The position numbers and the translations under genes were made by a program. Of a stretch of DNA of 55,396 nucleotides, positions 1-55,396 are shown piece after piece. This DNA comes from Thermoleophilaceae bacterium (GTDB taxonomy: Bacteria > Actinomycetota > Thermoleophilia > Solirubrobacterales > Thermoleophilaceae): contig JAICJR010000002.1 in assembly GCA_025928345.1 (NCBI GenBank), positions 1 to 55,396 of the forward strand, in the 5' to 3' direction. Below the pieces are notes generated by a model. It ran no database searches and was not told the origin of the DNA. It saw nothing but the letters and a program-made list of their open reading frames with translations. Within the stretch, counting starts at the first letter, position 1. The number at the start of each line of letters is the position of its first letter.

Positions 1-1210
1 AGTACCAGAGGTCCTTGGTGCGCTTGCGCCACTCATGCAGGTTCTCGGCCGTGGGCTCCTTGATTGCCGCGCTGTACGCGCGGCGTCCGCGCCTGTAGAT
101 CCGTTCCAGGCCCGGCTCGAGGGCATCGAAGCCGGGCTTGCGGAGCTGCCACCCTTCCACGCTCTCGCGAGCCGGGAGCAGGGTCGATTCGACACCGTGG
201 AGGGGCCCGCCATCGCCGTCCAGATCGGTACTGGCAGTGTCGCGCGCGCGCGCGAGTCCGGTCCGGAAGGCGCCGAGCTGGATCGCCCGGACCTCGAGCG
301 GGTAGCGCTTTGTCAGGCCGTCGAGGGACTCGATCAGCACCTGGCTGTCGCGCGACCCCGACAGCAGCCGGCCGGCATCGCGAAAGGCTTCGTTCTGACG
401 TTCGAATTCGACGTCGCCGAGCTCCCCGCGGACGAGGCGCGCGACCGCGCGCACGCGCTTGAGCGACTTGCGCGATTCGTGCACGGCCGTGCCCGGCTCT
501 TGGTCCGTGCGGCCCTCCGCGCGATCGAGCACCTCATCGATCTGGCCGAGCGCCACGCGCCGGATGCCCTCCGCCACCGGCTCCTCGGCACGCAGCCGGA
601 ACACGCGCTCGGCTCGCGCCCGGCTCTCGCGCGTGGCGAGACACTGGTTGCGGTACTCGGGATCTCCCGTGATCTCCCGGCCGAGCCAGTCCGGCGCCTG
701 GAACGCGGCGCTCGCCTCGAGTGTCGGGAACTCGACCTCGGCGACCGTGAGCCCCCTGAGCCAGCCGCCATACACGTCGAGCTCGATGCTCAGCCCGGCG
801 GCGCCCGCCGGAAGCACGTAGCGGCGCTTGCGACGCCGGCGGCCGGAGGTGAGCGGCCAGAGTGCGTCGAGGCTCGTCTCCGCGATGACGAGCTGCTGTT
901 CGATGCGCGCCTCGCCGGCACCCGCCTTGACGGTGAGCGTGGGCGGGCGCTCCCCATGCCGGCGCAGCCGCACCTCTACTGGGCCGTCGACCGCGAGGTA
1001 GCCCTGCTCGATCTCCTCGCTGGGCCGGCTCTCGAGGTCCGCGGGCAGCGCCTCGACAAGGTACTTGCGCTCGATCTCCAGTCCGTTAGAGCGGGCCGGG
1101 CGGGTCTTCGGCCGCCGGGCATCGAGCGCAACCGCCGCGCCCGCCGCCATCAGCGCGAGCCCGCTGAGCCGGTGTCTCCTGAGGACGCGTACGGCGTGCT
1201 GGTAGAGCAT
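1..1210 (-). CDS. CYTH-CHAD domain protein (C-terminus beyond window)
   Basis: I read this directly on the minus strand; the ORF track lacks it because no stop lies in the window. About 403 codons are visible. A short hydrophobic N-terminus is followed by a CYTH domain starting with the ExExK signature (EIERKYLVE, residues 45-53) and charged strands such as VEVRLRRHGERPPTLTVK. From about residue 210 there is a helical CHAD domain with its His-rich repeats (AVHESRKSLKRVRAVARLVR and HEWRKRTKDLWY). CYTH proteins bind or hydrolyse triphosphates and CHAD domains bind polyphosphate. The ATG lies 10 nt after the ATPase stop with GGTGG before it. Being the third gene after PPK2 supports a role in polyphosphate binding or turnover. 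Whether it has triphosphatase activity is inferred. Confidence 0.88.
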   Translation of the reverse strand, partial: MLYQHAVRVLRRHRLSGLALMAAGAAVALDARRPKTRPARSNGLEIERKYLVEALPADLESRPSEEIEQGYLAVDGPVEVRLRRHGERPPTLTVKAGAGEARIEQQLVIAETSLDALWPLTSGRRRRKRRYVLPAGAAGLSIELDVYGGWLRGLTVAEVEFPTLEASAAFQAPDWLGREITGDPEYRNQCLATRESRARAERVFRLRAEEPVAEGIRRVALGQIDEVLDRAEGRTDQEPGTAVHESRKSLKRVRAVARLVRGELGDVEFERQNEAFRDAGRLLSGSRDSQVLIESLDGLTKRYPLEVRAIQLGAFRTGLARARDTASTDLDGDGGPLHGVESTLLPARESVEGWQLRKPGFDALEPGLERIYRRGRRAYSAAIKEPTAENLHEWRKRTKDLWY

Positions 1211-1220
1211 GCCGTCCACC

Positions 1221-3935
1221 TCACCCGGTAGGGCGGCGCGCCACCCGCTTGCCGAGCTCCCAAAGCCCGAACAGCACCACGGCGGCGAGCAGCGCCAGGC
1301 CGAACTGCCCGGCCGTGAGCGGCCGCGTGCCGAGCAGCCGCTGCATCGCGTCCATCTGCGTGACGAGCACCGCCAGCACGATCTGGCCGAGCGCGGTGAA
1401 AGTGAGCGTCCGGTTGTCGAGCGTGTCGGACCTCACCGCCGAGAGCCAGATGCTGCGGCTCTCGAAGGCCGCTATGACGATCATCAACGAGAACGCCGTG
1501 AGCCCGATCGAGGAGCCCACCGCAACGCTGCCGTAGTGGGACTTTCCGAAGTAGATGAGGGCGTCGAGCACGATCGCCATGTACAGGCCCACGAGCCCCG
1601 CGGTGGCGAGCAGACTGCGCGTGACGATCGACTCGTCGCTCGGTCGCGGGCGCAGCTTCATCAGACCTGGCGTGGCCTTGTCCAGCCCGAGCGCCATGCC
1701 GAGCGGCGCGCTCACCAGGAAGTGGATCCACAGCACCTGCGGCGAGCTGAACGGCTGCCCCGCAGCGATGTTGAGCAGCGTCGCGCCGAGGAACGTGAGC
1801 ACGAACGCCACGAGCGTGATCAGCACGAAGCGGACGTACTTGCTCAGGTTGTCGTACACCTTGCGGCCCTGGGCCACCGCGTGCACGATCGTCGCGAAGT
1901 TGTCGTCGGACAGGATCATGCGGCCGGCGTTCTTCGCCACCTCGGTGCCGCTGCCCATCGCGATCCCGATGTGCGCGGCCTTGATCGCCGGCGCGTCGTT
2001 GACGCCGTCGCCGGTCATCGCCACAACCTCGCCCTTCTTCTTCAGCGTGTCGACCAGCAGCACCTTGTGCTCCGGCGCCACGCGGCCAACCACTCCGATC
2101 CGGTCGATCCGCGACAGCCGTTCCTCCTCGCTGAGCGCGGCGAACTCGGAGCCGAGGATCGCCTCCCCCTCGATGCCGAGTTGGCGCGCGATCGCCGTGC
2201 CCGTGACCACGTCGTCGCCCGTGACCATGCGCAGGCGGATGTGCGCGCCCTGCGCGTCGCGCACCGCGGGCTTCGACTCCTTGCGCGCGGGGTCCACCAT
2301 GCCCACGAGGCTCGTGAGCTCGAGCCCGTCGACGTAGCCGAGGAGGTCGCCATTCGGGTCGAACGAGCCCGCATCGAGGTCGTGCACGCCGGCCGCCATC
2401 ACGCGCAGCCCGCGCTTCTCGAGGCGCTTGACGTTCGCCTCGGTGTCCTGCTGCAGCCGGTCGTCCCAGGGCAGCCGCGTGCCGTCCGACAGAGCGCCGG
2501 ACGCGTGGCTCATCACGGCCGGCGCCGCACCCTTCACGAAGCAGCGCACGACCTGCCTGCCCGAGTCGTCCTCCGCGCGCGTGAATGCCGCCATCAGCTT
2601 GTACGTGGGGTCGAACGGGAGCGTGGCCAGGCGCGGATAGCGCTCGCGCGTGGCGTCGATGTCGAGTCCCGCCTTGCTGCCCAGCACCAGCAGCGCACCC
2701 TCGGTGGGATCGCCCACCACCTCGCCGTCCACGAGCTGCGCGTCGCTCGCGACGATGTAGGGAAGGATCGCCTGCTCGATCGTGGGGCTCGAGCCGGCGG
2801 CGTGGTGGACCTTCCCGTCGAGCGAGTAGCCGCCGCCGGAGATGGTGTAGCGGTCGCTCGGGTCGACCACCTCCACGGCGGTCATCTGGTTGAGCGTGAG
2901 CGTGCCCGTCTTGTCGGAGTTGATCGCGGACGTCGAGCCGAGCGTCTCCACAGAGCTCAGGTCCTTCACCACGGCGCCCTGCTTCGCGAGCTCGGACGCC
3001 CCGAGCGACATGATCACCTGGAGCACCGTGGGCATGGCCTCGGGGATCGACGCGATGGCGAGCGCCACCGCGCTCGTGAACAGCACGGTGCTGGACTGCC
3101 CGCGCTCCGCGCCCAGCGCGAACATCACGGCCATCGTGATCCCGGCGGCGCCGGCGATCCACAGTGTGAGCGTGTTGAGCTGACGCGTCAGCGGCGTCTG
3201 CTCCTTCGCCGTCGCGGCGAGCATGCCCGCGATCTTTCCCACCTGCGAGTCCGCGCCGGTGGCCGTGACGATGGCGACGCCGCTGCCATGCGTCACCGGG
3301 GTGTGCATGAAGGCCATGTTGATCTGGTCGCCAGGGGAGAGGTCCATGTCCTCGAGGGCGTCCGTCTCCTTCGCCACCGGGGCGCTCTCGCCGGTGAGCT
3401 CGGCCTCGTCTATCTGAAGGGCGCTCGCGTCGATGATCCGTGCATCCGCGGGCACCGCGCCCCCGGCGGCGAGCGTGATGACGTCGCCCACCACCACCTG
3501 GTCGGCTGGTATCTCGGCGTCTGAGCCGTCGCGAAGGACGCGCGCGCTGGCCTGCACCATCGACTTGAGCGCGTTCATCGCGCTCTCCGCCTTCCCCTCC
3601 TGGCGAAGCGCCACGACCGCGTTCAGCACCGTGATCAGAAGCAGCATCACCGCCGTGCTCCACTCCTGAATCGCGAGCGAGACGATCGCGGCGCCCACCA
3701 GGATGATCTGCATGTAACTCCGGTACTGGTCGACGAAGCGGCGCCAGGTGGGCACCTCGGCCTCGGCCGGCAGGGCGTTCGGGCCGTGGCTCCTCAGGAG
3801 CTCCGCCGCGCGCTCCGACGACAGGCCCGCCGTGGGATCCACACCGAGCCGGGCCGCCACGTCGTTCCCGGAGAGGGCGTACCAGCGGTTCGTCTGGCTG
3901 GTGGCGCGTGGAGCTCTCTGGACGGCCGTGGCCAT
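1221..3935 (-). CDS. P2-like cation-translocating P-type ATPase
   Basis: This 904-residue protein has the full P-type ATPase set: an N-terminal cation-ATPase domain, the TGES actuator loop, the phosphorylation site DKTGTLT, MTGDGVNDAPA in the P domain, and about ten membrane segments. The M4 motif reads PEAMP instead of the usual PEGLP, keeping the glutamate. The M6 segment reads LWIHFLVSAPLG where calcium pumps have an LWVN-L-TDG-P pattern, so the M6 Asn/Asp ligands are missing and the transported ion is uncertain. The start lies 4 nt after the PPK2 stop, so the two are cotranscribed from the class 1 promoter upstream of PPK2. The pump presumably moves a cation across the inner membrane using ATP. 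Confidence 0.9.
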   Translation of the reverse strand: MATAVQRAPRATSQTNRWYALSGNDVAARLGVDPTAGLSSERAAELLRSHGPNALPAEAEVPTWRRFVDQYRSYMQIILVGAAIVSLAIQEWSTAVMLLLITVLNAVVALRQEGKAESAMNALKSMVQASARVLRDGSDAEIPADQVVVGDVITLAAGGAVPADARIIDASALQIDEAELTGESAPVAKETDALEDMDLSPGDQINMAFMHTPVTHGSGVAIVTATGADSQVGKIAGMLAATAKEQTPLTRQLNTLTLWIAGAAGITMAVMFALGAERGQSSTVLFTSAVALAIASIPEAMPTVLQVIMSLGASELAKQGAVVKDLSSVETLGSTSAINSDKTGTLTLNQMTAVEVVDPSDRYTISGGGYSLDGKVHHAAGSSPTIEQAILPYIVASDAQLVDGEVVGDPTEGALLVLGSKAGLDIDATRERYPRLATLPFDPTYKLMAAFTRAEDDSGRQVVRCFVKGAAPAVMSHASGALSDGTRLPWDDRLQQDTEANVKRLEKRGLRVMAAGVHDLDAGSFDPNGDLLGYVDGLELTSLVGMVDPARKESKPAVRDAQGAHIRLRMVTGDDVVTGTAIARQLGIEGEAILGSEFAALSEEERLSRIDRIGVVGRVAPEHKVLLVDTLKKKGEVVAMTGDGVNDAPAIKAAHIGIAMGSGTEVAKNAGRMILSDDNFATIVHAVAQGRKVYDNLSKYVRFVLITLVAFVLTFLGATLLNIAAGQPFSSPQVLWIHFLVSAPLGMALGLDKATPGLMKLRPRPSDESIVTRSLLATAGLVGLYMAIVLDALIYFGKSHYGSVAVGSSIGLTAFSLMIVIAAFESRSIWLSAVRSDTLDNRTLTFTALGQIVLAVLVTQMDAMQRLLGTRPLTAGQFGLALLAAVVLFGLWELGKRVARRPTG

Positions 3936-3939
3936 GGGC

Positions 3940-4944
3940 TCAGCCGGCGGCCCCGCCTGCCACAGGAACGTCCTTTGCCCGGCCGTCGCCGTTTCCGGCC
4001 TTCCGGCGCAGCTCCGCCTCGAAGGGATCCGGCGCTGCGCCGTCAGGCGCCTCCGCCTCGAGTCCCCCCTTCACCTCCTGGAGCTGCTGACGCCTTTCGT
4101 CGCTCACCGCCGGGAAGCGCGGGTCGATCTCCATGAGCGTGTGGGCGAGCACCGCGGCCGCGCCGATCCGCATGAACCACTTCCGGTCCGCGGGGATCAC
4201 GTACCAGGGCGCCCACTCGGTGCTCGTGTGGGAGAGCGTCTCGGACATCGCCTTGCGGTAGTCGTCGAAGCACTCGCGCTCCCGCACGTCGGCGGCGGAG
4301 AACTTCCAGTTGTGGTCGGGCAGATCGATCCTCCGCAGAAAGCGCCGCCGCTGCTCCTCCTTGGACAGGTTCAGGAACAGCTTCACGATCCGGAAGCCGT
4401 TGTCTGTGAGGTAGCGCTCCCAGTCGTTGATCTCGCGGTAGCGCCTGTTCCAGATGTCGCCCTTCTTCGCCGCGCGGGGCAGCCTCTGGCGGTCGAGGTT
4501 CTCCGGGTGCACGCGCACCACGAGCGTTTCCTCGTAGTACGAGCGGTTGAAGATCCCGATCTCGCCGCGCGCCGGCAGCCGCTTCGCGTAGCGCCAGAGG
4601 AAGTCGTGGTCGAGCTCCTCGGCGGACGGCACCTTGAAGCCGTGGACGGACACGCCCTGCGGGTTCACCCCGCTCATCACATGCCGGATCGTCCCGTCCT
4701 TGCCGGCAGCGTCCAGAGCCTGGAGGACGAGCAGCACCCCCCAGGTGTCCTGCGCCGCCAGTCGTTCCTGATACTCCGCGAGGATCTTCACCCCTTCGGC
4801 GAGCAGCTTGCGCCCCTTGCGCTTCTTCTTGACTCCGGCCTTGAACGCCGGGTCGAAGTCCCGGCCGAGCTTCACCTTCGAGCCAGGCTCGACGCGAAAC
4901 GGCTCGATGAACTCTGCGATTCGATGCTGGGCGTCGTCGGCCAC
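3940..4944 (-). CDS. ppk2: Polyphosphate kinase 2 family protein
   Basis: This 334-residue protein is a PPK2-fold phosphotransferase. The Walker A-like loop is ALDAAGKDGTIRH (about residues 75-87) after LLVLQ, followed by VNPQGVSVHGFKVPS, the NRSYYEE Walker B/lid segment near residue 133, and the RRRFLRRIDLPDHNWKFS region typical of the family. PPK2 enzymes transfer phosphate between polyphosphate and nucleoside mono- or diphosphates, usually to regenerate ADP/ATP or GTP. The subclass, and so mono- versus diphosphate use, cannot be fixed by eye. It is the first gene of an operon with a P-type ATPase and a CYTH-CHAD protein. Its promoter is a class 1 element whose -10 (GATGCT) ends about 40 nt before the ATG. 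Confidence 0.93.
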   Translation of the reverse strand: MADDAQHRIAEFIEPFRVEPGSKVKLGRDFDPAFKAGVKKKRKGRKLLAEGVKILAEYQERLAAQDTWGVLLVLQALDAAGKDGTIRHVMSGVNPQGVSVHGFKVPSAEELDHDFLWRYAKRLPARGEIGIFNRSYYEETLVVRVHPENLDRQRLPRAAKKGDIWNRRYREINDWERYLTDNGFRIVKLFLNLSKEEQRRRFLRRIDLPDHNWKFSAADVRERECFDDYRKAMSETLSHTSTEWAPWYVIPADRKWFMRIGAAAVLAHTLMEIDPRFPAVSDERRQQLQEVKGGLEAEAPDGAAPDPFEAELRRKAGNGDGRAKDVPVAGGAAG

Positions 4945-4984
4945 CTGGCAGCTCCGGTTTCGGGGCGCGTTCTACGTCAGCCTG

Positions 4985-5029
4985 AGCATCGAGGCTGACC
5001 CCGCCCGCTTCATCACCCCGATCGGGTGA
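4985..5029 (-). promoter_or_regulatory. Class 1 stress promoter, PPK2 operon
   Basis: On the minus strand the 19-mer TCACCCGATCGGGGTGATG (5011-5029) contains the inverted repeat TCAYCC-N5-GGRTGA with one extra G. Exactly 33 nt after TCACCC is GATGCT (4985-4990) as the -10. The element overlaps the YihY stop codon, so it is a promoter embedded at the end of the upstream gene. Confidence 0.75.
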
Positions 5030-5846
5030 ACCAGGTTCCGCGGCGCTCGTGGAGCGTGGCATTGAGGAACATCGCCGCCACGAGCACGCGGGCCACGAGG
5101 AACAGCCCGACGAGCACGACGGTGGAGGCGCCGAGCGCCCCGTACAGCTTCGGGGACCTCTCGAGCTTGTCGGACAGGTAGTAGACGACGAACAGGTGGA
5201 TGCCGGTGAGGCCGCAGCCAACGAGCACCGCGCCCGGGAGCTCCGCCCTTGCGGCGAGACGCTCGGGCCGTGGCAGGAAGCTGAACGCGAGCAGGGCGAG
5301 CGCCAGGAAGGCCGCTCCTGCGCCGCCGGTGGCGAGCCACCCGAGGCCCGGGGCGTGGCTGCGGACCCAGGAGGCGATCGTCGTCGCGGTGAGGCCGAGC
5401 ACGAAGATGCCGGTGAACGCCGCGCTGGCGCGCAGCGGCCTTCGCAGCCGCCGCGGCTCGAGCTGCCAGGCGATGAACGCCGCCACCCGGAGGGCGCGGA
5501 CTGCGCCGATGCCGAAGTAGACGAGCAGGATCAGGCCCGCCGCGAGGAAGTACCAGCGCGCATGGGCGCCGCTCTGCACGGCAGCGGCCGCGGAGCGCGC
5601 CGCCACTCCGCTCAGCCCGAAGCTCTTCCCGGCGTCCACCAGGCTTTTCTGGCTCGACTCGACCCAGAAGCTGGCGGCGGCGGCCACCAGGAGCCCGAAC
5701 GCCACGAGCCAGAAGAAGAGCCGGTAGGCGAGCCCGCCGGCGAGCAGCGCCGCGCCGGACCGCTGCTCGCGCTCCATCGAGTCGAAGAAGGCGAGCGCCG
5801 CCGGCATGCGTCGCGCTCGGGCGACCGCCTGCTTGCTCTTGGTCAC
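5013..5846 (-). CDS. YihY/BrkB-family inner membrane protein
   Basis: The track ORF starts at 5945, but the class 1 -10 box (GACCAT, 5854-5859) lies 7 nt upstream of a GTG at 5846, so I place a leaderless start there (VTKSKQAVARAR). That gives 277 residues with about six hydrophobic helices. The family-typical first motif FFDSMEREQRSGAALLAGGLAYRLFFW is followed by segments around WYFLAAGLILLVYFGIGAVRAL and VLVGLFLVARVLVAAMFLNA. YihY/BrkB proteins were once called ribonuclease BN, but their function is unresolved; envelope roles are suspected. It lies directly upstream of the PPK2 operon on the same strand and shares its promoter class. Confidence 0.85.
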   Translation of the reverse strand: MTKSKQAVARARRMPAALAFFDSMEREQRSGAALLAGGLAYRLFFWLVAFGLLVAAAASFWVESSQKSLVDAGKSFGLSGVAARSAAAAVQSGAHARWYFLAAGLILLVYFGIGAVRALRVAAFIAWQLEPRRLRRPLRASAAFTGIFVLGLTATTIASWVRSHAPGLGWLATGGAGAAFLALALLAFSFLPRPERLAARAELPGAVLVGCGLTGIHLFVVYYLSDKLERSPKLYGALGASTVVLVGLFLVARVLVAAMFLNATLHERRGTWFTRSG

Positions 5847-5853
5847 CGGGGCG

Positions 5854-5898
5854 ATGGTCCCGCCGCCGTCGCGGAAGCGCGTCGCCCGGATTGGGTGA
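5854..5898 (-). promoter_or_regulatory. Class 1 stress promoter, YihY gene (leaderless)
   Basis: TCACCCAATCCGGGCGACG (5880-5898, minus) is followed after exactly 33 nt by the -10 GACCAT (5854-5859) and, 7 nt later, the GTG start. The second half-site is degenerate (GGGCGA). It lies back to back with the class 2 promoter at 5911-5950. Confidence 0.7.
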
Positions 5899-5910
5899 CC
5901 CTGGGCCACT

Positions 5911-5950
5911 GGTGCATGCACCCCCGGTGCTGGCAGGCGGGCCACATTGT
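5911..5950 (+). promoter_or_regulatory. Class 2 promoter, RsbW-like gene
   Basis: The perfect 12-bp palindrome GGTGCATGCACC (5911-5922) is followed by GGCAGGCGGGCCACATTGTC, with the presumed -10 CATTGT at 5945-5950. The spacing from palindrome to CATTG is identical at three other sites (25154, 23604, 31002), and the 25154 site matches over about 40 bp. Confidence 0.7.
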
Positions 5951-6007
5951 CCGGCCCCGGCGCTGCTGCGAACCTCGTTACAACGATCCCGTCTCCGCGT
6001 CGCCAAT

Positions 6008-6379
6008 TTGACCTACAGCGCCACCCACGCCTCCCGCCAGTTGCGCTTCGAGGTGCGCACCGGCGGCAACCCGGGAGCGCTCGCCCGCCGCCAGCTCGAC
6101 TATGTGGCGAACGAGATCGACCACTCGACGTTCGCGCGGCTCCGGCTGCTCGTCAGCGAGCTGGTGAACCGCGCGGCAGGGGATCCCGAGCGTGTGTCCG
6201 TGGAGGTGTCGGTGACGGTGTCGCAGGCCGCGATCCGCGCGGTGGTCCTGGACGACTCCTGCGGCGAGCCGCGCGTCCTTGACTGGGCGCTCCTGCTGGT
6301 CGGCCGCATCGCGGACCGCTGGGGCGTGGGGCAGGGCATCTGGTTCGAGCTCGACACGCCGCGGCGCCAGGCGGCGTAG
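6008..6379 (+). CDS. RsbW-like HATPase-fold protein with degenerate ATP boxes
   Basis: I chose a TTG start (LTYSATHASRQLRFEV) because the class 2 promoter lies inside the longer track ORF, giving 123 residues. The pattern follows anti-sigma/anti-anti-sigma-type kinases: RRQLDYVANEIDHSTFARLRLLVSELVNRAA corresponds to the first ATPase helices, and IADRWGVGQGIWFEL to the C-terminal strand. The N-box is ELVNRAA rather than ELVTNA, and the glycine-rich G1/G2 boxes are not recognisable, so ATP binding is doubtful. Such proteins usually bind sigma factors or antagonists in stress signalling; that role is inferred from fold alone. It is convergent with the channel gene, 3 nt apart. Confidence 0.65.
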   Translation: MTYSATHASRQLRFEVRTGGNPGALARRQLDYVANEIDHSTFARLRLLVSELVNRAAGDPERVSVEVSVTVSQAAIRAVVLDDSCGEPRVLDWALLLVGRIADRWGVGQGIWFELDTPRRQAA

Positions 6380-6382
6380 CGA

Positions 6383-7129
6383 TCAGGCTCGCGGCGGGGG
6401 CTCGCCGCGCGTCTGCTGCTTTGAGCGCACCCACTCGCCTGGGCGCCAGAGGCTCACCAGCCCGGCGATCATGGTGACGAGGAAGATCTGGCCGAGCAGC
6501 ATCTCGAGCCCGGCGAACATCTTGCCGGGCTGGCCCGCGGGCACGAGGTTGCCGTAGCCGGTCGTCGTGAGCGTGGTGAGGCTGAAGAAGAGGTAGTCGC
6601 CGGTACCGAGGTGCGCGGAGCTGCCGAAGAGCGGACCGGGCTGGAGCCGGTCGAGCCCCACGTAGAGAGAGGTGAAGAGCAGCGCGAAGATCAGGTACAC
6701 GCTGATTGCGCCGAGGATCGTCCGGAAGCCCACCTCCGCCTCGCTGATCACGGCGCGCAGCACGGCGAAGGCCGCCGCCGCGAGGAGGGCCGTCTGGAGG
6801 AGCGCGCTCAGCGCTAGCGGCGGAGCATCATCCGATGCCGCCGCGATCGCCGCGAGCAGCACCGCGAGCGCGGACAGGCGCCCAGCCCAGCGCACGAAAC
6901 GGTGCGCGATGCCGGCCGTGGCGAGCGCCAGGGTGGCGCTCGCGCAGGTCAGCGCCGCGATAGGCACGGCGGTCCAGCCGTGATATGGGGTCACGGACGC
7001 GAGCACGTAGGTAACGAGGACGAGGACGAGGACGAGGCCGAACGCGTTCGCGATCCGCTCCGCGGGCTCAGTCCACCGCTCGCCCGGCCGGCGTGAAAAG
7101 CTCGGCGGCTCGCGCGCGGTTTGCGGCAT
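6383..7129 (-). CDS. Two-pore-helix potassium channel family protein
   Basis: The start at MPQTAREPP is set by the class 1 -10 box 7 nt upstream; the track ORF begins 417 nt too early. The protein has 248 residues with several N-terminal hydrophobic helices, then the Ion_trans_2 pore. A helix (SVYLIFALLFTSLYVGL) leads to the pore helix and selectivity filter (FFSLTTLTTTGYGNLVP), and a final helix (GLEMLLGQIFLVTMIAGLVSLW). TTGYGN is the canonical K+ filter. No cytoplasmic ligand-binding domain is visible. It probably acts in K+ flux or membrane potential control under osmotic stress, in line with its promoter class. Confidence 0.9.
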   Translation of the reverse strand: MPQTAREPPSFSRRPGERWTEPAERIANAFGLVLVLVLVTYVLASVTPYHGWTAVPIAALTCASATLALATAGIAHRFVRWAGRLSALAVLLAAIAAASDDAPPLALSALLQTALLAAAAFAVLRAVISEAEVGFRTILGAISVYLIFALLFTSLYVGLDRLQPGPLFGSSAHLGTGDYLFFSLTTLTTTGYGNLVPAGQPGKMFAGLEMLLGQIFLVTMIAGLVSLWRPGEWVRSKQQTRGEPPPRA

Positions 7130-7136
7130 GCCGGCG

Positions 7137-7181
7137 ATGATCGATGCGCCCGCAGCCGCCCGCGTCATCCCGATCGGATGA
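7137..7181 (-). promoter_or_regulatory. Class 1 stress promoter, K+ channel (leaderless)
   Basis: TCATCCGATCGGGATGACG (7163-7181, minus) contains a perfect inverted repeat TCATCC-N5-GGATGA-type dyad. The -10 GATCAT (7137-7142) lies 33 nt beyond TCATCC and 7 nt before the ATG. It sits just upstream of the end of the sensor kinase gene on the same strand. Confidence 0.78.
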
Positions 7182-7196
7182 TTCGCAGCCGCCGCG

Positions 7197-8777
7197 TCAG
7201 GCGGCGAGGGAAGCCGGGATCGACATCTCGAGACGGGTGCCGCTTCCCACCGGGCTGTCGATCGCCATCGTGCCGCCCACGGCCTCCACGCGGTCCCGCA
7301 GGCCCTGGAGACCAAGGCCGCCCGCCTCGGTCGCGCCTCCCACGCCGTCGTCGGCCACGACGAGACGCAGCAGCCCGGCGGACCAAGCCCCGCTGATGCG
7401 AACCCGTGACGCGCGCGAGTGCTTCTGAGCGTTCGCCACGGCCTCGACCAAGAGGAAGTAGGCGGTGGCCTCCGCGGCTTCCTCAAAGCGCTCCGGGGGC
7501 AACTCGAGCACGACAACCGGAACGCTCGACCTCGCCGCCAGCTCATTCACGGAGCGGGCGAGCCCGAACTTCTTGAGCACGGGTGGATGCAATCCGTGCG
7601 CCAGCTCCCGGAGCTCCTCGATCGCGCCGTACACATCGTGCTCGGCGCGACGGAAGAGGGCCGCGGTGTTGGCGGGCTGCGCCTGCGCCTCCTCGGCGGC
7701 GATCCCGAGATACACAGCGAGCGCCGTGAGCCGCTGTTGCGCCCCGTCGTGCAGGTTCTGCTCGATGCGTCGCCGCTCGCCGTCGGACGCCTGCATCAAC
7801 CGCGCGCGCGAGGCGCGCAGCCGATTGGCGAGCCTGTCGCGCTCGGCCACGACGGCGGCCAGCGACAGCGTCGAGAGGGCCGCTACGGCGATGTAGAGCT
7901 GGGTCGCGAGGACGCTGCGAGTGATCGAGTGAAAGACGAACGGACCCTCGTAGTGGGTGGTGGCCCACACCGCGTGGCCGCTCGCGATGGCGACGGCGAG
8001 CGTGGCGCCGCGCTCGCCGAAGCGCAGCGCGGCGAGAATCAGGGCGGGGAACACGAGGTACGTCACGGGGTGGTTGCTCCGGAATGAGAGCTCGCTCAAG
8101 CCGACGATCGCGATCACGAGCAACACGCCCTCGGCCCAGCGCTGCCTGAGCCAGGTCAGCGATGGCGGCCGGTGCCACGCGAGCACGAGCGGTACGACTA
8201 TGAGCGCGCCCGAGAGGTCGCCGAGCCACCACGTGCGCCACAACTCCGGGAGAGCCCCGCCGTCCACCACGTGTCCGAGCCGGAGCGAGAAGAGCCCGAT
8301 GGTGGCGCTCACGGCCGTTCCCGCCGCAAGCGCAGCCAGCAGCCGCGTCAGGCGCCGGATGCTCCGAAGCGGCGCGCCGTCGGGCACGAGCCGGCGCAGC
8401 AGCACGACCGCGACCAGGACCTCCAGCGTGTTGCCGGCGCTCTGTCCGACAGCGGATCCGAGCGGCAGGGTGGCGTAGCTGTTCGCCAGCAGGTCTCCCA
8501 GTACCACGCCCGGCCAGAAGCGAAGGCCTCCGAGATACAGGAACGCGATGCCCACCCCCACCGGCAGCCACACGATCGACGCCACCGGGCCGGTGAACTT
8601 GAGCGCGTAGCCGAGCTGCGCGCTCCCGTAGTAGAGCCCCACGAGCAACGCGACGCTCATGGGGTAGCGCCAGCTCGCCGGGATCGTTGCGCCGATCGAC
8701 CGCCCGCCGACGCGGGATGCGGTGCCGGACGGGACGACCCGGGACGCCAGTGGGGCACTGGCCATGCGGGTCAGCAT
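7197..8777 (-). CDS. MASE1-type membrane histidine kinase (NarL-family kinase)
   Basis: This 526-residue protein starts with about eight membrane helices resembling a MASE1 sensor (VASIVWLPVGVGIAFLYLGG, FWPGVVLGDLLANSYATLP, LWRTWWLGDLSGALIVVPLVLAW). A HisKA_3 dimerisation/phosphoacceptor segment follows (RRRIEQNLHDGAQQRLTALAVYLG, His near residue 345), then a HATPase_c domain with an N-box (LLVEAVANAQKHS) and G boxes (VADDGVGG, GGLGLQGLRDRVEAVGG). It autophosphorylates and passes phosphate to a NarL/LuxR-type regulator; the nearest is the response regulator at 10801, transcribed upstream on the same strand. A dyad overlaps the start codon. Confidence 0.9.
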   Translation of the reverse strand: MLTRMASAPLASRVVPSGTASRVGGRSIGATIPASWRYPMSVALLVGLYYGSAQLGYALKFTGPVASIVWLPVGVGIAFLYLGGLRFWPGVVLGDLLANSYATLPLGSAVGQSAGNTLEVLVAVVLLRRLVPDGAPLRSIRRLTRLLAALAAGTAVSATIGLFSLRLGHVVDGGALPELWRTWWLGDLSGALIVVPLVLAWHRPPSLTWLRQRWAEGVLLVIAIVGLSELSFRSNHPVTYLVFPALILAALRFGERGATLAVAIASGHAVWATTHYEGPFVFHSITRSVLATQLYIAVAALSTLSLAAVVAERDRLANRLRASRARLMQASDGERRRIEQNLHDGAQQRLTALAVYLGIAAEEAQAQPANTAALFRRAEHDVYGAIEELRELAHGLHPPVLKKFGLARSVNELAARSSVPVVVLELPPERFEEAAEATAYFLLVEAVANAQKHSRASRVRISGAWSAGLLRLVVADDGVGGATEAGGLGLQGLRDRVEAVGGTMAIDSPVGSGTRLEMSIPASLAA

Positions 8778-8792
8778 GTCACTTATGACATG
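8775..8792. promoter_or_regulatory. 18-bp dyad overlapping kinase start codon
   Basis: CATGTCA-CTTA-TGACATG is a perfect 7-bp inverted repeat filling most of the 21-nt gap between the HdeD gene and the kinase start. Its last ATG is the kinase initiation codon. It could be an operator or an RNA hairpin limiting translation of the kinase. Confidence 0.45.
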
Positions 8793-8798
8793 TGAGTG

Positions 8799-9368
8799 CT
8801 AGTGCTTCGCCCGGCGATAGAGCGAACGGACTACGAGCGACTCGGCGATCTGCACGGCGCCCTGGGCACACAGCGCGATGCCGGTGAGCAGCGCGAGCGT
8901 CTTCACGCTGATCTCGGGGGACGAGATGATCGCCGTCCCGAGGGCCACAAGCACCACTCCGCGCACGAGCGAGAACAGCCGCCGGGGGCCGACGATCGCG
9001 CGCGCCAGGTCCAGCGCCCCGGTGACGATGAAGAAGGCGCCGAGCGCGAGCGACACCACCACCACGCTCCCCGACGGATTCCGAAGCACCACGATCCCGG
9101 CGATGAGCGCGACCACGCCCAGGAGAAAGCCATCCACGGTGCGCGTCTGATCGGAGAGCGCGCGCACCATCAGCAACACCGCCGCCGCCAGCAGGTAGAT
9201 GCCGGCGATCACGGCCAGCGCCTTGAGGGAGCGGCTCGGCTCGGACAGCACCAGCGCGCCCATCGCCACGCCGAAGCCCCCCGTGATTGTGAGCAGGTAC
9301 CAATACTGCTCGATCGCCGGCGGCTCTCTGAGCGTGTGGGCCGCCTCGGGCATGTAGAGCTCGGCCAT
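8799..9368 (-). CDS. HdeD family membrane protein (DUF308)
   Basis: This 189-residue protein has six closely spaced hydrophobic helices in three repeated pairs with glycine-rich turns (LLTITGGFGVAMGALVLSEPSRSLKALAVIAGIYLLAAAVLLMVRAL, LLGVVALIAGIVVLRNPSGSVVVVSLALGAFFIVTGALDLARA). This is the DUF308/HdeD pattern. The E. coli HdeD protein is linked to acid resistance at high cell density; here the job is inferred only as membrane stress response. Its start overlaps the short gap after the upstream membrane protein (stop at 9376), so the two are cotranscribed and probably continue into the kinase gene 21 nt downstream. Confidence 0.85.
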   Translation of the reverse strand: MAELYMPEAAHTLREPPAIEQYWYLLTITGGFGVAMGALVLSEPSRSLKALAVIAGIYLLAAAVLLMVRALSDQTRTVDGFLLGVVALIAGIVVLRNPSGSVVVVSLALGAFFIVTGALDLARAIVGPRRLFSLVRGVVLVALGTAIISSPEISVKTLALLTGIALCAQGAVQIAESLVVRSLYRRAKH

Positions 9369-9375
9369 GGCTCGC

Positions 9376-10743
9376 TCAGCTCTTCAACGCGAGGCCGCCG
9401 CCGCGACGCCTGTCCACCCAGGCGCGCAGGTTGTGCATGCCGTCGCCGGCGCGGGCGTCGGGAAACTCGCGCGCGGCCTGGCGGCGGAGCAGCTCGATAC
9501 CGAGCACGAGCAGCGCGGCGATGATGAGGACCGGGATGAGGTGCCGGAAGGCGGGGGTGGGGCCCCACGCGATCACAAGCAGATAGGCGAGCCCCGCCGC
9601 TCCGTACACGCGCACGGGATGGTCGCGCAGCGACGGCGCGAGCGCCTGCCGCGTCGACAGCGCCGGACGGCTGGGCCCGGAGAGCCACGCGGCCACCACG
9701 ATCAACAGCCCGTAGATCACGAACGCAAGTGCGATCGCCCGCAGGAGCGACGTGCCGATTGCCCAGGCGTCGTGCGCGGCGGGCCGGACCGACTCGTTTC
9801 GCACCAGGGCGTCGACGATCGAGTCCCCCGCCACACGGCGAATGAGCAGAACGGCCACGCCAAGCCCGAAGAAGCACCAGCCCGTCGAGCGCAGCGCGAT
9901 CCGCCGCCATCCGCGCGCCAGCCAGATGGCGAGCGCGAACAGGCCGAACGAGAGCACGGTGAACACGATCGAGAGGCTCTTGATGGCGTTCGCGATGTCC
10001 TGCGCGGTCTTCAGCTGCTTGGCTCGCATCACCACGATCTGCCCCGCAGCGGGCGGAAGCGTCACGCCGAGCCGCTGCTGCGCAGCCCCGCGGATCTTCG
10101 CCCGCGTGCCAGGACCTAGCTTCGCGCGTGCGGCCGCCACCTGCTCCTCGATCCCGAGGGTGCTGGCGAGTTGAGTCACGAGGTTGTGGAGGTTGAGCAC
10201 CACCTCACCATTCGCGGTGGACACGACGGCACCGCCGCCATTGAGGATCCGGATGAGCTGAGCGTGGGCGTTCTGGTTGGCCAACCTCCACGCGTCCTGC
10301 ACTCGCGGCCTCGCCAGGAGCTGAGGCGCGGCACGATCGGCCAGCCCGTGCAGTCCGGCAGCCGCCGGCCCGGCCAGCCCTGCGAACTGCGCGGGGAGAG
10401 CATTCCGCAGCTCTCCGGGCACATCCACGTTCGTGAAGAGCGTGTCCACCATGTACGCCCCGACCGCGCGCTGGATGCGCTGATCGGCGAGGAGCCGCGA
10501 GCTCGTGCTCGTCCAGTTGCCGGTGTCGAGCGCCTGGCGCCTAACCCACGTGGCCATCATGGCCAGGAGGCCGGTGATCACTGCGAGACTGAGTATCGCG
10601 GCCACCGCGCCCCGTCGCCGGCGCTGTGCGGTCGCGGCCCCCGGTTCCGGGGCGCCGTTGGGCGCGGACTGGCCCGGCGCGGGTGAGGTGGTGGTGGCGT
10701 GGGCGATGCGGCCCAGCATCTGCCCCGCCGCGAGCGCGGACAA
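9376..10743 (-). CDS. Polytopic membrane protein with long extracytoplasmic domain
   Basis: This 455-residue protein is not one I can name. After a basic, proline-rich N-terminus there is one membrane helix (AVAAILSLAVITGLLAMMATWV, about residues 46-67). A region of about 190 residues follows, probably outside the membrane, containing NWTSTSSRLLADQRIQRAVGAYMVDTLFTNVDV. About five further helices close the protein (SIVFTVLSFGLFALAIWLARG to LIPVLIIAALLVLGIELLRR). Similar proteins with the NWxxTSxxLLxDxxIQxAV segment occur in actinobacterial genomes as uncharacterised membrane proteins. It lies between the response regulator and HdeD in an apparent minus-strand operon. Confidence 0.7.
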   Translation of the reverse strand: MSALAAGQMLGRIAHATTTSPAPGQSAPNGAPEPGAATAQRRRRGAVAAILSLAVITGLLAMMATWVRRQALDTGNWTSTSSRLLADQRIQRAVGAYMVDTLFTNVDVPGELRNALPAQFAGLAGPAAAGLHGLADRAAPQLLARPRVQDAWRLANQNAHAQLIRILNGGGAVVSTANGEVVLNLHNLVTQLASTLGIEEQVAAARAKLGPGTRAKIRGAAQQRLGVTLPPAAGQIVVMRAKQLKTAQDIANAIKSLSIVFTVLSFGLFALAIWLARGWRRIALRSTGWCFFGLGVAVLLIRRVAGDSIVDALVRNESVRPAAHDAWAIGTSLLRAIALAFVIYGLLIVVAAWLSGPSRPALSTRQALAPSLRDHPVRVYGAAGLAYLLVIAWGPTPAFRHLIPVLIIAALLVLGIELLRRQAAREFPDARAGDGMHNLRAWVDRRRGGGLALKS

Positions 10744-10800
10744 GGGCGCCCGCAGGTGTCCGGCGGTGAGGGGCGCACGAGCGGTGCGCGCAGCCCGGCG

Positions 10801-11520
10801 TCAGTCGTCGACGCCGGCGCCGAGGAAGATGAGCGCGGCCTTCACGCGCCGGCTCACGTCATCGGGGTTGTCGAGGTTCAGCTTCATGAAGATCGCGTTG
10901 ATGTGCTTCTCCACCGCGCGCTTTGTGAGGAAGAGCGAGCCGGCGATCGCTGCGTTGCTCTTCCCCTGCGCGATTTCCGCGAGCACCTCGTACTCGCGCG
11001 GGGTGAGCTCGGACAGCGGCGACGCCTCCTCGCGCCTGCGTGCCTCGACGAGCACCTCCACCACCCTGGCGTCGATCACGGACTCACCCTGCGCGACCGC
11101 CTTGATTGCGGCCACCAGCTCGGCGCGGTCGTGCACGCGCTCCTTCAGCAGATATGCGCGCCGCGCCGACCCGCGCTCGAGCAGCGCGAGCGGGTAGCTG
11201 GGCTCGGCGTACTGGCTGAGCACAACCACGCCGACCTCGGGATGCGTGTCGCGCATCTCGTGCGCCGCGCGGATGCCCTCGTCGCTTCCGGAGGGCGGCA
11301 TGCGGATATCCGTGACCACGACGTCCGGCCGCTCCTCGTCGACGGCCTGCAGGAGCGACTTGCCGTCCCCCACCGCCCGCACCACCTCGACCTCGGGCGC
11401 ACCCGCGAGGATGACCTCGATCGCCTCCCGCACAAGGTAGGCGTCCTCGGCCACGACCACCCGAAGCGGGCGCTCCTGGTCTGACTGTTCGGAATCCTGG
11501 TCAAGCGTTGCGCGCTGCAC
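10801..11520 (-). CDS. NarL/FixJ-type response regulator
   Basis: This 239-residue protein has a receiver domain (residues about 19-140) with the acidic pair in VVVAEDAYLVREAI, the phosphoacceptor Asp in VVVTDIRMPP, and the Lys in AYLLKERV. A LuxR-type HTH follows (LTPREYEVLAEIAQGKSNAAIAGSLFLTKRAVEKHINAIFMKL). GTG is the start. It probably pairs with the MASE1 kinase at 7197, four genes down on the same strand. A TTGACT-N18-TACCCT promoter lies 50-80 nt upstream. LuxR-type regulators bind inverted repeats around -42, so it is one candidate for the class 1 or class 2 activator. That link is speculative. Confidence 0.93.
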   Translation of the reverse strand: MQRATLDQDSEQSDQERPLRVVVAEDAYLVREAIEVILAGAPEVEVVRAVGDGKSLLQAVDEERPDVVVTDIRMPPSGSDEGIRAAHEMRDTHPEVGVVVLSQYAEPSYPLALLERGSARRAYLLKERVHDRAELVAAIKAVAQGESVIDARVVEVLVEARRREEASPLSELTPREYEVLAEIAQGKSNAAIAGSLFLTKRAVEKHINAIFMKLNLDNPDDVSRRVKAALIFLGAGVDD

Positions 11521-11566
11521 GGACGCCCCTCTTTGACTGTCTCGCCGTCCGGCGATCCTGCTCTGG

Positions 11567-11596
11567 AGGGTAGCCCCCGACTATTCGAACAGTCAA
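11567..11596 (-). promoter_or_regulatory. Housekeeping-type promoter of response regulator
   Basis: On the minus strand TTGACT (11591-11596) and TACCCT (11567-11572) are separated by 18 nt, matching -35/-10 spacing. TTTGACTGT recurs inverted at 11532-11540, so the divergent spacer holds a 9-bp repeat pair (TTTGACTGT...ACAGTCAAA) 48 nt apart. Confidence 0.55.
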
Positions 11597-11723
11597 ACGG
11601 TTTCACCGAGTTTGGTCCAGGCCTCACCGGCGGTCTCGTGCGCGCACCCTGGGAGCGCGGGCCCCGCATCCGTAAGGTCGCGATGGGCCGGGAGCTCGCC
11701 GAGTTCACACGAAAGGAGGCCGT

Positions 11724-12071
11724 ATGGCCGCAGTAGCACAGGAGACTCACGAGACGTTGGCGGGCCTCTCTGCCGGCGACGTCGATGCGCTCGGCGAGAT
11801 CCTCAGCATGCGCGACGAGTACCGGGAGACCACCGGGCTCGACTCGAGGACGTTCGCGCTGGTGAAGATCGCGGCGCTGATCGCGCTGGACAGCCCGCCG
11901 GCGTCCTACGTATGGCAGGTGGCAAACGCCCTCGACGAGGGCGCGACCCCCGAGGACGTGCTCGGTGTGCTGCGGGCGATCGCTCCGCAGGTGGGCGGGC
12001 CCAGGGTCGTAGCGGCCGCGCCGGAGATCATGATCGCTCTCGGGCTCTCGCTGCCCGAGGGCCCGGAGTGA
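11724..12071 (+). CDS. Carboxymuconolactone decarboxylase-like protein lacking CxxC
   Basis: This 115-residue all-helical protein follows the CMD/AhpD pattern: DSRTFALVKIAALIALDSPPASYVWQVANALDEGATPEDVLGVLRAIAPQVGGPRVVAAAPEI aligns with the family core. The CxxC pair that makes AhpD an alkylhydroperoxidase is absent; there is no cysteine in the protein, so redox activity is unlikely and the function is unknown. A strong ribosome-binding site (AAAGGAGG) precedes the ATG. It is followed after 10 nt by the SHOCT-domain gene, and a hairpin terminator closes the pair. A GTGCGCGCAC palindrome lies about 85 nt upstream, resembling class 2 promoters at imperfect spacing. Confidence 0.75.
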   Translation: MAAVAQETHETLAGLSAGDVDALGEILSMRDEYRETTGLDSRTFALVKIAALIALDSPPASYVWQVANALDEGATPEDVLGVLRAIAPQVGGPRVVAAAPEIMIALGLSLPEGPE

Positions 12072-12081
12072 GGGGGCTGAC

Positions 12082-12351
12082 ATGCCACTAATGAGAAGAC
12101 GTCCCCTCCTGAGGGCTGCCGCCGTCGGCGGCAGCGCGTATCTCGCGGGCAAGAGGGCGCAACAGGGCGCCCAGGGCGGTCCGGCAGCGGGCGCTGCCCC
12201 GGCGCCTCCAAACGGTGGATCGACGACTGACAGCGGGGGTCTCTCCAGGGATGCGATGGACCAGCTCAAGTCACTCGCCCAGCTCCATGATCAGGGCATT
12301 CTCACCGATCAGGAGTTCGACGAGCAGAAGGAGAAGGTCCTCAGGTCCTGA
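12082..12351 (+). CDS. Small SHOCT-domain protein
   Basis: This 89-residue protein has a basic N-terminus (MPLMRRRPLLRAAAVGGSAYLAGK) that may be a short membrane anchor, a low-complexity Ala/Pro/Gly linker, and a C-terminal SHOCT domain (LKSLAQLHDQGILTDQEFDEQKEKVLRS, residues about 60-89). SHOCT domains are short C-terminal helices found in many actinobacterial membrane or stress proteins, thought to mediate oligomerisation. It lies 10 nt after the CMD-like gene and is presumably cotranscribed with it. Confidence 0.85.
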   Translation: MPLMRRRPLLRAAAVGGSAYLAGKRAQQGAQGGPAAGAAPAPPNGGSTTDSGGLSRDAMDQLKSLAQLHDQGILTDQEFDEQKEKVLRS

Positions 12352-12380
12352 GGCCGGCTCCCTCGAACTTGTCCCCGGCG

Positions 12381-12402
12381 GCGGCCCCGATTGCGGGGCC
12401 GC
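12381..12402 (+). terminator. Hairpin terminator after SHOCT gene
   Basis: GCGGCCCC-GATTGC-GGGGCCGC is a perfect 8-bp stem followed by TGTCGTTT. It lies 30 nt after the SHOCT stop codon and before the class 1 promoter of the next gene. Confidence 0.7.
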
Positions 12403-12427
12403 TGTCGTTTGGGGCGACGGTCCAGGA

Positions 12428-12472
12428 TCACCCCGTTCGGATGATGCCGGTGCGCTGGGCGGCTCGTACGTT
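12428..12472 (+). promoter_or_regulatory. Class 1 stress promoter, DUF1269 gene
   Basis: TCACCCCGTTCGGATGATG (12428-12446) carries TCACCC-N5-GGATGA. The -10 TACGTT (12467-12472) lies exactly 33 nt after TCACCC. The transcript would have a leader of about 50 nt ending in an AGGAGG ribosome-binding site. Confidence 0.78.
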
Positions 12473-12527
12473 GGTCACGGCGTACGCGAACGCGTGCGCG
12501 ACCCCGTCTCAAGCTAGGAGGATTTCT

Positions 12528-13025
12528 ATGGCGGAGCTCATCGCCATCGGCTACCCCGACGAGACGACCGGCTCCCTCGCGGCCGAGGAGGTCAGGCGTC
12601 TCTCGAGCGAGCTGATCATCGAGCCCGACGCTGTCGCCGTGATCTCACGGGACAAGGAGGGCAAGTACCACGTTCACACCTCCCACCATGCGGTTGGAGG
12701 CGGCGCGACGTGGGGAATGTTCTGGGGGTTCCTGTTCGGCCTCCTGTTCTTCGTCCCGGTGTTCGGGATGGCTGTGGGGGCCGGCCTCGGCGCCCTGTTC
12801 GGCAAGATCGAGAAGAGCGGCGTCAACAAGCAGTTCCAGGAGCAGGTCCGGGACATGCTTCAGCCCGGGAACTCGGCGCTCTTCCTGGTTGTCGAGAAGG
12901 TCACGCCGGACAAGGCCATTGAGGGGCTCAGCCAGTACGGGGGGACCGTGCTCAAGACGTCCCTGTCGAAGGAGTCCGAGCACGAGCTCCAACAGGCCCT
13001 GCACGGCGAGGCCGTGCCCGCTTAG
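12528..13025 (+). CDS. DUF1269/DUF6325-type membrane-associated stress protein
   Basis: The ATG at 12528 follows AGGAGG by 5 nt; the track ORF extends upstream through the promoter. The 165-residue protein starts with MAELIAIGYPDETTGSLAAEEVRRL, a DUF1269 hallmark. It has a central Gly-rich double hydrophobic segment (GGATWGMFWGFLFGLLFFVPVFGMAVGAGLGALFGKIE) and a C-terminal ferredoxin-like half (SALFLVVEKVTPDKAIEGLSQYGGTVLKTSLS). Members occur widely in actinobacteria and are often labelled general stress proteins; the biochemical role is unknown. It is expressed from a class 1 promoter and closed by a strong terminator hairpin. Confidence 0.85.
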   Translation: MAELIAIGYPDETTGSLAAEEVRRLSSELIIEPDAVAVISRDKEGKYHVHTSHHAVGGGATWGMFWGFLFGLLFFVPVFGMAVGAGLGALFGKIEKSGVNKQFQEQVRDMLQPGNSALFLVVEKVTPDKAIEGLSQYGGTVLKTSLSKESEHELQQALHGEAVPA

Positions 13026-13041
13026 TCGCACCGGGGTCCTC

Positions 13042-13069
13042 GGCCGGGCTGCGCCGGTGCAGCCCGGCC
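13042..13069 (+). terminator. Strong hairpin terminator after DUF1269 gene
   Basis: GGCCGGGCTGC and GCAGCCCGGCC form a perfect 11-bp stem with a 6-nt loop, starting 17 nt after the stop codon. There is no U tract, which is usual for high-GC actinobacterial terminators. Confidence 0.75.
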
Positions 13070-13108
13070 CTGGCCTCCCGCCTGAGATACCGACACGAGG
13101 AGATTTCC

Positions 13109-13534
13109 GTGAAGCCTCTGATCGTCATCTGCGTCGCGGCAGCGGCGCTCACGGTCGCCGCGTGCGGCGAGTCCGCCCAGCAGAAGGCCGAGAAGCAGGT
13201 CTGCAGCGCGCGCTCGGACATCCAGAAGCAGGTGAACGAGCTGAAGACGCTCACGCCGGCGACCGCGACGTCCGACGGCGTGAAGAACAACCTGAGTGCC
13301 ATCCGTGACGATCTGAAGAAGATCGCGGATGCGCAGCCGCAGTTGAGCGACCAGCGCAAGGCGGAGGTCAAGACGGCGAACGAGAAGTTCGTCTCCGAGT
13401 TCCAGTCGGTGGCCGGCGACGTCGGCAAGAGCCTGTCCGCAAGCGGCGCGCGGACACAGCTCCAGACGGCGCTCCAGCAACTCGCCGCCGCATACCAGTC
13501 CGCGTTCTCCAACTTGGACTGCGGCGGCAGCTGA
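13109..13534 (+). CDS. Small secreted lipoprotein
   Basis: This 141-residue protein starts at GTG after a GAGGAG ribosome-binding site. It has a lipoprotein signal peptide with a lipobox ending in cysteine (ALTVAACGES, Cys near residue 19). The mature part is almost entirely helical and charged (QKAEKQVCSARSDIQKQVNELKTL, NNLSAIRDDLKKIADAQPQL), with a second cysteine near residue 32 and one near the end that could pair. It is not a family I can name. It sits 14 nt before the MgtC gene and is probably cotranscribed with it. Confidence 0.75.
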   Translation: MKPLIVICVAAAALTVAACGESAQQKAEKQVCSARSDIQKQVNELKTLTPATATSDGVKNNLSAIRDDLKKIADAQPQLSDQRKAEVKTANEKFVSEFQSVAGDVGKSLSASGARTQLQTALQQLAAAYQSAFSNLDCGGS

Positions 13535-13548
13535 GCCGGGCGCCCCTC

Positions 13549-14223
13549 GTGCAGCTCGACACGGCCGACTACATTTTGCGGGTGACCGCGGCCGGCGGGC
13601 TCGGCGCGGTGATCGGGATCGAGCGCGAGTCGCGCAACCAGCTCGCCGGCGTCCGCACGCACGCGCTCGTGGCCACCGGCGCCGCGATCTTCACCCTCGG
13701 GGGGGCGTTCGGGTTCCCGGGGCTCCACCGGGGCCCCAACGTCGATCCGATGCGAGTGGCCGCGCAGATCGCCTCGGGCATCGGCTTCATCGGCGCCGGG
13801 ACGATCATCCGCGACCGCGGCTCCGTCCGCGGTATCACCACGGCGGCGGCGCTATGGGTCAGCGCGGCGGTCGGGCTTGCGGCCGGCGCCGCGCTCTGGG
13901 GGCTCGCGATCTCGGGCGCGGTTGTCACGCTGCTCGTGCTGGTGGTGCTCAGGCCCATCAGGTCGCGCCTGCTCACGTTCACGAGCCCGCGCTACACCGT
14001 GAAGGTGGAATACCAGCGCGGCCACGGCACGCTTGGCCCGCTGCTCGACGCGATCAACGACGCTGGCGGGCACGTGGAGGACCTGTCGATCGATGACGAC
14101 GCGAACGGTCGCCGGACCGTGACGCTCGACGTGCGCATCCACGACGACGAGGACCTTCGCGAGGCGGTGCGCCTCGTGTCGGAGCGTGATGAGGTCGCGC
14201 GCTGCACCGTCCACCGAAGGTGA
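13549..14223 (+). CDS. MgtC/SapB family membrane protein
   Basis: This 224-residue protein starts at GTG. The N-terminal MgtC domain has four to five helices with the conserved motifs GLGAVIGIERESRNQLAGVRTHALVATGAA and ASGIGFIGAGTIIRDRGSVRGITTAAALWVSAAVGLAAG. The C-terminal cytoplasmic part (residues about 145-224) resembles an ACT-like fold (YTVKVEYQRGHGTLGPLLDAINDAGGHVEDLSID). MgtC proteins modulate membrane ATPases and support survival at low Mg2+ or inside host cells; for environmental bacteria the role is unclear. It shares the operon with the lipoprotein and converges on the DUF7144 gene. Confidence 0.92.
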   Translation: MQLDTADYILRVTAAGGLGAVIGIERESRNQLAGVRTHALVATGAAIFTLGGAFGFPGLHRGPNVDPMRVAAQIASGIGFIGAGTIIRDRGSVRGITTAAALWVSAAVGLAAGAALWGLAISGAVVTLLVLVVLRPIRSRLLTFTSPRYTVKVEYQRGHGTLGPLLDAINDAGGHVEDLSIDDDANGRRTVTLDVRIHDDEDLREAVRLVSERDEVARCTVHRR

Positions 14224-14244
14224 GCCGGTGCAGCGGCTACCACA

Positions 14245-14691
14245 CTAGAACTCCGTCCGCGACCTGTGCGACCCGTACGCGACGAGACCGTAGATCGCGA
14301 GGATGTCGATCGCGAAGATCGACAGCGACCAGAACGGGTACGCCGGGATGAACATGAGCTGCGAGATCGCGTTCAGGCCGAGCACGCCCACGCCGATCCA
14401 GCGGGCGAACTGGTTCTTGGCGAAGATCCCCAGGGCCACGAGGATCGCGGCGATGCCGAGGCACAGCACGACCCAGCCCCACGTGTTGAGATCGCCGGCG
14501 ATGTAGTCGGTGTTGCCGACAAAGAAGTGAGCCTTGCTGATGGCGGCTATGCCGTCGATGATGTTGAGCGTGCCGACGAGCAGCATCAGCACTCCGGCGA
14601 ACGTGACCCAGCCGGAGCGGTGATCCTCGTCGGCGCGCGAGAGGTCCGAGGGCACATACGTCTCTCGGTTGACCGTTGTGTGAACACTCAT
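14245..14691 (-). CDS. DUF7144-type four-helix membrane protein
   Basis: I place the start at MSVHTTVNRETYV (GAGGCGAGAAC upstream), giving 148 residues; the track ORF starts 189 nt earlier. Four hydrophobic helices are seen (GWVTFAGVLMLLVGTLNIIDGIAAI, WGWVVLCLGIAAILVALGIFA, WIGVGVLGLNAISQLMFIPAYPFWSLSIFAIDILAIYGLVAYG), with the GWVxFAGVLMLxVGxLNxIDGIAAI pattern common to a large actinobacterial family of unknown role. Its upstream region holds a GCGCGCG...CGCGCGC repeat and the class 1 dyad at 14828, which it shares with the divergent GH15 gene; the correctly spaced hexamer on this strand is only TACTCC. Confidence 0.8.
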   Translation of the reverse strand: MSVHTTVNRETYVPSDLSRADEDHRSGWVTFAGVLMLLVGTLNIIDGIAAISKAHFFVGNTDYIAGDLNTWGWVVLCLGIAAILVALGIFAKNQFARWIGVGVLGLNAISQLMFIPAYPFWSLSIFAIDILAIYGLVAYGSHRSRTEF

Positions 14692-14827
14692 GTTCTCGCC
14701 TCCTCGGCGCTTGCATTGCGCGCGCGTTTTTGGCGCGCGCCTTCGGGCCCAAACTTCGCAATCGGGCGGCGCGCGAGCAATAGTGCGCTCTGGCGTATCG
14801 GAGTAGGCGGGCACCCGGAGCCCCACC

Positions 14828-14872
14828 TCATCCGGATCGGGTGATGACGGCGCGCCGCGGCGGCGCGAGCAT
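14828..14872 (+). promoter_or_regulatory. Class 1 stress promoter, GH15 gene (leaderless)
   Basis: TCATCCGGATCGGGTGATG (14828-14846) is a near-palindromic class 1 element. The -10 GAGCAT (14867-14872) lies at the invariant 33-nt spacing and 6 nt before the ATG. Read on the other strand the same bases give TCACCCGATCCGGATGAGG, which could also serve the divergent DUF7144 gene. Confidence 0.75.
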
Positions 14873-14878
14873 CCGGCC

Positions 14879-16795
<1,917 letters not shown>

Positions 16796-17317
16796 GCCTG
16801 TGCGATTGCCGCTCCGATAAGCGCTCCCACCAGCACGTCGCCCGGGTAGTGAACGCCCGTGTGCACACGCGAGTAGGAGACGAGCGCCGCGAGCGCGCGT
16901 ATCGGCACGGCGGCGTGCGGCAGCGTGTGGCCCACGCCGGTGGCGAACGCGAAAGCGGCCGCCGAGTGCCCTGAGGGGAACGAGCTCGAGGCCGGCGTGG
17001 GAACGTGACGGAGCAGGGGCACGCCCGCGCCCTCGCGGTCCGGACGGCGCCTTCTGCCAAGCGGCTTGATGCCCAGGTTCACCACCGTCGCCGTCACGCC
17101 CAGCGAGCCGAGGCCGAGCTCGGCTGCGCGCCTGCCATTGGGTCCGGCGAGGAGAGCGAGCAGCGCGCCCGTGCCGATCCACAGTCGCGAGTAATCCGCG
17201 GCCTGGGAGAGCCGGCTGAGTGCGCGGTCGAGCGCCGGGGTGGGCGTCACGGCGACCGCCGCATACACCGCGGCGTCCACCTGCTGCAGGTCCTCGAGCC
17301 AGCGGGGCCGGCGGCCG

Positions 17318-17575
17318 CTAGTGCTCACGGAAGGCCCTTGTGTCCCGCTCGAGGCGGAGCGCCGCCGCCTCTTCACGGGCCAGGGCGTCCACGTAGACGT
17401 CGTGGGCCCAGTCGCGCTCGGCCGGGTCGCATGCGAGCCACTGCTCCCATGCGCGGCCCACGCGCTTCGCGGCCGTCCGCCACTGCTCGAGGTGCTCGAT
17501 CCAGCCGCCCGCCACCAGAGCTTCAACCGATCGAGTTGGGAGATTGGAGATCGTCACCGCCGCACCTCGCGTCAT
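17318..17575 (-). CDS. Small hypothetical protein in LuxR-PAP2 operon
   Basis: This 85-residue protein (MTRGAAVTISNLPTRSVEALVAGGWIEHLEQWRTAAKRVGRAWEQWLACD...) is supported by context. Its ATG overlaps the TGA of the MalT-type regulator (ATGA), and its end overlaps the GTG of the PAP2 gene. It is Trp- and charge-rich with predicted amphipathic helices and no membrane segment. I recognise no family. Translational coupling suggests it is made together with the regulator and the phosphatase. Confidence 0.65.
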   Translation of the reverse strand: MTRGAAVTISNLPTRSVEALVAGGWIEHLEQWRTAAKRVGRAWEQWLACDPAERDWAHDVYVDALAREEAAALRLERDTRAFREH

Positions 17576-19803
17576 AGTTCCGCCGTGCCAACGCCTGCGT
17601 GCGAAGCCTCGTCGAGCAGGCCGGCCCTGCGCGCCTGCAGCACCGCCTCGCCGCGCGAGGAGGCGTCGAGCTTCCGGTACACCGAGCGCGCGTGCGTCTT
17701 GACGGTGTTCGCGGACACGTAGAGGCGCTCGGCGATCTCGCGCAGGGAGAGGTGGGTGGGGAGGAACTGCAGGATGCGCAGCTCCGCCATCGTGAGGCAC
17801 CACTCCTGGCCGGCTGACGACGCGGTCGAGCGCGCCACCTGGCGCCTGCAAGCTTCGATCCACGCGCGCGCCGCCTGCGCGTCGGGGGCGCGCGCGAGCT
17901 GCGCCGCTGCCTCGTCGAGCAGCGTGCGAGCGTCCGCTGGCGCGCTCATGCGCACCGCGGTCCGCGCGAGCGCGATCCGGCACTCGACCTGGTACCAGGC
18001 GGCGAAGTCCACGAGCTCGGCGAGGAGGCCGGTGGCCGCGCGGGCGTCCGCCTGCGACGCCTCCACCCGGCCGATGTGCGCCTGCACGTCGGCCGAAACC
18101 GCGTAGACGAGAGCGGAGGTGGGATATGCGGCGGTGCCACTGCGCTCGACCTGCGCCTTCGCCCGGCCGGCGAGCGACTCCGCCGCGTACCAGTCCTCCT
18201 CGTCGATCGCGATCAGCGCGAGTTGCGCGAGGCACAGGGCCTGCACGCCCGGGAACCCGGCGGCGGCGCGGCGGGAGCCGTCCTCGAGCACGCGCCGGGC
18301 GCGCTGCCCGTGGCCCGTCAGGTGGAGGGCCGCGCCATGCACCAGCTGGCCGAGCGCGCGCCAGCCGCTGTCCTCCGGCAGGTCGCTGCAGGCAGCTTCG
18401 GCCTGAAGGCCCACGCCTGTCATCCGCTTGTCGGCCACTGCGGCGCGCAGCAGCCCGACGTGCGCCGCCGCCTCACGGTCGTCAGCGTTTCGCAGCGCAC
18501 GCGCCGCCCAGTACTCAACCAGCGCGCCGTCGCCGGCCAGCAGGTTGCTCGCCGCCGCGGTGAGCGCGAGCGATGGGCAGTCGGTGATCTGCTCCTCGCT
18601 GAAGCCTTCGAGCCAGTCGTCGACCTGATGCATGCGGCCGTAGCCGAGCAGTGCCTCGGAGTGCGACCAGAGCAGGTCGCCGGCTCTCGAGACGTCCTCG
18701 GCGGCGATGGCGTGCTCCATCGCGCGCTCGATGTCTCCGTGCGCGCCGTACCAGTCGCCGGCGCGACCGTGGAGCGCTGCCACGAGCTGCGGATCCGAGC
18801 GGCGGAGCTCGGCGCGCAGCGCCTGCGCGAACAGCCGGTTGTAGCGGTACTCGCTGTCGCAGCGGTCGAGGGGGACCAGCATCAGATTCATCCGCGACAA
18901 CGTCTTAAGGAGCTGGGCGGAGCCGGCGCGCTCGAGCAGATGGTCGCAGAGCGGCCCGGACAGCCTGTCGAGCACCGACGTGCGCACGAGGAACGAGAGC
19001 TGCTCGGCCGACAGCGGCGCCAGGAGCCGGTCTGCGATGTAGTCCGCCACGAAACGGTCATCGCCGGCGAAGCGCATGAGCGCCCGCCCGGGGCGCGGCT
19101 CCTCGCGGGCAGCGAGCGCGGCCAGGTAGAGAGCCGCGGGCCAGCCCTCGGTGCGGTGAACCAGCAGCTCGACGGCCCCCGCTTCGGGTTCGAGCGCGTG
19201 GGCGAAGAGCAGCTCGGTCGCCTCCGCCGCTGTCAGCGCCAGGTCGGGGGCGCGAAGCTCAACGAGCATCCCGCCGGCGCGCAGCCCACCGAGTCCGAGC
19301 TGTGGCTCGGTGCGCGACGCGAGCGCGATCTGGCTACCGGGCGGCTGCCGCTCGATCAGCTCGGTGAGGAGCTCCATCGCGCCGGCAGAGCTCACCGCGT
19401 CCGCGCGGTCGATCACGAGCAAGCTGCCTCCCTCGCCTCGCGAGAGCGCGGCCGCGAGAGCGGACATCGAGGTCGCGCGAGGGGTCCCCAGGGCCGCCGC
19501 GATCGCATGCAGCAGCGCGCGTGGGTCGTTGTGAGCATCGGCGAGCTCGAGCCACGCGGCCGGCCGGCGGTCGCGCGCCACCCACTCGGTGAGCAGCACC
19601 GTCTTGCCATAGCCCGCGGGCGCCAGCAGCAGCACGAGCGGGGGCGCCGGGACGCAGCTCAGGCGCTCCACGAGCCGCGGCCGCGAGACGAGAGTTCCGC
19701 CCGGCCGCGAGCGCCGTCGCTCCGCCGGCGGGAACGGCGGGCTCGCCCGCCGCGCGCCGCCGAGGGGGCGCACCGAGCTCTGAACTGCGGGCGGCGGAGC
19801 CAT
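17572..19803 (-). CDS. MalT/LAL-type large LuxR-family regulator
   Basis: The start at MAPPPAVQSSVRPLGG is supported by a -10-like GATGCT 6 nt upstream; the 1,210-residue track ORF is over-extended. The resulting 743 residues contain an N-terminal STAND-type ATPase (Walker A LLAPAGYGKTVLLTEWV near residue 60, Walker B-like SLLVIDRADAV). A helical TPR-like region follows (residues about 300-650), and a C-terminal LuxR HTH (LTMAELRILQFLPTHLSLREIAERLYVSANTVKTHARSVYRKL) ends the protein. These regulators act as ATP-dependent, ligand-gated activators. It leads a three-gene operon with an 85-residue protein and a PAP2 phosphatase. Confidence 0.92.
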   Translation of the reverse strand: MAPPPAVQSSVRPLGGARRASPPFPPAERRRSRPGGTLVSRPRLVERLSCVPAPPLVLLLAPAGYGKTVLLTEWVARDRRPAAWLELADAHNDPRALLHAIAAALGTPRATSMSALAAALSRGEGGSLLVIDRADAVSSAGAMELLTELIERQPPGSQIALASRTEPQLGLGGLRAGGMLVELRAPDLALTAAEATELLFAHALEPEAGAVELLVHRTEGWPAALYLAALAAREEPRPGRALMRFAGDDRFVADYIADRLLAPLSAEQLSFLVRTSVLDRLSGPLCDHLLERAGSAQLLKTLSRMNLMLVPLDRCDSEYRYNRLFAQALRAELRRSDPQLVAALHGRAGDWYGAHGDIERAMEHAIAAEDVSRAGDLLWSHSEALLGYGRMHQVDDWLEGFSEEQITDCPSLALTAAASNLLAGDGALVEYWAARALRNADDREAAAHVGLLRAAVADKRMTGVGLQAEAACSDLPEDSGWRALGQLVHGAALHLTGHGQRARRVLEDGSRRAAAGFPGVQALCLAQLALIAIDEEDWYAAESLAGRAKAQVERSGTAAYPTSALVYAVSADVQAHIGRVEASQADARAATGLLAELVDFAAWYQVECRIALARTAVRMSAPADARTLLDEAAAQLARAPDAQAARAWIEACRRQVARSTASSAGQEWCLTMAELRILQFLPTHLSLREIAERLYVSANTVKTHARSVYRKLDASSRGEAVLQARRAGLLDEASHAGVGTAEL

Positions 19804-19809
19804 GTGCAG

Positions 19810-19815
19810 AGCATC
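19810..19815 (-). promoter_or_regulatory. Leaderless -10 box of LAL regulator
   Basis: GATGCT (minus strand) lies 6 nt before the ATG at 19803, the same hexamer and spacing as in the leaderless CPA1 antiporter promoter, but no class 1 element is found at the expected distance. The remaining spacer up to 20043 holds nothing else I can name. Confidence 0.45.
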
Positions 19816-20043
19816 CCGGTGCGCGGGCGGGGGGCCAAGGGCGCTCGCCTGCGGGTTCCGGTAGGCGGACACCACCTGCCCCCTGACTGCGTCCATGCCT
19901 GGGCCGTTCGGGGGCAAATCTACGTGCACGCACCCTTGCGGCAGCTTCGCCCCTTTGGTGAGACTCGCATTTCGCATCGCCACCGACCCGGTAGGAGCGT
20001 TCCGGTAGCAGCAACGTACGCGAGCCCAGCCTCGAGCGGCGGG

Positions 20044-23040
20044 TTGAATCGAGAGAGCCCGCGGTTTTCTCCTGCCGTCACCGCCCTGATCGCGCTCGCC
20101 GCCGGCGGGCTGTCGGGGGCGGGGCTCGTGCTCTCCCTCGCGGCGCCGCCCGGTGGCGATCGCGTGCTGGTGGGCATCCTCCACGTGCTCCTGATCGCGA
20201 CGCCGGTGGCGGTCGGGCTGTACGCGCTCCGGCGCGATCCGGAGAGCCGCTTCGCCAAGGTGCTCGTGGCGGCGGGCTTCCTGTGGGCGCCGAGCCTGCT
20301 GGCCGCCGCCCAGAACAGCGTTCCCTACAGCATCGGCCGCGTGGCGAGCTGGTTCGTGCTGCTCAGCCTCGTTGCGGTCGTTCTGATGTTCCCGTCTGGA
20401 CGGTTGTCCGGGCGAGTCGACCGCGCACTCGTCGTCGCCGCCGTTGCGCTGATCGGGACGCTGTACCTGCCGGTGGCGCTGCTCACGTCCCACTATCCGG
20501 TGCCGAGCCCGTTCAGTCCGTGCCGGCACGCCTGCCCCCCGAACGCCTTCATGGTCGTCGACACCGAGCCGGGCGTGGTCGGCAGCGTGATCACCCCGCT
20601 GCGCGAGGTTCTGTCGGTCGCTCTGTTCTTTGCCACGGCGATCGTGCTGGCCGTGAAGGTGGCGCGCGCATCCCGGCTCATGCGCCGCACGCTCACGCCG
20701 GTGCTCGCTGGGGCCATGTTCGCCCTTGTTGCAAGCGGGGCCTTCCTGATCGCGCGCCGCGCGGACCCCGGGGCGCCCATAGCCCGGACGCTGGGCTATG
20801 TGGCGGTGTTCGCCACCCCGGCGGTGGTGGCCGGCCTCGTGGTTGGCCTGCTGCGCTGGCGAGCGCTTGCCACGACCGCCCTCCAGAAGCTCACGCGGGA
20901 GTTCGACCGCGCGTCCAGCGGCGTCCGCGTGCGGGAGCTGCTCGCTGACGCGGTGGGGGACCCCTCGCTCGATATCGCCTACTGGACCGGAGATCCGGGG
21001 CGCTGGGTGAACGCGGCAGGGACCCCCTTGATGCTCCCGGTGGACGACCCCACGCGGGCCACGACGGAGATCGCCTCGAACGGACGCGTGGTGGCCACGC
21101 TGATACACGACGCGGCCCTGGTCGGCGAGCCGAACGTGCGTGAGGTGGCCGGGGGATTCGCGCTGATGGCCCTCGAGAACCTTCGCCTCGACGCGGAGCT
21201 TCACTCCTCACTGCGCGAGCTCAGCGAGTCCCGCGCCCGGATCCTGTCCGCGATCGACCTCGAGCGAGAGCGAATCGAGCGCGACCTCCACGACGGCGCG
21301 CAGCAGCGGCTCGTCGCGCTGCGGGTTGGGCTCGAGGTGGCGGCCGAGACGCTCGAGCAGAACCCAGAGTCAACGCGCGAGCTGCTCGAGAAGCTCGGCG
21401 CGGACGTGCAGGGCACGCTCAACGAGCTGCGCGCCCTCGCGCGCGGCGTGTATCCGCCGCTGCTTGCCGACCACGGCATCGGCGAGGCGCTCCGCATGGC
21501 GGCGCGGACGAGCATGCTGCCCACCACGGTCAGGTCGAAGGGAGTGGGCCGCTACTCGCAGCAGATCGAGAGCGCCGTGTACTTCTGCTGCCTCGAGGGG
21601 CTCCAGAATGCCGCCAAGCACTCCGGCGCTGACTCCGCCGAGATCCACCTCTGGGAGGACGAGGAGCTCCGCTTCGAGGTCCGCGACCACGGGGGCGGGT
21701 TCGCGGCACGCCGGACGCGCGGAATGGGGCTCGACCACATGCGCGACCGGATCGCCTCGCTCGGGGGGCGGCTCACGATCACATCGGTGCCCGGGGAGGG
21801 CACGGTGGTCGCCGGAAGCGTGCCGGTGGGACTGGCCCAGCTCACGCCGGATGCCGAGATGCTGCTCCAGCGCGCCACCGACGCGCTCGAGACCTGCTTC
21901 GCGATCTACAGGGGCGCGCGCGATTCGAGCGGCGCGATCATCGACTTCACGGTCGAGCACATCAACGACGCCGCATGCCGCGACCTGGATCGCACGCGTG
22001 AGTCGCAGCTCGGCAGGACGCTCGGGTACCTCGACCCCGACTACCTCGGGTCCGAGCTGTTCACGTGGCATCGCCACGCGCTCGAGTCGGACGGCCCTTC
22101 CTCGCTCGACGAGGTGTTCTACGAGCGAAGCGCCGAGGGCCGGCAGCTGCGAAAGGCATACGAAGTGCGGGCCGTGCCGCTCGACGGCGCGCGCCTTGCG
22201 GTGACCTGGCGCGAAATCACCGAGCGCAAGCGCAAGGAGGATGAGCTGCTGCTCGAGGCCGCGGTGCTCGACCGCGCGGCCGGCGGGGTTTGCCTCGTGC
22301 GCGTGTCCGACGGCGTGATCGTGTTCGCAAACCCGCGCTTCGCGGACATCTACGGCTACGAGCCGGGTGACCTCGACGGCCGGCACGTGTCAATCCTGAA
22401 CTGGGACGACGAGCCCGGAGAGCCGAGTTCCATGGCGGGCGAGATACTCGGTGCGCTCGACGGGCGGGGGGAGGTGAGCTACCAGGCGCGCTACCGCCGC
22501 AAGGACGGCCGCGCCGTCTGGTCCGAAGCCCACGCCACCGCCTTCGAGCACCCCACGCACGGCGAGGTCTGGGTGATCGTGCACCAGGATGTGACCGCGC
22601 GCCGGGCAGCCGAATCCGCGCTTCGGCTCTGGAGGGAGCGCGTGCGCGAGACCGTCCGGGCGGCCCCGCTCGTCCTCTATACAACCGACGCCGAGCTGCG
22701 CTGCACCTGGCTGTTCGACGGGGACTCCGGCCTCGACGGCGACGACGCGGTGGTGGGGCTCACCAACGAGGAGATCTTCGGGGCGGCCATGGGCGCCAAG
22801 CTGATGAGGATCAACGCGCGAGCGCTTACGGGCGTGGCCACGCGTGCGCAGCTCGACCTCGATATCGAGGACGGCCCGTGTCGCTTCGACGTCGCGGTGG
22901 CGCCGGTGAGCGACGATCGCAATCGCATCGTGGGCGTGGCGGGCAGCATCCATGAGATCGCCGCCGGCGAGCGGCTCGCCGATCCGGCGCGCGACTGGGC
23001 CCGCCCCAGAAGGTTCGCCCGAGCTGTCCGTAATGGCTAG
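20044..23040 (+). CDS. Membrane histidine kinase with three C-terminal PAS-like domains
   Basis: The frame is open from 18076, antisense to the LAL gene; the first plausible start is TTG at 20044 (LNRESPRFSPAV), giving 998 residues. About eight membrane helices (residues 10-285) are followed by a degenerate GAF-like segment. HisKA_3 comes next (ERIERDLHDGAQQRLVALRVGLE, His near 415), then HATPase_c (CCLEGLQNAAKHSG, VRDHGGGF, RGMGLDHMRDRIASLGG, to about 595). Unusually, three PAS-like domains follow the catalytic core (about 605-720, 735-860, 865-985), including RFADIYGYEPGDLDGRHVSIL and VWVIVHQDVTARRAAE. The single-domain regulator at 23158 is the probable partner. Confidence 0.85.
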   Translation: MNRESPRFSPAVTALIALAAGGLSGAGLVLSLAAPPGGDRVLVGILHVLLIATPVAVGLYALRRDPESRFAKVLVAAGFLWAPSLLAAAQNSVPYSIGRVASWFVLLSLVAVVLMFPSGRLSGRVDRALVVAAVALIGTLYLPVALLTSHYPVPSPFSPCRHACPPNAFMVVDTEPGVVGSVITPLREVLSVALFFATAIVLAVKVARASRLMRRTLTPVLAGAMFALVASGAFLIARRADPGAPIARTLGYVAVFATPAVVAGLVVGLLRWRALATTALQKLTREFDRASSGVRVRELLADAVGDPSLDIAYWTGDPGRWVNAAGTPLMLPVDDPTRATTEIASNGRVVATLIHDAALVGEPNVREVAGGFALMALENLRLDAELHSSLRELSESRARILSAIDLERERIERDLHDGAQQRLVALRVGLEVAAETLEQNPESTRELLEKLGADVQGTLNELRALARGVYPPLLADHGIGEALRMAARTSMLPTTVRSKGVGRYSQQIESAVYFCCLEGLQNAAKHSGADSAEIHLWEDEELRFEVRDHGGGFAARRTRGMGLDHMRDRIASLGGRLTITSVPGEGTVVAGSVPVGLAQLTPDAEMLLQRATDALETCFAIYRGARDSSGAIIDFTVEHINDAACRDLDRTRESQLGRTLGYLDPDYLGSELFTWHRHALESDGPSSLDEVFYERSAEGRQLRKAYEVRAVPLDGARLAVTWREITERKRKEDELLLEAAVLDRAAGGVCLVRVSDGVIVFANPRFADIYGYEPGDLDGRHVSILNWDDEPGEPSSMAGEILGALDGRGEVSYQARYRRKDGRAVWSEAHATAFEHPTHGEVWVIVHQDVTARRAAESALRLWRERVRETVRAAPLVLYTTDAELRCTWLFDGDSGLDGDDAVVGLTNEEIFGAAMGAKLMRINARALTGVATRAQLDLDIEDGPCRFDVAVAPVSDDRNRIVGVAGSIHEIAAGERLADPARDWARPRRFARAVRNG

Positions 23041-23157
23041 CGCGGCGCTTCGGGGGGCTGACCGCCCCTATCGACGCCTGGGAGCATCCTCGCGCTGCTC
23101 GCCCCCAGCTGAGATAGTCGTTCTCGTACCCGGCAGGAGAGCCACTCGGCGCGGACG

Positions 23158-23583
23158 ATGAAGGCCACAGGCGCGGAAAAAACCGCCGCCGGCGCGCAGC
23201 GCCAGGCCTCGCAGGTGAGGACACTGATCGTCGACGACCAAGAGCCCTTCCTGGACGCGCTGCGCCGGCTCATCGCGGCGGTGCCCGGGTTCGTGGTGGC
23301 GGGCGAGGCAACCAGCGGCGAGGAAGCGCTCGCGATGGTCGACGACCTGTCGCCGCAGCTCGTGCTGATGGACGTCCGCATGCCCGGGATGGGCGGCGTG
23401 CAGGCGGCCCGCAGCCTTGCTGAGCGCCACCCCGCGATCATGGTCGTGCTGATCTCCGTGCACGGCAAGGAGGAGCTGCCGGACGCGCTCGTGGACGGCG
23501 AGGGGCCGGCCACGTTCGTCCACAAGCAGAACTTGCGCCCACGAATGCTCCGTGAGCTGTGGGCGCAGCGCAGGAGCGGATAG
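23158..23583 (+). CDS. Single-domain response regulator
   Basis: This 141-residue protein has an N-terminal extension of about 20 residues and one receiver domain: acidic pair LIVDDQEPF, phosphoacceptor Asp in LVLMDVRMPGMGG, Thr/Ser in VVLISVHGK, and Lys in ATFVHKQNL. There is no output domain; the protein ends just after the last helix. It lies 117 nt after the PAS-rich kinase on the same strand and probably works as its stand-alone phosphoryl carrier, CheY-like or in a phosphorelay. A possible -10, GATAGT, is at 23113-23118. Confidence 0.9.
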   Translation: MKATGAEKTAAGAQRQASQVRTLIVDDQEPFLDALRRLIAAVPGFVVAGEATSGEEALAMVDDLSPQLVLMDVRMPGMGGVQAARSLAERHPAIMVVLISVHGKEELPDALVDGEGPATFVHKQNLRPRMLRELWAQRRSG

Positions 23584-23603
23584 CCCTTCCACACGGCGTC
23601 CGT

Positions 23604-23643
23604 CGTGCCCGCGCACGCCGCGATGTGGTGCCCGCCCCATTGC
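23604..23643 (+). promoter_or_regulatory. Class 2 promoter, HD-domain gene (degenerate palindrome)
   Basis: CGTGCCCGCGCA (23604-23615) occupies the palindrome position and GCCCCATTGC (to 23643) the -10 position, with spacing identical to 5911 and 25154. Only the first half-site is well kept. Confidence 0.5.
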
Positions 23644-23693
23644 TCCGCGTGTGCGCCACGCGCAGACTTCGTTGTGGTCATGAGGAGGACTCG

Positions 23694-24155
23694 ATGAACG
23701 CCGCAGCGGCTCGCGCCGTGGCCCTGACGGCACACGCCGGTCAGACCACCCCGCAGGGCGAGTCGCTCGTACGACACCTCGAGCGGGTGGCCGCGCGCGT
23801 GGGCTCCGCGGCGCGGGCCACCGCCTGGCTGCACGAGCTCGGGGAGTGCGGGCGCGAGTGCGTGCACGAGCTGCTCGCCTGCGGCATCACCCCGGTGGAG
23901 CTGACGGCGCTCGAGCTTCTGACGCTCGCGGAGGGCGAGGACTATGGCCTCTACGTGCGGCGGATCGCACGGGCGACCGGTCCCTCGGGCGAGCTGGCGC
24001 GCACGGTGAAGCTGGCCGAGCTCTCGGACCACCTCGAGCACCTGCCGGCCTCCTCGCCCGTGGCCCGCCGCTACCAGCAGGCCCGCGAGCAGATCGAGCG
24101 CGGGCAGCGGCGCACCCGGCGGCGGGTGCGCGAGCTGCGCATCGCAGCGGCCTGA
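23694..24155 (+). CDS. HD-domain protein related to RelA/SpoT hydrolase domains
   Basis: The ATG at 23694 follows GAGGAGG. This 153-residue protein aligns with the (p)ppGpp hydrolase HD domain: ALTAHAGQTTPQGESLVRHLERVA matches the first His region, WLHELGECGRE the HD region, and LARTVKLAELSDHLEHL the KxxD region. The HD pair reads HE, the following ED reads EC, and the last metal-binding Asp reads Glu (KLAEL). So metal chemistry may be altered or lost. The C-terminus is very basic (GQRRTRRRVRELR), which could bind nucleic acid. It is driven by a class 2 promoter. A small alarmone hydrolase role is possible but unproven. Confidence 0.75.
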   Translation: MNAAAARAVALTAHAGQTTPQGESLVRHLERVAARVGSAARATAWLHELGECGRECVHELLACGITPVELTALELLTLAEGEDYGLYVRRIARATGPSGELARTVKLAELSDHLEHLPASSPVARRYQQAREQIERGQRRTRRRVRELRIAAA

Positions 24156-24157
24156 CG

Positions 24158-24595
24158 CTACACGCCGGCGGAGCGCACGACGACGGTGTCCGCCAGCCAG
24201 TCGGCGAACCCGCGGCGCCGGTCATTCAGCAGGATCGGCACGAAGCCGGCGAACAGCGGCAGGGCGGCGAGCACGAGGCCCGCGACGCGCACCACGGCGC
24301 GGCGCGGCCTGAGGCGCGCGCCACCGCAGCGCGTCACGCGGATCTGCATCACCCGCTCGCCCGGAGTCTGGCCCGTGGTGGCCCAGAAGGTGGCGAAGTA
24401 GCCGATCGCCCACGCGAAGAACAGGGCTCCGGCAGCGGCCACGATCACGGTGCGCACGTCGTCGCCGAGCGGGAACAGTGAGAGCACGAGGGCGGCCGCC
24501 GCGGCCACCACCGCTGCCACGGCGTTCAGGATCGCTGCGTCCACCACGAACGCCACCGTTCGCGTGACGAGGCCGACGTAGGCCACCGGCTTCAC
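24158..24595 (-). CDS. RDD family membrane protein
   Basis: This 145-residue protein starts at GTG (VKPVAYVGLVTRTVAFVVDAAILN). The RDD signature residues are seen in RTVAFVVDAAI, FFAWAIGYFATFWATTGQTPGERVMQIRV and PILLNDRRRGFADWLADTVVV, with four hydrophobic helices. RDD proteins have been linked to Na+/H+ transport in some bacteria, but most are uncharacterised. The GTG overlaps the TGA of the upstream gene (GTGA), so the pair is translationally coupled. It converges on the HD gene with a 2-nt gap. Confidence 0.9.
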   Translation of the reverse strand: MKPVAYVGLVTRTVAFVVDAAILNAVAAVVAAAAALVLSLFPLGDDVRTVIVAAAGALFFAWAIGYFATFWATTGQTPGERVMQIRVTRCGGARLRPRRAVVRVAGLVLAALPLFAGFVPILLNDRRRGFADWLADTVVVRSAGV

Positions 24596-25086
24596 GGCCC
24601 GGCACCGTCCGCGGTCGCCGGCTCAGGCCTGCGCCTGCGCCGGCGACGCCGCAGCAGGCCGCGCACAGCCACCTCGAGCCGGTCGTCGGCGTCCAGCGTG
24701 CGCTCGCGCACGGCGCCCGCGAACTGGTCGGCGAAGCCCACGCCCTGGCGGCCGATGGCGTCCGTGACGGTGGGGCTGCGGGCGATCGTGTCTATCAGTA
24801 GCCACAGATCCTCGCTCTCGAGCAGCCGCGCCACCGCCTCGTCGAACAACGGTCCCTGGATCACGCGTGCCACGAGTCGCTCGGCGGCGGGACTGTCGAG
24901 CACCCGGTCCGCGAGCTCCTCCAGGAACTCTGACCGCAGCAGTGCGTCCGCGGCGGCCAGCCCGCTCCGGCTGGCGATGTCCGCGGCGCGGCTCGTCGCG
25001 CCGGCGGCGGCACGTCCGGCAGCCTCCGACGGGGCGCTGAGGGCCAGGCGCCCGAAGCTTCTCAAGATGTGCTCCGGCGAGCTCAC
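24592..25086 (-). CDS. Hypothetical helical protein coupled to RDD gene
   Basis: The start is GTG at 25086 (VSSPEHILRSFGRLALSAP), giving 164 residues; the track ORF starts further upstream. The protein is helical and acidic with repeated ESEDLWLLIDTIARSPTVTDAIGRQ-type segments that suggest short helical repeats (FLEELADRVLDSPAAERLVARVIQGPLFDEAVARLLES). It ends in an Arg-rich stretch (RRRRRRRR). I recognise no catalytic motif. Coupling to the RDD gene (GTGA overlap) suggests that the two proteins work together at the membrane. Confidence 0.65.
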   Translation of the reverse strand: MSSPEHILRSFGRLALSAPSEAAGRAAAGATSRAADIASRSGLAAADALLRSEFLEELADRVLDSPAAERLVARVIQGPLFDEAVARLLESEDLWLLIDTIARSPTVTDAIGRQGVGFADQFAGAVRERTLDADDRLEVAVRGLLRRRRRRRRPEPATADGAGP

Positions 25087-25153
25087 GCGATCCTCGCCGC
25101 CATGCTCGCAACCGTGGAGAGCGAGCGCGAGGGTGGAGGCATGCACGCGATTT

Positions 25154-25193
25154 GGTGCGCGCACCCCTCATGGAGGCAGGCGAGCCACATTGC
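25154..25193 (+). promoter_or_regulatory. Class 2 promoter, DUF2252 operon
   Basis: The perfect palindrome GGTGCGCGCACC (25154-25165) is followed by GGCAGGCGAGCCACATTGCC, with CATTGC at 25188-25193. It matches the 5911 site almost base for base in the downstream 20 nt, which is striking for two unrelated genes 19 kb apart. Confidence 0.72.
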
Positions 25194-25229
25194 CCGGCGA
25201 GCTCGCCGCTGACAAGCTCGGCAGCGCCG

Positions 25230-26669
25230 ATGACGACCGCCGAGCTCAACGTTTTGGAGGCAATCGAGGCCCAGGAGGGACCCCGCCTCCGGCCGGACGA
25301 GCGGACCGAGATCGGCCGGGCGGCGCGCGCCTTGGCACCGCGCTCGAGCCACGCCGACTGGGCCCCCGCGGACGACCGGCCCGATCCCATCGCGCTGCTG
25401 GAGCGGCAGGCGGCCACGCGGGTGTCGGAGCTCGTGCCGATCCGCTACGGCCGCATGGCCGCGTCCCCGTTCACGTTCTTCCGGGGCGCCGCGTATGTGA
25501 TGGCGTCCGATCTCTCGCGCACCCCGATCTCCGGCCTCCGGGCACAGCTGTGCGGGGACGCGCACCTATCGAACTTCGGCGGCTTCGCATCGCCCGAGCG
25601 CTCGTTCCTCTTCGACATGAACGACTTCGATGAGACGCTCCCGGGCCCGTGGGAGTGGGACCTGAAGCGGCTCGCCGCGAGCCTGAGCATCGCCGGCCGT
25701 GATCGCGGCTTTTCCGGCAAGCAGCGCCGGACGATCGTCCAGGGAACCGCCGCCGCCTACCGGGAGGCCATGCGTCAGTTCGCCGAGATGGGCGATCTGT
25801 CGATCTGGTACCAGCGCATCAGCGACGAGGAGCTCGAGGAGCGCTTCAGGCCGCAGGCGACCGCCCGTCAGCTCCGCAAGCTCGACCGCACCGTGGCAAA
25901 GGGCCGCTCGAAGGACAGCGCGCGCGCCTTCGCGAAGCTCGCGGCGAGCGTGAACGGCGCTCCGCAGATCATCAGCGACCCGCCGCTGATCGTTCCCGTC
26001 CGGGAGCTGCTTCCGGACTCCGACGCGAACGATCTGCACGAGGAGATGCTCTCCCTGCTCGCCACGTACAGGAAGAGCCTCCCGGAGGACCGTGGCCGCC
26101 TGCTCGACCGCTACCGCTTCGTGGACATGGCGCGAAAGGTGGTCGGCGTGGGGAGCGTGGGCACCCGCGCCTGGGTGCTGCTGCTCGTGGGCCGCGACTC
26201 GAGCGACCCGCTGTTCCTCCAGGCCAAGGAGGCCCGGCCGTCCGTGCTCGAGCCGTTCGCGGGCAAGAGCGAGTTCGGCAACCAGGGCAAGCGCGTGGTG
26301 GAGGGACAGCGCCTGATGCAGGCGGCAAGCGATCTCTTCCTCGGCTGGCTGCGCACCACGGGCCCCGACGGCAAGCGGCGCGACTTCTACCTGCGGCAGC
26401 TCTGGGACTGGAAGACCTCGGCCGACGTCGAGACGATGCTTCCCTCAGGGATGGCCATCTACGGCCGGCTCTGCGGCTGGACGCTCGCCCGCGGCCACGC
26501 GCGCTCGGGCGACGCTATCGCGATCGCCGCCTATCTCGGGCGGGGCGACAGCTTCGACTGCGCCCTCACCGAGTTCGCCGAGCTGTACGCCGACCAGAAC
26601 GAGGAGGACCATCGCGCCCTTCTCGAGGCGATCGACGGCGGCAGGCTGGAGGCCGTCGCGGGGATCTGA
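25230..26669 (+). CDS. DUF2252 family protein (kinase-like fold)
   Basis: Translation probably starts at MTTAELNVLEAIEAQEG (25230), downstream of the class 2 -10, giving 479 residues. DUF2252 landmarks are clear: VPIRYGRMAASPFTFFRGAAYVMASDL, CGDAHLSNFGGFASPERSFLFDMNDFDETLPGPWEWDLKRLAASL, RKVVGVGSVGTRAWVLLLVG and KRVVEGQRLMQAASDLFLGW. GDAHLSNFG and FDMNDFDE resemble the catalytic HxxxxN and metal Asp of aminoglycoside-phosphotransferase-like kinases, but no substrate is known. It is the first gene of an operon with a phosphodiesterase and a SulP transporter. Confidence 0.92.
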   Translation: MTTAELNVLEAIEAQEGPRLRPDERTEIGRAARALAPRSSHADWAPADDRPDPIALLERQAATRVSELVPIRYGRMAASPFTFFRGAAYVMASDLSRTPISGLRAQLCGDAHLSNFGGFASPERSFLFDMNDFDETLPGPWEWDLKRLAASLSIAGRDRGFSGKQRRTIVQGTAAAYREAMRQFAEMGDLSIWYQRISDEELEERFRPQATARQLRKLDRTVAKGRSKDSARAFAKLAASVNGAPQIISDPPLIVPVRELLPDSDANDLHEEMLSLLATYRKSLPEDRGRLLDRYRFVDMARKVVGVGSVGTRAWVLLLVGRDSSDPLFLQAKEARPSVLEPFAGKSEFGNQGKRVVEGQRLMQAASDLFLGWLRTTGPDGKRRDFYLRQLWDWKTSADVETMLPSGMAIYGRLCGWTLARGHARSGDAIAIAAYLGRGDSFDCALTEFAELYADQNEEDHRALLEAIDGGRLEAVAGI

Positions 26670-26677
26670 GCCAGGCC

Positions 26678-28759
26678 GTGGACGCGCGCGGTGGATCCAC
26701 GCAAGAGCACCGCGCTCGCCCGCTCGTACGCATCCTGGTGGTCTGGCTCGCCAGCGCCGGCACACTGCTCGTCCTCAGTGCGCTGCTAGAGGGCGTGCAC
26801 GTCGACGATGTGGCCGCGGCGCTCGCCGCCGCCGCGCTGATCGGGGTGGTCAACGCACTTCTCTGGCCGCTCGTGATCAGGCTGGCACTGCCGCTCACGG
26901 TGCTCACGCTCGGCCTCGGCGCGATCCTGCTAAACGGCGTAATGATCCTGCTGGTGGCCGCGATCGAGCCCGGCCTCCGGATCTCGGGCCTGCTCCCCGC
27001 GACCTTCGTGGCGCTCGGGGTGACGGTGGTGAACACCGCGGTCACGTCGCTGCTCGCGATCGACGACGACGCGTTCTGGTACCGCAATGTCGTGCGCCGC
27101 CAGGCCCGGCGCGCCGGGGCGGGGGAGACGACCGCCGTGCCCGGCCTCTTCTTCCTGGAGATCGACGGGCTGGCCCACGATGTGCTGCTGCGCGCGATGC
27201 GCGACGGCAACGCGCCGAACATGGCCCGCTGGGTGCGCGGCGGCACGCACGCCCTGCTGCGCTGGGAGACGGACTGGTCCTCGCAGACCGGCGCCTGCCA
27301 GGCCGGCCTGCTGCACGGCGACAACCACGACATGCCGGCCTTCCGCTGGTGGGAGAAGGAGCGCGGGAGGCCGATCGTGACCAACCACCCGCGCGACGCG
27401 ATGGAGCTGGAGCGCCGGCACTCCGACGGCCGCGGCCTCCTATTCGACGACGGCGCCAGCCGCGCGAACATCGTCTCCGGCGACGCGCCGCACAGCCTGC
27501 TGACGATGAGCACGGTGCTCAAGCGCGACCGGCCCGGCAGGATCGGGCAGGATTACTTCGCCTACTTCGCGAGCCCTTACAACGTGCTGCGAACGCTCGC
27601 CCTGGTGGCCCGCGAGGTGGCGTCGGAGATGTGGAGCGCCGCGCAGCAGCGGCGCCTCGACGTGCAGCCGCGCATCCACCGCGGCTTCAGCTACGCGCTC
27701 GTTCGCGCGTGGGCGACCGTGATCCAGCGGGACCTTCAGGTCGAGGCGATCATCTCGGACCTCTACGCCGGCCGTCCGGTGGCGTATACGACCTTCCTCG
27801 CCTACGACGAGGTGGCTCACCACTCGGGCATCGAGCGGCCGGATACGCTCGCCACCCTGCGCCAGGTGGATCGCCAGATCGGGCGCATCGCGCGCGCGGC
27901 CGAGTTCGCGCCCCGTCCCTACCGCTTCGTCGTGCTGTCCGATCACGGGCAGTCGCAGGGCGCGACGTTCCTCGACCGCTACGGCGTTTCGCTCGACGAG
28001 CTCGTGCACAGCGCGGCGGCCGCCGAGCGTGCGGAGGTCGTGGCCGCGGCGCCGCCCGACGAGGCGGCCGCGTTCCTCGGCGCCTCACTCGCCGAGGCCG
28101 CGGGGGGCGACGGCGCGATGTCGAAGACCGTGCGGCTGGCGTCACGCCGCCGCGCCGACGACCGCGCTGACGAGGCGGACGGCAACGGTCTGCCCGAGAT
28201 CTCCGTGATGGCCTCCGGCTGCCTCGGCCTGATCTCGTTCCCGCGCCACCCGGGCCGGCTCACGCTCGAGCGCATCGAGGGGCTCCATCCGGGGCTGATC
28301 GGCGAGCTCGCGGCCCACCCCGGCATCGGCTTCGTGCTCGTCCGCTCGGATTCGCGGGGCCCGCTCGCCATCGGCGCACACGGGATCCACGCTCTCGACT
28401 CGGGCACGGTCGACGGGGAGGATCCGCTCGGCCCGTTCGGGCCCCACGCCGCCGCGCACGTGCGGCGCACGAGTGGCTTCCCGCACTGCCCGGACATCCT
28501 GGTGAACAGCACCTACTGGGAGGACACCGACGAGGTGGCGGCGTTCGAGGAGCTGGTGGGCTCGCACGGCGGCCTCGGCGGCTCGCAGTCGTTCCCGTTC
28601 CTGCTTCAGCCGGTGGAGCTCGAGCCGCCCGCCGAGCCGCTCGTGGGCGCCGAGGCCGTGCACCGGCGGCTGCGGCTCTGGCTTGTCCAGCTCGGGCACG
28701 AGCGCTACGGCGATCCCGCTCCCGGGCTCGCCGCCGCGCAGGCCGCGAAGGTGGGCTGA
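26678..28759 (+). CDS. Holin-IV-like membrane domain fused to type I phosphodiesterase
   Basis: This 693-residue protein starts at GTG 8 nt after the DUF2252 stop. Residues 1-140 hold four hydrophobic helices of the mycobacterial 4-TMS/phage holin IV type (LVRILVVWLASAGTLLVLSALLEGVHVD, LIGVVNALLWPLVIRLALPLTVLTLGLGAILLNG). The rest is an alkaline phosphatase-superfamily domain: PGLFFLEIDGLAHDVLLRAMRDGNAPNMARW, with a SSQTGACQAGLLHG region, FLAYDEVAHHSG and VVLSDHGQSQGATF as metal-ligand motifs. It is a membrane-anchored phosphodiesterase or nucleotide pyrophosphatase-like enzyme of unknown substrate. The stop overlaps the SulP ATG (TGATG). Confidence 0.88.
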   Translation: MDARGGSTQEHRARPLVRILVVWLASAGTLLVLSALLEGVHVDDVAAALAAAALIGVVNALLWPLVIRLALPLTVLTLGLGAILLNGVMILLVAAIEPGLRISGLLPATFVALGVTVVNTAVTSLLAIDDDAFWYRNVVRRQARRAGAGETTAVPGLFFLEIDGLAHDVLLRAMRDGNAPNMARWVRGGTHALLRWETDWSSQTGACQAGLLHGDNHDMPAFRWWEKERGRPIVTNHPRDAMELERRHSDGRGLLFDDGASRANIVSGDAPHSLLTMSTVLKRDRPGRIGQDYFAYFASPYNVLRTLALVAREVASEMWSAAQQRRLDVQPRIHRGFSYALVRAWATVIQRDLQVEAIISDLYAGRPVAYTTFLAYDEVAHHSGIERPDTLATLRQVDRQIGRIARAAEFAPRPYRFVVLSDHGQSQGATFLDRYGVSLDELVHSAAAAERAEVVAAAPPDEAAAFLGASLAEAAGGDGAMSKTVRLASRRRADDRADEADGNGLPEISVMASGCLGLISFPRHPGRLTLERIEGLHPGLIGELAAHPGIGFVLVRSDSRGPLAIGAHGIHALDSGTVDGEDPLGPFGPHAAAHVRRTSGFPHCPDILVNSTYWEDTDEVAAFEELVGSHGGLGGSQSFPFLLQPVELEPPAEPLVGAEAVHRRLRLWLVQLGHERYGDPAPGLAAAQAAKVG

Positions 28760-30483
28760 TGCGGCTGCCCACGCCCCCCGGCGTGGAGGCGCTGCGCAGC
28801 TACCGGCACTCCTGGCTGCGGCGGGACCTGGTCGCCGGGCTCGTGCTGAGCACGCTGCTCGTGCCGCAGGGCATGGCCTACGCGGAGCTGGCCGGGTTGC
28901 CCGCCATCACCGGCCTCTACACGAGCGTCCTCTGCCTTGCCGGCTACGCGCTGTTCGGCCCCTCGCGGATCCTCGTGCTGGGCCCAGACTCCTCGCTCGG
29001 GCCGATGATCGCGGCCACGATCCTTCCGATAGTCGGCTCGGGCGGCGATCCCAAGAAGGCGGTGGCGCTGGCCTCGGCGCTCGCGCTGATCGTCGGCGTG
29101 GTGGAGCTCACGGCCGGGGTGGCCAAGCTCGGCTTCATCGCCGATCTGCTCTCCAAGCCCACGCAGATCGGCTACATGAACGGGCTTGCGCTCACGATTC
29201 TCGTGGGGCAGCTCCCGAAGCTGTTCGGCTTCTCGACCGACGCGAACGGGCTGATCCACGAGGCGCGCAGCTTCGTGGACGGCCTCCAGGCGGGCGACGC
29301 CGTCGCCCAGGCGGTGGCGGTCGGGCTGGGCAGCCTGGCGCTCATCCTCATCCTCCAGCGCTGGCTGCCGAAGGTGCCGGGCGTGCTCGCGGCGGTGGTG
29401 GTGGCGATCGTGGCGTCTGCCGGCTTCAGCCTCGCGGACCACGGGGTGTCGGTGGTGGGAACCCTGCCAAAGGGCCTTCCGCCCCTCACGCTGCCGAGCT
29501 TCTCGTCCGACCTGCCACTGCTGATCGCCGGCGCGCTTGGAATCGCGCTCGTCTCGCTGACCGACACGATCTCCACCGCCTCGGCGTTTGCGGCGCGCAC
29601 CGGCCAGGAGGTGAACGGAGACGGCGAGATGGTCGGAATCGGGGTTGCGAACGTGGCGGCCTCCTTCTTCCAGGGCTTCCCCGTGAGCACGAGCGGGTCG
29701 AGGACGGCCGTGGCGGAGCAGTCGGGCGCGAAAACGCAGGTCACCGGCCTCGTCGGTGCCGGGGCGATCCTGCTCATGCTCCTCCTGGTCCCGGGGCTCC
29801 TGCGCAATCTCCCGCAGCCCGTGCTCGCCGCCGTGGTGATCGCAGCCTCGCTGTCGCTCGCCGACCTCGCGGGCACGACGCGCCTGTGGCAGCAGCGGCG
29901 CGTGGAGTTCCTTCTGTCGCTCACGGCCTTCCTCGGCGTGGCTCTGCTGGGCGTGCTGCCCGGCATCGCGGTGGCGGTGGGGTTGTCGATCCTCAACGTG
30001 TTCCGCAGGGCCTGGTGGCCGTACCAGACCACCCTCGGCCGGGTGCCGGGCATGTCGGGACTCCACGACCGCGGCCTCCACCCGGATGCCGAGGAGCTTC
30101 CGGGGCTCGCGATCTTCCGCTTCGACGCGCCGCTCTTCTTCGCGAACGCGCGCACCTTCCGCGATCAGATCCGGCGGGTCGCGCGCACGGGCAGCCGGCC
30201 GCTCTGGATCGTGGTGGCCGCGGAGCCGATCACCGACGTGGACACGACGGCGGCCGACATGCTCTCGGAGCTCGACGAGGAGCTCAACGCCGCCGGCACC
30301 TCGCTCGTGTTCGCGGAGCTGAAGGAGCCGGTGCGCGCGAAGCTCGAGCGCTACGAGCTGATCGGCCCGCTCGACCCCGCGCACTTCTTCCCGACGCTCG
30401 ACGCCGCCGTGGACGCGTTCCGCGAGCTCACGGGAGTGGGCTGGGCCTCGCCCGCCGAGGAGGTCAGTGGAGCAGTGACTTGA
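28759..30483 (+). CDS. SulP family anion transporter with STAS domain
   Basis: This 574-residue protein opens with the SulP signature LVAGLVLSTLLVPQGMAYAELAGLPAITGLYTSVL and has about twelve membrane helices. A C-terminal STAS domain follows (residues about 450-565: LPGLAIFRFDAPLFFANARTFRDQI, DVDTTAADMLSELDEEL). SulP carriers take up sulfate, bicarbonate or dicarboxylates; the substrate is not readable from sequence here. Translational coupling to the phosphodiesterase gene suggests an anion released by that enzyme, or a shared stress response, but this is inference. The end overlaps the convergent gene by 20 bp. Confidence 0.93.
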   Translation: MRLPTPPGVEALRSYRHSWLRRDLVAGLVLSTLLVPQGMAYAELAGLPAITGLYTSVLCLAGYALFGPSRILVLGPDSSLGPMIAATILPIVGSGGDPKKAVALASALALIVGVVELTAGVAKLGFIADLLSKPTQIGYMNGLALTILVGQLPKLFGFSTDANGLIHEARSFVDGLQAGDAVAQAVAVGLGSLALILILQRWLPKVPGVLAAVVVAIVASAGFSLADHGVSVVGTLPKGLPPLTLPSFSSDLPLLIAGALGIALVSLTDTISTASAFAARTGQEVNGDGEMVGIGVANVAASFFQGFPVSTSGSRTAVAEQSGAKTQVTGLVGAGAILLMLLLVPGLLRNLPQPVLAAVVIAASLSLADLAGTTRLWQQRRVEFLLSLTAFLGVALLGVLPGIAVAVGLSILNVFRRAWWPYQTTLGRVPGMSGLHDRGLHPDAEELPGLAIFRFDAPLFFANARTFRDQIRRVARTGSRPLWIVVAAEPITDVDTTAADMLSELDEELNAAGTSLVFAELKEPVRAKLERYELIGPLDPAHFFPTLDAAVDAFRELTGVGWASPAEEVSGAVT

Positions 30484-30958
30484 TCGCGATCAGGATGCCG
30501 CCGATCGCGCCGGCCGCCGAGGCATGCACGAGAGACATCGAGATTCCCGCGCCCGCCAGACGCGCCGCGCAGAAGCCGTAGAGGGACAGCAGCGCGAGAC
30601 CCGACCACTTCGCCAGGTCGAAGGCGGTGCCAAGGTGGAGCACGCCCAGCGCCGCGAGCATGAAGAACAGCGCTGGAAAGGCGGTGCCAACGCACGTGGC
30701 CGCCACCGCCCCAAGCACCTGCGAGAGCTCCTCGCGCGCGATCCCGATCCGGCGGCTGCGCGCCTCGGCGCCGAGCACGTCGCCGTAGAGCTCAGCCAGG
30801 CCCACCGCGAGCGCCGTGCCCACGAGCGTTCCCGCCACCACGCTGGCCGACGGCGGGTGGTCCTGTAGCGCCACCACCAGAGCCAGGCCAATCGTCGCGC
30901 CGTAGATGATTCGCGACACGTGGTGCGACTGGAGGTGCGCTTCGACTGCTCGCTGCAC
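30464..30958 (-). CDS. Small polytopic membrane protein
   Basis: The start is assigned to GTG at 30958 (VQRAVEAHLQSHHVSRIIYGATIGLALVV), giving 164 residues, because a -10 TAGGCT lies 13 nt upstream; the track ORF runs past this promoter. About four to five hydrophobic helices are seen, with SRIIYGATIGLALVVAL and GTLVGTALAVGLAELYGDVLGAE. This faintly resembles VIT/CCC1-type metal carriers but lacks enough motif to name it. It is convergent with SulP (20-bp overlap) and divergent from the PAS-LuxR gene. Confidence 0.7.
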   Translation of the reverse strand: MQRAVEAHLQSHHVSRIIYGATIGLALVVALQDHPPSASVVAGTLVGTALAVGLAELYGDVLGAEARSRRIGIAREELSQVLGAVAATCVGTAFPALFFMLAALGVLHLGTAFDLAKWSGLALLSLYGFCAARLAGAGISMSLVHASAAGAIGGILIAIKSLLH

Positions 30959-30971
30959 GGGCCTCCGTGCG

Positions 30972-30977
30972 AGCCTA
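30972..30977 (-). promoter_or_regulatory. -10 box of small membrane protein gene
   Basis: TAGGCT on the minus strand, 13 nt before the GTG at 30958. The same hexamer followed by CG occurs at 32123 and 39992. Confidence 0.45.
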
Positions 30978-31001
30978 GTTGCGTTCGGGTCCTCCGCCGG
31001 T

Positions 31002-31041
31002 GGTGCCCGCCCCACGATCCGAGGTATGCGCGCCCCATTGT
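31002..31041 (+). promoter_or_regulatory. Class 2 promoter, PAS-LuxR gene
   Basis: GGTGCCCGCCCC (31002-31013) is at the palindrome position and GCCCCATTGTC at the -10 position, with CATTGT at 31036-31041. Spacing is identical to the other three class 2 sites. The ATG follows 33 nt later. Confidence 0.58.
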
Positions 31042-31074
31042 CTGCGGCGCCCGCAGGTGGGAGCCTCGCTCCAC

Positions 31075-31716
31075 ATGCTCAGTACCAGGACGAGGGCACC
31101 GCGCGCGGACTCCGGGTGGGCAGGGCTCTTCCGGGACGCGTTCAGGCGATCCCGCAACCCCATGGTCCTCACCGACGCGCGGCGGGTCCAAGTCGACGTG
31201 AACGGCCCGTTCGTGAAGCTGCTCGGCCGTGGGCGCGACTCGCTTATCGGGCAGCCGCTCTACAAGTACGTCGACCAGGGCCCGCTGCTCACTCTGGAGG
31301 AATGGCGGGCGGCGCTCGCCGAGGACGAGCTCACCGGCGAGGCGAGCATGATCTGCGCGGGCGGCGAGACGATCGCCGTGCAGTACGCGGCCTACCCGGC
31401 GGTGGTCACCGGAACCCGCCTGGTCCTGTTCGTCGCCCTCAGCGTGTCCCGCTGGGGTCGCCACTTCCGGCGCGATCCCGAGGCGCGGGGGCAGATGGGA
31501 CCGCTTTCGCGGCGCGAGCGCGAGGTCGTCCGCCTGATTGCGCTGGGAGCCAGCGGGCCGGAGATTGCCGAGGAGCTGCACGTCTCCCACAACACCGTGC
31601 GCACCCACGTCTCCAACTCGATGATCAAGGTCGGCGCCAGGTCGCGCGCGCACCTCGTGGCCAAGGCTCTCGGGGACGGCATCGTGCTTGCCACAGCCGA
31701 AATCGCGCAGCAGTAG
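31075..31716 (+). CDS. PAS-LuxR transcriptional regulator
   Basis: The start ATG at 31075 (MLSTRTRAPRADSGW) lies 33 nt after the class 2 -10; the track ORF runs through the promoter. The 213-residue protein has a single PAS-like sensor (residues about 25-125: NPMVLTDARRVQVDVNGPFVKLLGRGRDSLIGQPLYKYVD). A LuxR-type HTH follows (LSRREREVVRLIALGASGPEIAEELHVSHNTVRTHVSNSMIKVGARSRAHLVAKAL, about 145-205). It has no receiver domain, so it would sense a ligand or redox state directly. As a LuxR-type activator with a class 2 promoter, it could be autoregulated; I cannot test this. Confidence 0.92.
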   Translation: MLSTRTRAPRADSGWAGLFRDAFRRSRNPMVLTDARRVQVDVNGPFVKLLGRGRDSLIGQPLYKYVDQGPLLTLEEWRAALAEDELTGEASMICAGGETIAVQYAAYPAVVTGTRLVLFVALSVSRWGRHFRRDPEARGQMGPLSRREREVVRLIALGASGPEIAEELHVSHNTVRTHVSNSMIKVGARSRAHLVAKALGDGIVLATAEIAQQ

Positions 31717-31719
31717 GAT
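31714..31719 (+). promoter_or_regulatory. -10 box overlapping stop codon of PAS-LuxR gene
   Basis: TAGGAT contains the TAG stop of the PAS-LuxR gene and lies 34 nt before the GTG of the next gene. Confidence 0.35.
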
Positions 31720-31753
31720 CGACGGAACGCCCGCGGGCGTCCACGATCACAGC

Positions 31754-32077
31754 GTGGTTTTGGTGGAGCTCGAGCTTCCCCCGCTGTTCGCCGAAGCGTG
31801 CGGGTATCGCGGGCATGCGCGGCATGTGGCCCTCCGCTGGACGCCGGAGCTGTTCGAGCTGCGCTGGACCGACAACGGCCATACCTTCGTGGGCGAGGTC
31901 GACCCCTTTCTCGCGCTGTGCACTCATCCCGCCACGGCCGCGGCGCTCGAGCCGTTCCATAGTGCCAACTCGGCGGAGGGAACCCGGCCCTGGCTCCTCG
32001 TCGACCGCGACCGGCGCCGGCTGAGCTTCGGCACCGCGGCCGAGGTGTGGATGGTGCTGAACAAGCAAGGGCGCTAG
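31754..32077 (+). CDS. Hypothetical protein, about 107 residues
   Basis: I favour GTG at 31754 (VVLVELELPPLFAEACGYRGHARHVALRW). The ORF keeps the GC-rich third-position pattern of real genes and has no competing reading on the other strand. It contains several Trp residues (LRWTPELFELRWTDNGHTF, RPWLLVDRDRRRLSFG, EVWMVLNKQG) and looks like a compact beta-rich cytoplasmic protein. I do not recognise a family. It lies between the PAS-LuxR regulator and the amidotransferase class 1 promoter. Confidence 0.55.
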   Translation: MVLVELELPPLFAEACGYRGHARHVALRWTPELFELRWTDNGHTFVGEVDPFLALCTHPATAAALEPFHSANSAEGTRPWLLVDRDRRRLSFGTAAEVWMVLNKQGR

Positions 32078-32083
32078 CCGATT

Positions 32084-32128
32084 TCACCCCTTTCGCATGA
32101 GGCCCGGGCCCGGCGCCGAACCTAGGCT
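32084..32128 (+). promoter_or_regulatory. Class 1 stress promoter, amidotransferase-GCS2 (leaderless)
   Basis: TCACCCCTTTCGCATGAGG (32084-32102) has TCACCC-N5-GCATGA. TAGGCT (32123-32128) follows at the invariant 33-nt spacing, with the ATG 8 nt beyond. The element starts 7 nt after the stop of the preceding gene. Confidence 0.78.
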
Positions 32129-32136
32129 CGTCCGCG

Positions 32137-33006
32137 ATGTGCCGTTGGATGGCATGGCTGGGTCAACCGGTTCTGATCGAGGAGCTGCTCTTCAAGACGC
32201 AGCATGGGATCGTCGATCAGAGCCTGCACGCCCGCATGGGCGCAGAGCCCACGAACGGCGACGGCTTCGGCCTCGGTTGGTACGGCACCGGCGAGGGACC
32301 CGCCCTGTACCGCAGCATCGCGCCCGCCTGGTCGGACCGCAACCTGCGCGAGTTGGCCGCGCACGTGGAGTCGCCGCTGTTTCTGACGCACGTGCGCGCG
32401 GCGATCGGCTCACCCGTGCAGGAGACGAATTGCCATCCGTTCCGGTGCGGCCGGTGGCTCTTCGTGCACAACGGCTACGTCGGCGAGTTTCACCGCCTCA
32501 GGCGGCGGCTAATGCTGGCGATCGATCCCGAGCTCTTCGACGACGTGCACGGCTCGACAGACACGGAGGTGGTATTCCAGCTCGCACGCACGTTCGGGCT
32601 CGAAAAGGACCCGATCGCGGCGCTCGAGCAGACCGTCGGGTTGATCGAGGCCACGGCTGCCGAGCTCGGAGTGTCCGCGGAGGTCCAGGGCACGTTCGGG
32701 GTCTCAGACGGCACGGGGCTGTGGGCGGTGCGCTACTCCACCGAGGGCAGCGCGCGCTCGCTGTTCGCGTCCAACGATCCGGCCACCATCCGCGCGCTCC
32801 ACCCGGAGAACCCGCGCTTCGCCCGCCTCAGCCCTGACGACCGCTTGATCGTCTCCGAGCCGTTCTCCGACCTTCCCGGCTTGTGGCAGGAGATCCCCGA
32901 GTCCACCGCGGTCACGGTTCAGCATGGCGGCGTACTCGAGGAGCGACCGTTCGTTCCGCGCCCGCCGGCGCCAAAACTTCACGCCGCCGGCGCGCTCAAT
33001 GCTTGA
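32137..33006 (+). CDS. Class II glutamine amidotransferase (YafJ/EgtC-like)
   Basis: This 289-residue protein begins MCRWMAW, with Cys2 as the Ntn nucleophile exposed after Met removal. Conserved class II amidotransferase segments follow: NGDGFGLGWYG, FLTHVRAAIGSPVQETNCHPF, WLFVHNGYVGEF and GSTDTEVVFQLA. There is no synthase domain, so it is a stand-alone amidohydrolase acting on a glutamine-like gamma-glutamyl bond. Its stop overlaps the ATG of the GCS2 ligase by 8 nt. EgtC, which removes glutamate in ergothioneine synthesis, belongs to this fold, but no other egt genes are in the window. Confidence 0.9.
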   Translation: MCRWMAWLGQPVLIEELLFKTQHGIVDQSLHARMGAEPTNGDGFGLGWYGTGEGPALYRSIAPAWSDRNLRELAAHVESPLFLTHVRAAIGSPVQETNCHPFRCGRWLFVHNGYVGEFHRLRRRLMLAIDPELFDDVHGSTDTEVVFQLARTFGLEKDPIAALEQTVGLIEATAAELGVSAEVQGTFGVSDGTGLWAVRYSTEGSARSLFASNDPATIRALHPENPRFARLSPDDRLIVSEPFSDLPGLWQEIPESTAVTVQHGGVLEERPFVPRPPAPKLHAAGALNA

Positions 33007-34159
33007 GGCCCGTCACCAGAGGAGCGCACCCTGGCTTCCGGCGTGGGCGCGCTGGAGCCGCGCTGCGGCGGAGGAGCCGTGGACCGTCGGGGTCGAGGAC
33101 GAGCTGGTGCTTGTCGACCCTCGCACCTGGTCGCCCGCCAATCGCGCGGAAGAGCTCGTGGCAGCGCTGCCCGACCACGCCTCCATAGAGACACACGCCT
33201 GCGTCGTGGAGCTGAAGACGGCGCCGCACGAGACGGTGGCCGAGACGGTCGCCGACCTCGCGACGCTGCGTCGCCTGGCGTCCCGCCTGGTCGACGAGGA
33301 GCTCGGCCTGCGCCTGGCGGGCTCGGGCACGCACCCGCTCGCCACGGATTCCCACGTCGAGGTTTCCTCGAGCCCGCGCTACGCGGACATCGAGTGCATG
33401 ATGCGGGCGGTGGCCCGCCGCGAGCCCACGATGGCGCTGCACGTCCACGTGGCCGTGCCCCACGCCGAGCTGGCCGTGCGGGCGCTCGACGGCCTGCGCT
33501 GCGAGCTTCCGCTGCTCCTCGCGCTGTCAGCCAACTCTCCGTTCTGGCGCGGCCGCGACTCCGGCTTCGCCTCCATGCGCACGCCGCTCCTGTCGATGTT
33601 CCCGCGCTTCGGCATTCCCCGCAGGTTCGGCTCGTACGCGGCTTATGTCGAGGTGGTGAGTGGGCTGCTGCGCTCGCGGGCGGTGCCCGACCCAGGCTTT
33701 CTCTGGTGGGACGTCCGGCTCCAGCCGGGGCTCGGCACTGTCGAGGTGCGCATCATGGACGCGCAGACCAGGGTCGCCGACATCGCCCCGCTGGCCGCGC
33801 TCGTGCAGTGCCTCGTCTTCGCTCACGCAACTGCCGCGGAGCCGCCCGGGGTCGGTCAGGAGCTGCTCGCAGAGAACCGCTTTCTCGCCGCGCGGGACGG
33901 GCTGCGGGCGCAGCTCTCCTCCACGCCGGAGGGGCGCACCCGCCCGGCTGCCGAGTGGCTTGGCGGGATTATCGAGAGCTGCCGGCCGGCGGCGCAGGCG
34001 CTGGGTTGCGCCTCCGAGCTCGAGCACGCGCTCGCACTGGCCGAGGATCCCGGTGCGGTGCGCCAGCGCAGGCTCGCGGCGAGCGCCGGGCTCGGGGCGC
34101 TGCCGGCGCTGCTCAGCGCGGAGCTCGCCCCGGCGGAGCGGGTGGTGGTGGCGGCCTGA
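32999..34159 (+). CDS. Carboxylate-amine ligase, GCS2 (YbdK) family
   Basis: The ATG at 32999 overlaps the amidotransferase stop, giving 386 residues. GCS2 features are VGVEDELVLVDPRTWSPANRAEELV, CVVELKTAPHETVAE (Glu-rich active site), LRLAGSGTHPLA, and LHVHVAVPHAELAVRALDGLRCELPLLLALSANSPFW. Members form gamma-glutamyl amides or glutamate-cysteine bonds with ATP; the actual amine substrate is unknown. Coupling to an EgtC-like amidotransferase suggests a gamma-glutamyl compound that is made and then trimmed, perhaps a thiol or osmoprotectant. It ends 9 nt before the convergent CYTH gene. Confidence 0.9.
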   Translation: MLEARHQRSAPWLPAWARWSRAAAEEPWTVGVEDELVLVDPRTWSPANRAEELVAALPDHASIETHACVVELKTAPHETVAETVADLATLRRLASRLVDEELGLRLAGSGTHPLATDSHVEVSSSPRYADIECMMRAVARREPTMALHVHVAVPHAELAVRALDGLRCELPLLLALSANSPFWRGRDSGFASMRTPLLSMFPRFGIPRRFGSYAAYVEVVSGLLRSRAVPDPGFLWWDVRLQPGLGTVEVRIMDAQTRVADIAPLAALVQCLVFAHATAAEPPGVGQELLAENRFLAARDGLRAQLSSTPEGRTRPAAEWLGGIIESCRPAAQALGCASELEHALALAEDPGAVRQRRLAASAGLGALPALLSAELAPAERVVVAA

Positions 34160-34168
34160 GCGGCCGGT

Positions 34169-34813
34169 TCAGGCGGCGAGCAGCTCGGGGTACAGGCGCT
34201 CGCAGAGCTCGCGCACCTTGCCGCGCTCCGCCGGCGCGAGCGCGGAGCCAAACAGCTGCCTGAGCTGGTCGTCCGCGGCTTCGAGGTAGCGCTCCGCGAA
34301 CTCGGACTTGACCTCGACCTCGAGCCGCGTTTCACCCGGACCCACCGGGTACTCGAGACGGTCCCAGCTCAGCTCGAGCCGGTGCAGGCCCTGCACGTAC
34401 TCGTGTATCGAGCGGTTGTTTCGAAGCGCGCCGATCGCGTGGAGGCCGCCTCCGGGCGCGATGCTCGCCGCCTCGTGCACGACCTCGAGGAGGCCGTGCT
34501 CCGCGAGCAGCCGCTCGAGCTCGCCGCTCTCCTCGACGACCGAGTCCAGGAGGACGTTCACCTCCTTGCGCTGCTTCCCGCTCCGGCCAACCCGGCGTGA
34601 CGGGCCCTTCCAGGTGAGCTCCGCGCCCTGCTGGGTGTCGGTCATGCGGATACGCAGGGAGCAGCCTGCGCCGCGCAGGTCGAGCGCCTCTGTGTCGAAG
34701 TACGTATCTGTGATCGCGACGTTCTGCGAGCCCGCGAGCGTCAGATCCGCGAGCTCGATGGGGACGACCGCCGGATCCTCGCCCGTGTAGAGGTACTGGA
34801 GCTCGACCTCCAT
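34169..34813 (-). CDS. Stand-alone CYTH-domain protein
   Basis: The start is MEVELQYLYTGED (34813), giving 214 residues; the track ORF starts 69 nt earlier. The eight-stranded tunnel pattern is visible: DTYFDTEALDLRGAGCSLRIRMTDTQQGAELTWKGPSR, KEVNVLLDSVVEESGELERLL, LHRLELSWDRLEYPVGPGETRLEVEVKSEF. The usual ExExK start reads EVELQ, with Gln replacing the Lys that contacts triphosphate, so activity may differ from the CYTH-CHAD protein at 1-1210. Substrate unknown; inorganic triphosphate or a nucleotide is likely. It is divergent from the class 1 promoter at 34879. Confidence 0.85.
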   Translation of the reverse strand: MEVELQYLYTGEDPAVVPIELADLTLAGSQNVAITDTYFDTEALDLRGAGCSLRIRMTDTQQGAELTWKGPSRRVGRSGKQRKEVNVLLDSVVEESGELERLLAEHGLLEVVHEAASIAPGGGLHAIGALRNNRSIHEYVQGLHRLELSWDRLEYPVGPGETRLEVEVKSEFAERYLEAADDQLRQLFGSALAPAERGKVRELCERLYPELLAA

Positions 34814-34878
34814 CTCGGTCGCATATACCCCGGCTGCAGGGCCGGCAATCTGAGACCAGGGACGATCGGGGGAGGATT

Positions 34879-34923
34879 TCACCCACTTCGCATGATGGCG
34901 GGCTTAGCGGACGCGCATATGTT
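34879..34923 (+). promoter_or_regulatory. Class 1 stress promoter, PRC-barrel pair
   Basis: TCACCCACTTCGCATGATG (34879-34897) is followed after 33 nt by TATGTT (34918-34923), a near-consensus -10. The ATG at 34949 lies 25 nt beyond, so this transcript has a short leader. Confidence 0.78.
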
Positions 34924-34948
34924 CGGCGCCAGTCGCCGACAGGCACCC

Positions 34949-35293
34949 ATGGACTTCCGCACTCACAGCTTCCTGGCAAGCCACTTCCACGCCGCCTCCA
35001 CGAATGGCGGGGGCGACGTGCTGGTTGGCCTCGCGGTGGTGTTCGGCTGCTCACTCGTGCTGTTCGCCGTCGCGTGGTACATGCACGGCGGCGGCGACGA
35101 CGACTCGGAGCCGGGCGGAGGCGGAGGCGGCCCACGCGGACCCGACCGCCCCCCTGGCGGCCCCTCCTGGTGGCCGGACTTCGAGCGTCAGTTCGCACGC
35201 TATGCGGCCGGCTACGCGGAAGGGCGGGCGCGCTCCCGGGACCTGGTGGGAGCCGTCGCCAGTGACCGCACCGTCGTCCCGCCAGAGACCTGA
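34949..35293 (+). CDS. Small single-pass membrane protein
   Basis: The start is MDFRTHSFLASHF at 34949, after the class 1 -10, giving 114 residues. One membrane helix is clear (VLVGLAVVFGCSLVLFAVAWYMH, about residues 24-46). A glycine/proline-rich acidic linker (DDDSEPGGGGGGPRGPDRPPGG) and an aromatic cytoplasmic tail (WWPDFERQFARYAAGYAEGRA) follow. I recognise no family. Its TGA overlaps the ATG of the PRC-barrel gene (TGATG), so the two are translationally coupled. Confidence 0.75.
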   Translation: MDFRTHSFLASHFHAASTNGGGDVLVGLAVVFGCSLVLFAVAWYMHGGGDDDSEPGGGGGGPRGPDRPPGGPSWWPDFERQFARYAAGYAEGRARSRDLVGAVASDRTVVPPET

Positions 35294-35964
35294 TGCGCCT
35301 CGAGCTCGGCACACCCGTGCAGTGCAGCGGCGAGAAGCTCGGCGAGCTTGCGGACGTGGTGATCGATCCGGTCACCCGGCGCATCACCCACCTGGTGGTG
35401 AGCGGCGACGGAAACTTCCAGCAGGCCCGTCTCGTGCCCATCGGCCTCGCAGACCCGGACGGCGGAGCGGAGCTGTGCCTGCGCTGCTCGATCGAGGAGG
35501 CGGGTGGCTTCCAGCCCGTGCAGGACTTCGCCTACCTTCGTCTCGACGAGCTGCCGCCACAGGACCCTGAGTGGGACGTGGGAATCGAGCACGTACTGGC
35601 GGTCCCCTACTACCCGATGGGCGATCCCGGCGATATGGCGTACTCGTACGACAACCGGGTGGGCATGTCCTACGACCGCGTGCCGAAGGGGGACGTGGAG
35701 ATACGGCGGTCGAGCACCGTGATTTCGGACGACGGCGAGTTCGTCGGCACCGTGGACGGCTTCCTCGTCGACGACGACCAGCGCATCACCCATCTGGTGC
35801 TCGGCAGCGGTCACCTCTGGAGGCGGCGCAAGCTCAACGTTCCGATCGAAGCTGTGACCAAGGTGGAGATGGACAGCCTCGCCCTGAAGCTCAGCAGGCG
35901 CGAGGTGAGACGGCTACCGGCAGCGCGCGTTCACCGCTGGCACCTCACGGGTGCTGGGCGCTAG
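35293..35964 (+). CDS. Protein with two PRC-barrel-like domains
   Basis: This 223-residue protein has two similar halves: LGTPVQCSGEKLGELADVVIDPVTRRITHLVV (residues 5-36) and RRSSTVISDDGEFVGTVDGFLVDDDQRITHLVL (about 138-170). Both follow the PRC-barrel beta pattern also seen in photosynthetic reaction-centre H subunits and RimM. A linker with an unusual MGDPGDMAYSYDNRVGMSYDR segment lies between them. PRC barrels usually bind proteins or small molecules; in actinobacteria, stand-alone forms are often stress induced. Class 1 control supports that. The end overlaps the convergent lipoprotein gene by 20 bp. Confidence 0.85.
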   Translation: MRLELGTPVQCSGEKLGELADVVIDPVTRRITHLVVSGDGNFQQARLVPIGLADPDGGAELCLRCSIEEAGGFQPVQDFAYLRLDELPPQDPEWDVGIEHVLAVPYYPMGDPGDMAYSYDNRVGMSYDRVPKGDVEIRRSSTVISDDGEFVGTVDGFLVDDDQRITHLVLGSGHLWRRRKLNVPIEAVTKVEMDSLALKLSRREVRRLPAARVHRWHLTGAGR

Positions 35965-36406
35965 CTGCTCCGCGCTCGCGGGTCTTTTGCCGCTGGCGAG
36001 CGCGCCCCGCTAAGAAGATCCCGATCACCGCCGCGGCCACTGCGAGGCCGATCAAGAGCCAGCCCCACCATGGGATCCCGCCAGACGAGGACTCGCTCTC
36101 CTTGGAGCTCGGCGTCGCTTTGACCGTTGTGCTCGTCTTGTTCGTGATCGACGTGGTCTGCGATGGCGCGGTGCTCGTGGTGGTCTGAGTGACGGTTTTC
36201 GTCTGCGCCGGCGCCGTGACTGTGGCCGTCTTGGTGGGGGCTTCCGTGCTCGACGTCGGCACCGTGGCCGCCGCAAGCTTGTCCTGAGCCTTCGCGGCCG
36301 CCGTGGCCGCGCTCTCCTGCGCAGAGGTGCTCGACCCGCCACCACCACAGGCAGCGAAGCTCAGGGCGAGCACGGCGAGGATCGACACGGTTGCGCGGGA
36401 CCACAT
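35945..36406 (-). CDS. Thr-rich lipoprotein with C-terminal membrane anchor
   Basis: The start is MWSRATVSILAVLALSFAACGGGG (36406), giving 153 residues; the track ORF is over-extended. The lipobox SFAAC places the lipid-bearing cysteine at residue 20. A long Thr/Ser-rich region (residues 45-108, TKTATVTAPAQTKTVTQTTTSTA type) resembles a stalk that could be glycosylated. A single membrane helix (WWGWLLIGLAVAAAVIGIFLAG, about 113-134) and a basic tail (RARQRQKTRERG) end the protein. An anchor at both ends is unusual. The function is unknown. Confidence 0.75.
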   Translation of the reverse strand: MWSRATVSILAVLALSFAACGGGGSSTSAQESAATAAAKAQDKLAAATVPTSSTEAPTKTATVTAPAQTKTVTQTTTSTAPSQTTSITNKTSTTVKATPSSKESESSSGGIPWWGWLLIGLAVAAAVIGIFLAGRARQRQKTRERGAASAQHP

Positions 36407-36491
36407 GGCAGGGTCAAGTGTCGATCCCGGGCGGCGCCGTACACAAGGTTGTCCGCACCATTCACGGCCGGGTGCGGGCACCGGGCGCGTC

Positions 36492-36536
36492 TCACCTGGT
36501 TCGGACGATGCGCGCGGGGGCGTGCGGACCGATGCT
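36492..36536 (+). promoter_or_regulatory. Class 1 stress promoter, CPA1 antiporter (leaderless)
   Basis: TCACCTGGTTCGGACGATG (36492-36510) is a slightly divergent class 1 element. GATGCT (36531-36536) lies 33 nt after TCACCT and 6 nt before the GTG start. Confidence 0.72.
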
Positions 36537-36542
36537 GCGTCC

Positions 36543-37766
36543 GTGAAATGGGAGCTGGCGATCGTCTCGGCGTCCGTTCTCGCGGTGGCCGGGATTTCGC
36601 GCCGGCTGAATGACACTCCGTTAACGCCGGCGATGGTGTTCGTGGCCATCGGCCTCCTGGCGGGACCGCTCGCCGTCGACGTGGTCGGTCCCTCGCCCGC
36701 GGGAGCGACGGTGCGCACTCTGGCGGAGACGACGCTCGCGATCGTGCTGTTCTCGGACGCGTCCAAGATCAAGCCGCGACTGCTCAGGCGCGAGTCGGGC
36801 GTGCCGGTGCGGCTGCTCGCCATCGGGCTGCCGCTCACGATCGTCTCGGGCGCGGTGCTCGCGAAAGGCATCTTCGGCCACCTGAGCGTTGCCGAGGCCG
36901 TGGTGCTCGCGGTGCTCCTCGCGCCCACGGATGCCGCACTCGGCCAGTCCGTGGTCACCGAGCCGCGGCTTCCCTCGCGCATTCGCCAGGGACTGAACGT
37001 GGAGAGCGGGCTGAACGACGGCATCTGCGTGCCGCTCCTACTCGTCACCCTCGCGGTCGCGGACGTGGAGGAGAAGTCGGCCACGGGCCATCACGCGCTT
37101 GCCGTGCTGGTGGAGGAGATCGGTTACGGCGCACTCGGCGGCGTGGCCGCCGGGCTGGCCGCCGCCGCTGTCGTGATGCTCGGCGTTCGCCGAGACCTGA
37201 TCCGCGGCTCGTGGCTGCAGGTCATCCCGATCGCGGGCTCGGGGCTCGCGTACGGGTTGGCGCTCGGGTTCGGCGGTTCGGGCTTCATCGCCGCGTTCGT
37301 GGCGGGCGGCGTCTTCGGCGCACTCGAGAGCCGGGAGTCCGCGCACGCATCGCGGCTCAACGAAGAGGTGGGGGCGCTGCTCGGCGGGGTCACCTTCCTG
37401 ATCTTCGCCGCGGTGCTGCTCGGCCCGACGCTCGAGCACGTGAGCTGGCAGGCGGCGCTCTACGCGGTGCTCAGCCTCACCCTTGTCCGCATGCTGCCGG
37501 TGGCCATCGCGATGGCCCGGAGCGGTGCCAACTGGAGGACGGTCGCCTTTCTCGGATGGTTCGGCCCGCGCGGCCTCGCGTCGATCGTCTTCGCGGTGAT
37601 CGTGGTGCAGGAGGCCCATCTGGCGGGCGCTCAGACGATCCTCGTCGCCACCTATTTCGCCATTGGCCTGTCGGTCTTCGCCCACGGCATCACGGCGGCG
37701 CCGCTGGCCAAGCGCTACGCCCATTGGGCCGAACGGCACCCTCGGCCGAGTCCGGCGGAGACGTAG
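36543..37766 (+). CDS. CPA1/NhaP-type cation:proton antiporter
   Basis: The GTG at 36543 (VKWELAIVSASVLAVAGISRRL) is set by the class 1 -10 box 6 nt upstream; the track ORF starts 240 nt earlier. The 407-residue protein has about twelve membrane helices with CPA1 signatures: LLAPTDAALGQSVV (TD motif in the discontinuous helix) and LNVESGLNDGICVPLLLV (END motif of electroneutral antiporters), then FLGWFGPRGLASIVFAVIV. It exchanges Na+ or K+ for protons across the cytoplasmic membrane and would aid pH and salt homeostasis. There is no C-terminal regulatory domain. Confidence 0.93.
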   Translation: MKWELAIVSASVLAVAGISRRLNDTPLTPAMVFVAIGLLAGPLAVDVVGPSPAGATVRTLAETTLAIVLFSDASKIKPRLLRRESGVPVRLLAIGLPLTIVSGAVLAKGIFGHLSVAEAVVLAVLLAPTDAALGQSVVTEPRLPSRIRQGLNVESGLNDGICVPLLLVTLAVADVEEKSATGHHALAVLVEEIGYGALGGVAAGLAAAAVVMLGVRRDLIRGSWLQVIPIAGSGLAYGLALGFGGSGFIAAFVAGGVFGALESRESAHASRLNEEVGALLGGVTFLIFAAVLLGPTLEHVSWQAALYAVLSLTLVRMLPVAIAMARSGANWRTVAFLGWFGPRGLASIVFAVIVVQEAHLAGAQTILVATYFAIGLSVFAHGITAAPLAKRYAHWAERHPRPSPAET

Positions 37767-37819
37767 TCAGGCCACGGTGGACGCTATAGGGTGGGCGGTC
37801 CCGTCCCCCGTGCGGTGAG

Positions 37820-39658
37820 ATGAGTGCAGATTCGCCCAGCGCGTCCGGTTTAGTTGGGTCGCTGCGGCCTCGCGACCGGCTCATAGCGACCCTTGCGCTG
37901 GCGGCTGCCGCGGCCCAGGTCGCGGTCACCGCGGACGCTGACTTCCTCGCACACCCGGGCTGGCTCGCCGCCCAGAAGGCCGACTTCGTGCTCGGTCCGG
38001 TGCTGATCGGTCTCTACTGGCTGCGCGTGCGGCCGGGGAACCGGTTCGGCTGGCTGCTCATCGCCTTCGGGTTCATCTGCGCCGTTTACATCACGCAGTC
38101 GCTCACCACTCCCTGGCTGTTCGGCGTCGGCCTCATCTGGGAGAGCGTCATCTACCTGGCGACCCTGGTCTTGATCCTCACTTTCCCCAACGGGCGGCTC
38201 GACGGCATCGCCGCGAAGCTCGTGGTCGGCGCCGGGGCCGTGGCGGCCGCGCTCAACGTCGCGCTGGTCGTGATGCTGCCGGTGACGAACGCGGGCGGCG
38301 CGATTTCCGGCTGCCGGCAGCTCTGTCCGAAGAACGGCGTGGCCTTCGCGTCGAACCCGAGTCTCGCGCTCGACCTGATCAAGCCATTTCAGATCGTGGT
38401 GATCTGCGTGGCGGTGGCCACGGCCGCGCTCCTGATCTGGCGCATCGCCACGGGCACGCCGCCGCAGCGCAGCGCCCACGCGATCGGCACCTCGGTCGCG
38501 CTGCTCTTCACGGCGCTCCAGATCACGTTTCTGTCGCTGAACATCTTCGAAGTGAACGCGCCCGAGTTGACGAACGCGATCCAGTGGGCGTTCACGGCCG
38601 CGCGCGCCTTGATCTGGTACGGCTTCCTTTTTGCCCTCATCGCCGCGCAGCTCTTCGCCGGGCGCACGCTGCAGCGGCTCGTGCAGCAGTCCCTGCGGCG
38701 TCCCGGCCGGCGCGAACTCGAGGCGATGCTGCGCCGGCCGCTTGGGGATCCGAGCTTCGAACTGCGCTTCTGGGATTCGAAGCAGAACGAATGGCCGGGC
38801 GGCCTCGAGCCCGGCGCCGGAAATGCGGTGACGGTGGTCGAGCGCGACGGGTCGCCCGCGGTGGCGCTCATCCACGACGCGCAGCTCGACGATGACCCCG
38901 AACTGCTGCACGCGGCCGGCGCGATCGCGCTCCTGGCCGCCGAGAACGCCGAGCTCGACGCGGCCTGGAAGGACGCCGTCGACGATCTCCAGCGCTCGCG
39001 CGAGCGCATCATCAGCGCCGTGCACGACGAGCGGCACCGAGTGGCGGTCAACCTTCACGACAGCGTGCAGCAGCGCCTCGGCGCGCTGCGCCTGCGCCTC
39101 GCAATGAGCGCCGAGCTTGTGTCCGAGGAATCGCTCCGCAGCCGGCTGAACTCCATCGGCCAGGGGGTGGACGACGCGATCGAAGAGGTGCGCGAGGTCT
39201 CCCACGGGCTGTATCCGCACCTGCTGATCGAGCAGGGGCTCGCGCCCGCGCTCGAGCGGGCCGTGCTACCCGTCGAGGTCCGCCACAACAAACTCTCCCG
39301 GTACCCGGCCGAGCTCGAGCTGGCGGTGTATTACTGCTGCCTCGAAGCTGTTCAGAACGCAATGAAGCACGGCGGACCCGAGGTGACTGTGAGCGTGAGC
39401 CTCCAGGAGAGCGACGGTTCGCTGAGCTTCGAGGTCGCGGACGACGGGCCGGGATTCGACCCTTCGGCGGAGCGCGCCGGACTCGGGCTTCAGAGCCTGA
39501 AGGACCGCCTCGGCGGGGTGGGCGGGCAGCTGACGATCACGAGCGAGCCGGGGCGCGGCACAGTCGTCGCCGGGGCCGTTCCGCTGCGAGCGGGCTGGGC
39601 CCGCCGGGCGGCGCGCCTGCGCGGTCACTCGGGCGGCTCGCCCTCCAAGAGCGCCTGA
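37820..39658 (+). CDS. Membrane histidine kinase (NarL-family type)
   Basis: This 612-residue protein has about eight N-terminal helices (LIATLALAAAAAQVAV to ALIWYGFLFALIAAQLFAG, residues 20-275) and a linker like that of the kinase at 20044 (RRELEAMLRRPLGDPSFELRFWDSK). HisKA_3 (HRVAVNLHDSVQQRLGALRLRLAMS, His near 413) and HATPase_c (CCLEAVQNAMKHGG, VADDGPGF, GLGLQSLKDRLGGVGG) follow. The phosphoacceptor box has LHDS rather than LHDG. The same topology as the 20044 kinase without its PAS tail suggests the two are paralogues. It converges on the single-domain regulator at 39625, overlapping it by 34 bp. Confidence 0.9.
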   Translation: MSADSPSASGLVGSLRPRDRLIATLALAAAAAQVAVTADADFLAHPGWLAAQKADFVLGPVLIGLYWLRVRPGNRFGWLLIAFGFICAVYITQSLTTPWLFGVGLIWESVIYLATLVLILTFPNGRLDGIAAKLVVGAGAVAAALNVALVVMLPVTNAGGAISGCRQLCPKNGVAFASNPSLALDLIKPFQIVVICVAVATAALLIWRIATGTPPQRSAHAIGTSVALLFTALQITFLSLNIFEVNAPELTNAIQWAFTAARALIWYGFLFALIAAQLFAGRTLQRLVQQSLRRPGRRELEAMLRRPLGDPSFELRFWDSKQNEWPGGLEPGAGNAVTVVERDGSPAVALIHDAQLDDDPELLHAAGAIALLAAENAELDAAWKDAVDDLQRSRERIISAVHDERHRVAVNLHDSVQQRLGALRLRLAMSAELVSEESLRSRLNSIGQGVDDAIEEVREVSHGLYPHLLIEQGLAPALERAVLPVEVRHNKLSRYPAELELAVYYCCLEAVQNAMKHGGPEVTVSVSLQESDGSLSFEVADDGPGFDPSAERAGLGLQSLKDRLGGVGGQLTITSEPGRGTVVAGAVPLRAGWARRAARLRGHSGGSPSKSA

Positions 39659-39984
39659 AGGTCGACCGCGTGGAGGCGCTGCTTCGGCACGAAAGCGCGT
39701 GCCCCGCATGCGCGCGCGAGCTCGGCCGATGTGTCCGAGTCCACCGACATCAGCACGATCGCGAGCTCCGGCCATCTCCCGGTGAGCGACCGCGCGACGT
39801 TGAAGCCGCTCTCGCCTCCCAGGCGTACATCGAGGAGGACGGCGTCCGGCTCGAAGCGCTCGGCCGCGGCCATCGCGCCGCTCCCATTGCTCGCCTCGCC
39901 CACCACCTCGTGGCCGCGTCTCTCGAGGAGCTCGCGAACAACTTCCCGCCATTCGACTCGGTCGTCGACGATCAAGAAGCGCAC
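39625..39984 (-). CDS. Single-domain response regulator
   Basis: This 119-residue receiver starts at GTG (VRFLIVDDRVEWREVV), 7 nt downstream of TAGGCT, so it is leaderless. Key residues are the acidic pair in LIVDDR, the phosphoacceptor in AVLLDVRLGGESG, Ser in IVLMSVDSD, and Lys in AFVPKQRL. No output domain is present. It is convergent with and overlaps the membrane kinase at 37820, which is its likely partner. A similar kinase plus single-domain receiver pairing occurs at 20044/23158. Confidence 0.9.
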   Translation of the reverse strand: MRFLIVDDRVEWREVVRELLERRGHEVVGEASNGSGAMAAAERFEPDAVLLDVRLGGESGFNVARSLTGRWPELAIVLMSVDSDTSAELARACGARAFVPKQRLHAVDLQALLEGEPPE

Positions 39985-39991
39985 TTTCGCG

Positions 39992-39997
39992 AGCCTA
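39992..39997 (-). promoter_or_regulatory. Leaderless -10 box of response regulator
   Basis: TAGGCT (minus) lies 7 nt before the GTG at 39984. TCATCC-N5-GGATTC is present at 40024-40040 but 4 nt further away than in class 1 promoters. Confidence 0.5.
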
Positions 39998-40053
39998 GCC
40001 CACGGTTCTCCCCTAACCGGCGGGAATCCCTGGCGGATGACTAAGCGCCGGTG

Positions 40054-40086
40054 GTCCGGGGCGCGCCGCTGCCGGCGTGCCCGGAC
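40054..40086 (-). terminator. Hairpin terminator after DUF4386-like gene
   Basis: GTCCGGG...CCCGGAC with an inner GCGCCG...CGGCG(T)GC stem forms a long GC-rich hairpin 18 nt beyond the stop at 40105. Confidence 0.6.
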
Positions 40087-40104
40087 AACCTTCTGCGCGA
40101 GCCC

Positions 40105-40755
40105 CTAGTACTCCACCGCCACCGTGGCCGGCACACCGCGAGCCGGCCTGCCCACGAGCGTTCGCACCGCGTCGAGGAGCCCAAGGAAGAGGATCGCGAA
40201 CGCGATCACGACGACCGCCTTCGTCCCAGTGGCGAACCCCGCGCCCTCCCCGAGCGCACCGACGACGATCGCGGCGCCCGTGAGGCGGGACGCGCCCGCC
40301 CTAACGACGGCGATGCCGAGCAGGGCGAGCCCGATGTCGCCGAGGATCGAGACCGGCTCGAGAGCCGACACCGCCGCGCTCGAGTCGATCCGGTGAAGCG
40401 CTGCGGTGGCCTGCGCCGAGTTGAGGCCGCGCACCACGGACGGCATGGCGGCGGCCACACCGTTCTCGAAGAGCACGACGAGCGAGCCGAGCACGCCGAG
40501 GATGCCGCCGGCCACCGCGAGTCCCGGCGCATGACGCGCGACTGCAAGCGCCAGCCAGATGATGCCGCCCATAAGGAGCACGATCGAGATCGTCTGCAGC
40601 GTGAGCCCCGCGATCACGGCACCGCGGTGGTTGGCGATCGCGGCTGCCCGATCGGCCGCCTCGTCCGACAGCGTGGGGTGCACGACTACGCCTGCCATCA
40701 CTACAACGGGAGCGGCGAGCAGAGCGCCGAAACCGCTGATGTTTGCCTTCGTCAA
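40105..40755 (-). CDS. Polytopic membrane protein (DUF4386-like)
   Basis: I choose TTG at 40755 (LTKANISGFGALLAAPVV), which has a clear ribosome-binding site (GAAAGGAAGG) upstream, giving 216 residues. Five to six hydrophobic helices are seen (FGALLAAPVVVMAGVVVHPTL, VIAGLTLQTISIVLLMGGIIWLALAVARHA, GILGVLGSLVVLFENGVAAAMPSV, LGDIGLALLGIAVVRAG, AVVVIAFAILFLGLLDAV). It resembles DUF4386-type uncharacterised membrane proteins, although the match is by pattern only. It is divergent from the decayed kinase and ends at a hairpin terminator. Confidence 0.7.
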   Translation of the reverse strand: MTKANISGFGALLAAPVVVMAGVVVHPTLSDEAADRAAAIANHRGAVIAGLTLQTISIVLLMGGIIWLALAVARHAPGLAVAGGILGVLGSLVVLFENGVAAAMPSVVRGLNSAQATAALHRIDSSAAVSALEPVSILGDIGLALLGIAVVRAGASRLTGAAIVVGALGEGAGFATGTKAVVVIAFAILFLGLLDAVRTLVGRPARGVPATVAVEY

Positions 40756-40780
40756 CTCGGCCTTCCTTTCGTTCGAGTGA

Positions 40781-41491
40781 GGTCCTGACGGCAGAGTCGT
40801 CCCGTCCGCGGCCGCCAGCAAGCCCACTTCCCTCCGACCTCATTCGGGTTTTCCTCGGATCGAGCGCAACCTGCACGACGGTATCCAGCAGCAGCTCGTC
40901 GCGCTCGCGGTGCGGCTCCGCCAGGCGGACACCGACGGTGACCCACTGCTCGCCGACCTGGCGAGTGAGGCGGAACAGGCTGTGTTCGCGCTTCAGGACC
41001 TCGGTCGCGGGATCTTCCCGAGCGTGCTGGTGGACCAGGGTCTGGTGCCGGCGCTGCGGACGCAGGCGGGGCGAATGCCGCTCGCCGTACGGGTGGAGGC
41101 CGACGCCGAGCTGGTCCGCACGCGCCTCGATCCAGAGCTCGAGACGGCGCTTTACTTCGTCGCGCTCGAGGCGCTCACGAACGTGCAGAAGCACGCGCCG
41201 GACGCGTCCGCGTCCGTGTGGCTGCGCCTCGAAGCCGGCGAGGTGATGCTCGAGGTGGCGGACGACGGGCCCGGATTCGAACGGCGCCCGGGAGACGGTG
41301 CGGGCCTGCAGAACATGGCGGACCGGATTGCCGCCGCCGGGGGCACGTTTTCGATCGACACGGCGCTCCACGCGGGCACGCGAATCCGCGCCACCGGGCC
41401 GGCACCCGAGTCAGCCGGAGCCCGACTCGCGCAGGTAGATCAGAACGGCCGCCACGCGCCTGTTGAGCTCCCGCTCGGCCGCGAGCCCTAG
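40781..41491 (+). pseudogene. Truncated histidine kinase remnant
   Basis: From 40856 the frame encodes a normal HisKA_3 box (RIERNLHDGIQQQLVALAVRLRQ), HATPase N-box (ALEALTNVQKHAP) and G boxes (VADDGPGF, GAGLQNMADRIAAAGG). Upstream there is no sensor domain: the frame is open only to a TGA at 40778, and no ATG, GTG or TTG codon precedes the phosphoacceptor His. The track ORF (GTG at 40910) would start inside the dimerisation helix and omit the His. The N-terminus has therefore been deleted. A non-canonical start cannot be ruled out. It overlaps the equally damaged response regulator by 81 bp. Confidence 0.75.
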
Positions 41492-41957
41492 CTTCGAGAA
41501 CACGGACGCGATCCGCTTCTCCACGGTCCCTATCGAGATGAAGAGCGCGTCGGCGATCGCCTGGTTGCTCTTGCCTTCCGCCATGAGCCGCAGCGCGTCC
41601 AGCTCCGCGGGAGTCAGCGCACCGAGAGGTGAGCCCGGCTTGCGCGACCGCTGCCCGAGCAGCGTGTCGACGATACGCGGATCGAGCACCGAGCCGCCGC
41701 TGCCGGCGCTTGATCGTGTGCGCTGCCTCGATCCCCTCCATGGTGAAGGTGGGCGGCATCTTCACATCCATCACCACGACGTCCGGACGCAGCCGCTGCT
41801 CCTCGGCGATCACGCTGTCGAAATCGGAGGCGACCCCCACGACCTCGAGCTCGTCCCGCTCATCGAGCAGACGCCGGGTTCCCTCGCGCGTGAGGTACTG
41901 ATCCTCCGCGATAAGCACCCGCAGTCGTGGCGAATCGCCCTGTGCCGCACCGGTCAC
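41411..41957 (-). pseudogene. NarL-type response regulator with internal deletion and frameshift
   Basis: The first frame (from 41957, GTG) encodes the first half of a receiver domain (RVLIAEDQYLTREGTRRLL, VVVMDVKMPPTFTMEGIEAAHTIK). It then runs out of homology. A second frame supplies GGSVLDPRIVDTLLGQ and a complete LuxR HTH (LTPAELDALRLMAEGKSNQAIADALFISIGTVEKRIASVFSKLGL). Compared with the intact regulator at 10801, about 54 residues between AAHEM and GESVID are missing, with the joint near 41705-41715. The gene cannot make a normal receiver. Its partner kinase next door has also lost its N-terminus. A sequencing or assembly error is an alternative. Confidence 0.78.
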
Positions 41958-41998
41958 CGCGCGTGCATTCCAGCAGACGCGGCCCGAGGGGCGGACAA

Positions 41999-42880
41999 TC
42001 AGGGGCCATCCCGTCCGCGCTCGCCGCTGCGCACCATCACGCAGTCGAACTCGAGCACGCGGCCCGTGCGGACGTCGCGGCTCACCGGGAAGAGGCCGGT
42101 GATCTCGAGCCCCGCCGCCTCGTACACGGCGAGCGCATCGGGCATCCGCGGCATGCCCTCGTAGAGCTGGAGCAGGGCGACCTCCGACTGGACCCCGATG
42201 AAGTCCACCACCCGCTCGCCCAGGCCCGCGAACACCTCGAGGTCGTAGCCCTGCGTGTCGAGCTTGAGATAGAGCCGCGGCTCGGAGACCGGCGCGATCA
42301 CCTCGTCGAGGATCGCGTCCAGCCGGCGGACCGGCACCTGGACCGTCGTGGGATCGCGCAGGCGGGGGTGCCGGCGAGCACCGAAGCTCGTGGCGGGCAG
42401 CATCGAGCTGAGCGTGTCGACGACGACGTTCATCGGCATCTCAGCCCCCTCGCGCCCGAGCGCGTAAGGGTGGGCCGTCCACGCCGGGTCCCCCGCCGCG
42501 GTGCGTTCCAGATGGCTGAAGGCTTCAGGCACCGGCTCGAACGAGACGATGTGGCCGCGATAGCCCGCGTCACGCAGACGAAGGCCGAACTCGCCGCGAT
42601 GGGCCCCGACGTCGAGCACGCAGTTGATTCCGTACGTGTCGAGCACTGCGGCGACGTGGCCGTGAGCGAGGTACTCGGCGAGCCCCGTCTCCATCTCGAA
42701 CCATTGCTCACGGGCGAGCTCGCGATCCGTCGCCAGCACCGCTCCCGCGGTGAGCTTGCGCACCTGAGCGCTCCCGCGGCGGCCAGCTGCTGCGGCTCCC
42801 GGGCCGATGGTGGCCGCCTCCACCCCGAGGGAACGGAGCAGCCGGAGCCCGCGCCGGCGCCATGCTCGAGATAAGACCAT
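41999..42880 (-). CDS. FkbM family methyltransferase
   Basis: The start is MVLSRAWRRRGLRLLRSLG (42880, TAAGG upstream), giving 293 residues. The SAM-binding Rossmann motif is CVLDVGAHRGEFGLRLRDAGYRGHIVSFEPVPEAF (motif I and the acidic end of beta-2). It is followed by VPVRRLDAIL and LYLKLDTQGYDLEVFAGLG, which are diagnostic for FkbM. These enzymes O-methylate sugars, polyketides or glycolipid parts; the substrate here is unknown and no glycosyltransferase is adjacent. Hairpins lie upstream in the gap to the next gene. Confidence 0.92.
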   Translation of the reverse strand: MVLSRAWRRRGLRLLRSLGVEAATIGPGAAAAGRRGSAQVRKLTAGAVLATDRELAREQWFEMETGLAEYLAHGHVAAVLDTYGINCVLDVGAHRGEFGLRLRDAGYRGHIVSFEPVPEAFSHLERTAAGDPAWTAHPYALGREGAEMPMNVVVDTLSSMLPATSFGARRHPRLRDPTTVQVPVRRLDAILDEVIAPVSEPRLYLKLDTQGYDLEVFAGLGERVVDFIGVQSEVALLQLYEGMPRMPDALAVYEAAGLEITGLFPVSRDVRTGRVLEFDCVMVRSGERGRDGP

Positions 42881-42947
42881 CCTTAGGCAGCCACGATACG
42901 AAACCGCAGGCTGCCCTAGAGCCAGCGGTCCGCGTGAAGGCGGGCAA

Positions 42948-42990
42948 CGGTGTGGATTTTTAGGGCTCCTGGCCCCAAAACTCCACACCG
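42948..42990. repeat. Long imperfect inverted repeat (hairpin 1)
   Basis: CGGTGTGGA and TCCACACCG pair perfectly, with inner TTTT/AAAA and GGG/CCC steps separated by single mismatches and a 7-nt loop. It is AT-richer than its surroundings and lies between the FkbM gene and the end of the anti-sigma-like gene. It is a candidate terminator or a small mobile hairpin. Confidence 0.6.
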
Positions 42991-43008
42991 GGGGAGTCCA
43001 CGGTGCGG

Positions 43009-43035
43009 GAATTTGGTTGTCCTGCAACCAAATTC
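43009..43035. repeat. Perfect 11-bp inverted repeat (hairpin 2)
   Basis: GAATTTGGTTG-TCCTG-CAACCAAATTC lies 14 nt after the stop (minus direction) of the gene at 43050. Together with hairpin 1 it forms a tandem pair 18 nt apart. The stem is unusually AT-rich for this genome. Confidence 0.65.
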
Positions 43036-43049
43036 GCCCACTGTGCGGT

Positions 43050-44348
43050 TCACCGAACGGTGATCTTGAACTTCCCGACCAGCACGCCTTGACCGGGTCC
43101 AGCAGTGGGGCCGAGCGCGGTGTTCTGCCCGCCGTTGAATCTCACTTCGCCGCGGAAGGTGCCGTGGCAGCGTTGCGTGGGGAAGCTGAGCTGCACCCGC
43201 TGGCCGGCGTTGATGTCCTTGTAGGTTCCGCCGCCTTCTATCGCGTGGCAGTTGATGCCGTGCGAGTTAAGCCGCATGATGCCGGTGTACTGGGCGCTGG
43301 CGTCCGTCACGCCTACGCGTGCAATGAAGCTGACGACGACCTTCGGGCCGTAGTGGGCTTTCCCGAGACGCGCCGTGACCGGCGAGGCCACGTCTGTGGG
43401 TTTGGGCTGCGGCCGCTTGACGAGCACGCGTCCCACGAGGGGGCAGGTGCCACCGATCGGCCCGTTGTCCTGCGCTCTGCGGCGCAGGTGGCATACGTAG
43501 CCGTTGCGGTAGTCAATGCGAACGATCGGACCCCCACCTGGCGCGGGCATGGGTTCGAAGCTGCCAAGAGCGTGGAAGCTCTTGCGCGGAACCGGCAGCA
43601 CGATCAGGTAGGCGCCCTGATTGCCTCCGGTCGCGATCGTCTTCCGCTGGCCGTTGACCACGTAGGTGACGCTCTTCGCCTCAGGTCCTGCCATGCCGTA
43701 GTAGAGGAGCCGCCAGTCCTTGCGCGGGCAGATCGGCGGCTGGTTCGGTCGTCTGCCGATCGGCCCGTGATCGTGGTGCGCCACGCACCCGCGCTGGGTC
43801 GCGCTCGGCACCATCAGGCCGCTCGCCGGGACGCCGTGAATGCTCACCGCGCCGAAGGCATGGCCATTAGCATCGAGCACCCCGCAGGGGAAGGGCATGG
43901 AGTAGTTGCCGCCCATGTAGTCGGGCACGTAGGGATGGAACTGCCCGTCGTCGTTGAAGACTCCGTCCTGGCCGATCACACCGAGCTGGCCGTTCTGCAC
44001 GCGTCCGGCCTGGAGGCAGCCGAGCCCGCGCGTTGTCGTGAAGTAGCGCAGCCCCCACGGTGGCCCGCCGGCAGGGTCCGGCACCGCGATCGGCAGCACC
44101 TGGGCGCTGCCCGGGCGGATCACGCCAAGCCCCGCCTTGGGATTCGGCTTCTGGTGACCTGGCGGCTTCAGCGGCGAGCCCGTTCCGATCAGCCGCGGCG
44201 CGGCAATCGCCACTGCAGCCGCCACGGGGCCGGCGAGCATCGCGAACACGAGCATTGACCGGCGCACACGTCGCTTGGGCAGCGGAGCCGAAGAAGCTCG
44301 CCGCGCCGCGTCTACGAGCTCGGCTTCCAGTTGTGGCACGAGGCTCAC
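43050..44348 (-). CDS. Membrane partner of ECF sigma factor (putative anti-sigma)
   Basis: The start is GTG at 44348, overlapping the sigma factor TGA (GTGA), giving 432 residues. A short cytoplasmic part (VSLVPQLEAELVDAARRASSAPLPKRRVRR, about 30 residues) precedes one membrane helix (MLVFAMLAGPVAAAVAIAAPRLI). A roughly 370-residue extracytoplasmic region follows, rich in Gly/Pro and paired cysteines (RGLGCLQAG, PFPCGVLDANG, QRGCVAHHDHGPIGRRPNQPPICP, YVCHLRRRAQDNGPIGGTCPLVG). The layout fits a transmembrane anti-sigma factor sensing outside signals, although no ZAS motif is seen in the short cytoplasmic part. Position is the main evidence. Confidence 0.75.
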   Translation of the reverse strand: MSLVPQLEAELVDAARRASSAPLPKRRVRRSMLVFAMLAGPVAAAVAIAAPRLIGTGSPLKPPGHQKPNPKAGLGVIRPGSAQVLPIAVPDPAGGPPWGLRYFTTTRGLGCLQAGRVQNGQLGVIGQDGVFNDDGQFHPYVPDYMGGNYSMPFPCGVLDANGHAFGAVSIHGVPASGLMVPSATQRGCVAHHDHGPIGRRPNQPPICPRKDWRLLYYGMAGPEAKSVTYVVNGQRKTIATGGNQGAYLIVLPVPRKSFHALGSFEPMPAPGGGPIVRIDYRNGYVCHLRRRAQDNGPIGGTCPLVGRVLVKRPQPKPTDVASPVTARLGKAHYGPKVVVSFIARVGVTDASAQYTGIMRLNSHGINCHAIEGGGTYKDINAGQRVQLSFPTQRCHGTFRGEVRFNGGQNTALGPTAGPGQGVLVGKFKITVR

Positions 44349-44905
44349 GCTGATCCCTCCTCGAGGTCGCGGCGCAACAGCGCCAATCCACGGCTCACGC
44401 GCTGACGGACCACGGCTTCCGAGCACTCGAGCTCGCCGGCGATTTCGCGGTACGAGCGCTCCTCGAGCACCCGTTCGCGCACCGCGTTGCGCTGGTCCGG
44501 CGTCAGCTCTCGAAGCCACTCTTCGACGAGCGCGTCGTCGAACTCCTGGACCGCCTCTTCGACTGTCGCCACCAGCCGGTCGTCCAACGTGATCGGCGCC
44601 ATGCCCAAGCGCTCGCGCGCGGCCGCCTCCACTCGACCGCGCGCCAGGCTTTCCGCCAACACGTGTCGCGCCACGCCGAAGAGCCAGGCCCGCGCGGCCC
44701 CCCGCCGAGGATCGAAGTTGGCGCGCGACTCGAACGCGCGCGCGAACGTTTCGGCGGTGAGATCGACGGCAAGCTCACCTCGACCAGTGGCACGCACGAA
44801 GAACCCGAGCATGACGCGCTCGTGCCGCCGGTAGAACAGCCCGAACTCCTCCGGATCGCAGGAGCGCAACAGCTGCTCATCCGAAGCGCGCGAACGGTGC
44901 CCCAT
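44345..44905 (-). CDS. ECF-subfamily RNA polymerase sigma factor
   Basis: This 186-residue protein has sigma region 2 (FGLFYRRHERVMLGFFVRATGRGELAVDLTAETFARAFESRANFDPRRGAARAWLFGVARHVL, residues about 20-82) and region 4 (LRELTPDQRNAVRERVLEERSYREIAGELECSEAVVRQRVSRGLALLRRDL, about 128-182). It lacks regions 1 and 3, as expected for ECF factors. The ATG lies 6 nt after TAATAC (44912-44917), a leaderless arrangement. It is cotranscribed with a transmembrane protein that probably holds it inactive. Its target promoters are unknown. Confidence 0.93.
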   Translation of the reverse strand: MGHRSRASDEQLLRSCDPEEFGLFYRRHERVMLGFFVRATGRGELAVDLTAETFARAFESRANFDPRRGAARAWLFGVARHVLAESLARGRVEAAARERLGMAPITLDDRLVATVEEAVQEFDDALVEEWLRELTPDQRNAVRERVLEERSYREIAGELECSEAVVRQRVSRGLALLRRDLEEGSA

Positions 44906-44911
44906 ATCTGA

Positions 44912-44917
44912 GTATTA
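44912..44917 (-). promoter_or_regulatory. Leaderless -10 box of ECF sigma gene
   Basis: TAATAC, 6 nt before the ATG at 44905. No GGAAC-type ECF autoregulatory -35 is visible upstream. Confidence 0.5.
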
Positions 44918-44942
44918 GGGCAGACGACTCAGTTTGTGACGC

Positions 44943-45797
44943 CTACGGCCCCGTCTGCACCTTGAAGATCCGCCAGCTGCACTCGGCGAGGCGGCACTTC
45001 CCGGCCTGCCGCACGCGGAGAATCTGCCTGCCGGCCTGCAGCGCCACGAACTCATTCCCGACGGGGTGCCAGTGAAGCGAGCCCGTTTTCACGCGGGCCT
45101 CGAGGAAGAGGGCGGTTCGCTGGAAGTTCACGCGCGAGGTGACCTGCCACTTCGGGCCGCGCAGGTAGCGTTGTCTGTCGATGCCCGGCTCGAGATCGCG
45201 GAGCGAGGCGTTCACGATCTTGAAGGGCATCGACGCGCTCGGGAGCTTTGCCCGGCCGATGCCGCGGAAGCGAAGCTCGAGCGGGCGAAGGTCCGTGTGG
45301 GGGCCGATGCGGAACGTCAGCACCCAGCCCCCGCCGTGGTACGCGCCGTGGAACTTGATGCGCCTCGGCTGCAGCGAGCGAGGCAGCTTGCCGAAGCTGA
45401 GCAGTGCGGGAGCCGCCAACTGGAGCGTCGTGGTGGTGGAGGCGTTGCACTCGCTCCCGTCTGCCTGGAACTGCGTCCACGAGAGCGTGATGGGCAGCGC
45501 GCCCGGCGCGTCGGAGATCACCGTCATCCCCTTCACGTGAACGCCCGCGGGGGCTGAGATCTGGACGTCCGGCGATGAGCCGTCGGAGAAATCCGCCTGG
45601 ATGTCGATGTCGTGGGTGGCCGTGAGCGGACCCGCCGCACCGGCCTGCCTGTCCTCCGCCGTTACCGTCGGCGCAGGACCTCCCGGAGCGCATGGAGCTC
45701 CACCCTGGGCGCCGGCGTCGGGTGCTGCAGCCACCGCGGCGGGCACGAGTCCGGCGAGTAAGAGGTAGCGGCGCGCAATCGACGCTGTCGGGCGCAT
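44943..45797 (-). CDS. Secreted protein of unknown function
   Basis: This 284-residue protein starts MRPTASIARRYLLLAGLVPAAVAAAPDAGAQG, a classical signal peptide with an AxA cleavage site near residue 30. The mature part is beta-rich with periodic Thr/Val strands (DIDIQADFSDGSSPDVQISAPAGVHVKGMTVISD) and ends in a cysteine-containing module (ILRVRQAGKCRLAECSWRIFKVQTGP). I recognise no enzyme motif. It lies upstream of the ECF sigma gene on the same strand with a 38-nt gap holding the sigma promoter, so it is a separate transcript or partly read-through. Confidence 0.7.
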   Translation of the reverse strand: MRPTASIARRYLLLAGLVPAAVAAAPDAGAQGGAPCAPGGPAPTVTAEDRQAGAAGPLTATHDIDIQADFSDGSSPDVQISAPAGVHVKGMTVISDAPGALPITLSWTQFQADGSECNASTTTTLQLAAPALLSFGKLPRSLQPRRIKFHGAYHGGGWVLTFRIGPHTDLRPLELRFRGIGRAKLPSASMPFKIVNASLRDLEPGIDRQRYLRGPKWQVTSRVNFQRTALFLEARVKTGSLHWHPVGNEFVALQAGRQILRVRQAGKCRLAECSWRIFKVQTGP

Positions 45798-45926
45798 AAG
45801 GCCTTCCTGATGGGCGGGAGTCCGACCCTAACGCCGCGCGTCAGCGGCGGTCAAGCGGGCCAATAGGGGGGAAATCCTCAGGGTGACTTTTCGGCGACCC
45901 GTATTGGCGGCCAGGCCTCCAAAGCC

Positions 45927-45932
45927 GAGGCT
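45927..45932 (+). promoter_or_regulatory. Leaderless -10 box of alpha/beta hydrolase
   Basis: GAGGCT lies 7 nt before the ATG at 45940 and decides this start over the upstream GTG at 45883. Confidence 0.4.
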
Positions 45933-45939
45933 GTCGGAC

Positions 45940-46812
45940 ATGTTGACCACCACACAAGAGAAATCTGTTCAGCGACTCGACACCCGCCTCGGCCCGCTTG
46001 CCTGGCGTTCCTCCGGTGACGGGCCGCCGCTCGTCTTCTTCGCCGGAGCGCTCGCCAACGGCGACCTCTGGCGTGACGTCGTAAGCGCGCTCGACGACCG
46101 CTACCGCTGCATCACCGTCGACCTCCCGCTGGGCGCACATCCCTGGCCGCTGAAAGACGGAGCAGACCGCTCGGCCACCTCGCTCGCCCGGCTGCTGCTC
46201 GACTGCCTCGAGCTGCTCGACGTCCACGACGCCACGGTGGTCGCCAACGACACCGCCGGCGGCCTGCTGCTCCTATCGCTCGCGAGCGGGCATCCGGCGC
46301 TCGAGCGCATCGGCCGTCTTGTGCTGACGAACTGCGAGAGCTACGACCAGTTCCCGCCCGACGCGCTCAAGAAGGCGACGGCGATCTCCCGCAAGCTCCC
46401 GCGGCTTGCCCGCACAGCGGTGAGGCTGCAGCAGCGGACAGCGGCCGGCCGGCGCAGGGGCATCGCGACGGTCACGGCACACGGCCTCGACCCCGAGCGC
46501 GAGGAGTCGTTCTCCGAACCGTTGCTGCGCGACAAGCGAGTGGCCGGCGATCTCGTGGCGGCGATGGCCGGTTTCGAGCCGCAGATCCTCATCGACGCCG
46601 CCAAGGCGATCCCGGAGTTCGAGCGCCCGGTCCTGCTGCTCTGGGGCGACTCATGCGAGTTCTTCCCGATGGCACACGCGCAACGCCTCGCGGACGACTT
46701 CCCGTCCGCCACGCTCGTCTCGGTTCACGGGGCGAAGACCTGGGTGCCGGTCGACAACTCGGCCGCGGTGGCCGATGCGATCGGCCACTTCGCGATCAGC
46801 GCGGAAGCGTGA
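45940..46812 (+). CDS. Alpha/beta hydrolase with Asp nucleophile elbow
   Basis: The start is MLTTTQEKSVQRLDTRLGPLAWRSSG (45940), giving 290 residues. The fold is shown by PLVFFAGALANGDLWRDVV (oxyanion region), RCITVDLPLGAHPWPL and the nucleophile elbow TVVANDTAGGLLLLSLAS. In the elbow, Asp replaces the usual Ser (ANDTAGG versus GxSxG), as in haloalkane dehalogenase and epoxide hydrolase relatives. The acid is probably in LLLWGDSCEFFP. The region where the catalytic His should fall reads SVHGAKTWVPVDN, so the His position is uncertain. The substrate is unknown. It overlaps the convergent kinase gene by 17 bp. Confidence 0.85.
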   Translation: MLTTTQEKSVQRLDTRLGPLAWRSSGDGPPLVFFAGALANGDLWRDVVSALDDRYRCITVDLPLGAHPWPLKDGADRSATSLARLLLDCLELLDVHDATVVANDTAGGLLLLSLASGHPALERIGRLVLTNCESYDQFPPDALKKATAISRKLPRLARTAVRLQQRTAAGRRRGIATVTAHGLDPEREESFSEPLLRDKRVAGDLVAAMAGFEPQILIDAAKAIPEFERPVLLLWGDSCEFFPMAHAQRLADDFPSATLVSVHGAKTWVPVDNSAAVADAIGHFAISAEA

Positions 46813-47902
46813 AGCGGAACACGCTGCCTCCGCCGTCCGCCGGCTCCACCCAGATGCGGCCACCGTGAGCCTCGACGATCCGGCGGCAGACGGCGAGGCC
46901 GATCCCCACGCCGTCGGCTTGCGAGCCGGCGCGCGTGAAGAGCTCGAAGATCCGGCCGGCCTGCGAGGGATCCACACCCATCCCGTTGTCCCGCACGCTC
47001 ACCACCCACTGCTCAGGACGGGGGTGCGCCGAGATCTCCACGCGCGGCGGGGCATCGCCGCGGAACTTGAGCGCGTTGGCCACCAGGTTTTGCAATACGC
47101 GGCGAAGCTGGCGAGGGTCGCCTTCCACCTCAGGCAGCTCGCCCACCTCGATCGTCGCTCCCGCCTCGTCGAGGCGCGCGCGCAGATCCTCCTGCACGTC
47201 CGCCACAAGGCAGGAGAGGTCAAGCCGCTCGGGCTGCAGCGACCCGGCGCGCGCGTACTCGAGCACGCAGTCCACCAGCTCACGCGCCCGGGCCGAACTC
47301 GCGCGCAGTTGCTCGACCAGCTCCGGCGGCGGAGCCTCGTCGCCCTGCCGCCCGATCAGCGTGACGAGCAGCTCCATCGCCATGATCGGCTCACGCAGGT
47401 CGTGCGCCACCACCTCGGCATAGCTGCGCAGCTCGGCCTCCATGCGCCGCTGCTCGGTCACGTCGGTGAGGAAGGTCACGAGGCCGTCGCCGAGCTTCAT
47501 CGTCCGCTCGGCGAATGTGCCGAGCATGTACCCATCGCCGAACGGCGTGTCATAGGTGATCTCCTGCACCCACGGCTCACCGAAGTCCACCACGCGCGTG
47601 TATGCGTGGAAGGCGCCGCTATCGCGCATCTGCGGGAGTGCCTCGAGGAGGGTGTAGCGATCGGGCGTGGCGGCGGGCAGCCGGAAGCTGCGCAGGATCG
47701 CCGGGTTGCCGTAGCCGAAGGAGAAGTCGACGATCCGGCCGTCGTCGTCGCGAATCGCCCAGAGCACGCCGACCAGTTCCGGGAAGCCGTCGAGCAGCGC
47801 TCGGAAGCCTTGCGCGCCCCGCTCGCCCAGGAGCGCGACGAGCTTCGGATCATCGCCCCACTGTTCGGCCGGGCGGTCGATGTCGAGCTGCACGCCACCC
47901 AT
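46796..47902 (-). CDS. PAS-domain histidine kinase (HisKA type)
   Basis: This 368-residue protein has no membrane segment, so it is cytoplasmic. An N-terminal PAS-like domain (residues about 30-150: LLDGFPELVGVLWAIRDDDGRIVDFSFGYGNPAILRSF, GDGLVTFLTDVTEQRRMEAEL) is followed by HisKA with the phosphoacceptor in YAEVVAHDLREPIMAMELL. HATPase_c comes next (RRVLQNLVANALKF, VRDNGMGVDPSQAGRIFELFTR, GVGIGLAVCRRIVEAHGGRIWVE). This resembles light- or redox-type soluble kinases. No cognate regulator is adjacent. The ATG lies 6 nt after TATCCT. Confidence 0.92.
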   Translation of the reverse strand: MGGVQLDIDRPAEQWGDDPKLVALLGERGAQGFRALLDGFPELVGVLWAIRDDDGRIVDFSFGYGNPAILRSFRLPAATPDRYTLLEALPQMRDSGAFHAYTRVVDFGEPWVQEITYDTPFGDGYMLGTFAERTMKLGDGLVTFLTDVTEQRRMEAELRSYAEVVAHDLREPIMAMELLVTLIGRQGDEAPPPELVEQLRASSARARELVDCVLEYARAGSLQPERLDLSCLVADVQEDLRARLDEAGATIEVGELPEVEGDPRQLRRVLQNLVANALKFRGDAPPRVEISAHPRPEQWVVSVRDNGMGVDPSQAGRIFELFTRAGSQADGVGIGLAVCRRIVEAHGGRIWVEPADGGGSVFRFTLPR

Positions 47903-47908
47903 GTCTGG

Positions 47909-47914
47909 AGGATA
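47909..47914 (-). promoter_or_regulatory. Leaderless -10 box of PAS kinase
   Basis: TATCCT, 6 nt before the ATG at 47902. The cyclase gene at 52922 has the same hexamer at the same distance. Confidence 0.5.
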
Positions 47915-47921
47915 CGGGCGG

Positions 47922-48533
47922 CTACCTATGACTCGCGCTCACGACGGCCTCGATCTCACGCGCGGCCTCCTCGTCATAGGGCCAGAAGTGCGACTTGTCG
48001 CCCTTCTCCCACTGCTCCTTCAAGCCCGGCGCCGACAGCTCCCAGTCCGGCCGGATCTTCCGCGTGACCTCGCGCAGGTCCTGCCACAAATCTTGCGTTG
48101 AGGGGCGGCCCCAGAACCAGTAGCCGTTGTAGATCTTGTGAATCACGAGGCCCGGATCGAGCACGAGGGTATGCGGGATCATCGGGTCGTGGTGGGGGTC
48201 GGTGTACTCCTGGATGTCGAGGTCCTTCTGGACCTTGCGGCCGGGGTCGCAGAGGAAGGGCCACTGCGCGCCCACCGCGGCCTTGAACTCGCGGCCCTCG
48301 AGGATGTTGTCGGTGGAGATGGTCACGATCTTCGTGTAGGCCACGGCGATCTTCGGATAGAACGCCGCGAGCTCGAGGTGCTGCTGGTGGTCCTTAGGGC
48401 AGAAGTGCCCGCGCGAGAGCAGGAGGATCATCGGGTCCCCTCCCTGCAGCTCGCTCAGCTTGCGCCGCTCCTTCTCGGTGTCGGTCAGCTCGTAGTCGGG
48501 GAAGCGACTGCCGGGGACGATGTCGGCACGCAT
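47922..48533 (-). CDS. Peroxiredoxin-like protein (AhpC/TSA fold)
   Basis: This 203-residue thioredoxin-fold protein has the N-terminal PGSRFPDYELTDTEKERRKLSEL pattern of peroxiredoxins and a presumed peroxidatic cysteine in LLLSRGHFCPKDHQQHLEL. VTISTDNILEGREFKAAVGAQWPFLCDPGRKVQKDLDI and a YNGYWFWGRPST segment follow. The active-site context (HFCPKDHQ instead of PxxxTxxC) marks a divergent redoxin subgroup; a second cysteine is in FLCDPG. It probably reduces peroxides. A ribosome-binding site (AAAGGAG) precedes the ATG. Confidence 0.85.
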   Translation of the reverse strand: MRADIVPGSRFPDYELTDTEKERRKLSELQGGDPMILLLSRGHFCPKDHQQHLELAAFYPKIAVAYTKIVTISTDNILEGREFKAAVGAQWPFLCDPGRKVQKDLDIQEYTDPHHDPMIPHTLVLDPGLVIHKIYNGYWFWGRPSTQDLWQDLREVTRKIRPDWELSAPGLKEQWEKGDKSHFWPYDEEAAREIEAVVSASHR

Positions 48534-48567
48534 TGCGCGTTCTCCTTTCGCGGGGGCGAGAGCGACA

Positions 48568-49299
48568 CTATCCGGGCAGCGTTAGCCCCGGCACATGACC
48601 GGGCGCAAGCGCGACGGCGATGCCGAGCGCCGCGACGAAGAGCGCCGTCAGCACGACCGCGGGGCGGCGCCACGGCAGCAGCTTCTCCACCGCCACCAGC
48701 GCCGCGATCACGACCATCCACGCAACGTTCATCACGCCGACCGCGAACAGCGCGGCCATCAGCGCGCCACTCGAACCGACGCAGTACGCGCCGTGCTGCA
48801 GGCCAGTGAGCAGCACGGGACGGTCGCGCCGGCCGGCGAGCTCGGGGTCCCGGCATTGCCGCAGGCAGGCCGACTTGAGCGGCGTGAGCTCGTAGAGCGC
48901 CGCGCCGAGAATCACTCCGGCCGCCACGTACTGGCCGCCGCGATCCCACGCGAGCCACGACAGGTCGAGCGAGCGCACGCCCTCGAACAGCGCATACGCG
49001 AGCGCGCCCGCGGCTAGCCACGTAACGAGGTAGCCGCAGGTGAAGAGGATCGCGTTGCGGCTCGCCACCGCCATCGGCACGAGCGACGGCAGCATCATCG
49101 CGGCCATCATCGTCACCCACACAACGGCGAACCAGCCGAGCGCGCCGAGCGGAGTGCCGGGCCCCATGTCCATGCCGTCCATGCGGTGCGCGGTGATCGC
49201 CCAGGATGCCGCCGCCACCGCGATCAGCACGAGCGCCGGCACGGCGCGCCTCAGCTCAGTGCGCGTTCCAGCTCGTTCAAGCACTCGTTCCATCCCCAC
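48568..49299 (-). CDS. DUF2182 integral membrane protein
   Basis: This 243-residue protein has about six helices. The DUF2182 pattern is visible: MDGMDMGPGTPLGALGWFAVVWVTMMAAMMLPSLVPM, AAGVILGAALYELTPLKSACLRQCRDPE and GLQHGAYCVGSSGALMAALFAVGVMNVAWMVVIAALVAVEKL. The Met/His-rich first loop and CxxxC suggest copper or other metal handling, which is how the family is often annotated. The start overlaps the end of the SRPBCC gene (49251) by up to 49 nt; MERVLERAG at 49293 is an alternative. It is the third gene of the ArsR operon. Confidence 0.88.
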   Translation of the reverse strand: MGMERVLERAGTRTELRRAVPALVLIAVAAASWAITAHRMDGMDMGPGTPLGALGWFAVVWVTMMAAMMLPSLVPMAVASRNAILFTCGYLVTWLAAGALAYALFEGVRSLDLSWLAWDRGGQYVAAGVILGAALYELTPLKSACLRQCRDPELAGRRDRPVLLTGLQHGAYCVGSSGALMAALFAVGVMNVAWMVVIAALVAVEKLLPWRRPAVVLTALFVAALGIAVALAPGHVPGLTLPG

Positions 49300-49676
49300 T
49301 CCTGTGACTCGCGCCGCTCATCGCTTGCGATGCGGCTGTTGACAAGTACCACCGTCGTCGCGCCCTCGGACTCCGCGAAGGAGAGCTCCATCAGCTGCTC
49401 GTTCGAGGGGTCGGAGTCGAACGTCCAGGTCATCACGAGCCGGTGCGGCCGCTCGATCACCTGGTACTCGCCCTGCGCGCTGGATTCGCTGCCGTCCGGC
49501 GCCCGCATCACCACACTCACCGTGCCGCCCACGCGAAGGTCGACCTCCGCCTTCGGCGTCTCCCAGTCCGCGCCGGCGTGGAACCAGCGCCGCATCACCT
49601 CGGCGCTCGTCCAGGCGTCGAACACCTCCTCGGCCGACGCCGCGAACGTGCGCTCGATGCGCAGCACGTGGCTCAA
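49251..49676 (-). CDS. SRPBCC/AHSA1-family protein
   Basis: The TTG at 49676 overlaps the ArsR TGA (TTGA), giving 141 residues. The AHSA1-type START-like domain shows LRIERTFAASAEEVFDAWTSAEVMRRWFHAG near the N-terminus, VGGTVSVVMRAPDGSESSAQGEYQVIERPHRLVMTWTFDSD and a C-terminal helix (WGWNECLNELERAL). These proteins bind hydrophobic ligands or act as co-chaperone-like factors; many actinobacterial members are paired with an ArsR repressor exactly as here. The ligand is unknown. Confidence 0.9.
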   Translation of the reverse strand: MSHVLRIERTFAASAEEVFDAWTSAEVMRRWFHAGADWETPKAEVDLRVGGTVSVVMRAPDGSESSAQGEYQVIERPHRLVMTWTFDSDPSNEQLMELSFAESEGATTVVLVNSRIASDERRESQEWGWNECLNELERALS

Positions 49677-49990
49677 CGCCGCTCCTCCTGCTCGTCGAGG
49701 TACTCGCCGACCACGTCGAACAAACGCTCCCACCGCTCGCGCTGCGCGTCCAGCCACTGCGACGCCTCGCTGAGCGCCTCCGGCTGGAGAGCGAGGCGAT
49801 GCGTCCTGCCGTCGATCACGCGGCTCACCACCCCGGCGTCCTCGAGCATCTTGAGATGCCGGGAGATCGTCGGCTTCGACACGCCGAAGTCGCGCGTCAC
49901 CTCCCCGACAGTCGCCACCCCGCCGCTCAGCCGCTCGACGATGTCGCGGCGCAGCGGGTGGGCGAGCGCTTTGAACGTATCGTTAGCCAT
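49673..49990 (-). CDS. ArsR-family winged-helix repressor
   Basis: This 105-residue protein has the ArsR fold: MANDTFKALAHPLRRDIVERLSGGVATVGEVTRDFGVSKPTISRHLKMLEDAGVVSRVIDGRTHRLAL. The recognition helix is VSKPTISRHLKML. No CVC metal-binding motif is present, so this is the metal-independent subgroup usually found with AHSA1 proteins. The operator GTTAGC-N6-GCTAAC covers its own start codon and -10 region (TATAGT), indicating negative autoregulation. It leads the operon ArsR-SRPBCC-DUF2182 and is divergent from a DUF899 gene. Confidence 0.93.
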   Translation of the reverse strand: MANDTFKALAHPLRRDIVERLSGGVATVGEVTRDFGVSKPTISRHLKMLEDAGVVSRVIDGRTHRLALQPEALSEASQWLDAQRERWERLFDVVGEYLDEQEERR

Positions 49991-49999
49991 TGTGCTAAC
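49982..49999. promoter_or_regulatory. Probable ArsR operator over the start codon
   Basis: GTTAGC-CATTGT-GCTAAC is a perfect 6-bp dyad with the repressor ATG inside its spacer. Next to it TATAGT (minus, 7 nt before the ATG) and TATATA (plus) form divergent -10 boxes, so one bound dimer could block both genes. Confidence 0.7.
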
Positions 50000-50025
50000 T
50001 ATATACGGCGACCAGCAGATAGGAG

Positions 50026-50766
50026 ATGGCCATGACGGAGCACAGGATCGGCACGCAGGAAGAGTGGAAGTCGGAGCGCGACGCGCTGCTCGCGGAAGAG
50101 AAGGAGCTCACCCGCCGCGGCGACGAGCTGACGAAGAAGAGGCGCGAGCTGCCGTGGGTGCCGGTGGAGAACGAGTACGTCTTCGACACCGAGGACGGCG
50201 AGAGGACGCTCGCTGACCTGTTCGACGGACGCTCCCAGCTCGTGATCTACCACTTCATGTTCGGCCCGCAGTACAGCGCCGGTGGCTGCCCGGTCTGCAC
50301 CTCGATCGCGGACACCCTGAATCCGCAGGTGCCGCACCTCGCGGCGAGGGACACCACCCTGATGCTCGCCTCGCGCGCTCCGCTCGATCAGCTGCTCGCC
50401 TACCGGGAGCGGCTCGGCTGGGAGATCCCGTGGGTATCGAGCGACGGCAGCGACTTCAACCGCGACATCGGCTTCCTCAGCACCGAGGAGGAGCTGCAGC
50501 CCTGGCTCGACCGCGGCGAGATCCCGCCCACGGTGGAGCAGAACGCGCGCATGTGCGGAACGAACGCGCTCGGCTACGTGATGGAGCGCCCGGGCCTCAG
50601 CGTGCACGCGCGTGAGAACGGCGGCGTGTACCGCACCTACGTGACGACGGCGCGCGGCCTCGAGGCTCCGGGCATGGCGTACTACGCGCTTCTGGACCGC
50701 ACGCCCAAGGGACGCGACGAGAGCCCGACCGAGCCTCTCTGGCTGCGCCGCCACGACGAGTACTAG
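50026..50766 (+). CDS. DUF899 family thioredoxin-like protein
   Basis: This 246-residue protein starts at ATG after TAGGAG. The DUF899 pattern includes MTEHRIGTQEEWKSERDALLAEEKELTRRGDELTKKRRELPWVPVENEYVFDTEDGERTLADLFDGRSQLVIYHFMFGPQY. It then has GGCPVCTSIADTLNPQVPHLAARDTTLMLASRAPLDQLLAYRERLGWEIPWVSS. The GCPVC cysteines sit where thioredoxin-fold proteins carry their active site. The substrate is unknown; a redox role is likely. It is divergent from ArsR and probably co-repressed. Its close paralogue lies tail to tail downstream. Confidence 0.92.
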   Translation: MAMTEHRIGTQEEWKSERDALLAEEKELTRRGDELTKKRRELPWVPVENEYVFDTEDGERTLADLFDGRSQLVIYHFMFGPQYSAGGCPVCTSIADTLNPQVPHLAARDTTLMLASRAPLDQLLAYRERLGWEIPWVSSDGSDFNRDIGFLSTEEELQPWLDRGEIPPTVEQNARMCGTNALGYVMERPGLSVHARENGGVYRTYVTTARGLEAPGMAYYALLDRTPKGRDESPTEPLWLRRHDEY

Positions 50767-51506
50767 GCAGCGTCGGGGTACTCGTCCTTGCGCCAGGCGC
50801 GCGGCTCTTCCTCTTCGGCCTTCGCCGTGCGGTCGAGCAGGAACGCGTGGTACGGCGCGACGAACTGGTCCGGTGCCGTGACCGTGTAGGTGTGGTAGAC
50901 GGTCCCGTTCTCGCGCGCGAACGCGATGTACCCAGGGCCCTCGCGCAGGCCGTCCTCGAGCCCTGCGCCGATGGACCGGCTCCAGTCCTCGAGCCACTCC
51001 GGCGGGTCGTCGATCATGCCCTTCACCTCCGGCATGGCCTGCGCCTGCTCGGGCTTGAGGGCGAGCCCGAAGTCGAACGGGAAGTCCGTCCCGTAGGTCG
51101 AGACGTAGGGGAACTCCCAGCCCATCCGCCGCTTGTACGCCGTGAGCCGATCGATCGGCGCGCGCGAGAAGCAGATGAGCGTGACGTCGCGGTGGTTCAT
51201 GTGCACGAGCGTGCCGCTCAGCTCGTCGCCGAGGTTCGTGCAGCCGGGGCAGGCGCCGAGCTCGTAGTCCGGCCCGAACATGATGTTGTAGGCGAGCAGG
51301 TGCGAGCGCCCGTCGAACAGCTCGGCCAGCGTCTTCTTCCCGTCCTCGGTGTCGAACACGTACTCCTTCTCCACCGGGACCCAGGGCAGGCGCCGCCGCT
51401 CCTCGGTCACCTTCCGGCCGAGCTCGGCGTGCTCGGCCTCGAGCTTTCCAAGCTCAGCGCGGGCGGTCTCCCACTCCTCGCGTGTTCCAATCGTGTGCTC
51501 GGACAT
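50763..51506 (-). CDS. DUF899 family thioredoxin-like protein (paralogue)
   Basis: The start is MSEHTIGTREEWETARAELGKLEAEH (51506, AGAAGGAG upstream), giving 247 residues. It shares RRLPWVPVEKEYVFDTEDGKKTLAELFDGRSHLLAYNIMFGPDY and GACPGCTNLGDELSGTLVHMNHRDVTLICFSRAPIDRLTAYKRRMGWEFPYVSTYGTDF with the gene at 50026. It differs in its second half, where GLALKPEQAQAMPEVKGMIDD replaces the sister sequence. The redox motif reads GCPGC-type (ACPGC). The two stops overlap by 4 bp, so the genes form an inverted paralogous pair. Confidence 0.92.
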   Translation of the reverse strand: MSEHTIGTREEWETARAELGKLEAEHAELGRKVTEERRRLPWVPVEKEYVFDTEDGKKTLAELFDGRSHLLAYNIMFGPDYELGACPGCTNLGDELSGTLVHMNHRDVTLICFSRAPIDRLTAYKRRMGWEFPYVSTYGTDFPFDFGLALKPEQAQAMPEVKGMIDDPPEWLEDWSRSIGAGLEDGLREGPGYIAFARENGTVYHTYTVTAPDQFVAPYHAFLLDRTAKAEEEEPRAWRKDEYPDAA

Positions 51507-51554
51507 CAGGCTTCTCCTTCTGGCAATCGACACTCATTGCCTTAGACCGGCGTG

Positions 51555-52922
51555 CTAGGCAGAACTCATCGCCGGCGCGTTTGCGGACTCGGCATCGCCG
51601 CTGACCACGAACAGCCGCCACTCGCCGGGCACGCCCTTGAGCTCGTGCGAGCCACGGTCCTCGAACTCGAGTCCGGAGCCCACCACGAGGTCCCTCACGG
51701 TGCTCGACACGAGCACCTCACCCGGCTGGGCGACGCGCTCGACGCGCGCGGCGATGTGAACGGCGATCCCCGCCAGGTCGTCGGCAAGCGGTACGCATTC
51801 GCCCGTGTGGATCCCGGCGCGCAACCCGAGCCCGACCCCGTGCGCCGCGTCGCGCATGTCGAGCGCGGCGCGCACTGCCCTGGCCGGGCCGTCGAAGGTG
51901 GCGAGGATGCCGTCGCCGGTCGTCTTCACCACGCGGCCGCGGTGGCGCTCGGTGAGCGCGCGGGACGTGCGCTCGTGCTGTTCGAGCAGGTCGCGCCAGG
52001 ACCGATCGCCCAGCTCGGCCGCCCGGCGCGTGGACTCGACGAGATCGGTGAACATCAGCGTGGCCAGCACGCGATCCGCGGCCGGGACGACCGGCCGCCC
52101 CGTGAGGAACTCCTCCACCTCGTCGACGATCGCGTCGTTGCGGACGGCGAACAGATGGTCGCTGCCGGGCAGCGCCATCAAGCGCGCGCTGGGAATTCCC
52201 TCGGCCACGGTCGCCGTCGTCGCGGGCGGGATGAGACTGTCGGTTTCGCGGTACATCACGAGCGTGGGTGCCCGGACGGCCGGCAGCAGAGACCGCACGT
52301 CCAGCTGCTCCTGCATCCGGCCGATGGATCGGAGAGCTCCTGGGCTCACACCCGAACGCGTCAGCCGCGCCCACCACTCCCCGAGCTCCGGGTCATCCGG
52401 CATGCTCGGCGCCCACGCCCTGATGCTCTTCACGTCGCCCCAGTTCTTGAACAGCCAGTCGTAGAAGCGGCGGATGTCCTCGACGGGAATGCCCTGCGGG
52501 TAATCCGGCGCCTGAGACAGCCGCGCGTACGTGCCGTACTGGACCATTGCGCTCACGCGCTCGGGGTGCGCGGCGGCGAGCATCGTCGCGGCCGTACCGC
52601 CCTCCGAGATGCCGAGCACGGCCGCCCGTTCCACACCGAGCGCGTCGAGCACGGCGAGGGCGTCGTCGCTGATGTTCTCGATCGTGTAGCTGCCGGAATC
52701 CCGGTCGGACAGCCCCATGCCCCGCTTGTCGAACACGATGATCCGGGCGAACGAACTGAGCCGGTCGTAGAAGTGCTCCACGAGCGGCAGCGACGGCTCG
52801 ATCTCGAGATGGCTCACGAAGCCTTGGATGACGAGCAGGTCCAGCTCCGATCGCCCGGCGGTCGTGTAGGCGATCGAAACATCGCCGTTGTGTGCGTATC
52901 GGACCGGCGCCCATACGGGCAT
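51555..52922 (-). CDS. Alpha/beta hydrolase fused to class III adenylate cyclase
   Basis: The start is MPVWAPVRYAHNGDVSIAYTTAG (52922), 6 nt after TATCCT, giving 455 residues. The N-terminal hydrolase (residues 1-270) has LLVIQGFVSHLEIEPSLPLVEHFYDRLSSFARIIVFDKRGMGLSD, the nucleophile elbow VLGISEGGTAATML and a C-terminal His in LPGSDHLFAVRN. The cyclase homology domain (about 280-450) has LATLMFTDLVESTRRAAEL with the first metal Asp, GRVVKTTGDGILATF with the second, and LRAGIHTGECVPL, all consistent with an active cAMP cyclase. The layout resembles mycobacterial Rv1900c. How the hydrolase controls cyclase output is unknown. Confidence 0.92.
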   Translation of the reverse strand: MPVWAPVRYAHNGDVSIAYTTAGRSELDLLVIQGFVSHLEIEPSLPLVEHFYDRLSSFARIIVFDKRGMGLSDRDSGSYTIENISDDALAVLDALGVERAAVLGISEGGTAATMLAAAHPERVSAMVQYGTYARLSQAPDYPQGIPVEDIRRFYDWLFKNWGDVKSIRAWAPSMPDDPELGEWWARLTRSGVSPGALRSIGRMQEQLDVRSLLPAVRAPTLVMYRETDSLIPPATTATVAEGIPSARLMALPGSDHLFAVRNDAIVDEVEEFLTGRPVVPAADRVLATLMFTDLVESTRRAAELGDRSWRDLLEQHERTSRALTERHRGRVVKTTGDGILATFDGPARAVRAALDMRDAAHGVGLGLRAGIHTGECVPLADDLAGIAVHIAARVERVAQPGEVLVSSTVRDLVVGSGLEFEDRGSHELKGVPGEWRLFVVSGDAESANAPAMSSA

Positions 52923-52928
52923 GAGTCG

Positions 52929-52934
52929 AGGATA
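52929..52934 (-). promoter_or_regulatory. Leaderless -10 box of hydrolase-cyclase
   Basis: TATCCT, 6 nt before the ATG at 52922; TCATAGG lies just upstream, as it also does before the kinase at 47902. Confidence 0.5.
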
Positions 52935-52997
52935 AGACCGCCTATGAGTCGGAAGCAAGGCGCGCCGTCGCCCTCGCACCGCCTCTGCTACCGGCTG

Positions 52998-54080
52998 TCA
53001 AAACGTGGCTGTGATCGACTTTCTCGGCCTGGTGCACTTGGCGAATCCAGTTTGGGGCCCGACGCAATGCCAACCGTGGATTGGCGTCGTCGTGTTGCCC
53101 CCATGACGGAAGAGGATCTTCATTGTGCGCTTGGCGGTGTTGCAGGAGACCGAACCATGGGTCGTGATGTGCGCCATGTTGTGTGGCGGCACCAGGTCCT
53201 CGAGCGATTTCGGCCGGATCGTCCCGCACGATCGCGCCATGCGAACGAGGACTTGCGCGCGTACGGAGGCCAGGTTCGCATCCGCCTGCACAGCGCTCTT
53301 CGCAGTCGCGGTGGAGACGTACACCGTGTTCCTGCCGCCTGCGAGAGCGTGACGCTTGATCCTGAAGCTGTAGTTGAAGTAGTCCGCATTCGGATCACTC
53401 GGATTCCACACGGTCACCGTGCCTTTGAAGCTCGCGACGGCTTCGAATCCCGCTCGGCCGCAACTCGGATGGCACCGCTTCACCTGGAGCCAGGACACCC
53501 TGCAACGGAATTTCGTTCGGCTCAACCGGCTGCATCGCGAATGGAACTCGGCCCGATGGGCGTACGGCTTGCGGAACTTGCGATGGAGCACCGCCCGCAC
53601 GTCACCGCCTGCTTCGGACTTACCGAGCTGCGGCGGTGCTGCCGGCGTGTTCTCTGGCGTGGGCGCGGTCGGCGTGGGCGTGACGACCGGCGGCGGCGCG
53701 GGCGGGCTGTAGAGGTATTCGGTGAGTTCTTCGTTCGTGCCGGAAGGCGCGGATGCGAACAGACAGAGCCTGTCCGACGGGTATTGAACGAAGAATTCGT
53801 GGGTAGCCGTCTCAGTACCCAACGAGTCGTGGAGCGGACCGACATAGATGACGTTCGGAGAGTCGGCATAGCAGGGAACGCTCGGGTCTTCTGCTGTCGC
53901 GAATGCGAACCAGCCGCAATACGAGTCAGCGGCGCACTGGTCTACGGTGCTCGTGAAAGTCGCCTGGACCTGGCCATTCGCGAATGGACCGACGTTGGTG
54001 ATTGAGCCGGAGTCGGCTAGGGCAGGGGGTGCCAGAACGAGGGCACAGGCCCCCAGTAAGACGGCAAGCGCAAAGCGCAT
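52998..54080 (-). CDS. Secreted protein of unknown function, low GC
   Basis: This 360-residue protein starts after GGAGG with a signal peptide (MRFALAVLLGACALVLAPPALADSG). An N-terminal module with paired cysteines (CAADSYCGWFAFATAEDPSVPCYADSP) is followed by a Pro/Thr linker (PPAPPPVVTPTPTAPTPENTPAAPP). The middle region FRKPYAHRAEFHSRCSRLSRTKFRCRVSW and a C-terminal module (SCNTAKRTMKILFRHGGNTTTPIHGWHC) carry further cysteines; that ending resembles C-terminal repeats of other actinobacterial exported proteins. GC content looks near 57%, clearly below the neighbours, and codon use differs, which points to transfer. Confidence 0.75.
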   Translation of the reverse strand: MRFALAVLLGACALVLAPPALADSGSITNVGPFANGQVQATFTSTVDQCAADSYCGWFAFATAEDPSVPCYADSPNVIYVGPLHDSLGTETATHEFFVQYPSDRLCLFASAPSGTNEELTEYLYSPPAPPPVVTPTPTAPTPENTPAAPPQLGKSEAGGDVRAVLHRKFRKPYAHRAEFHSRCSRLSRTKFRCRVSWLQVKRCHPSCGRAGFEAVASFKGTVTVWNPSDPNADYFNYSFRIKRHALAGGRNTVYVSTATAKSAVQADANLASVRAQVLVRMARSCGTIRPKSLEDLVPPHNMAHITTHGSVSCNTAKRTMKILFRHGGNTTTPIHGWHCVGPQTGFAKCTRPRKSITATF

Positions 54081-54121
54081 GGCGAGTCCTCCAGTCAGCG
54101 ACGACTGTGCAAAGCGAGCGA

Positions 54122-54153
54122 TGCCAGGCTCTCATGGATACGGTGCCCTGGCA
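54122..54153. repeat. 7-bp inverted repeat in spacer 54081-54267
   Basis: TGCCAGG...CCTGGCA with an 18-nt loop lies upstream of the secreted protein gene. The remaining 187-bp spacer holds only a plausible ribosome-binding site (GGAGG) near 54090 and no recognisable promoter class. Confidence 0.3.
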
Positions 54154-54267
54154 AACGGGCAGCGGCGTCTCTGTCAGGCCACGAACACGCAGGTGGCAAC
54201 GCGCTTCGGATTTCCCTTCCATAGCAAGTCGAAGCGTGTGAGCACTGTCCTCCCCCGAGATACGCGT

Positions 54268-55329
54268 TCAGCCGCGTAGGGAGGCCACCACGCGCCTGTG
54301 CTCGCGCATCGTCTCCATGCCGTCGCTGCCGGGCTGGCGGCCGAAGCCGCAGTACATCGCCACGCCGAAGTCATCGATGTAGCGCGAGGCGGTGGCGTGA
54401 CGGCGCTTGAGGCCGCGCTCGCCGTCGATCGGCAGCACGATGCCGAGGAACACACGCGCGTCGCCGGGCTCGAGGTCCGCGAGCGGGCGGAAGAAGCTGC
54501 GGTCCTCGCTGCGCAGGTAGCGCGGGCCGGCGAGGTGGAGCCAGTCGACCGTGCGCCCGGACTCCGCCACCGCGAAGTTGGCCATCCGCACGAGCACCGA
54601 GTAGTCGCGCGCCTCGTACATCGGCCACTCGGGGAAGGTGCCGTAGCAGAGGTGGTAGCCCACGAGCACCTCCTCGGGGATCAGGCGCGTGAGGCGCGTG
54701 ACCGGTCCGGCGAAGCGCTCCCAGCCGCCCTCCGTGGTCCATGCGAGCACGCCCTCGATGTCGTGCGTCTCGTAGGCGCAGTCCCATTGGATGGCGAGGT
54801 CCTCGGCCGGGACCTCGCCGAGCAGCCGCTCGAGCTCGCGCGCCACCAACTTCTCGAAGCCGCGCTCGGCCACCGGGTAATCAGCGGCGAAGTTCGCCTT
54901 GAACGCGTTCATCGCGCTCTCCGGGAACGGGAGGCCTACCTGGAAGCGGAGGCCGGGCGGGATCACGCCGTCGTCGCGCAGCGCGCGGAAGCGCTGGTAC
55001 GAGGCGATCGCGTCGTCGATCCGAGGCCAGGATTGGAAGCGCAGCTCGGTCGCGCCCGGGCGGATGCCGAACACGGGCGTCTCGTACGCGTGCCGCGGTA
55101 TGCCGGTGGGCGACTCCGTCTCCTCGAGCACCACCACGTCCGGGCTCGGGCGCGCGAGCTGTTCCCGTTCGTATCCGACCCAGGCGCGGCGCGGGCCGGT
55201 CTCGCCGTCGGGCAGCGCGAACACCATGTCGCCGAACAGCTCGGCGCCGGCGGTGAAGGCGGCGTCGGTGGAATCGGCCGGAAGGCTTCCCACCAGCAGG
55301 AGCTCGGACGTCACCCGTGGCGCCATCAC
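54268..55329 (-). CDS. MetE-like (cobalamin-independent methionine synthase fold) protein
   Basis: This 353-residue protein opens with VTSELLLVGSLPADSTDAAFTAGAELFGDMVFALPDGETGPRRAWVGYE, a UROD/MetE-like barrel start. LRFQVGLPFPESAMNAFKANF, LAIQWDCAYETHDIEG and VGYHLCYGTFPEWPMYEARDYSVLVRMANFAVAESGRTVDWLHLAGPR follow. HLCYG is where MetE-type proteins carry zinc ligands. The chain is half the size of a full MetE, so it is probably a single C-terminal-like barrel. The reaction is unknown. GTG at 55329 or ATG at 55326 starts it, just after the stop of the gene upstream. Confidence 0.7.
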   Translation of the reverse strand: MMAPRVTSELLLVGSLPADSTDAAFTAGAELFGDMVFALPDGETGPRRAWVGYEREQLARPSPDVVVLEETESPTGIPRHAYETPVFGIRPGATELRFQSWPRIDDAIASYQRFRALRDDGVIPPGLRFQVGLPFPESAMNAFKANFAADYPVAERGFEKLVARELERLLGEVPAEDLAIQWDCAYETHDIEGVLAWTTEGGWERFAGPVTRLTRLIPEEVLVGYHLCYGTFPEWPMYEARDYSVLVRMANFAVAESGRTVDWLHLAGPRYLRSEDRSFFRPLADLEPGDARVFLGIVLPIDGERGLKRRHATASRYIDDFGVAMYCGFGRQPGSDGMETMREHRRVVASLRG

Positions 55330-55332
55330 CCG

Positions 55333-55396
55333 CTATTCCACCACCAGCACCACGAGCCTGCGCGGCCCGTGCACACCCTCCACGCGGCGGAGCTCG
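55333..55396 (-). CDS. C-terminal fragment, possibly LUD-domain (LutC-like)
   Basis: Only the last 20 codons are visible (ELRRVEGVHGPRRLVVLVVE, then TAG at 55333). The GVHGPR-LxVVLV ending resembles the C-terminus of LutC/LldG-type lactate-utilisation proteins. The fragment is too short to be sure. The stop lies 3 nt before the GTG of the MetE-like gene. Confidence 0.4.
   Translation of the reverse strand, partial: ELRRVEGVHGPRRLVVLVVE

Follow-up and report, generated by a model that had tools for sequence, protein, structure and literature searches.

The left end of the window (the whole stretch of DNA analyzed, 55,396 nucleotides of a Thermoleophilaceae contig) raises the question of why a polyphosphate kinase gene should stand directly beside the gene for a P-type ATPase. 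The first-pass annotation had read three genes there, encoding a PPK2, the ATPase, and a CYTH-CHAD protein, and had proposed that they share one class 1 promoter and that the pump is tied to polyphosphate as a counter-ion store. The coordinates of the three genes were confirmed, as were their families by Pfam and PDB 2fbl, and all three lie on the minus strand. PPK2 is encoded at 3940-4944 from a GTG start (Pfam PPK2, 210 bits; TIGR03709 above cut-off). A gap of 4 nt (3936-3939) separates it from the ATPase gene at 1221-3935, which encodes the full P-type ATPase domain set by Pfam and is assigned here to a PPK2-linked, P2A-like clade on the basis of Pfam, NCBIfam, a clade support of 100, an AlphaFold model, and the catalytic residues. 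After a further gap of 10 nt (1211-1220), the CYTH-CHAD gene occupies 2-1210 when read from an ATG (or 2-1219 from a GTG) and is truncated where the contig stops; the draft genome has 317 contigs and a completeness of 88%.

A fourth gene on the minus strand, for a BrkB/YihY-like membrane protein (5013-5945), stops 68 nt ahead of the PPK2 start. A Pfam search with this gene itself gave no match, and its product is 65% identical to that of L063:11184-12209, the gene adjoining PPK2 in G001, a genome of the same genus, which matches Pfam BrkB at 1.5e-17. Because of the common strand, the 68-nt spacing, and the orthologue beside PPK2 in G001, this gene is probably the first of the same transcription unit, making four genes. 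The single promoter proposed for the three genes was not borne out, since a sigma-70-type scan of positions 1-6300 found none and the fourth gene lies upstream. Between the BrkB-like gene and PPK2, at 4976-4999, lies a perfect 8-nt inverted repeat, GTCAGCCT-N8-AGGCTGAC; the overlap of these two genes in G001 leaves no room for it at that place. When conserved DNA words were sought upstream of PPK2, the best candidate fell within coding sequence, at the end of the upstream gene. Sites for the dormancy regulator OsdR/DevR upstream of PPK2 showed no enrichment over shuffles (35/49 versus 0.65 expected and 25/49 versus 0.54), and the paper on the OsdR regulon names no ATPase or polyphosphate gene. 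Next to the operon, positions 6383-14223 encode a K+ channel, a MASE1 histidine kinase with a LuxR-type regulator, a DUF308 protein, a DUF1269 protein, and a member of the MgtC family, and this stretch is mostly kept in G001.

The arrangement was then followed across genomes. In G001, the PPK2, ATPase, and CYTH-CHAD genes occur in identical order. When the last 220 residues of the ATPase were searched against 399 genomes of the class, identities broke sharply: nine genomes reached at least 51%, a second set lay at 33 to 40%, and ordinary P2A pumps did not exceed 30%. Scanning GTDB species by one genome each added 44 clade members, from Streptomyces, Kitasatospora, Embleya, Streptacidiphilus, and Nonomuraea. 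In a tree from a quick search, with support by SH-aLRT and without bootstrap, the members formed one clade (SH-aLRT 100), adjoining the second set on the SPCA side of P2A. PPK2 was found directly upstream on the same strand at 48 of 51 assessable clade loci, which span the class of the window, Streptomyces, Kitasatospora, Embleya, and Nonomuraea, versus 0 of 20 ordinary P2A ATPases of the same class. The Fisher p value for this linkage was 8e-15, to be read as strong rather than exact because many of the 51 loci come from related streptomycetes and are not independent. The aligned parts of the two genes were 8 to 263 nt apart at the 48 linked loci, and the order of PPK2 then ATPase with short gaps held down to about 62% ATPase identity. 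Since the order is kept in G001 and the adjacency is so unequal between the clade and the controls, it exceeds what chance would give.

One further linked case, in G097, was obtained by rejoining two contig ends, and the broken loci L083 and L118 were left out of the count. An ATPase occurring elsewhere without PPK2, which the first-pass annotation had named as evidence against the link, was found in a minority of cases. A clade ATPase (66% identical) without PPK2 is encoded on a Streptomyces plasmid (L175:6953-9673, NZ_CP108047.1), near IS21 and Lsr2-like genes, and G294 has the two genes unlinked, on separate contigs. The remaining exception is G372, where PPK2 lies 2 kb away in divergent orientation with a SulP gene between. 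Within the class (399 genomes), an orthologous PPK2 with at least 67% identity accompanied the ATPase in 9 of 9 genomes and occurred in 6 of the 390 that lack the ATPase; among 397 genomes of the phylum, both genes occurred in the same 3 genomes, and none had one alone. The pairwise divergences of PPK2 and ATPase were correlated at r = 0.92, and at 0.84 within the actinomycetes alone. The PPK2 and ATPase genes travel as a unit.

Apparent fusions of the two genes were considered separately. Giant ATPases of 1,100 to 1,270 aa in several Streptomyces were rejected as PPK2-ATPase fusions, being gene-calling artefacts made of separate reading frames. At L083:9068-10654 (Streptomyces luteolifulvus), an in-frame joint connects PPK2 residues 1-243 to ATPase residues 608-902; most of both genes is missing, so a functional fusion was rejected in favor of a deletion joint (or an assembly error).

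The third gene does not belong to the conserved unit, which consists of PPK2 and the ATPase. The three-gene order proposed on first pass holds in G001, where a CYTH-CHAD orthologue 58% identical to that of the window occupies the same place, and CYTH-CHAD adjoins the pair only in this one genus; CHAD was therefore rejected as a conserved member. The CHAD domain scored 79.6 bits against a Pfam cut-off of 25.6, with the contig end cutting the gene at position 187 of 228 in the CHAD model. The CYTH half matched PDB 2fbl (NE1496) at an E value of 1.4e-23 and has an ExExK-type start, EIERK at 45-49, that aligns with 2fbl and is followed by CHAD. An N-terminal triphosphate-tunnel domain like NE1496 with a C-terminal CHAD domain is shared with other CYTH-CHAD (TTM-CHAD) proteins, but the window gene follows a P-type ATPase, a case not found for known CYTH-CHAD genes in the literature searched. 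CHAD binds polyphosphate, and CHAD genes elsewhere adjoin genes for polyphosphate enzymes (PMC6537752); Acidithiobacillus has the gene row folD-ppk-parA-CHAD (PMC10892726). No link among CHAD, polyphosphate, and a P-type ATPase was found in the literature searched.

The class of a PPK2 is marked by the residue after Walker B, which is Asn in class I, Gly in class II, and Glu in class III (PMC8776046, PMC11641546). The window PPK2 has the class III Glu (NRSYYE), and NRS[HY]YE was found in 49/49 sequences examined. Its Walker A motif is DAAGKD, with D[AS][AG]GKD in all 49 of the linked PPK2s. The closest solved structure was 6an9/6ang (299 bits), the class III PPK2 of Cytophaga hutchinsonii (species according to PMC8776046). 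Enzymes of class III use polyphosphate to convert AMP or ADP to ATP, and their synthesis of polyphosphate is at least 1,000 times weaker (PMC8776046). On these signatures, the window PPK2 and the linked PPK2s are of class III and are predicted to phosphorylate AMP and ADP with polyphosphate. They share Walker A and the Glu after Walker B with the class III PPK2s of Meiothermus ruber, C. hutchinsonii, and Deinococcus radiodurans, their closest solved relatives, but form a separate orthologue group (at least 64 to 67% identity) tied to the ATPase gene. Other PPK2s of the same genomes were only 30 to 36% identical to the ATPase-linked PPK2. PPK1, the maker of polyphosphate, was present in 10 of the 11 ATPase-bearing genomes.

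The TGES, DKTGT, KGA, and TGDGVND columns of the ATPase were invariant in 31 aligned sequences, placing it in the P-type ATPase superfamily, and the catalytic residues Asp341, Glu183, and Lys468 were present wherever clade sequences cover them. The AlphaFold model (pLDDT 83.8) adopts the SERCA/SPCA fold and shows a break in the M4 helix around Glu299 (residues 297-300); its best Foldseek matches were SERCA and SPCA (TM about 0.8). Domain order, catalytic motifs, the M4 sequence PEA(M/L)P, and fold are thus shared with the P2A Ca2+/Mn2+ ATPases (SERCA, SPCA/PMR1, and LMCA1), whereas the replaced Asn and Glu of M5 and Asn and Asp of M6, the scores below cut-off, and the PPK2 linkage set the window ATPase apart. 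No NCBIfam equivalog cut-off was reached, with 498.5 of 798.3 bits for the PMR1-type and 483.5 of 703.4 bits for the SERCA-type model. Against the P3A plasma-membrane H+-ATPases, the score for TIGR01647 was likewise too low (387.6 of 615.5 bits), and M6, reading WIHFLVSAP, is without the NDG Asp motif. Placed by phylogeny, as the first-pass annotation had advised, the ATPase was taken in by no group of known specificity, whether by the NCBIfam cut-offs or by the tree. Because the defining ligands are missing and the curated cut-offs are not attained, it should not be classified with the Ca2+ ATPases.

The ion site was compared among 53 clade members, 20 ordinary P2A-like ATPases, LMCA1, and SPCA1. 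The M4 core (residues 293-306, AIASIPEAMPTVLQ; 3018-3059, minus strand) contains Glu299, the sole retained acidic cation ligand, and Glu was found at this position in 52 of the 53 members. The motifs first described were confirmed within IPEAMP in M4 and WIHFLVSAPLG in M6. The PEAMP motif is not atypical, as LMCA1 has PEAL, nor is loss of the M6 Asp by itself, since 11 of the 20 ordinary P2A-like ATPases in this class also lack it. In the M5-M6 segment (residues 699-745; 1701-1841, minus strand), the ligand positions of SERCA are occupied by Leu708, Phe711, His738, and Ser742, which we take to correspond to N768, E771, N796, and D800, respectively, in SERCA numbering. The absence of the M6 Asn and Asp ligands therefore stands, and both M5 ligands, overlooked on first pass, are gone too. 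At the M5 site I Asn and Glu positions, Leu was found at 708 in 53/53 and Phe or Tyr at 711 in 53/53, with Leu and Phe replacing both ligands in 52 to 53 of the 53 sequences; SPCA1 also lacks this Asn and Glu and has Ser and Ala there. The M6 Asn position was His in 49 members and Asn in 4, while the M6 Asp position was Asn in 45, Ser in 5, and Asp in 3. Polar residues in or next to the membrane segments were conserved in the clade at Gln306 (52/53), Glu825 (50/53), and His738 (49/53). Some members differ at the ion site, with Thr in M4 in G057 and G097 and the M6 Asn/Asp kept in three sequences, so that ion specificity may not be uniform across the clade. In the sister clade (L072-L077 and L073/L234), M4 reads PTGLP and the M6 Asp position is Gln or Asp; these P2A-like ATPases keep almost no acidic ligand, and L072 follows an NhaC antiporter.

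Other ion transport genes were found around the pair and beside class III PPK2 genes (PPK2-III) elsewhere. A SulP/STAS transporter adjoins or lies near PPK2-ATPase in about half of the loci. These neighbors fall into at least three lineages, with identities to the window SulP of about 70%, 41%, and 34%, which suggests that SulP was recruited repeatedly. The window SulP/STAS anion transporter (28759-30483, plus strand; Pfam Sulfate_transp and STAS) is 70% identical over 566 aa by blastp to L091, a SulP encoded directly after the ATPase in Streptomyces; at about 24 kb from the ATPase it is only a possible partner of the pump, and G001 has no SulP in the corresponding stretch, though the surrounding genes are conserved. 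The only other recurrent flanking product was a small protein carrying a three-helix dimerization domain (9/89). With an ATPase of the second set, G221 has the same-strand row PPK1-PPK2-III-ATPase (L234:5-5251), and G265 has PPK2-ATPase. Three genomes without the clade ATPase have other ion movers beside PPK2-III. In G148 (L232 and L233), each of two PPK2-III copies is convergent with a P3A plasma-membrane-type H+-ATPase, which takes the neighbor position there; in G378 (L228:524-2926), a CPA1 cation/proton antiporter lies 9 nt downstream of PPK2-III; and in G367, a CPA2 antiporter is near it.

The pairing of PPK2 with an unusual ATPase across many actinobacteria suggests that the pump can draw on the polyphosphate reserve. 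The tie of the pump to polyphosphate metabolism proposed on first pass is strongly supported by the adjacency, the co-occurrence, the co-divergence, and the gene row of G221; its further claim, of a counter-ion store, is not well supported. Our tentative reading, to which we give close to an even chance, is of a polyphosphate-backed ion pump, in which PPK2-III tops up from polyphosphate the ATP used by the P-type ATPase. It is based on the strict pairing, the class III direction, the presence of PPK1, the lost divalent-cation ligands, and the other ion movers beside PPK2-III. The ATPase would move a cation across the cytoplasmic membrane by the normal phosphoenzyme cycle. That cation is more likely to be a monovalent one or H+ than Ca2+, since M5 and M6 have lost the Ca2+/Mn2+ ligands, leaving only the M4 Glu with the M6 His or Asn. 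Made together with the pump, the class III PPK2 would rephosphorylate ADP and AMP from polyphosphate, and the pump would thereby remain active upon failure of respiration or growth. In the genus of the window, the CYTH-CHAD protein would probably hold the system at polyphosphate and trim short chains, and in Streptomyces the SulP anion transporter would often join the unit. We infer that the two genes are co-expressed and their products coupled, functionally or physically, and the same holds for the ion and its direction. A stronger form, which we consider unlikely, is a dedicated unit, perhaps a physical complex, fueled by polyphosphate and not by the respiratory ATP pool, with a re-made site (Glu299, Gln306, the M6 His or Asn, and Glu825) and an ion specificity new to the P2 subgroups.

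The strongest rival is the co-location of two stress genes. PPK2-III and the ATPase would then be expressed and transferred together, each useful alone, with no direct coupling of the pump to ATP from polyphosphate. The products of PPK2 are diffusible, so that adjacency is no proof of coupling, and the K+ channel, MASE1 kinase, DUF308 protein, and MgtC around the window locus fit a stress neighborhood, as do the orphan clade ATPase on the Streptomyces plasmid and a Thiothrix plasmid on which a remoter ATPase (40%) stands without PPK2 among universal stress proteins, NhaD, an antiporter, and SulP. Beyond PPK2, the ATPase, and SulP, however, the flanks share almost nothing, which argues against a large common island, and the closely spaced PPK2-ATPase order, which persists to about 62% ATPase identity, also speaks against this explanation, which we regard as possible but doubtful. 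It is improbable that the ATPase is a degenerate pump, acts in regulation, or moves a non-ion substrate such as a lipid or polyamine, as P4/P5-type pumps lost their ion sites. The replacement of the M5 ligands by Leu and Phe and of the M6 Asp by Asn or Ser (50/53) would fit such a change, but the M4 Glu is retained, M4 is unwound in the model, the catalytic residues are all intact, and the newly conserved Gln306, Glu825, and His738 suggest a re-made ion site, not decay. Least probable is the counter-ion store, in which the pump would balance the cations that neutralize polyphosphate (Ca2+, Mg2+, and Mn2+), loading or clearing these ions in step with polyphosphate synthesis or use. In its favor, polyphosphate is bound by CHAD (PMC6537752), whose gene follows the pump by 10 nt in the genus of the window, PPK1 adjoins in G221, and polyphosphate consumption frees cations that need clearance, but CHAD is not conserved beside the pair, a class III PPK2 degrades rather than builds polyphosphate (PMC8776046), and the M5/M6 divalent-cation ligands are lost in nearly the whole clade.

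The component families of the polyphosphate-backed pump are all known; the PPK2-ATPase pairing and the altered ion site of the clade are without description in the literature searched, and an operon of PPK2 with a P-type ATPase was not described in the titles and abstracts of that literature. The analysis delimits a clade of P-type ATPases for which known signatures do not reveal the ion. Its members in culturable Streptomyces and Kitasatospora make knock-outs and purified-protein assays feasible. For class III PPK2 in actinobacteria, it offers a testable proposal, namely that a membrane pump may be kept going on stored polyphosphate when ATP falls.
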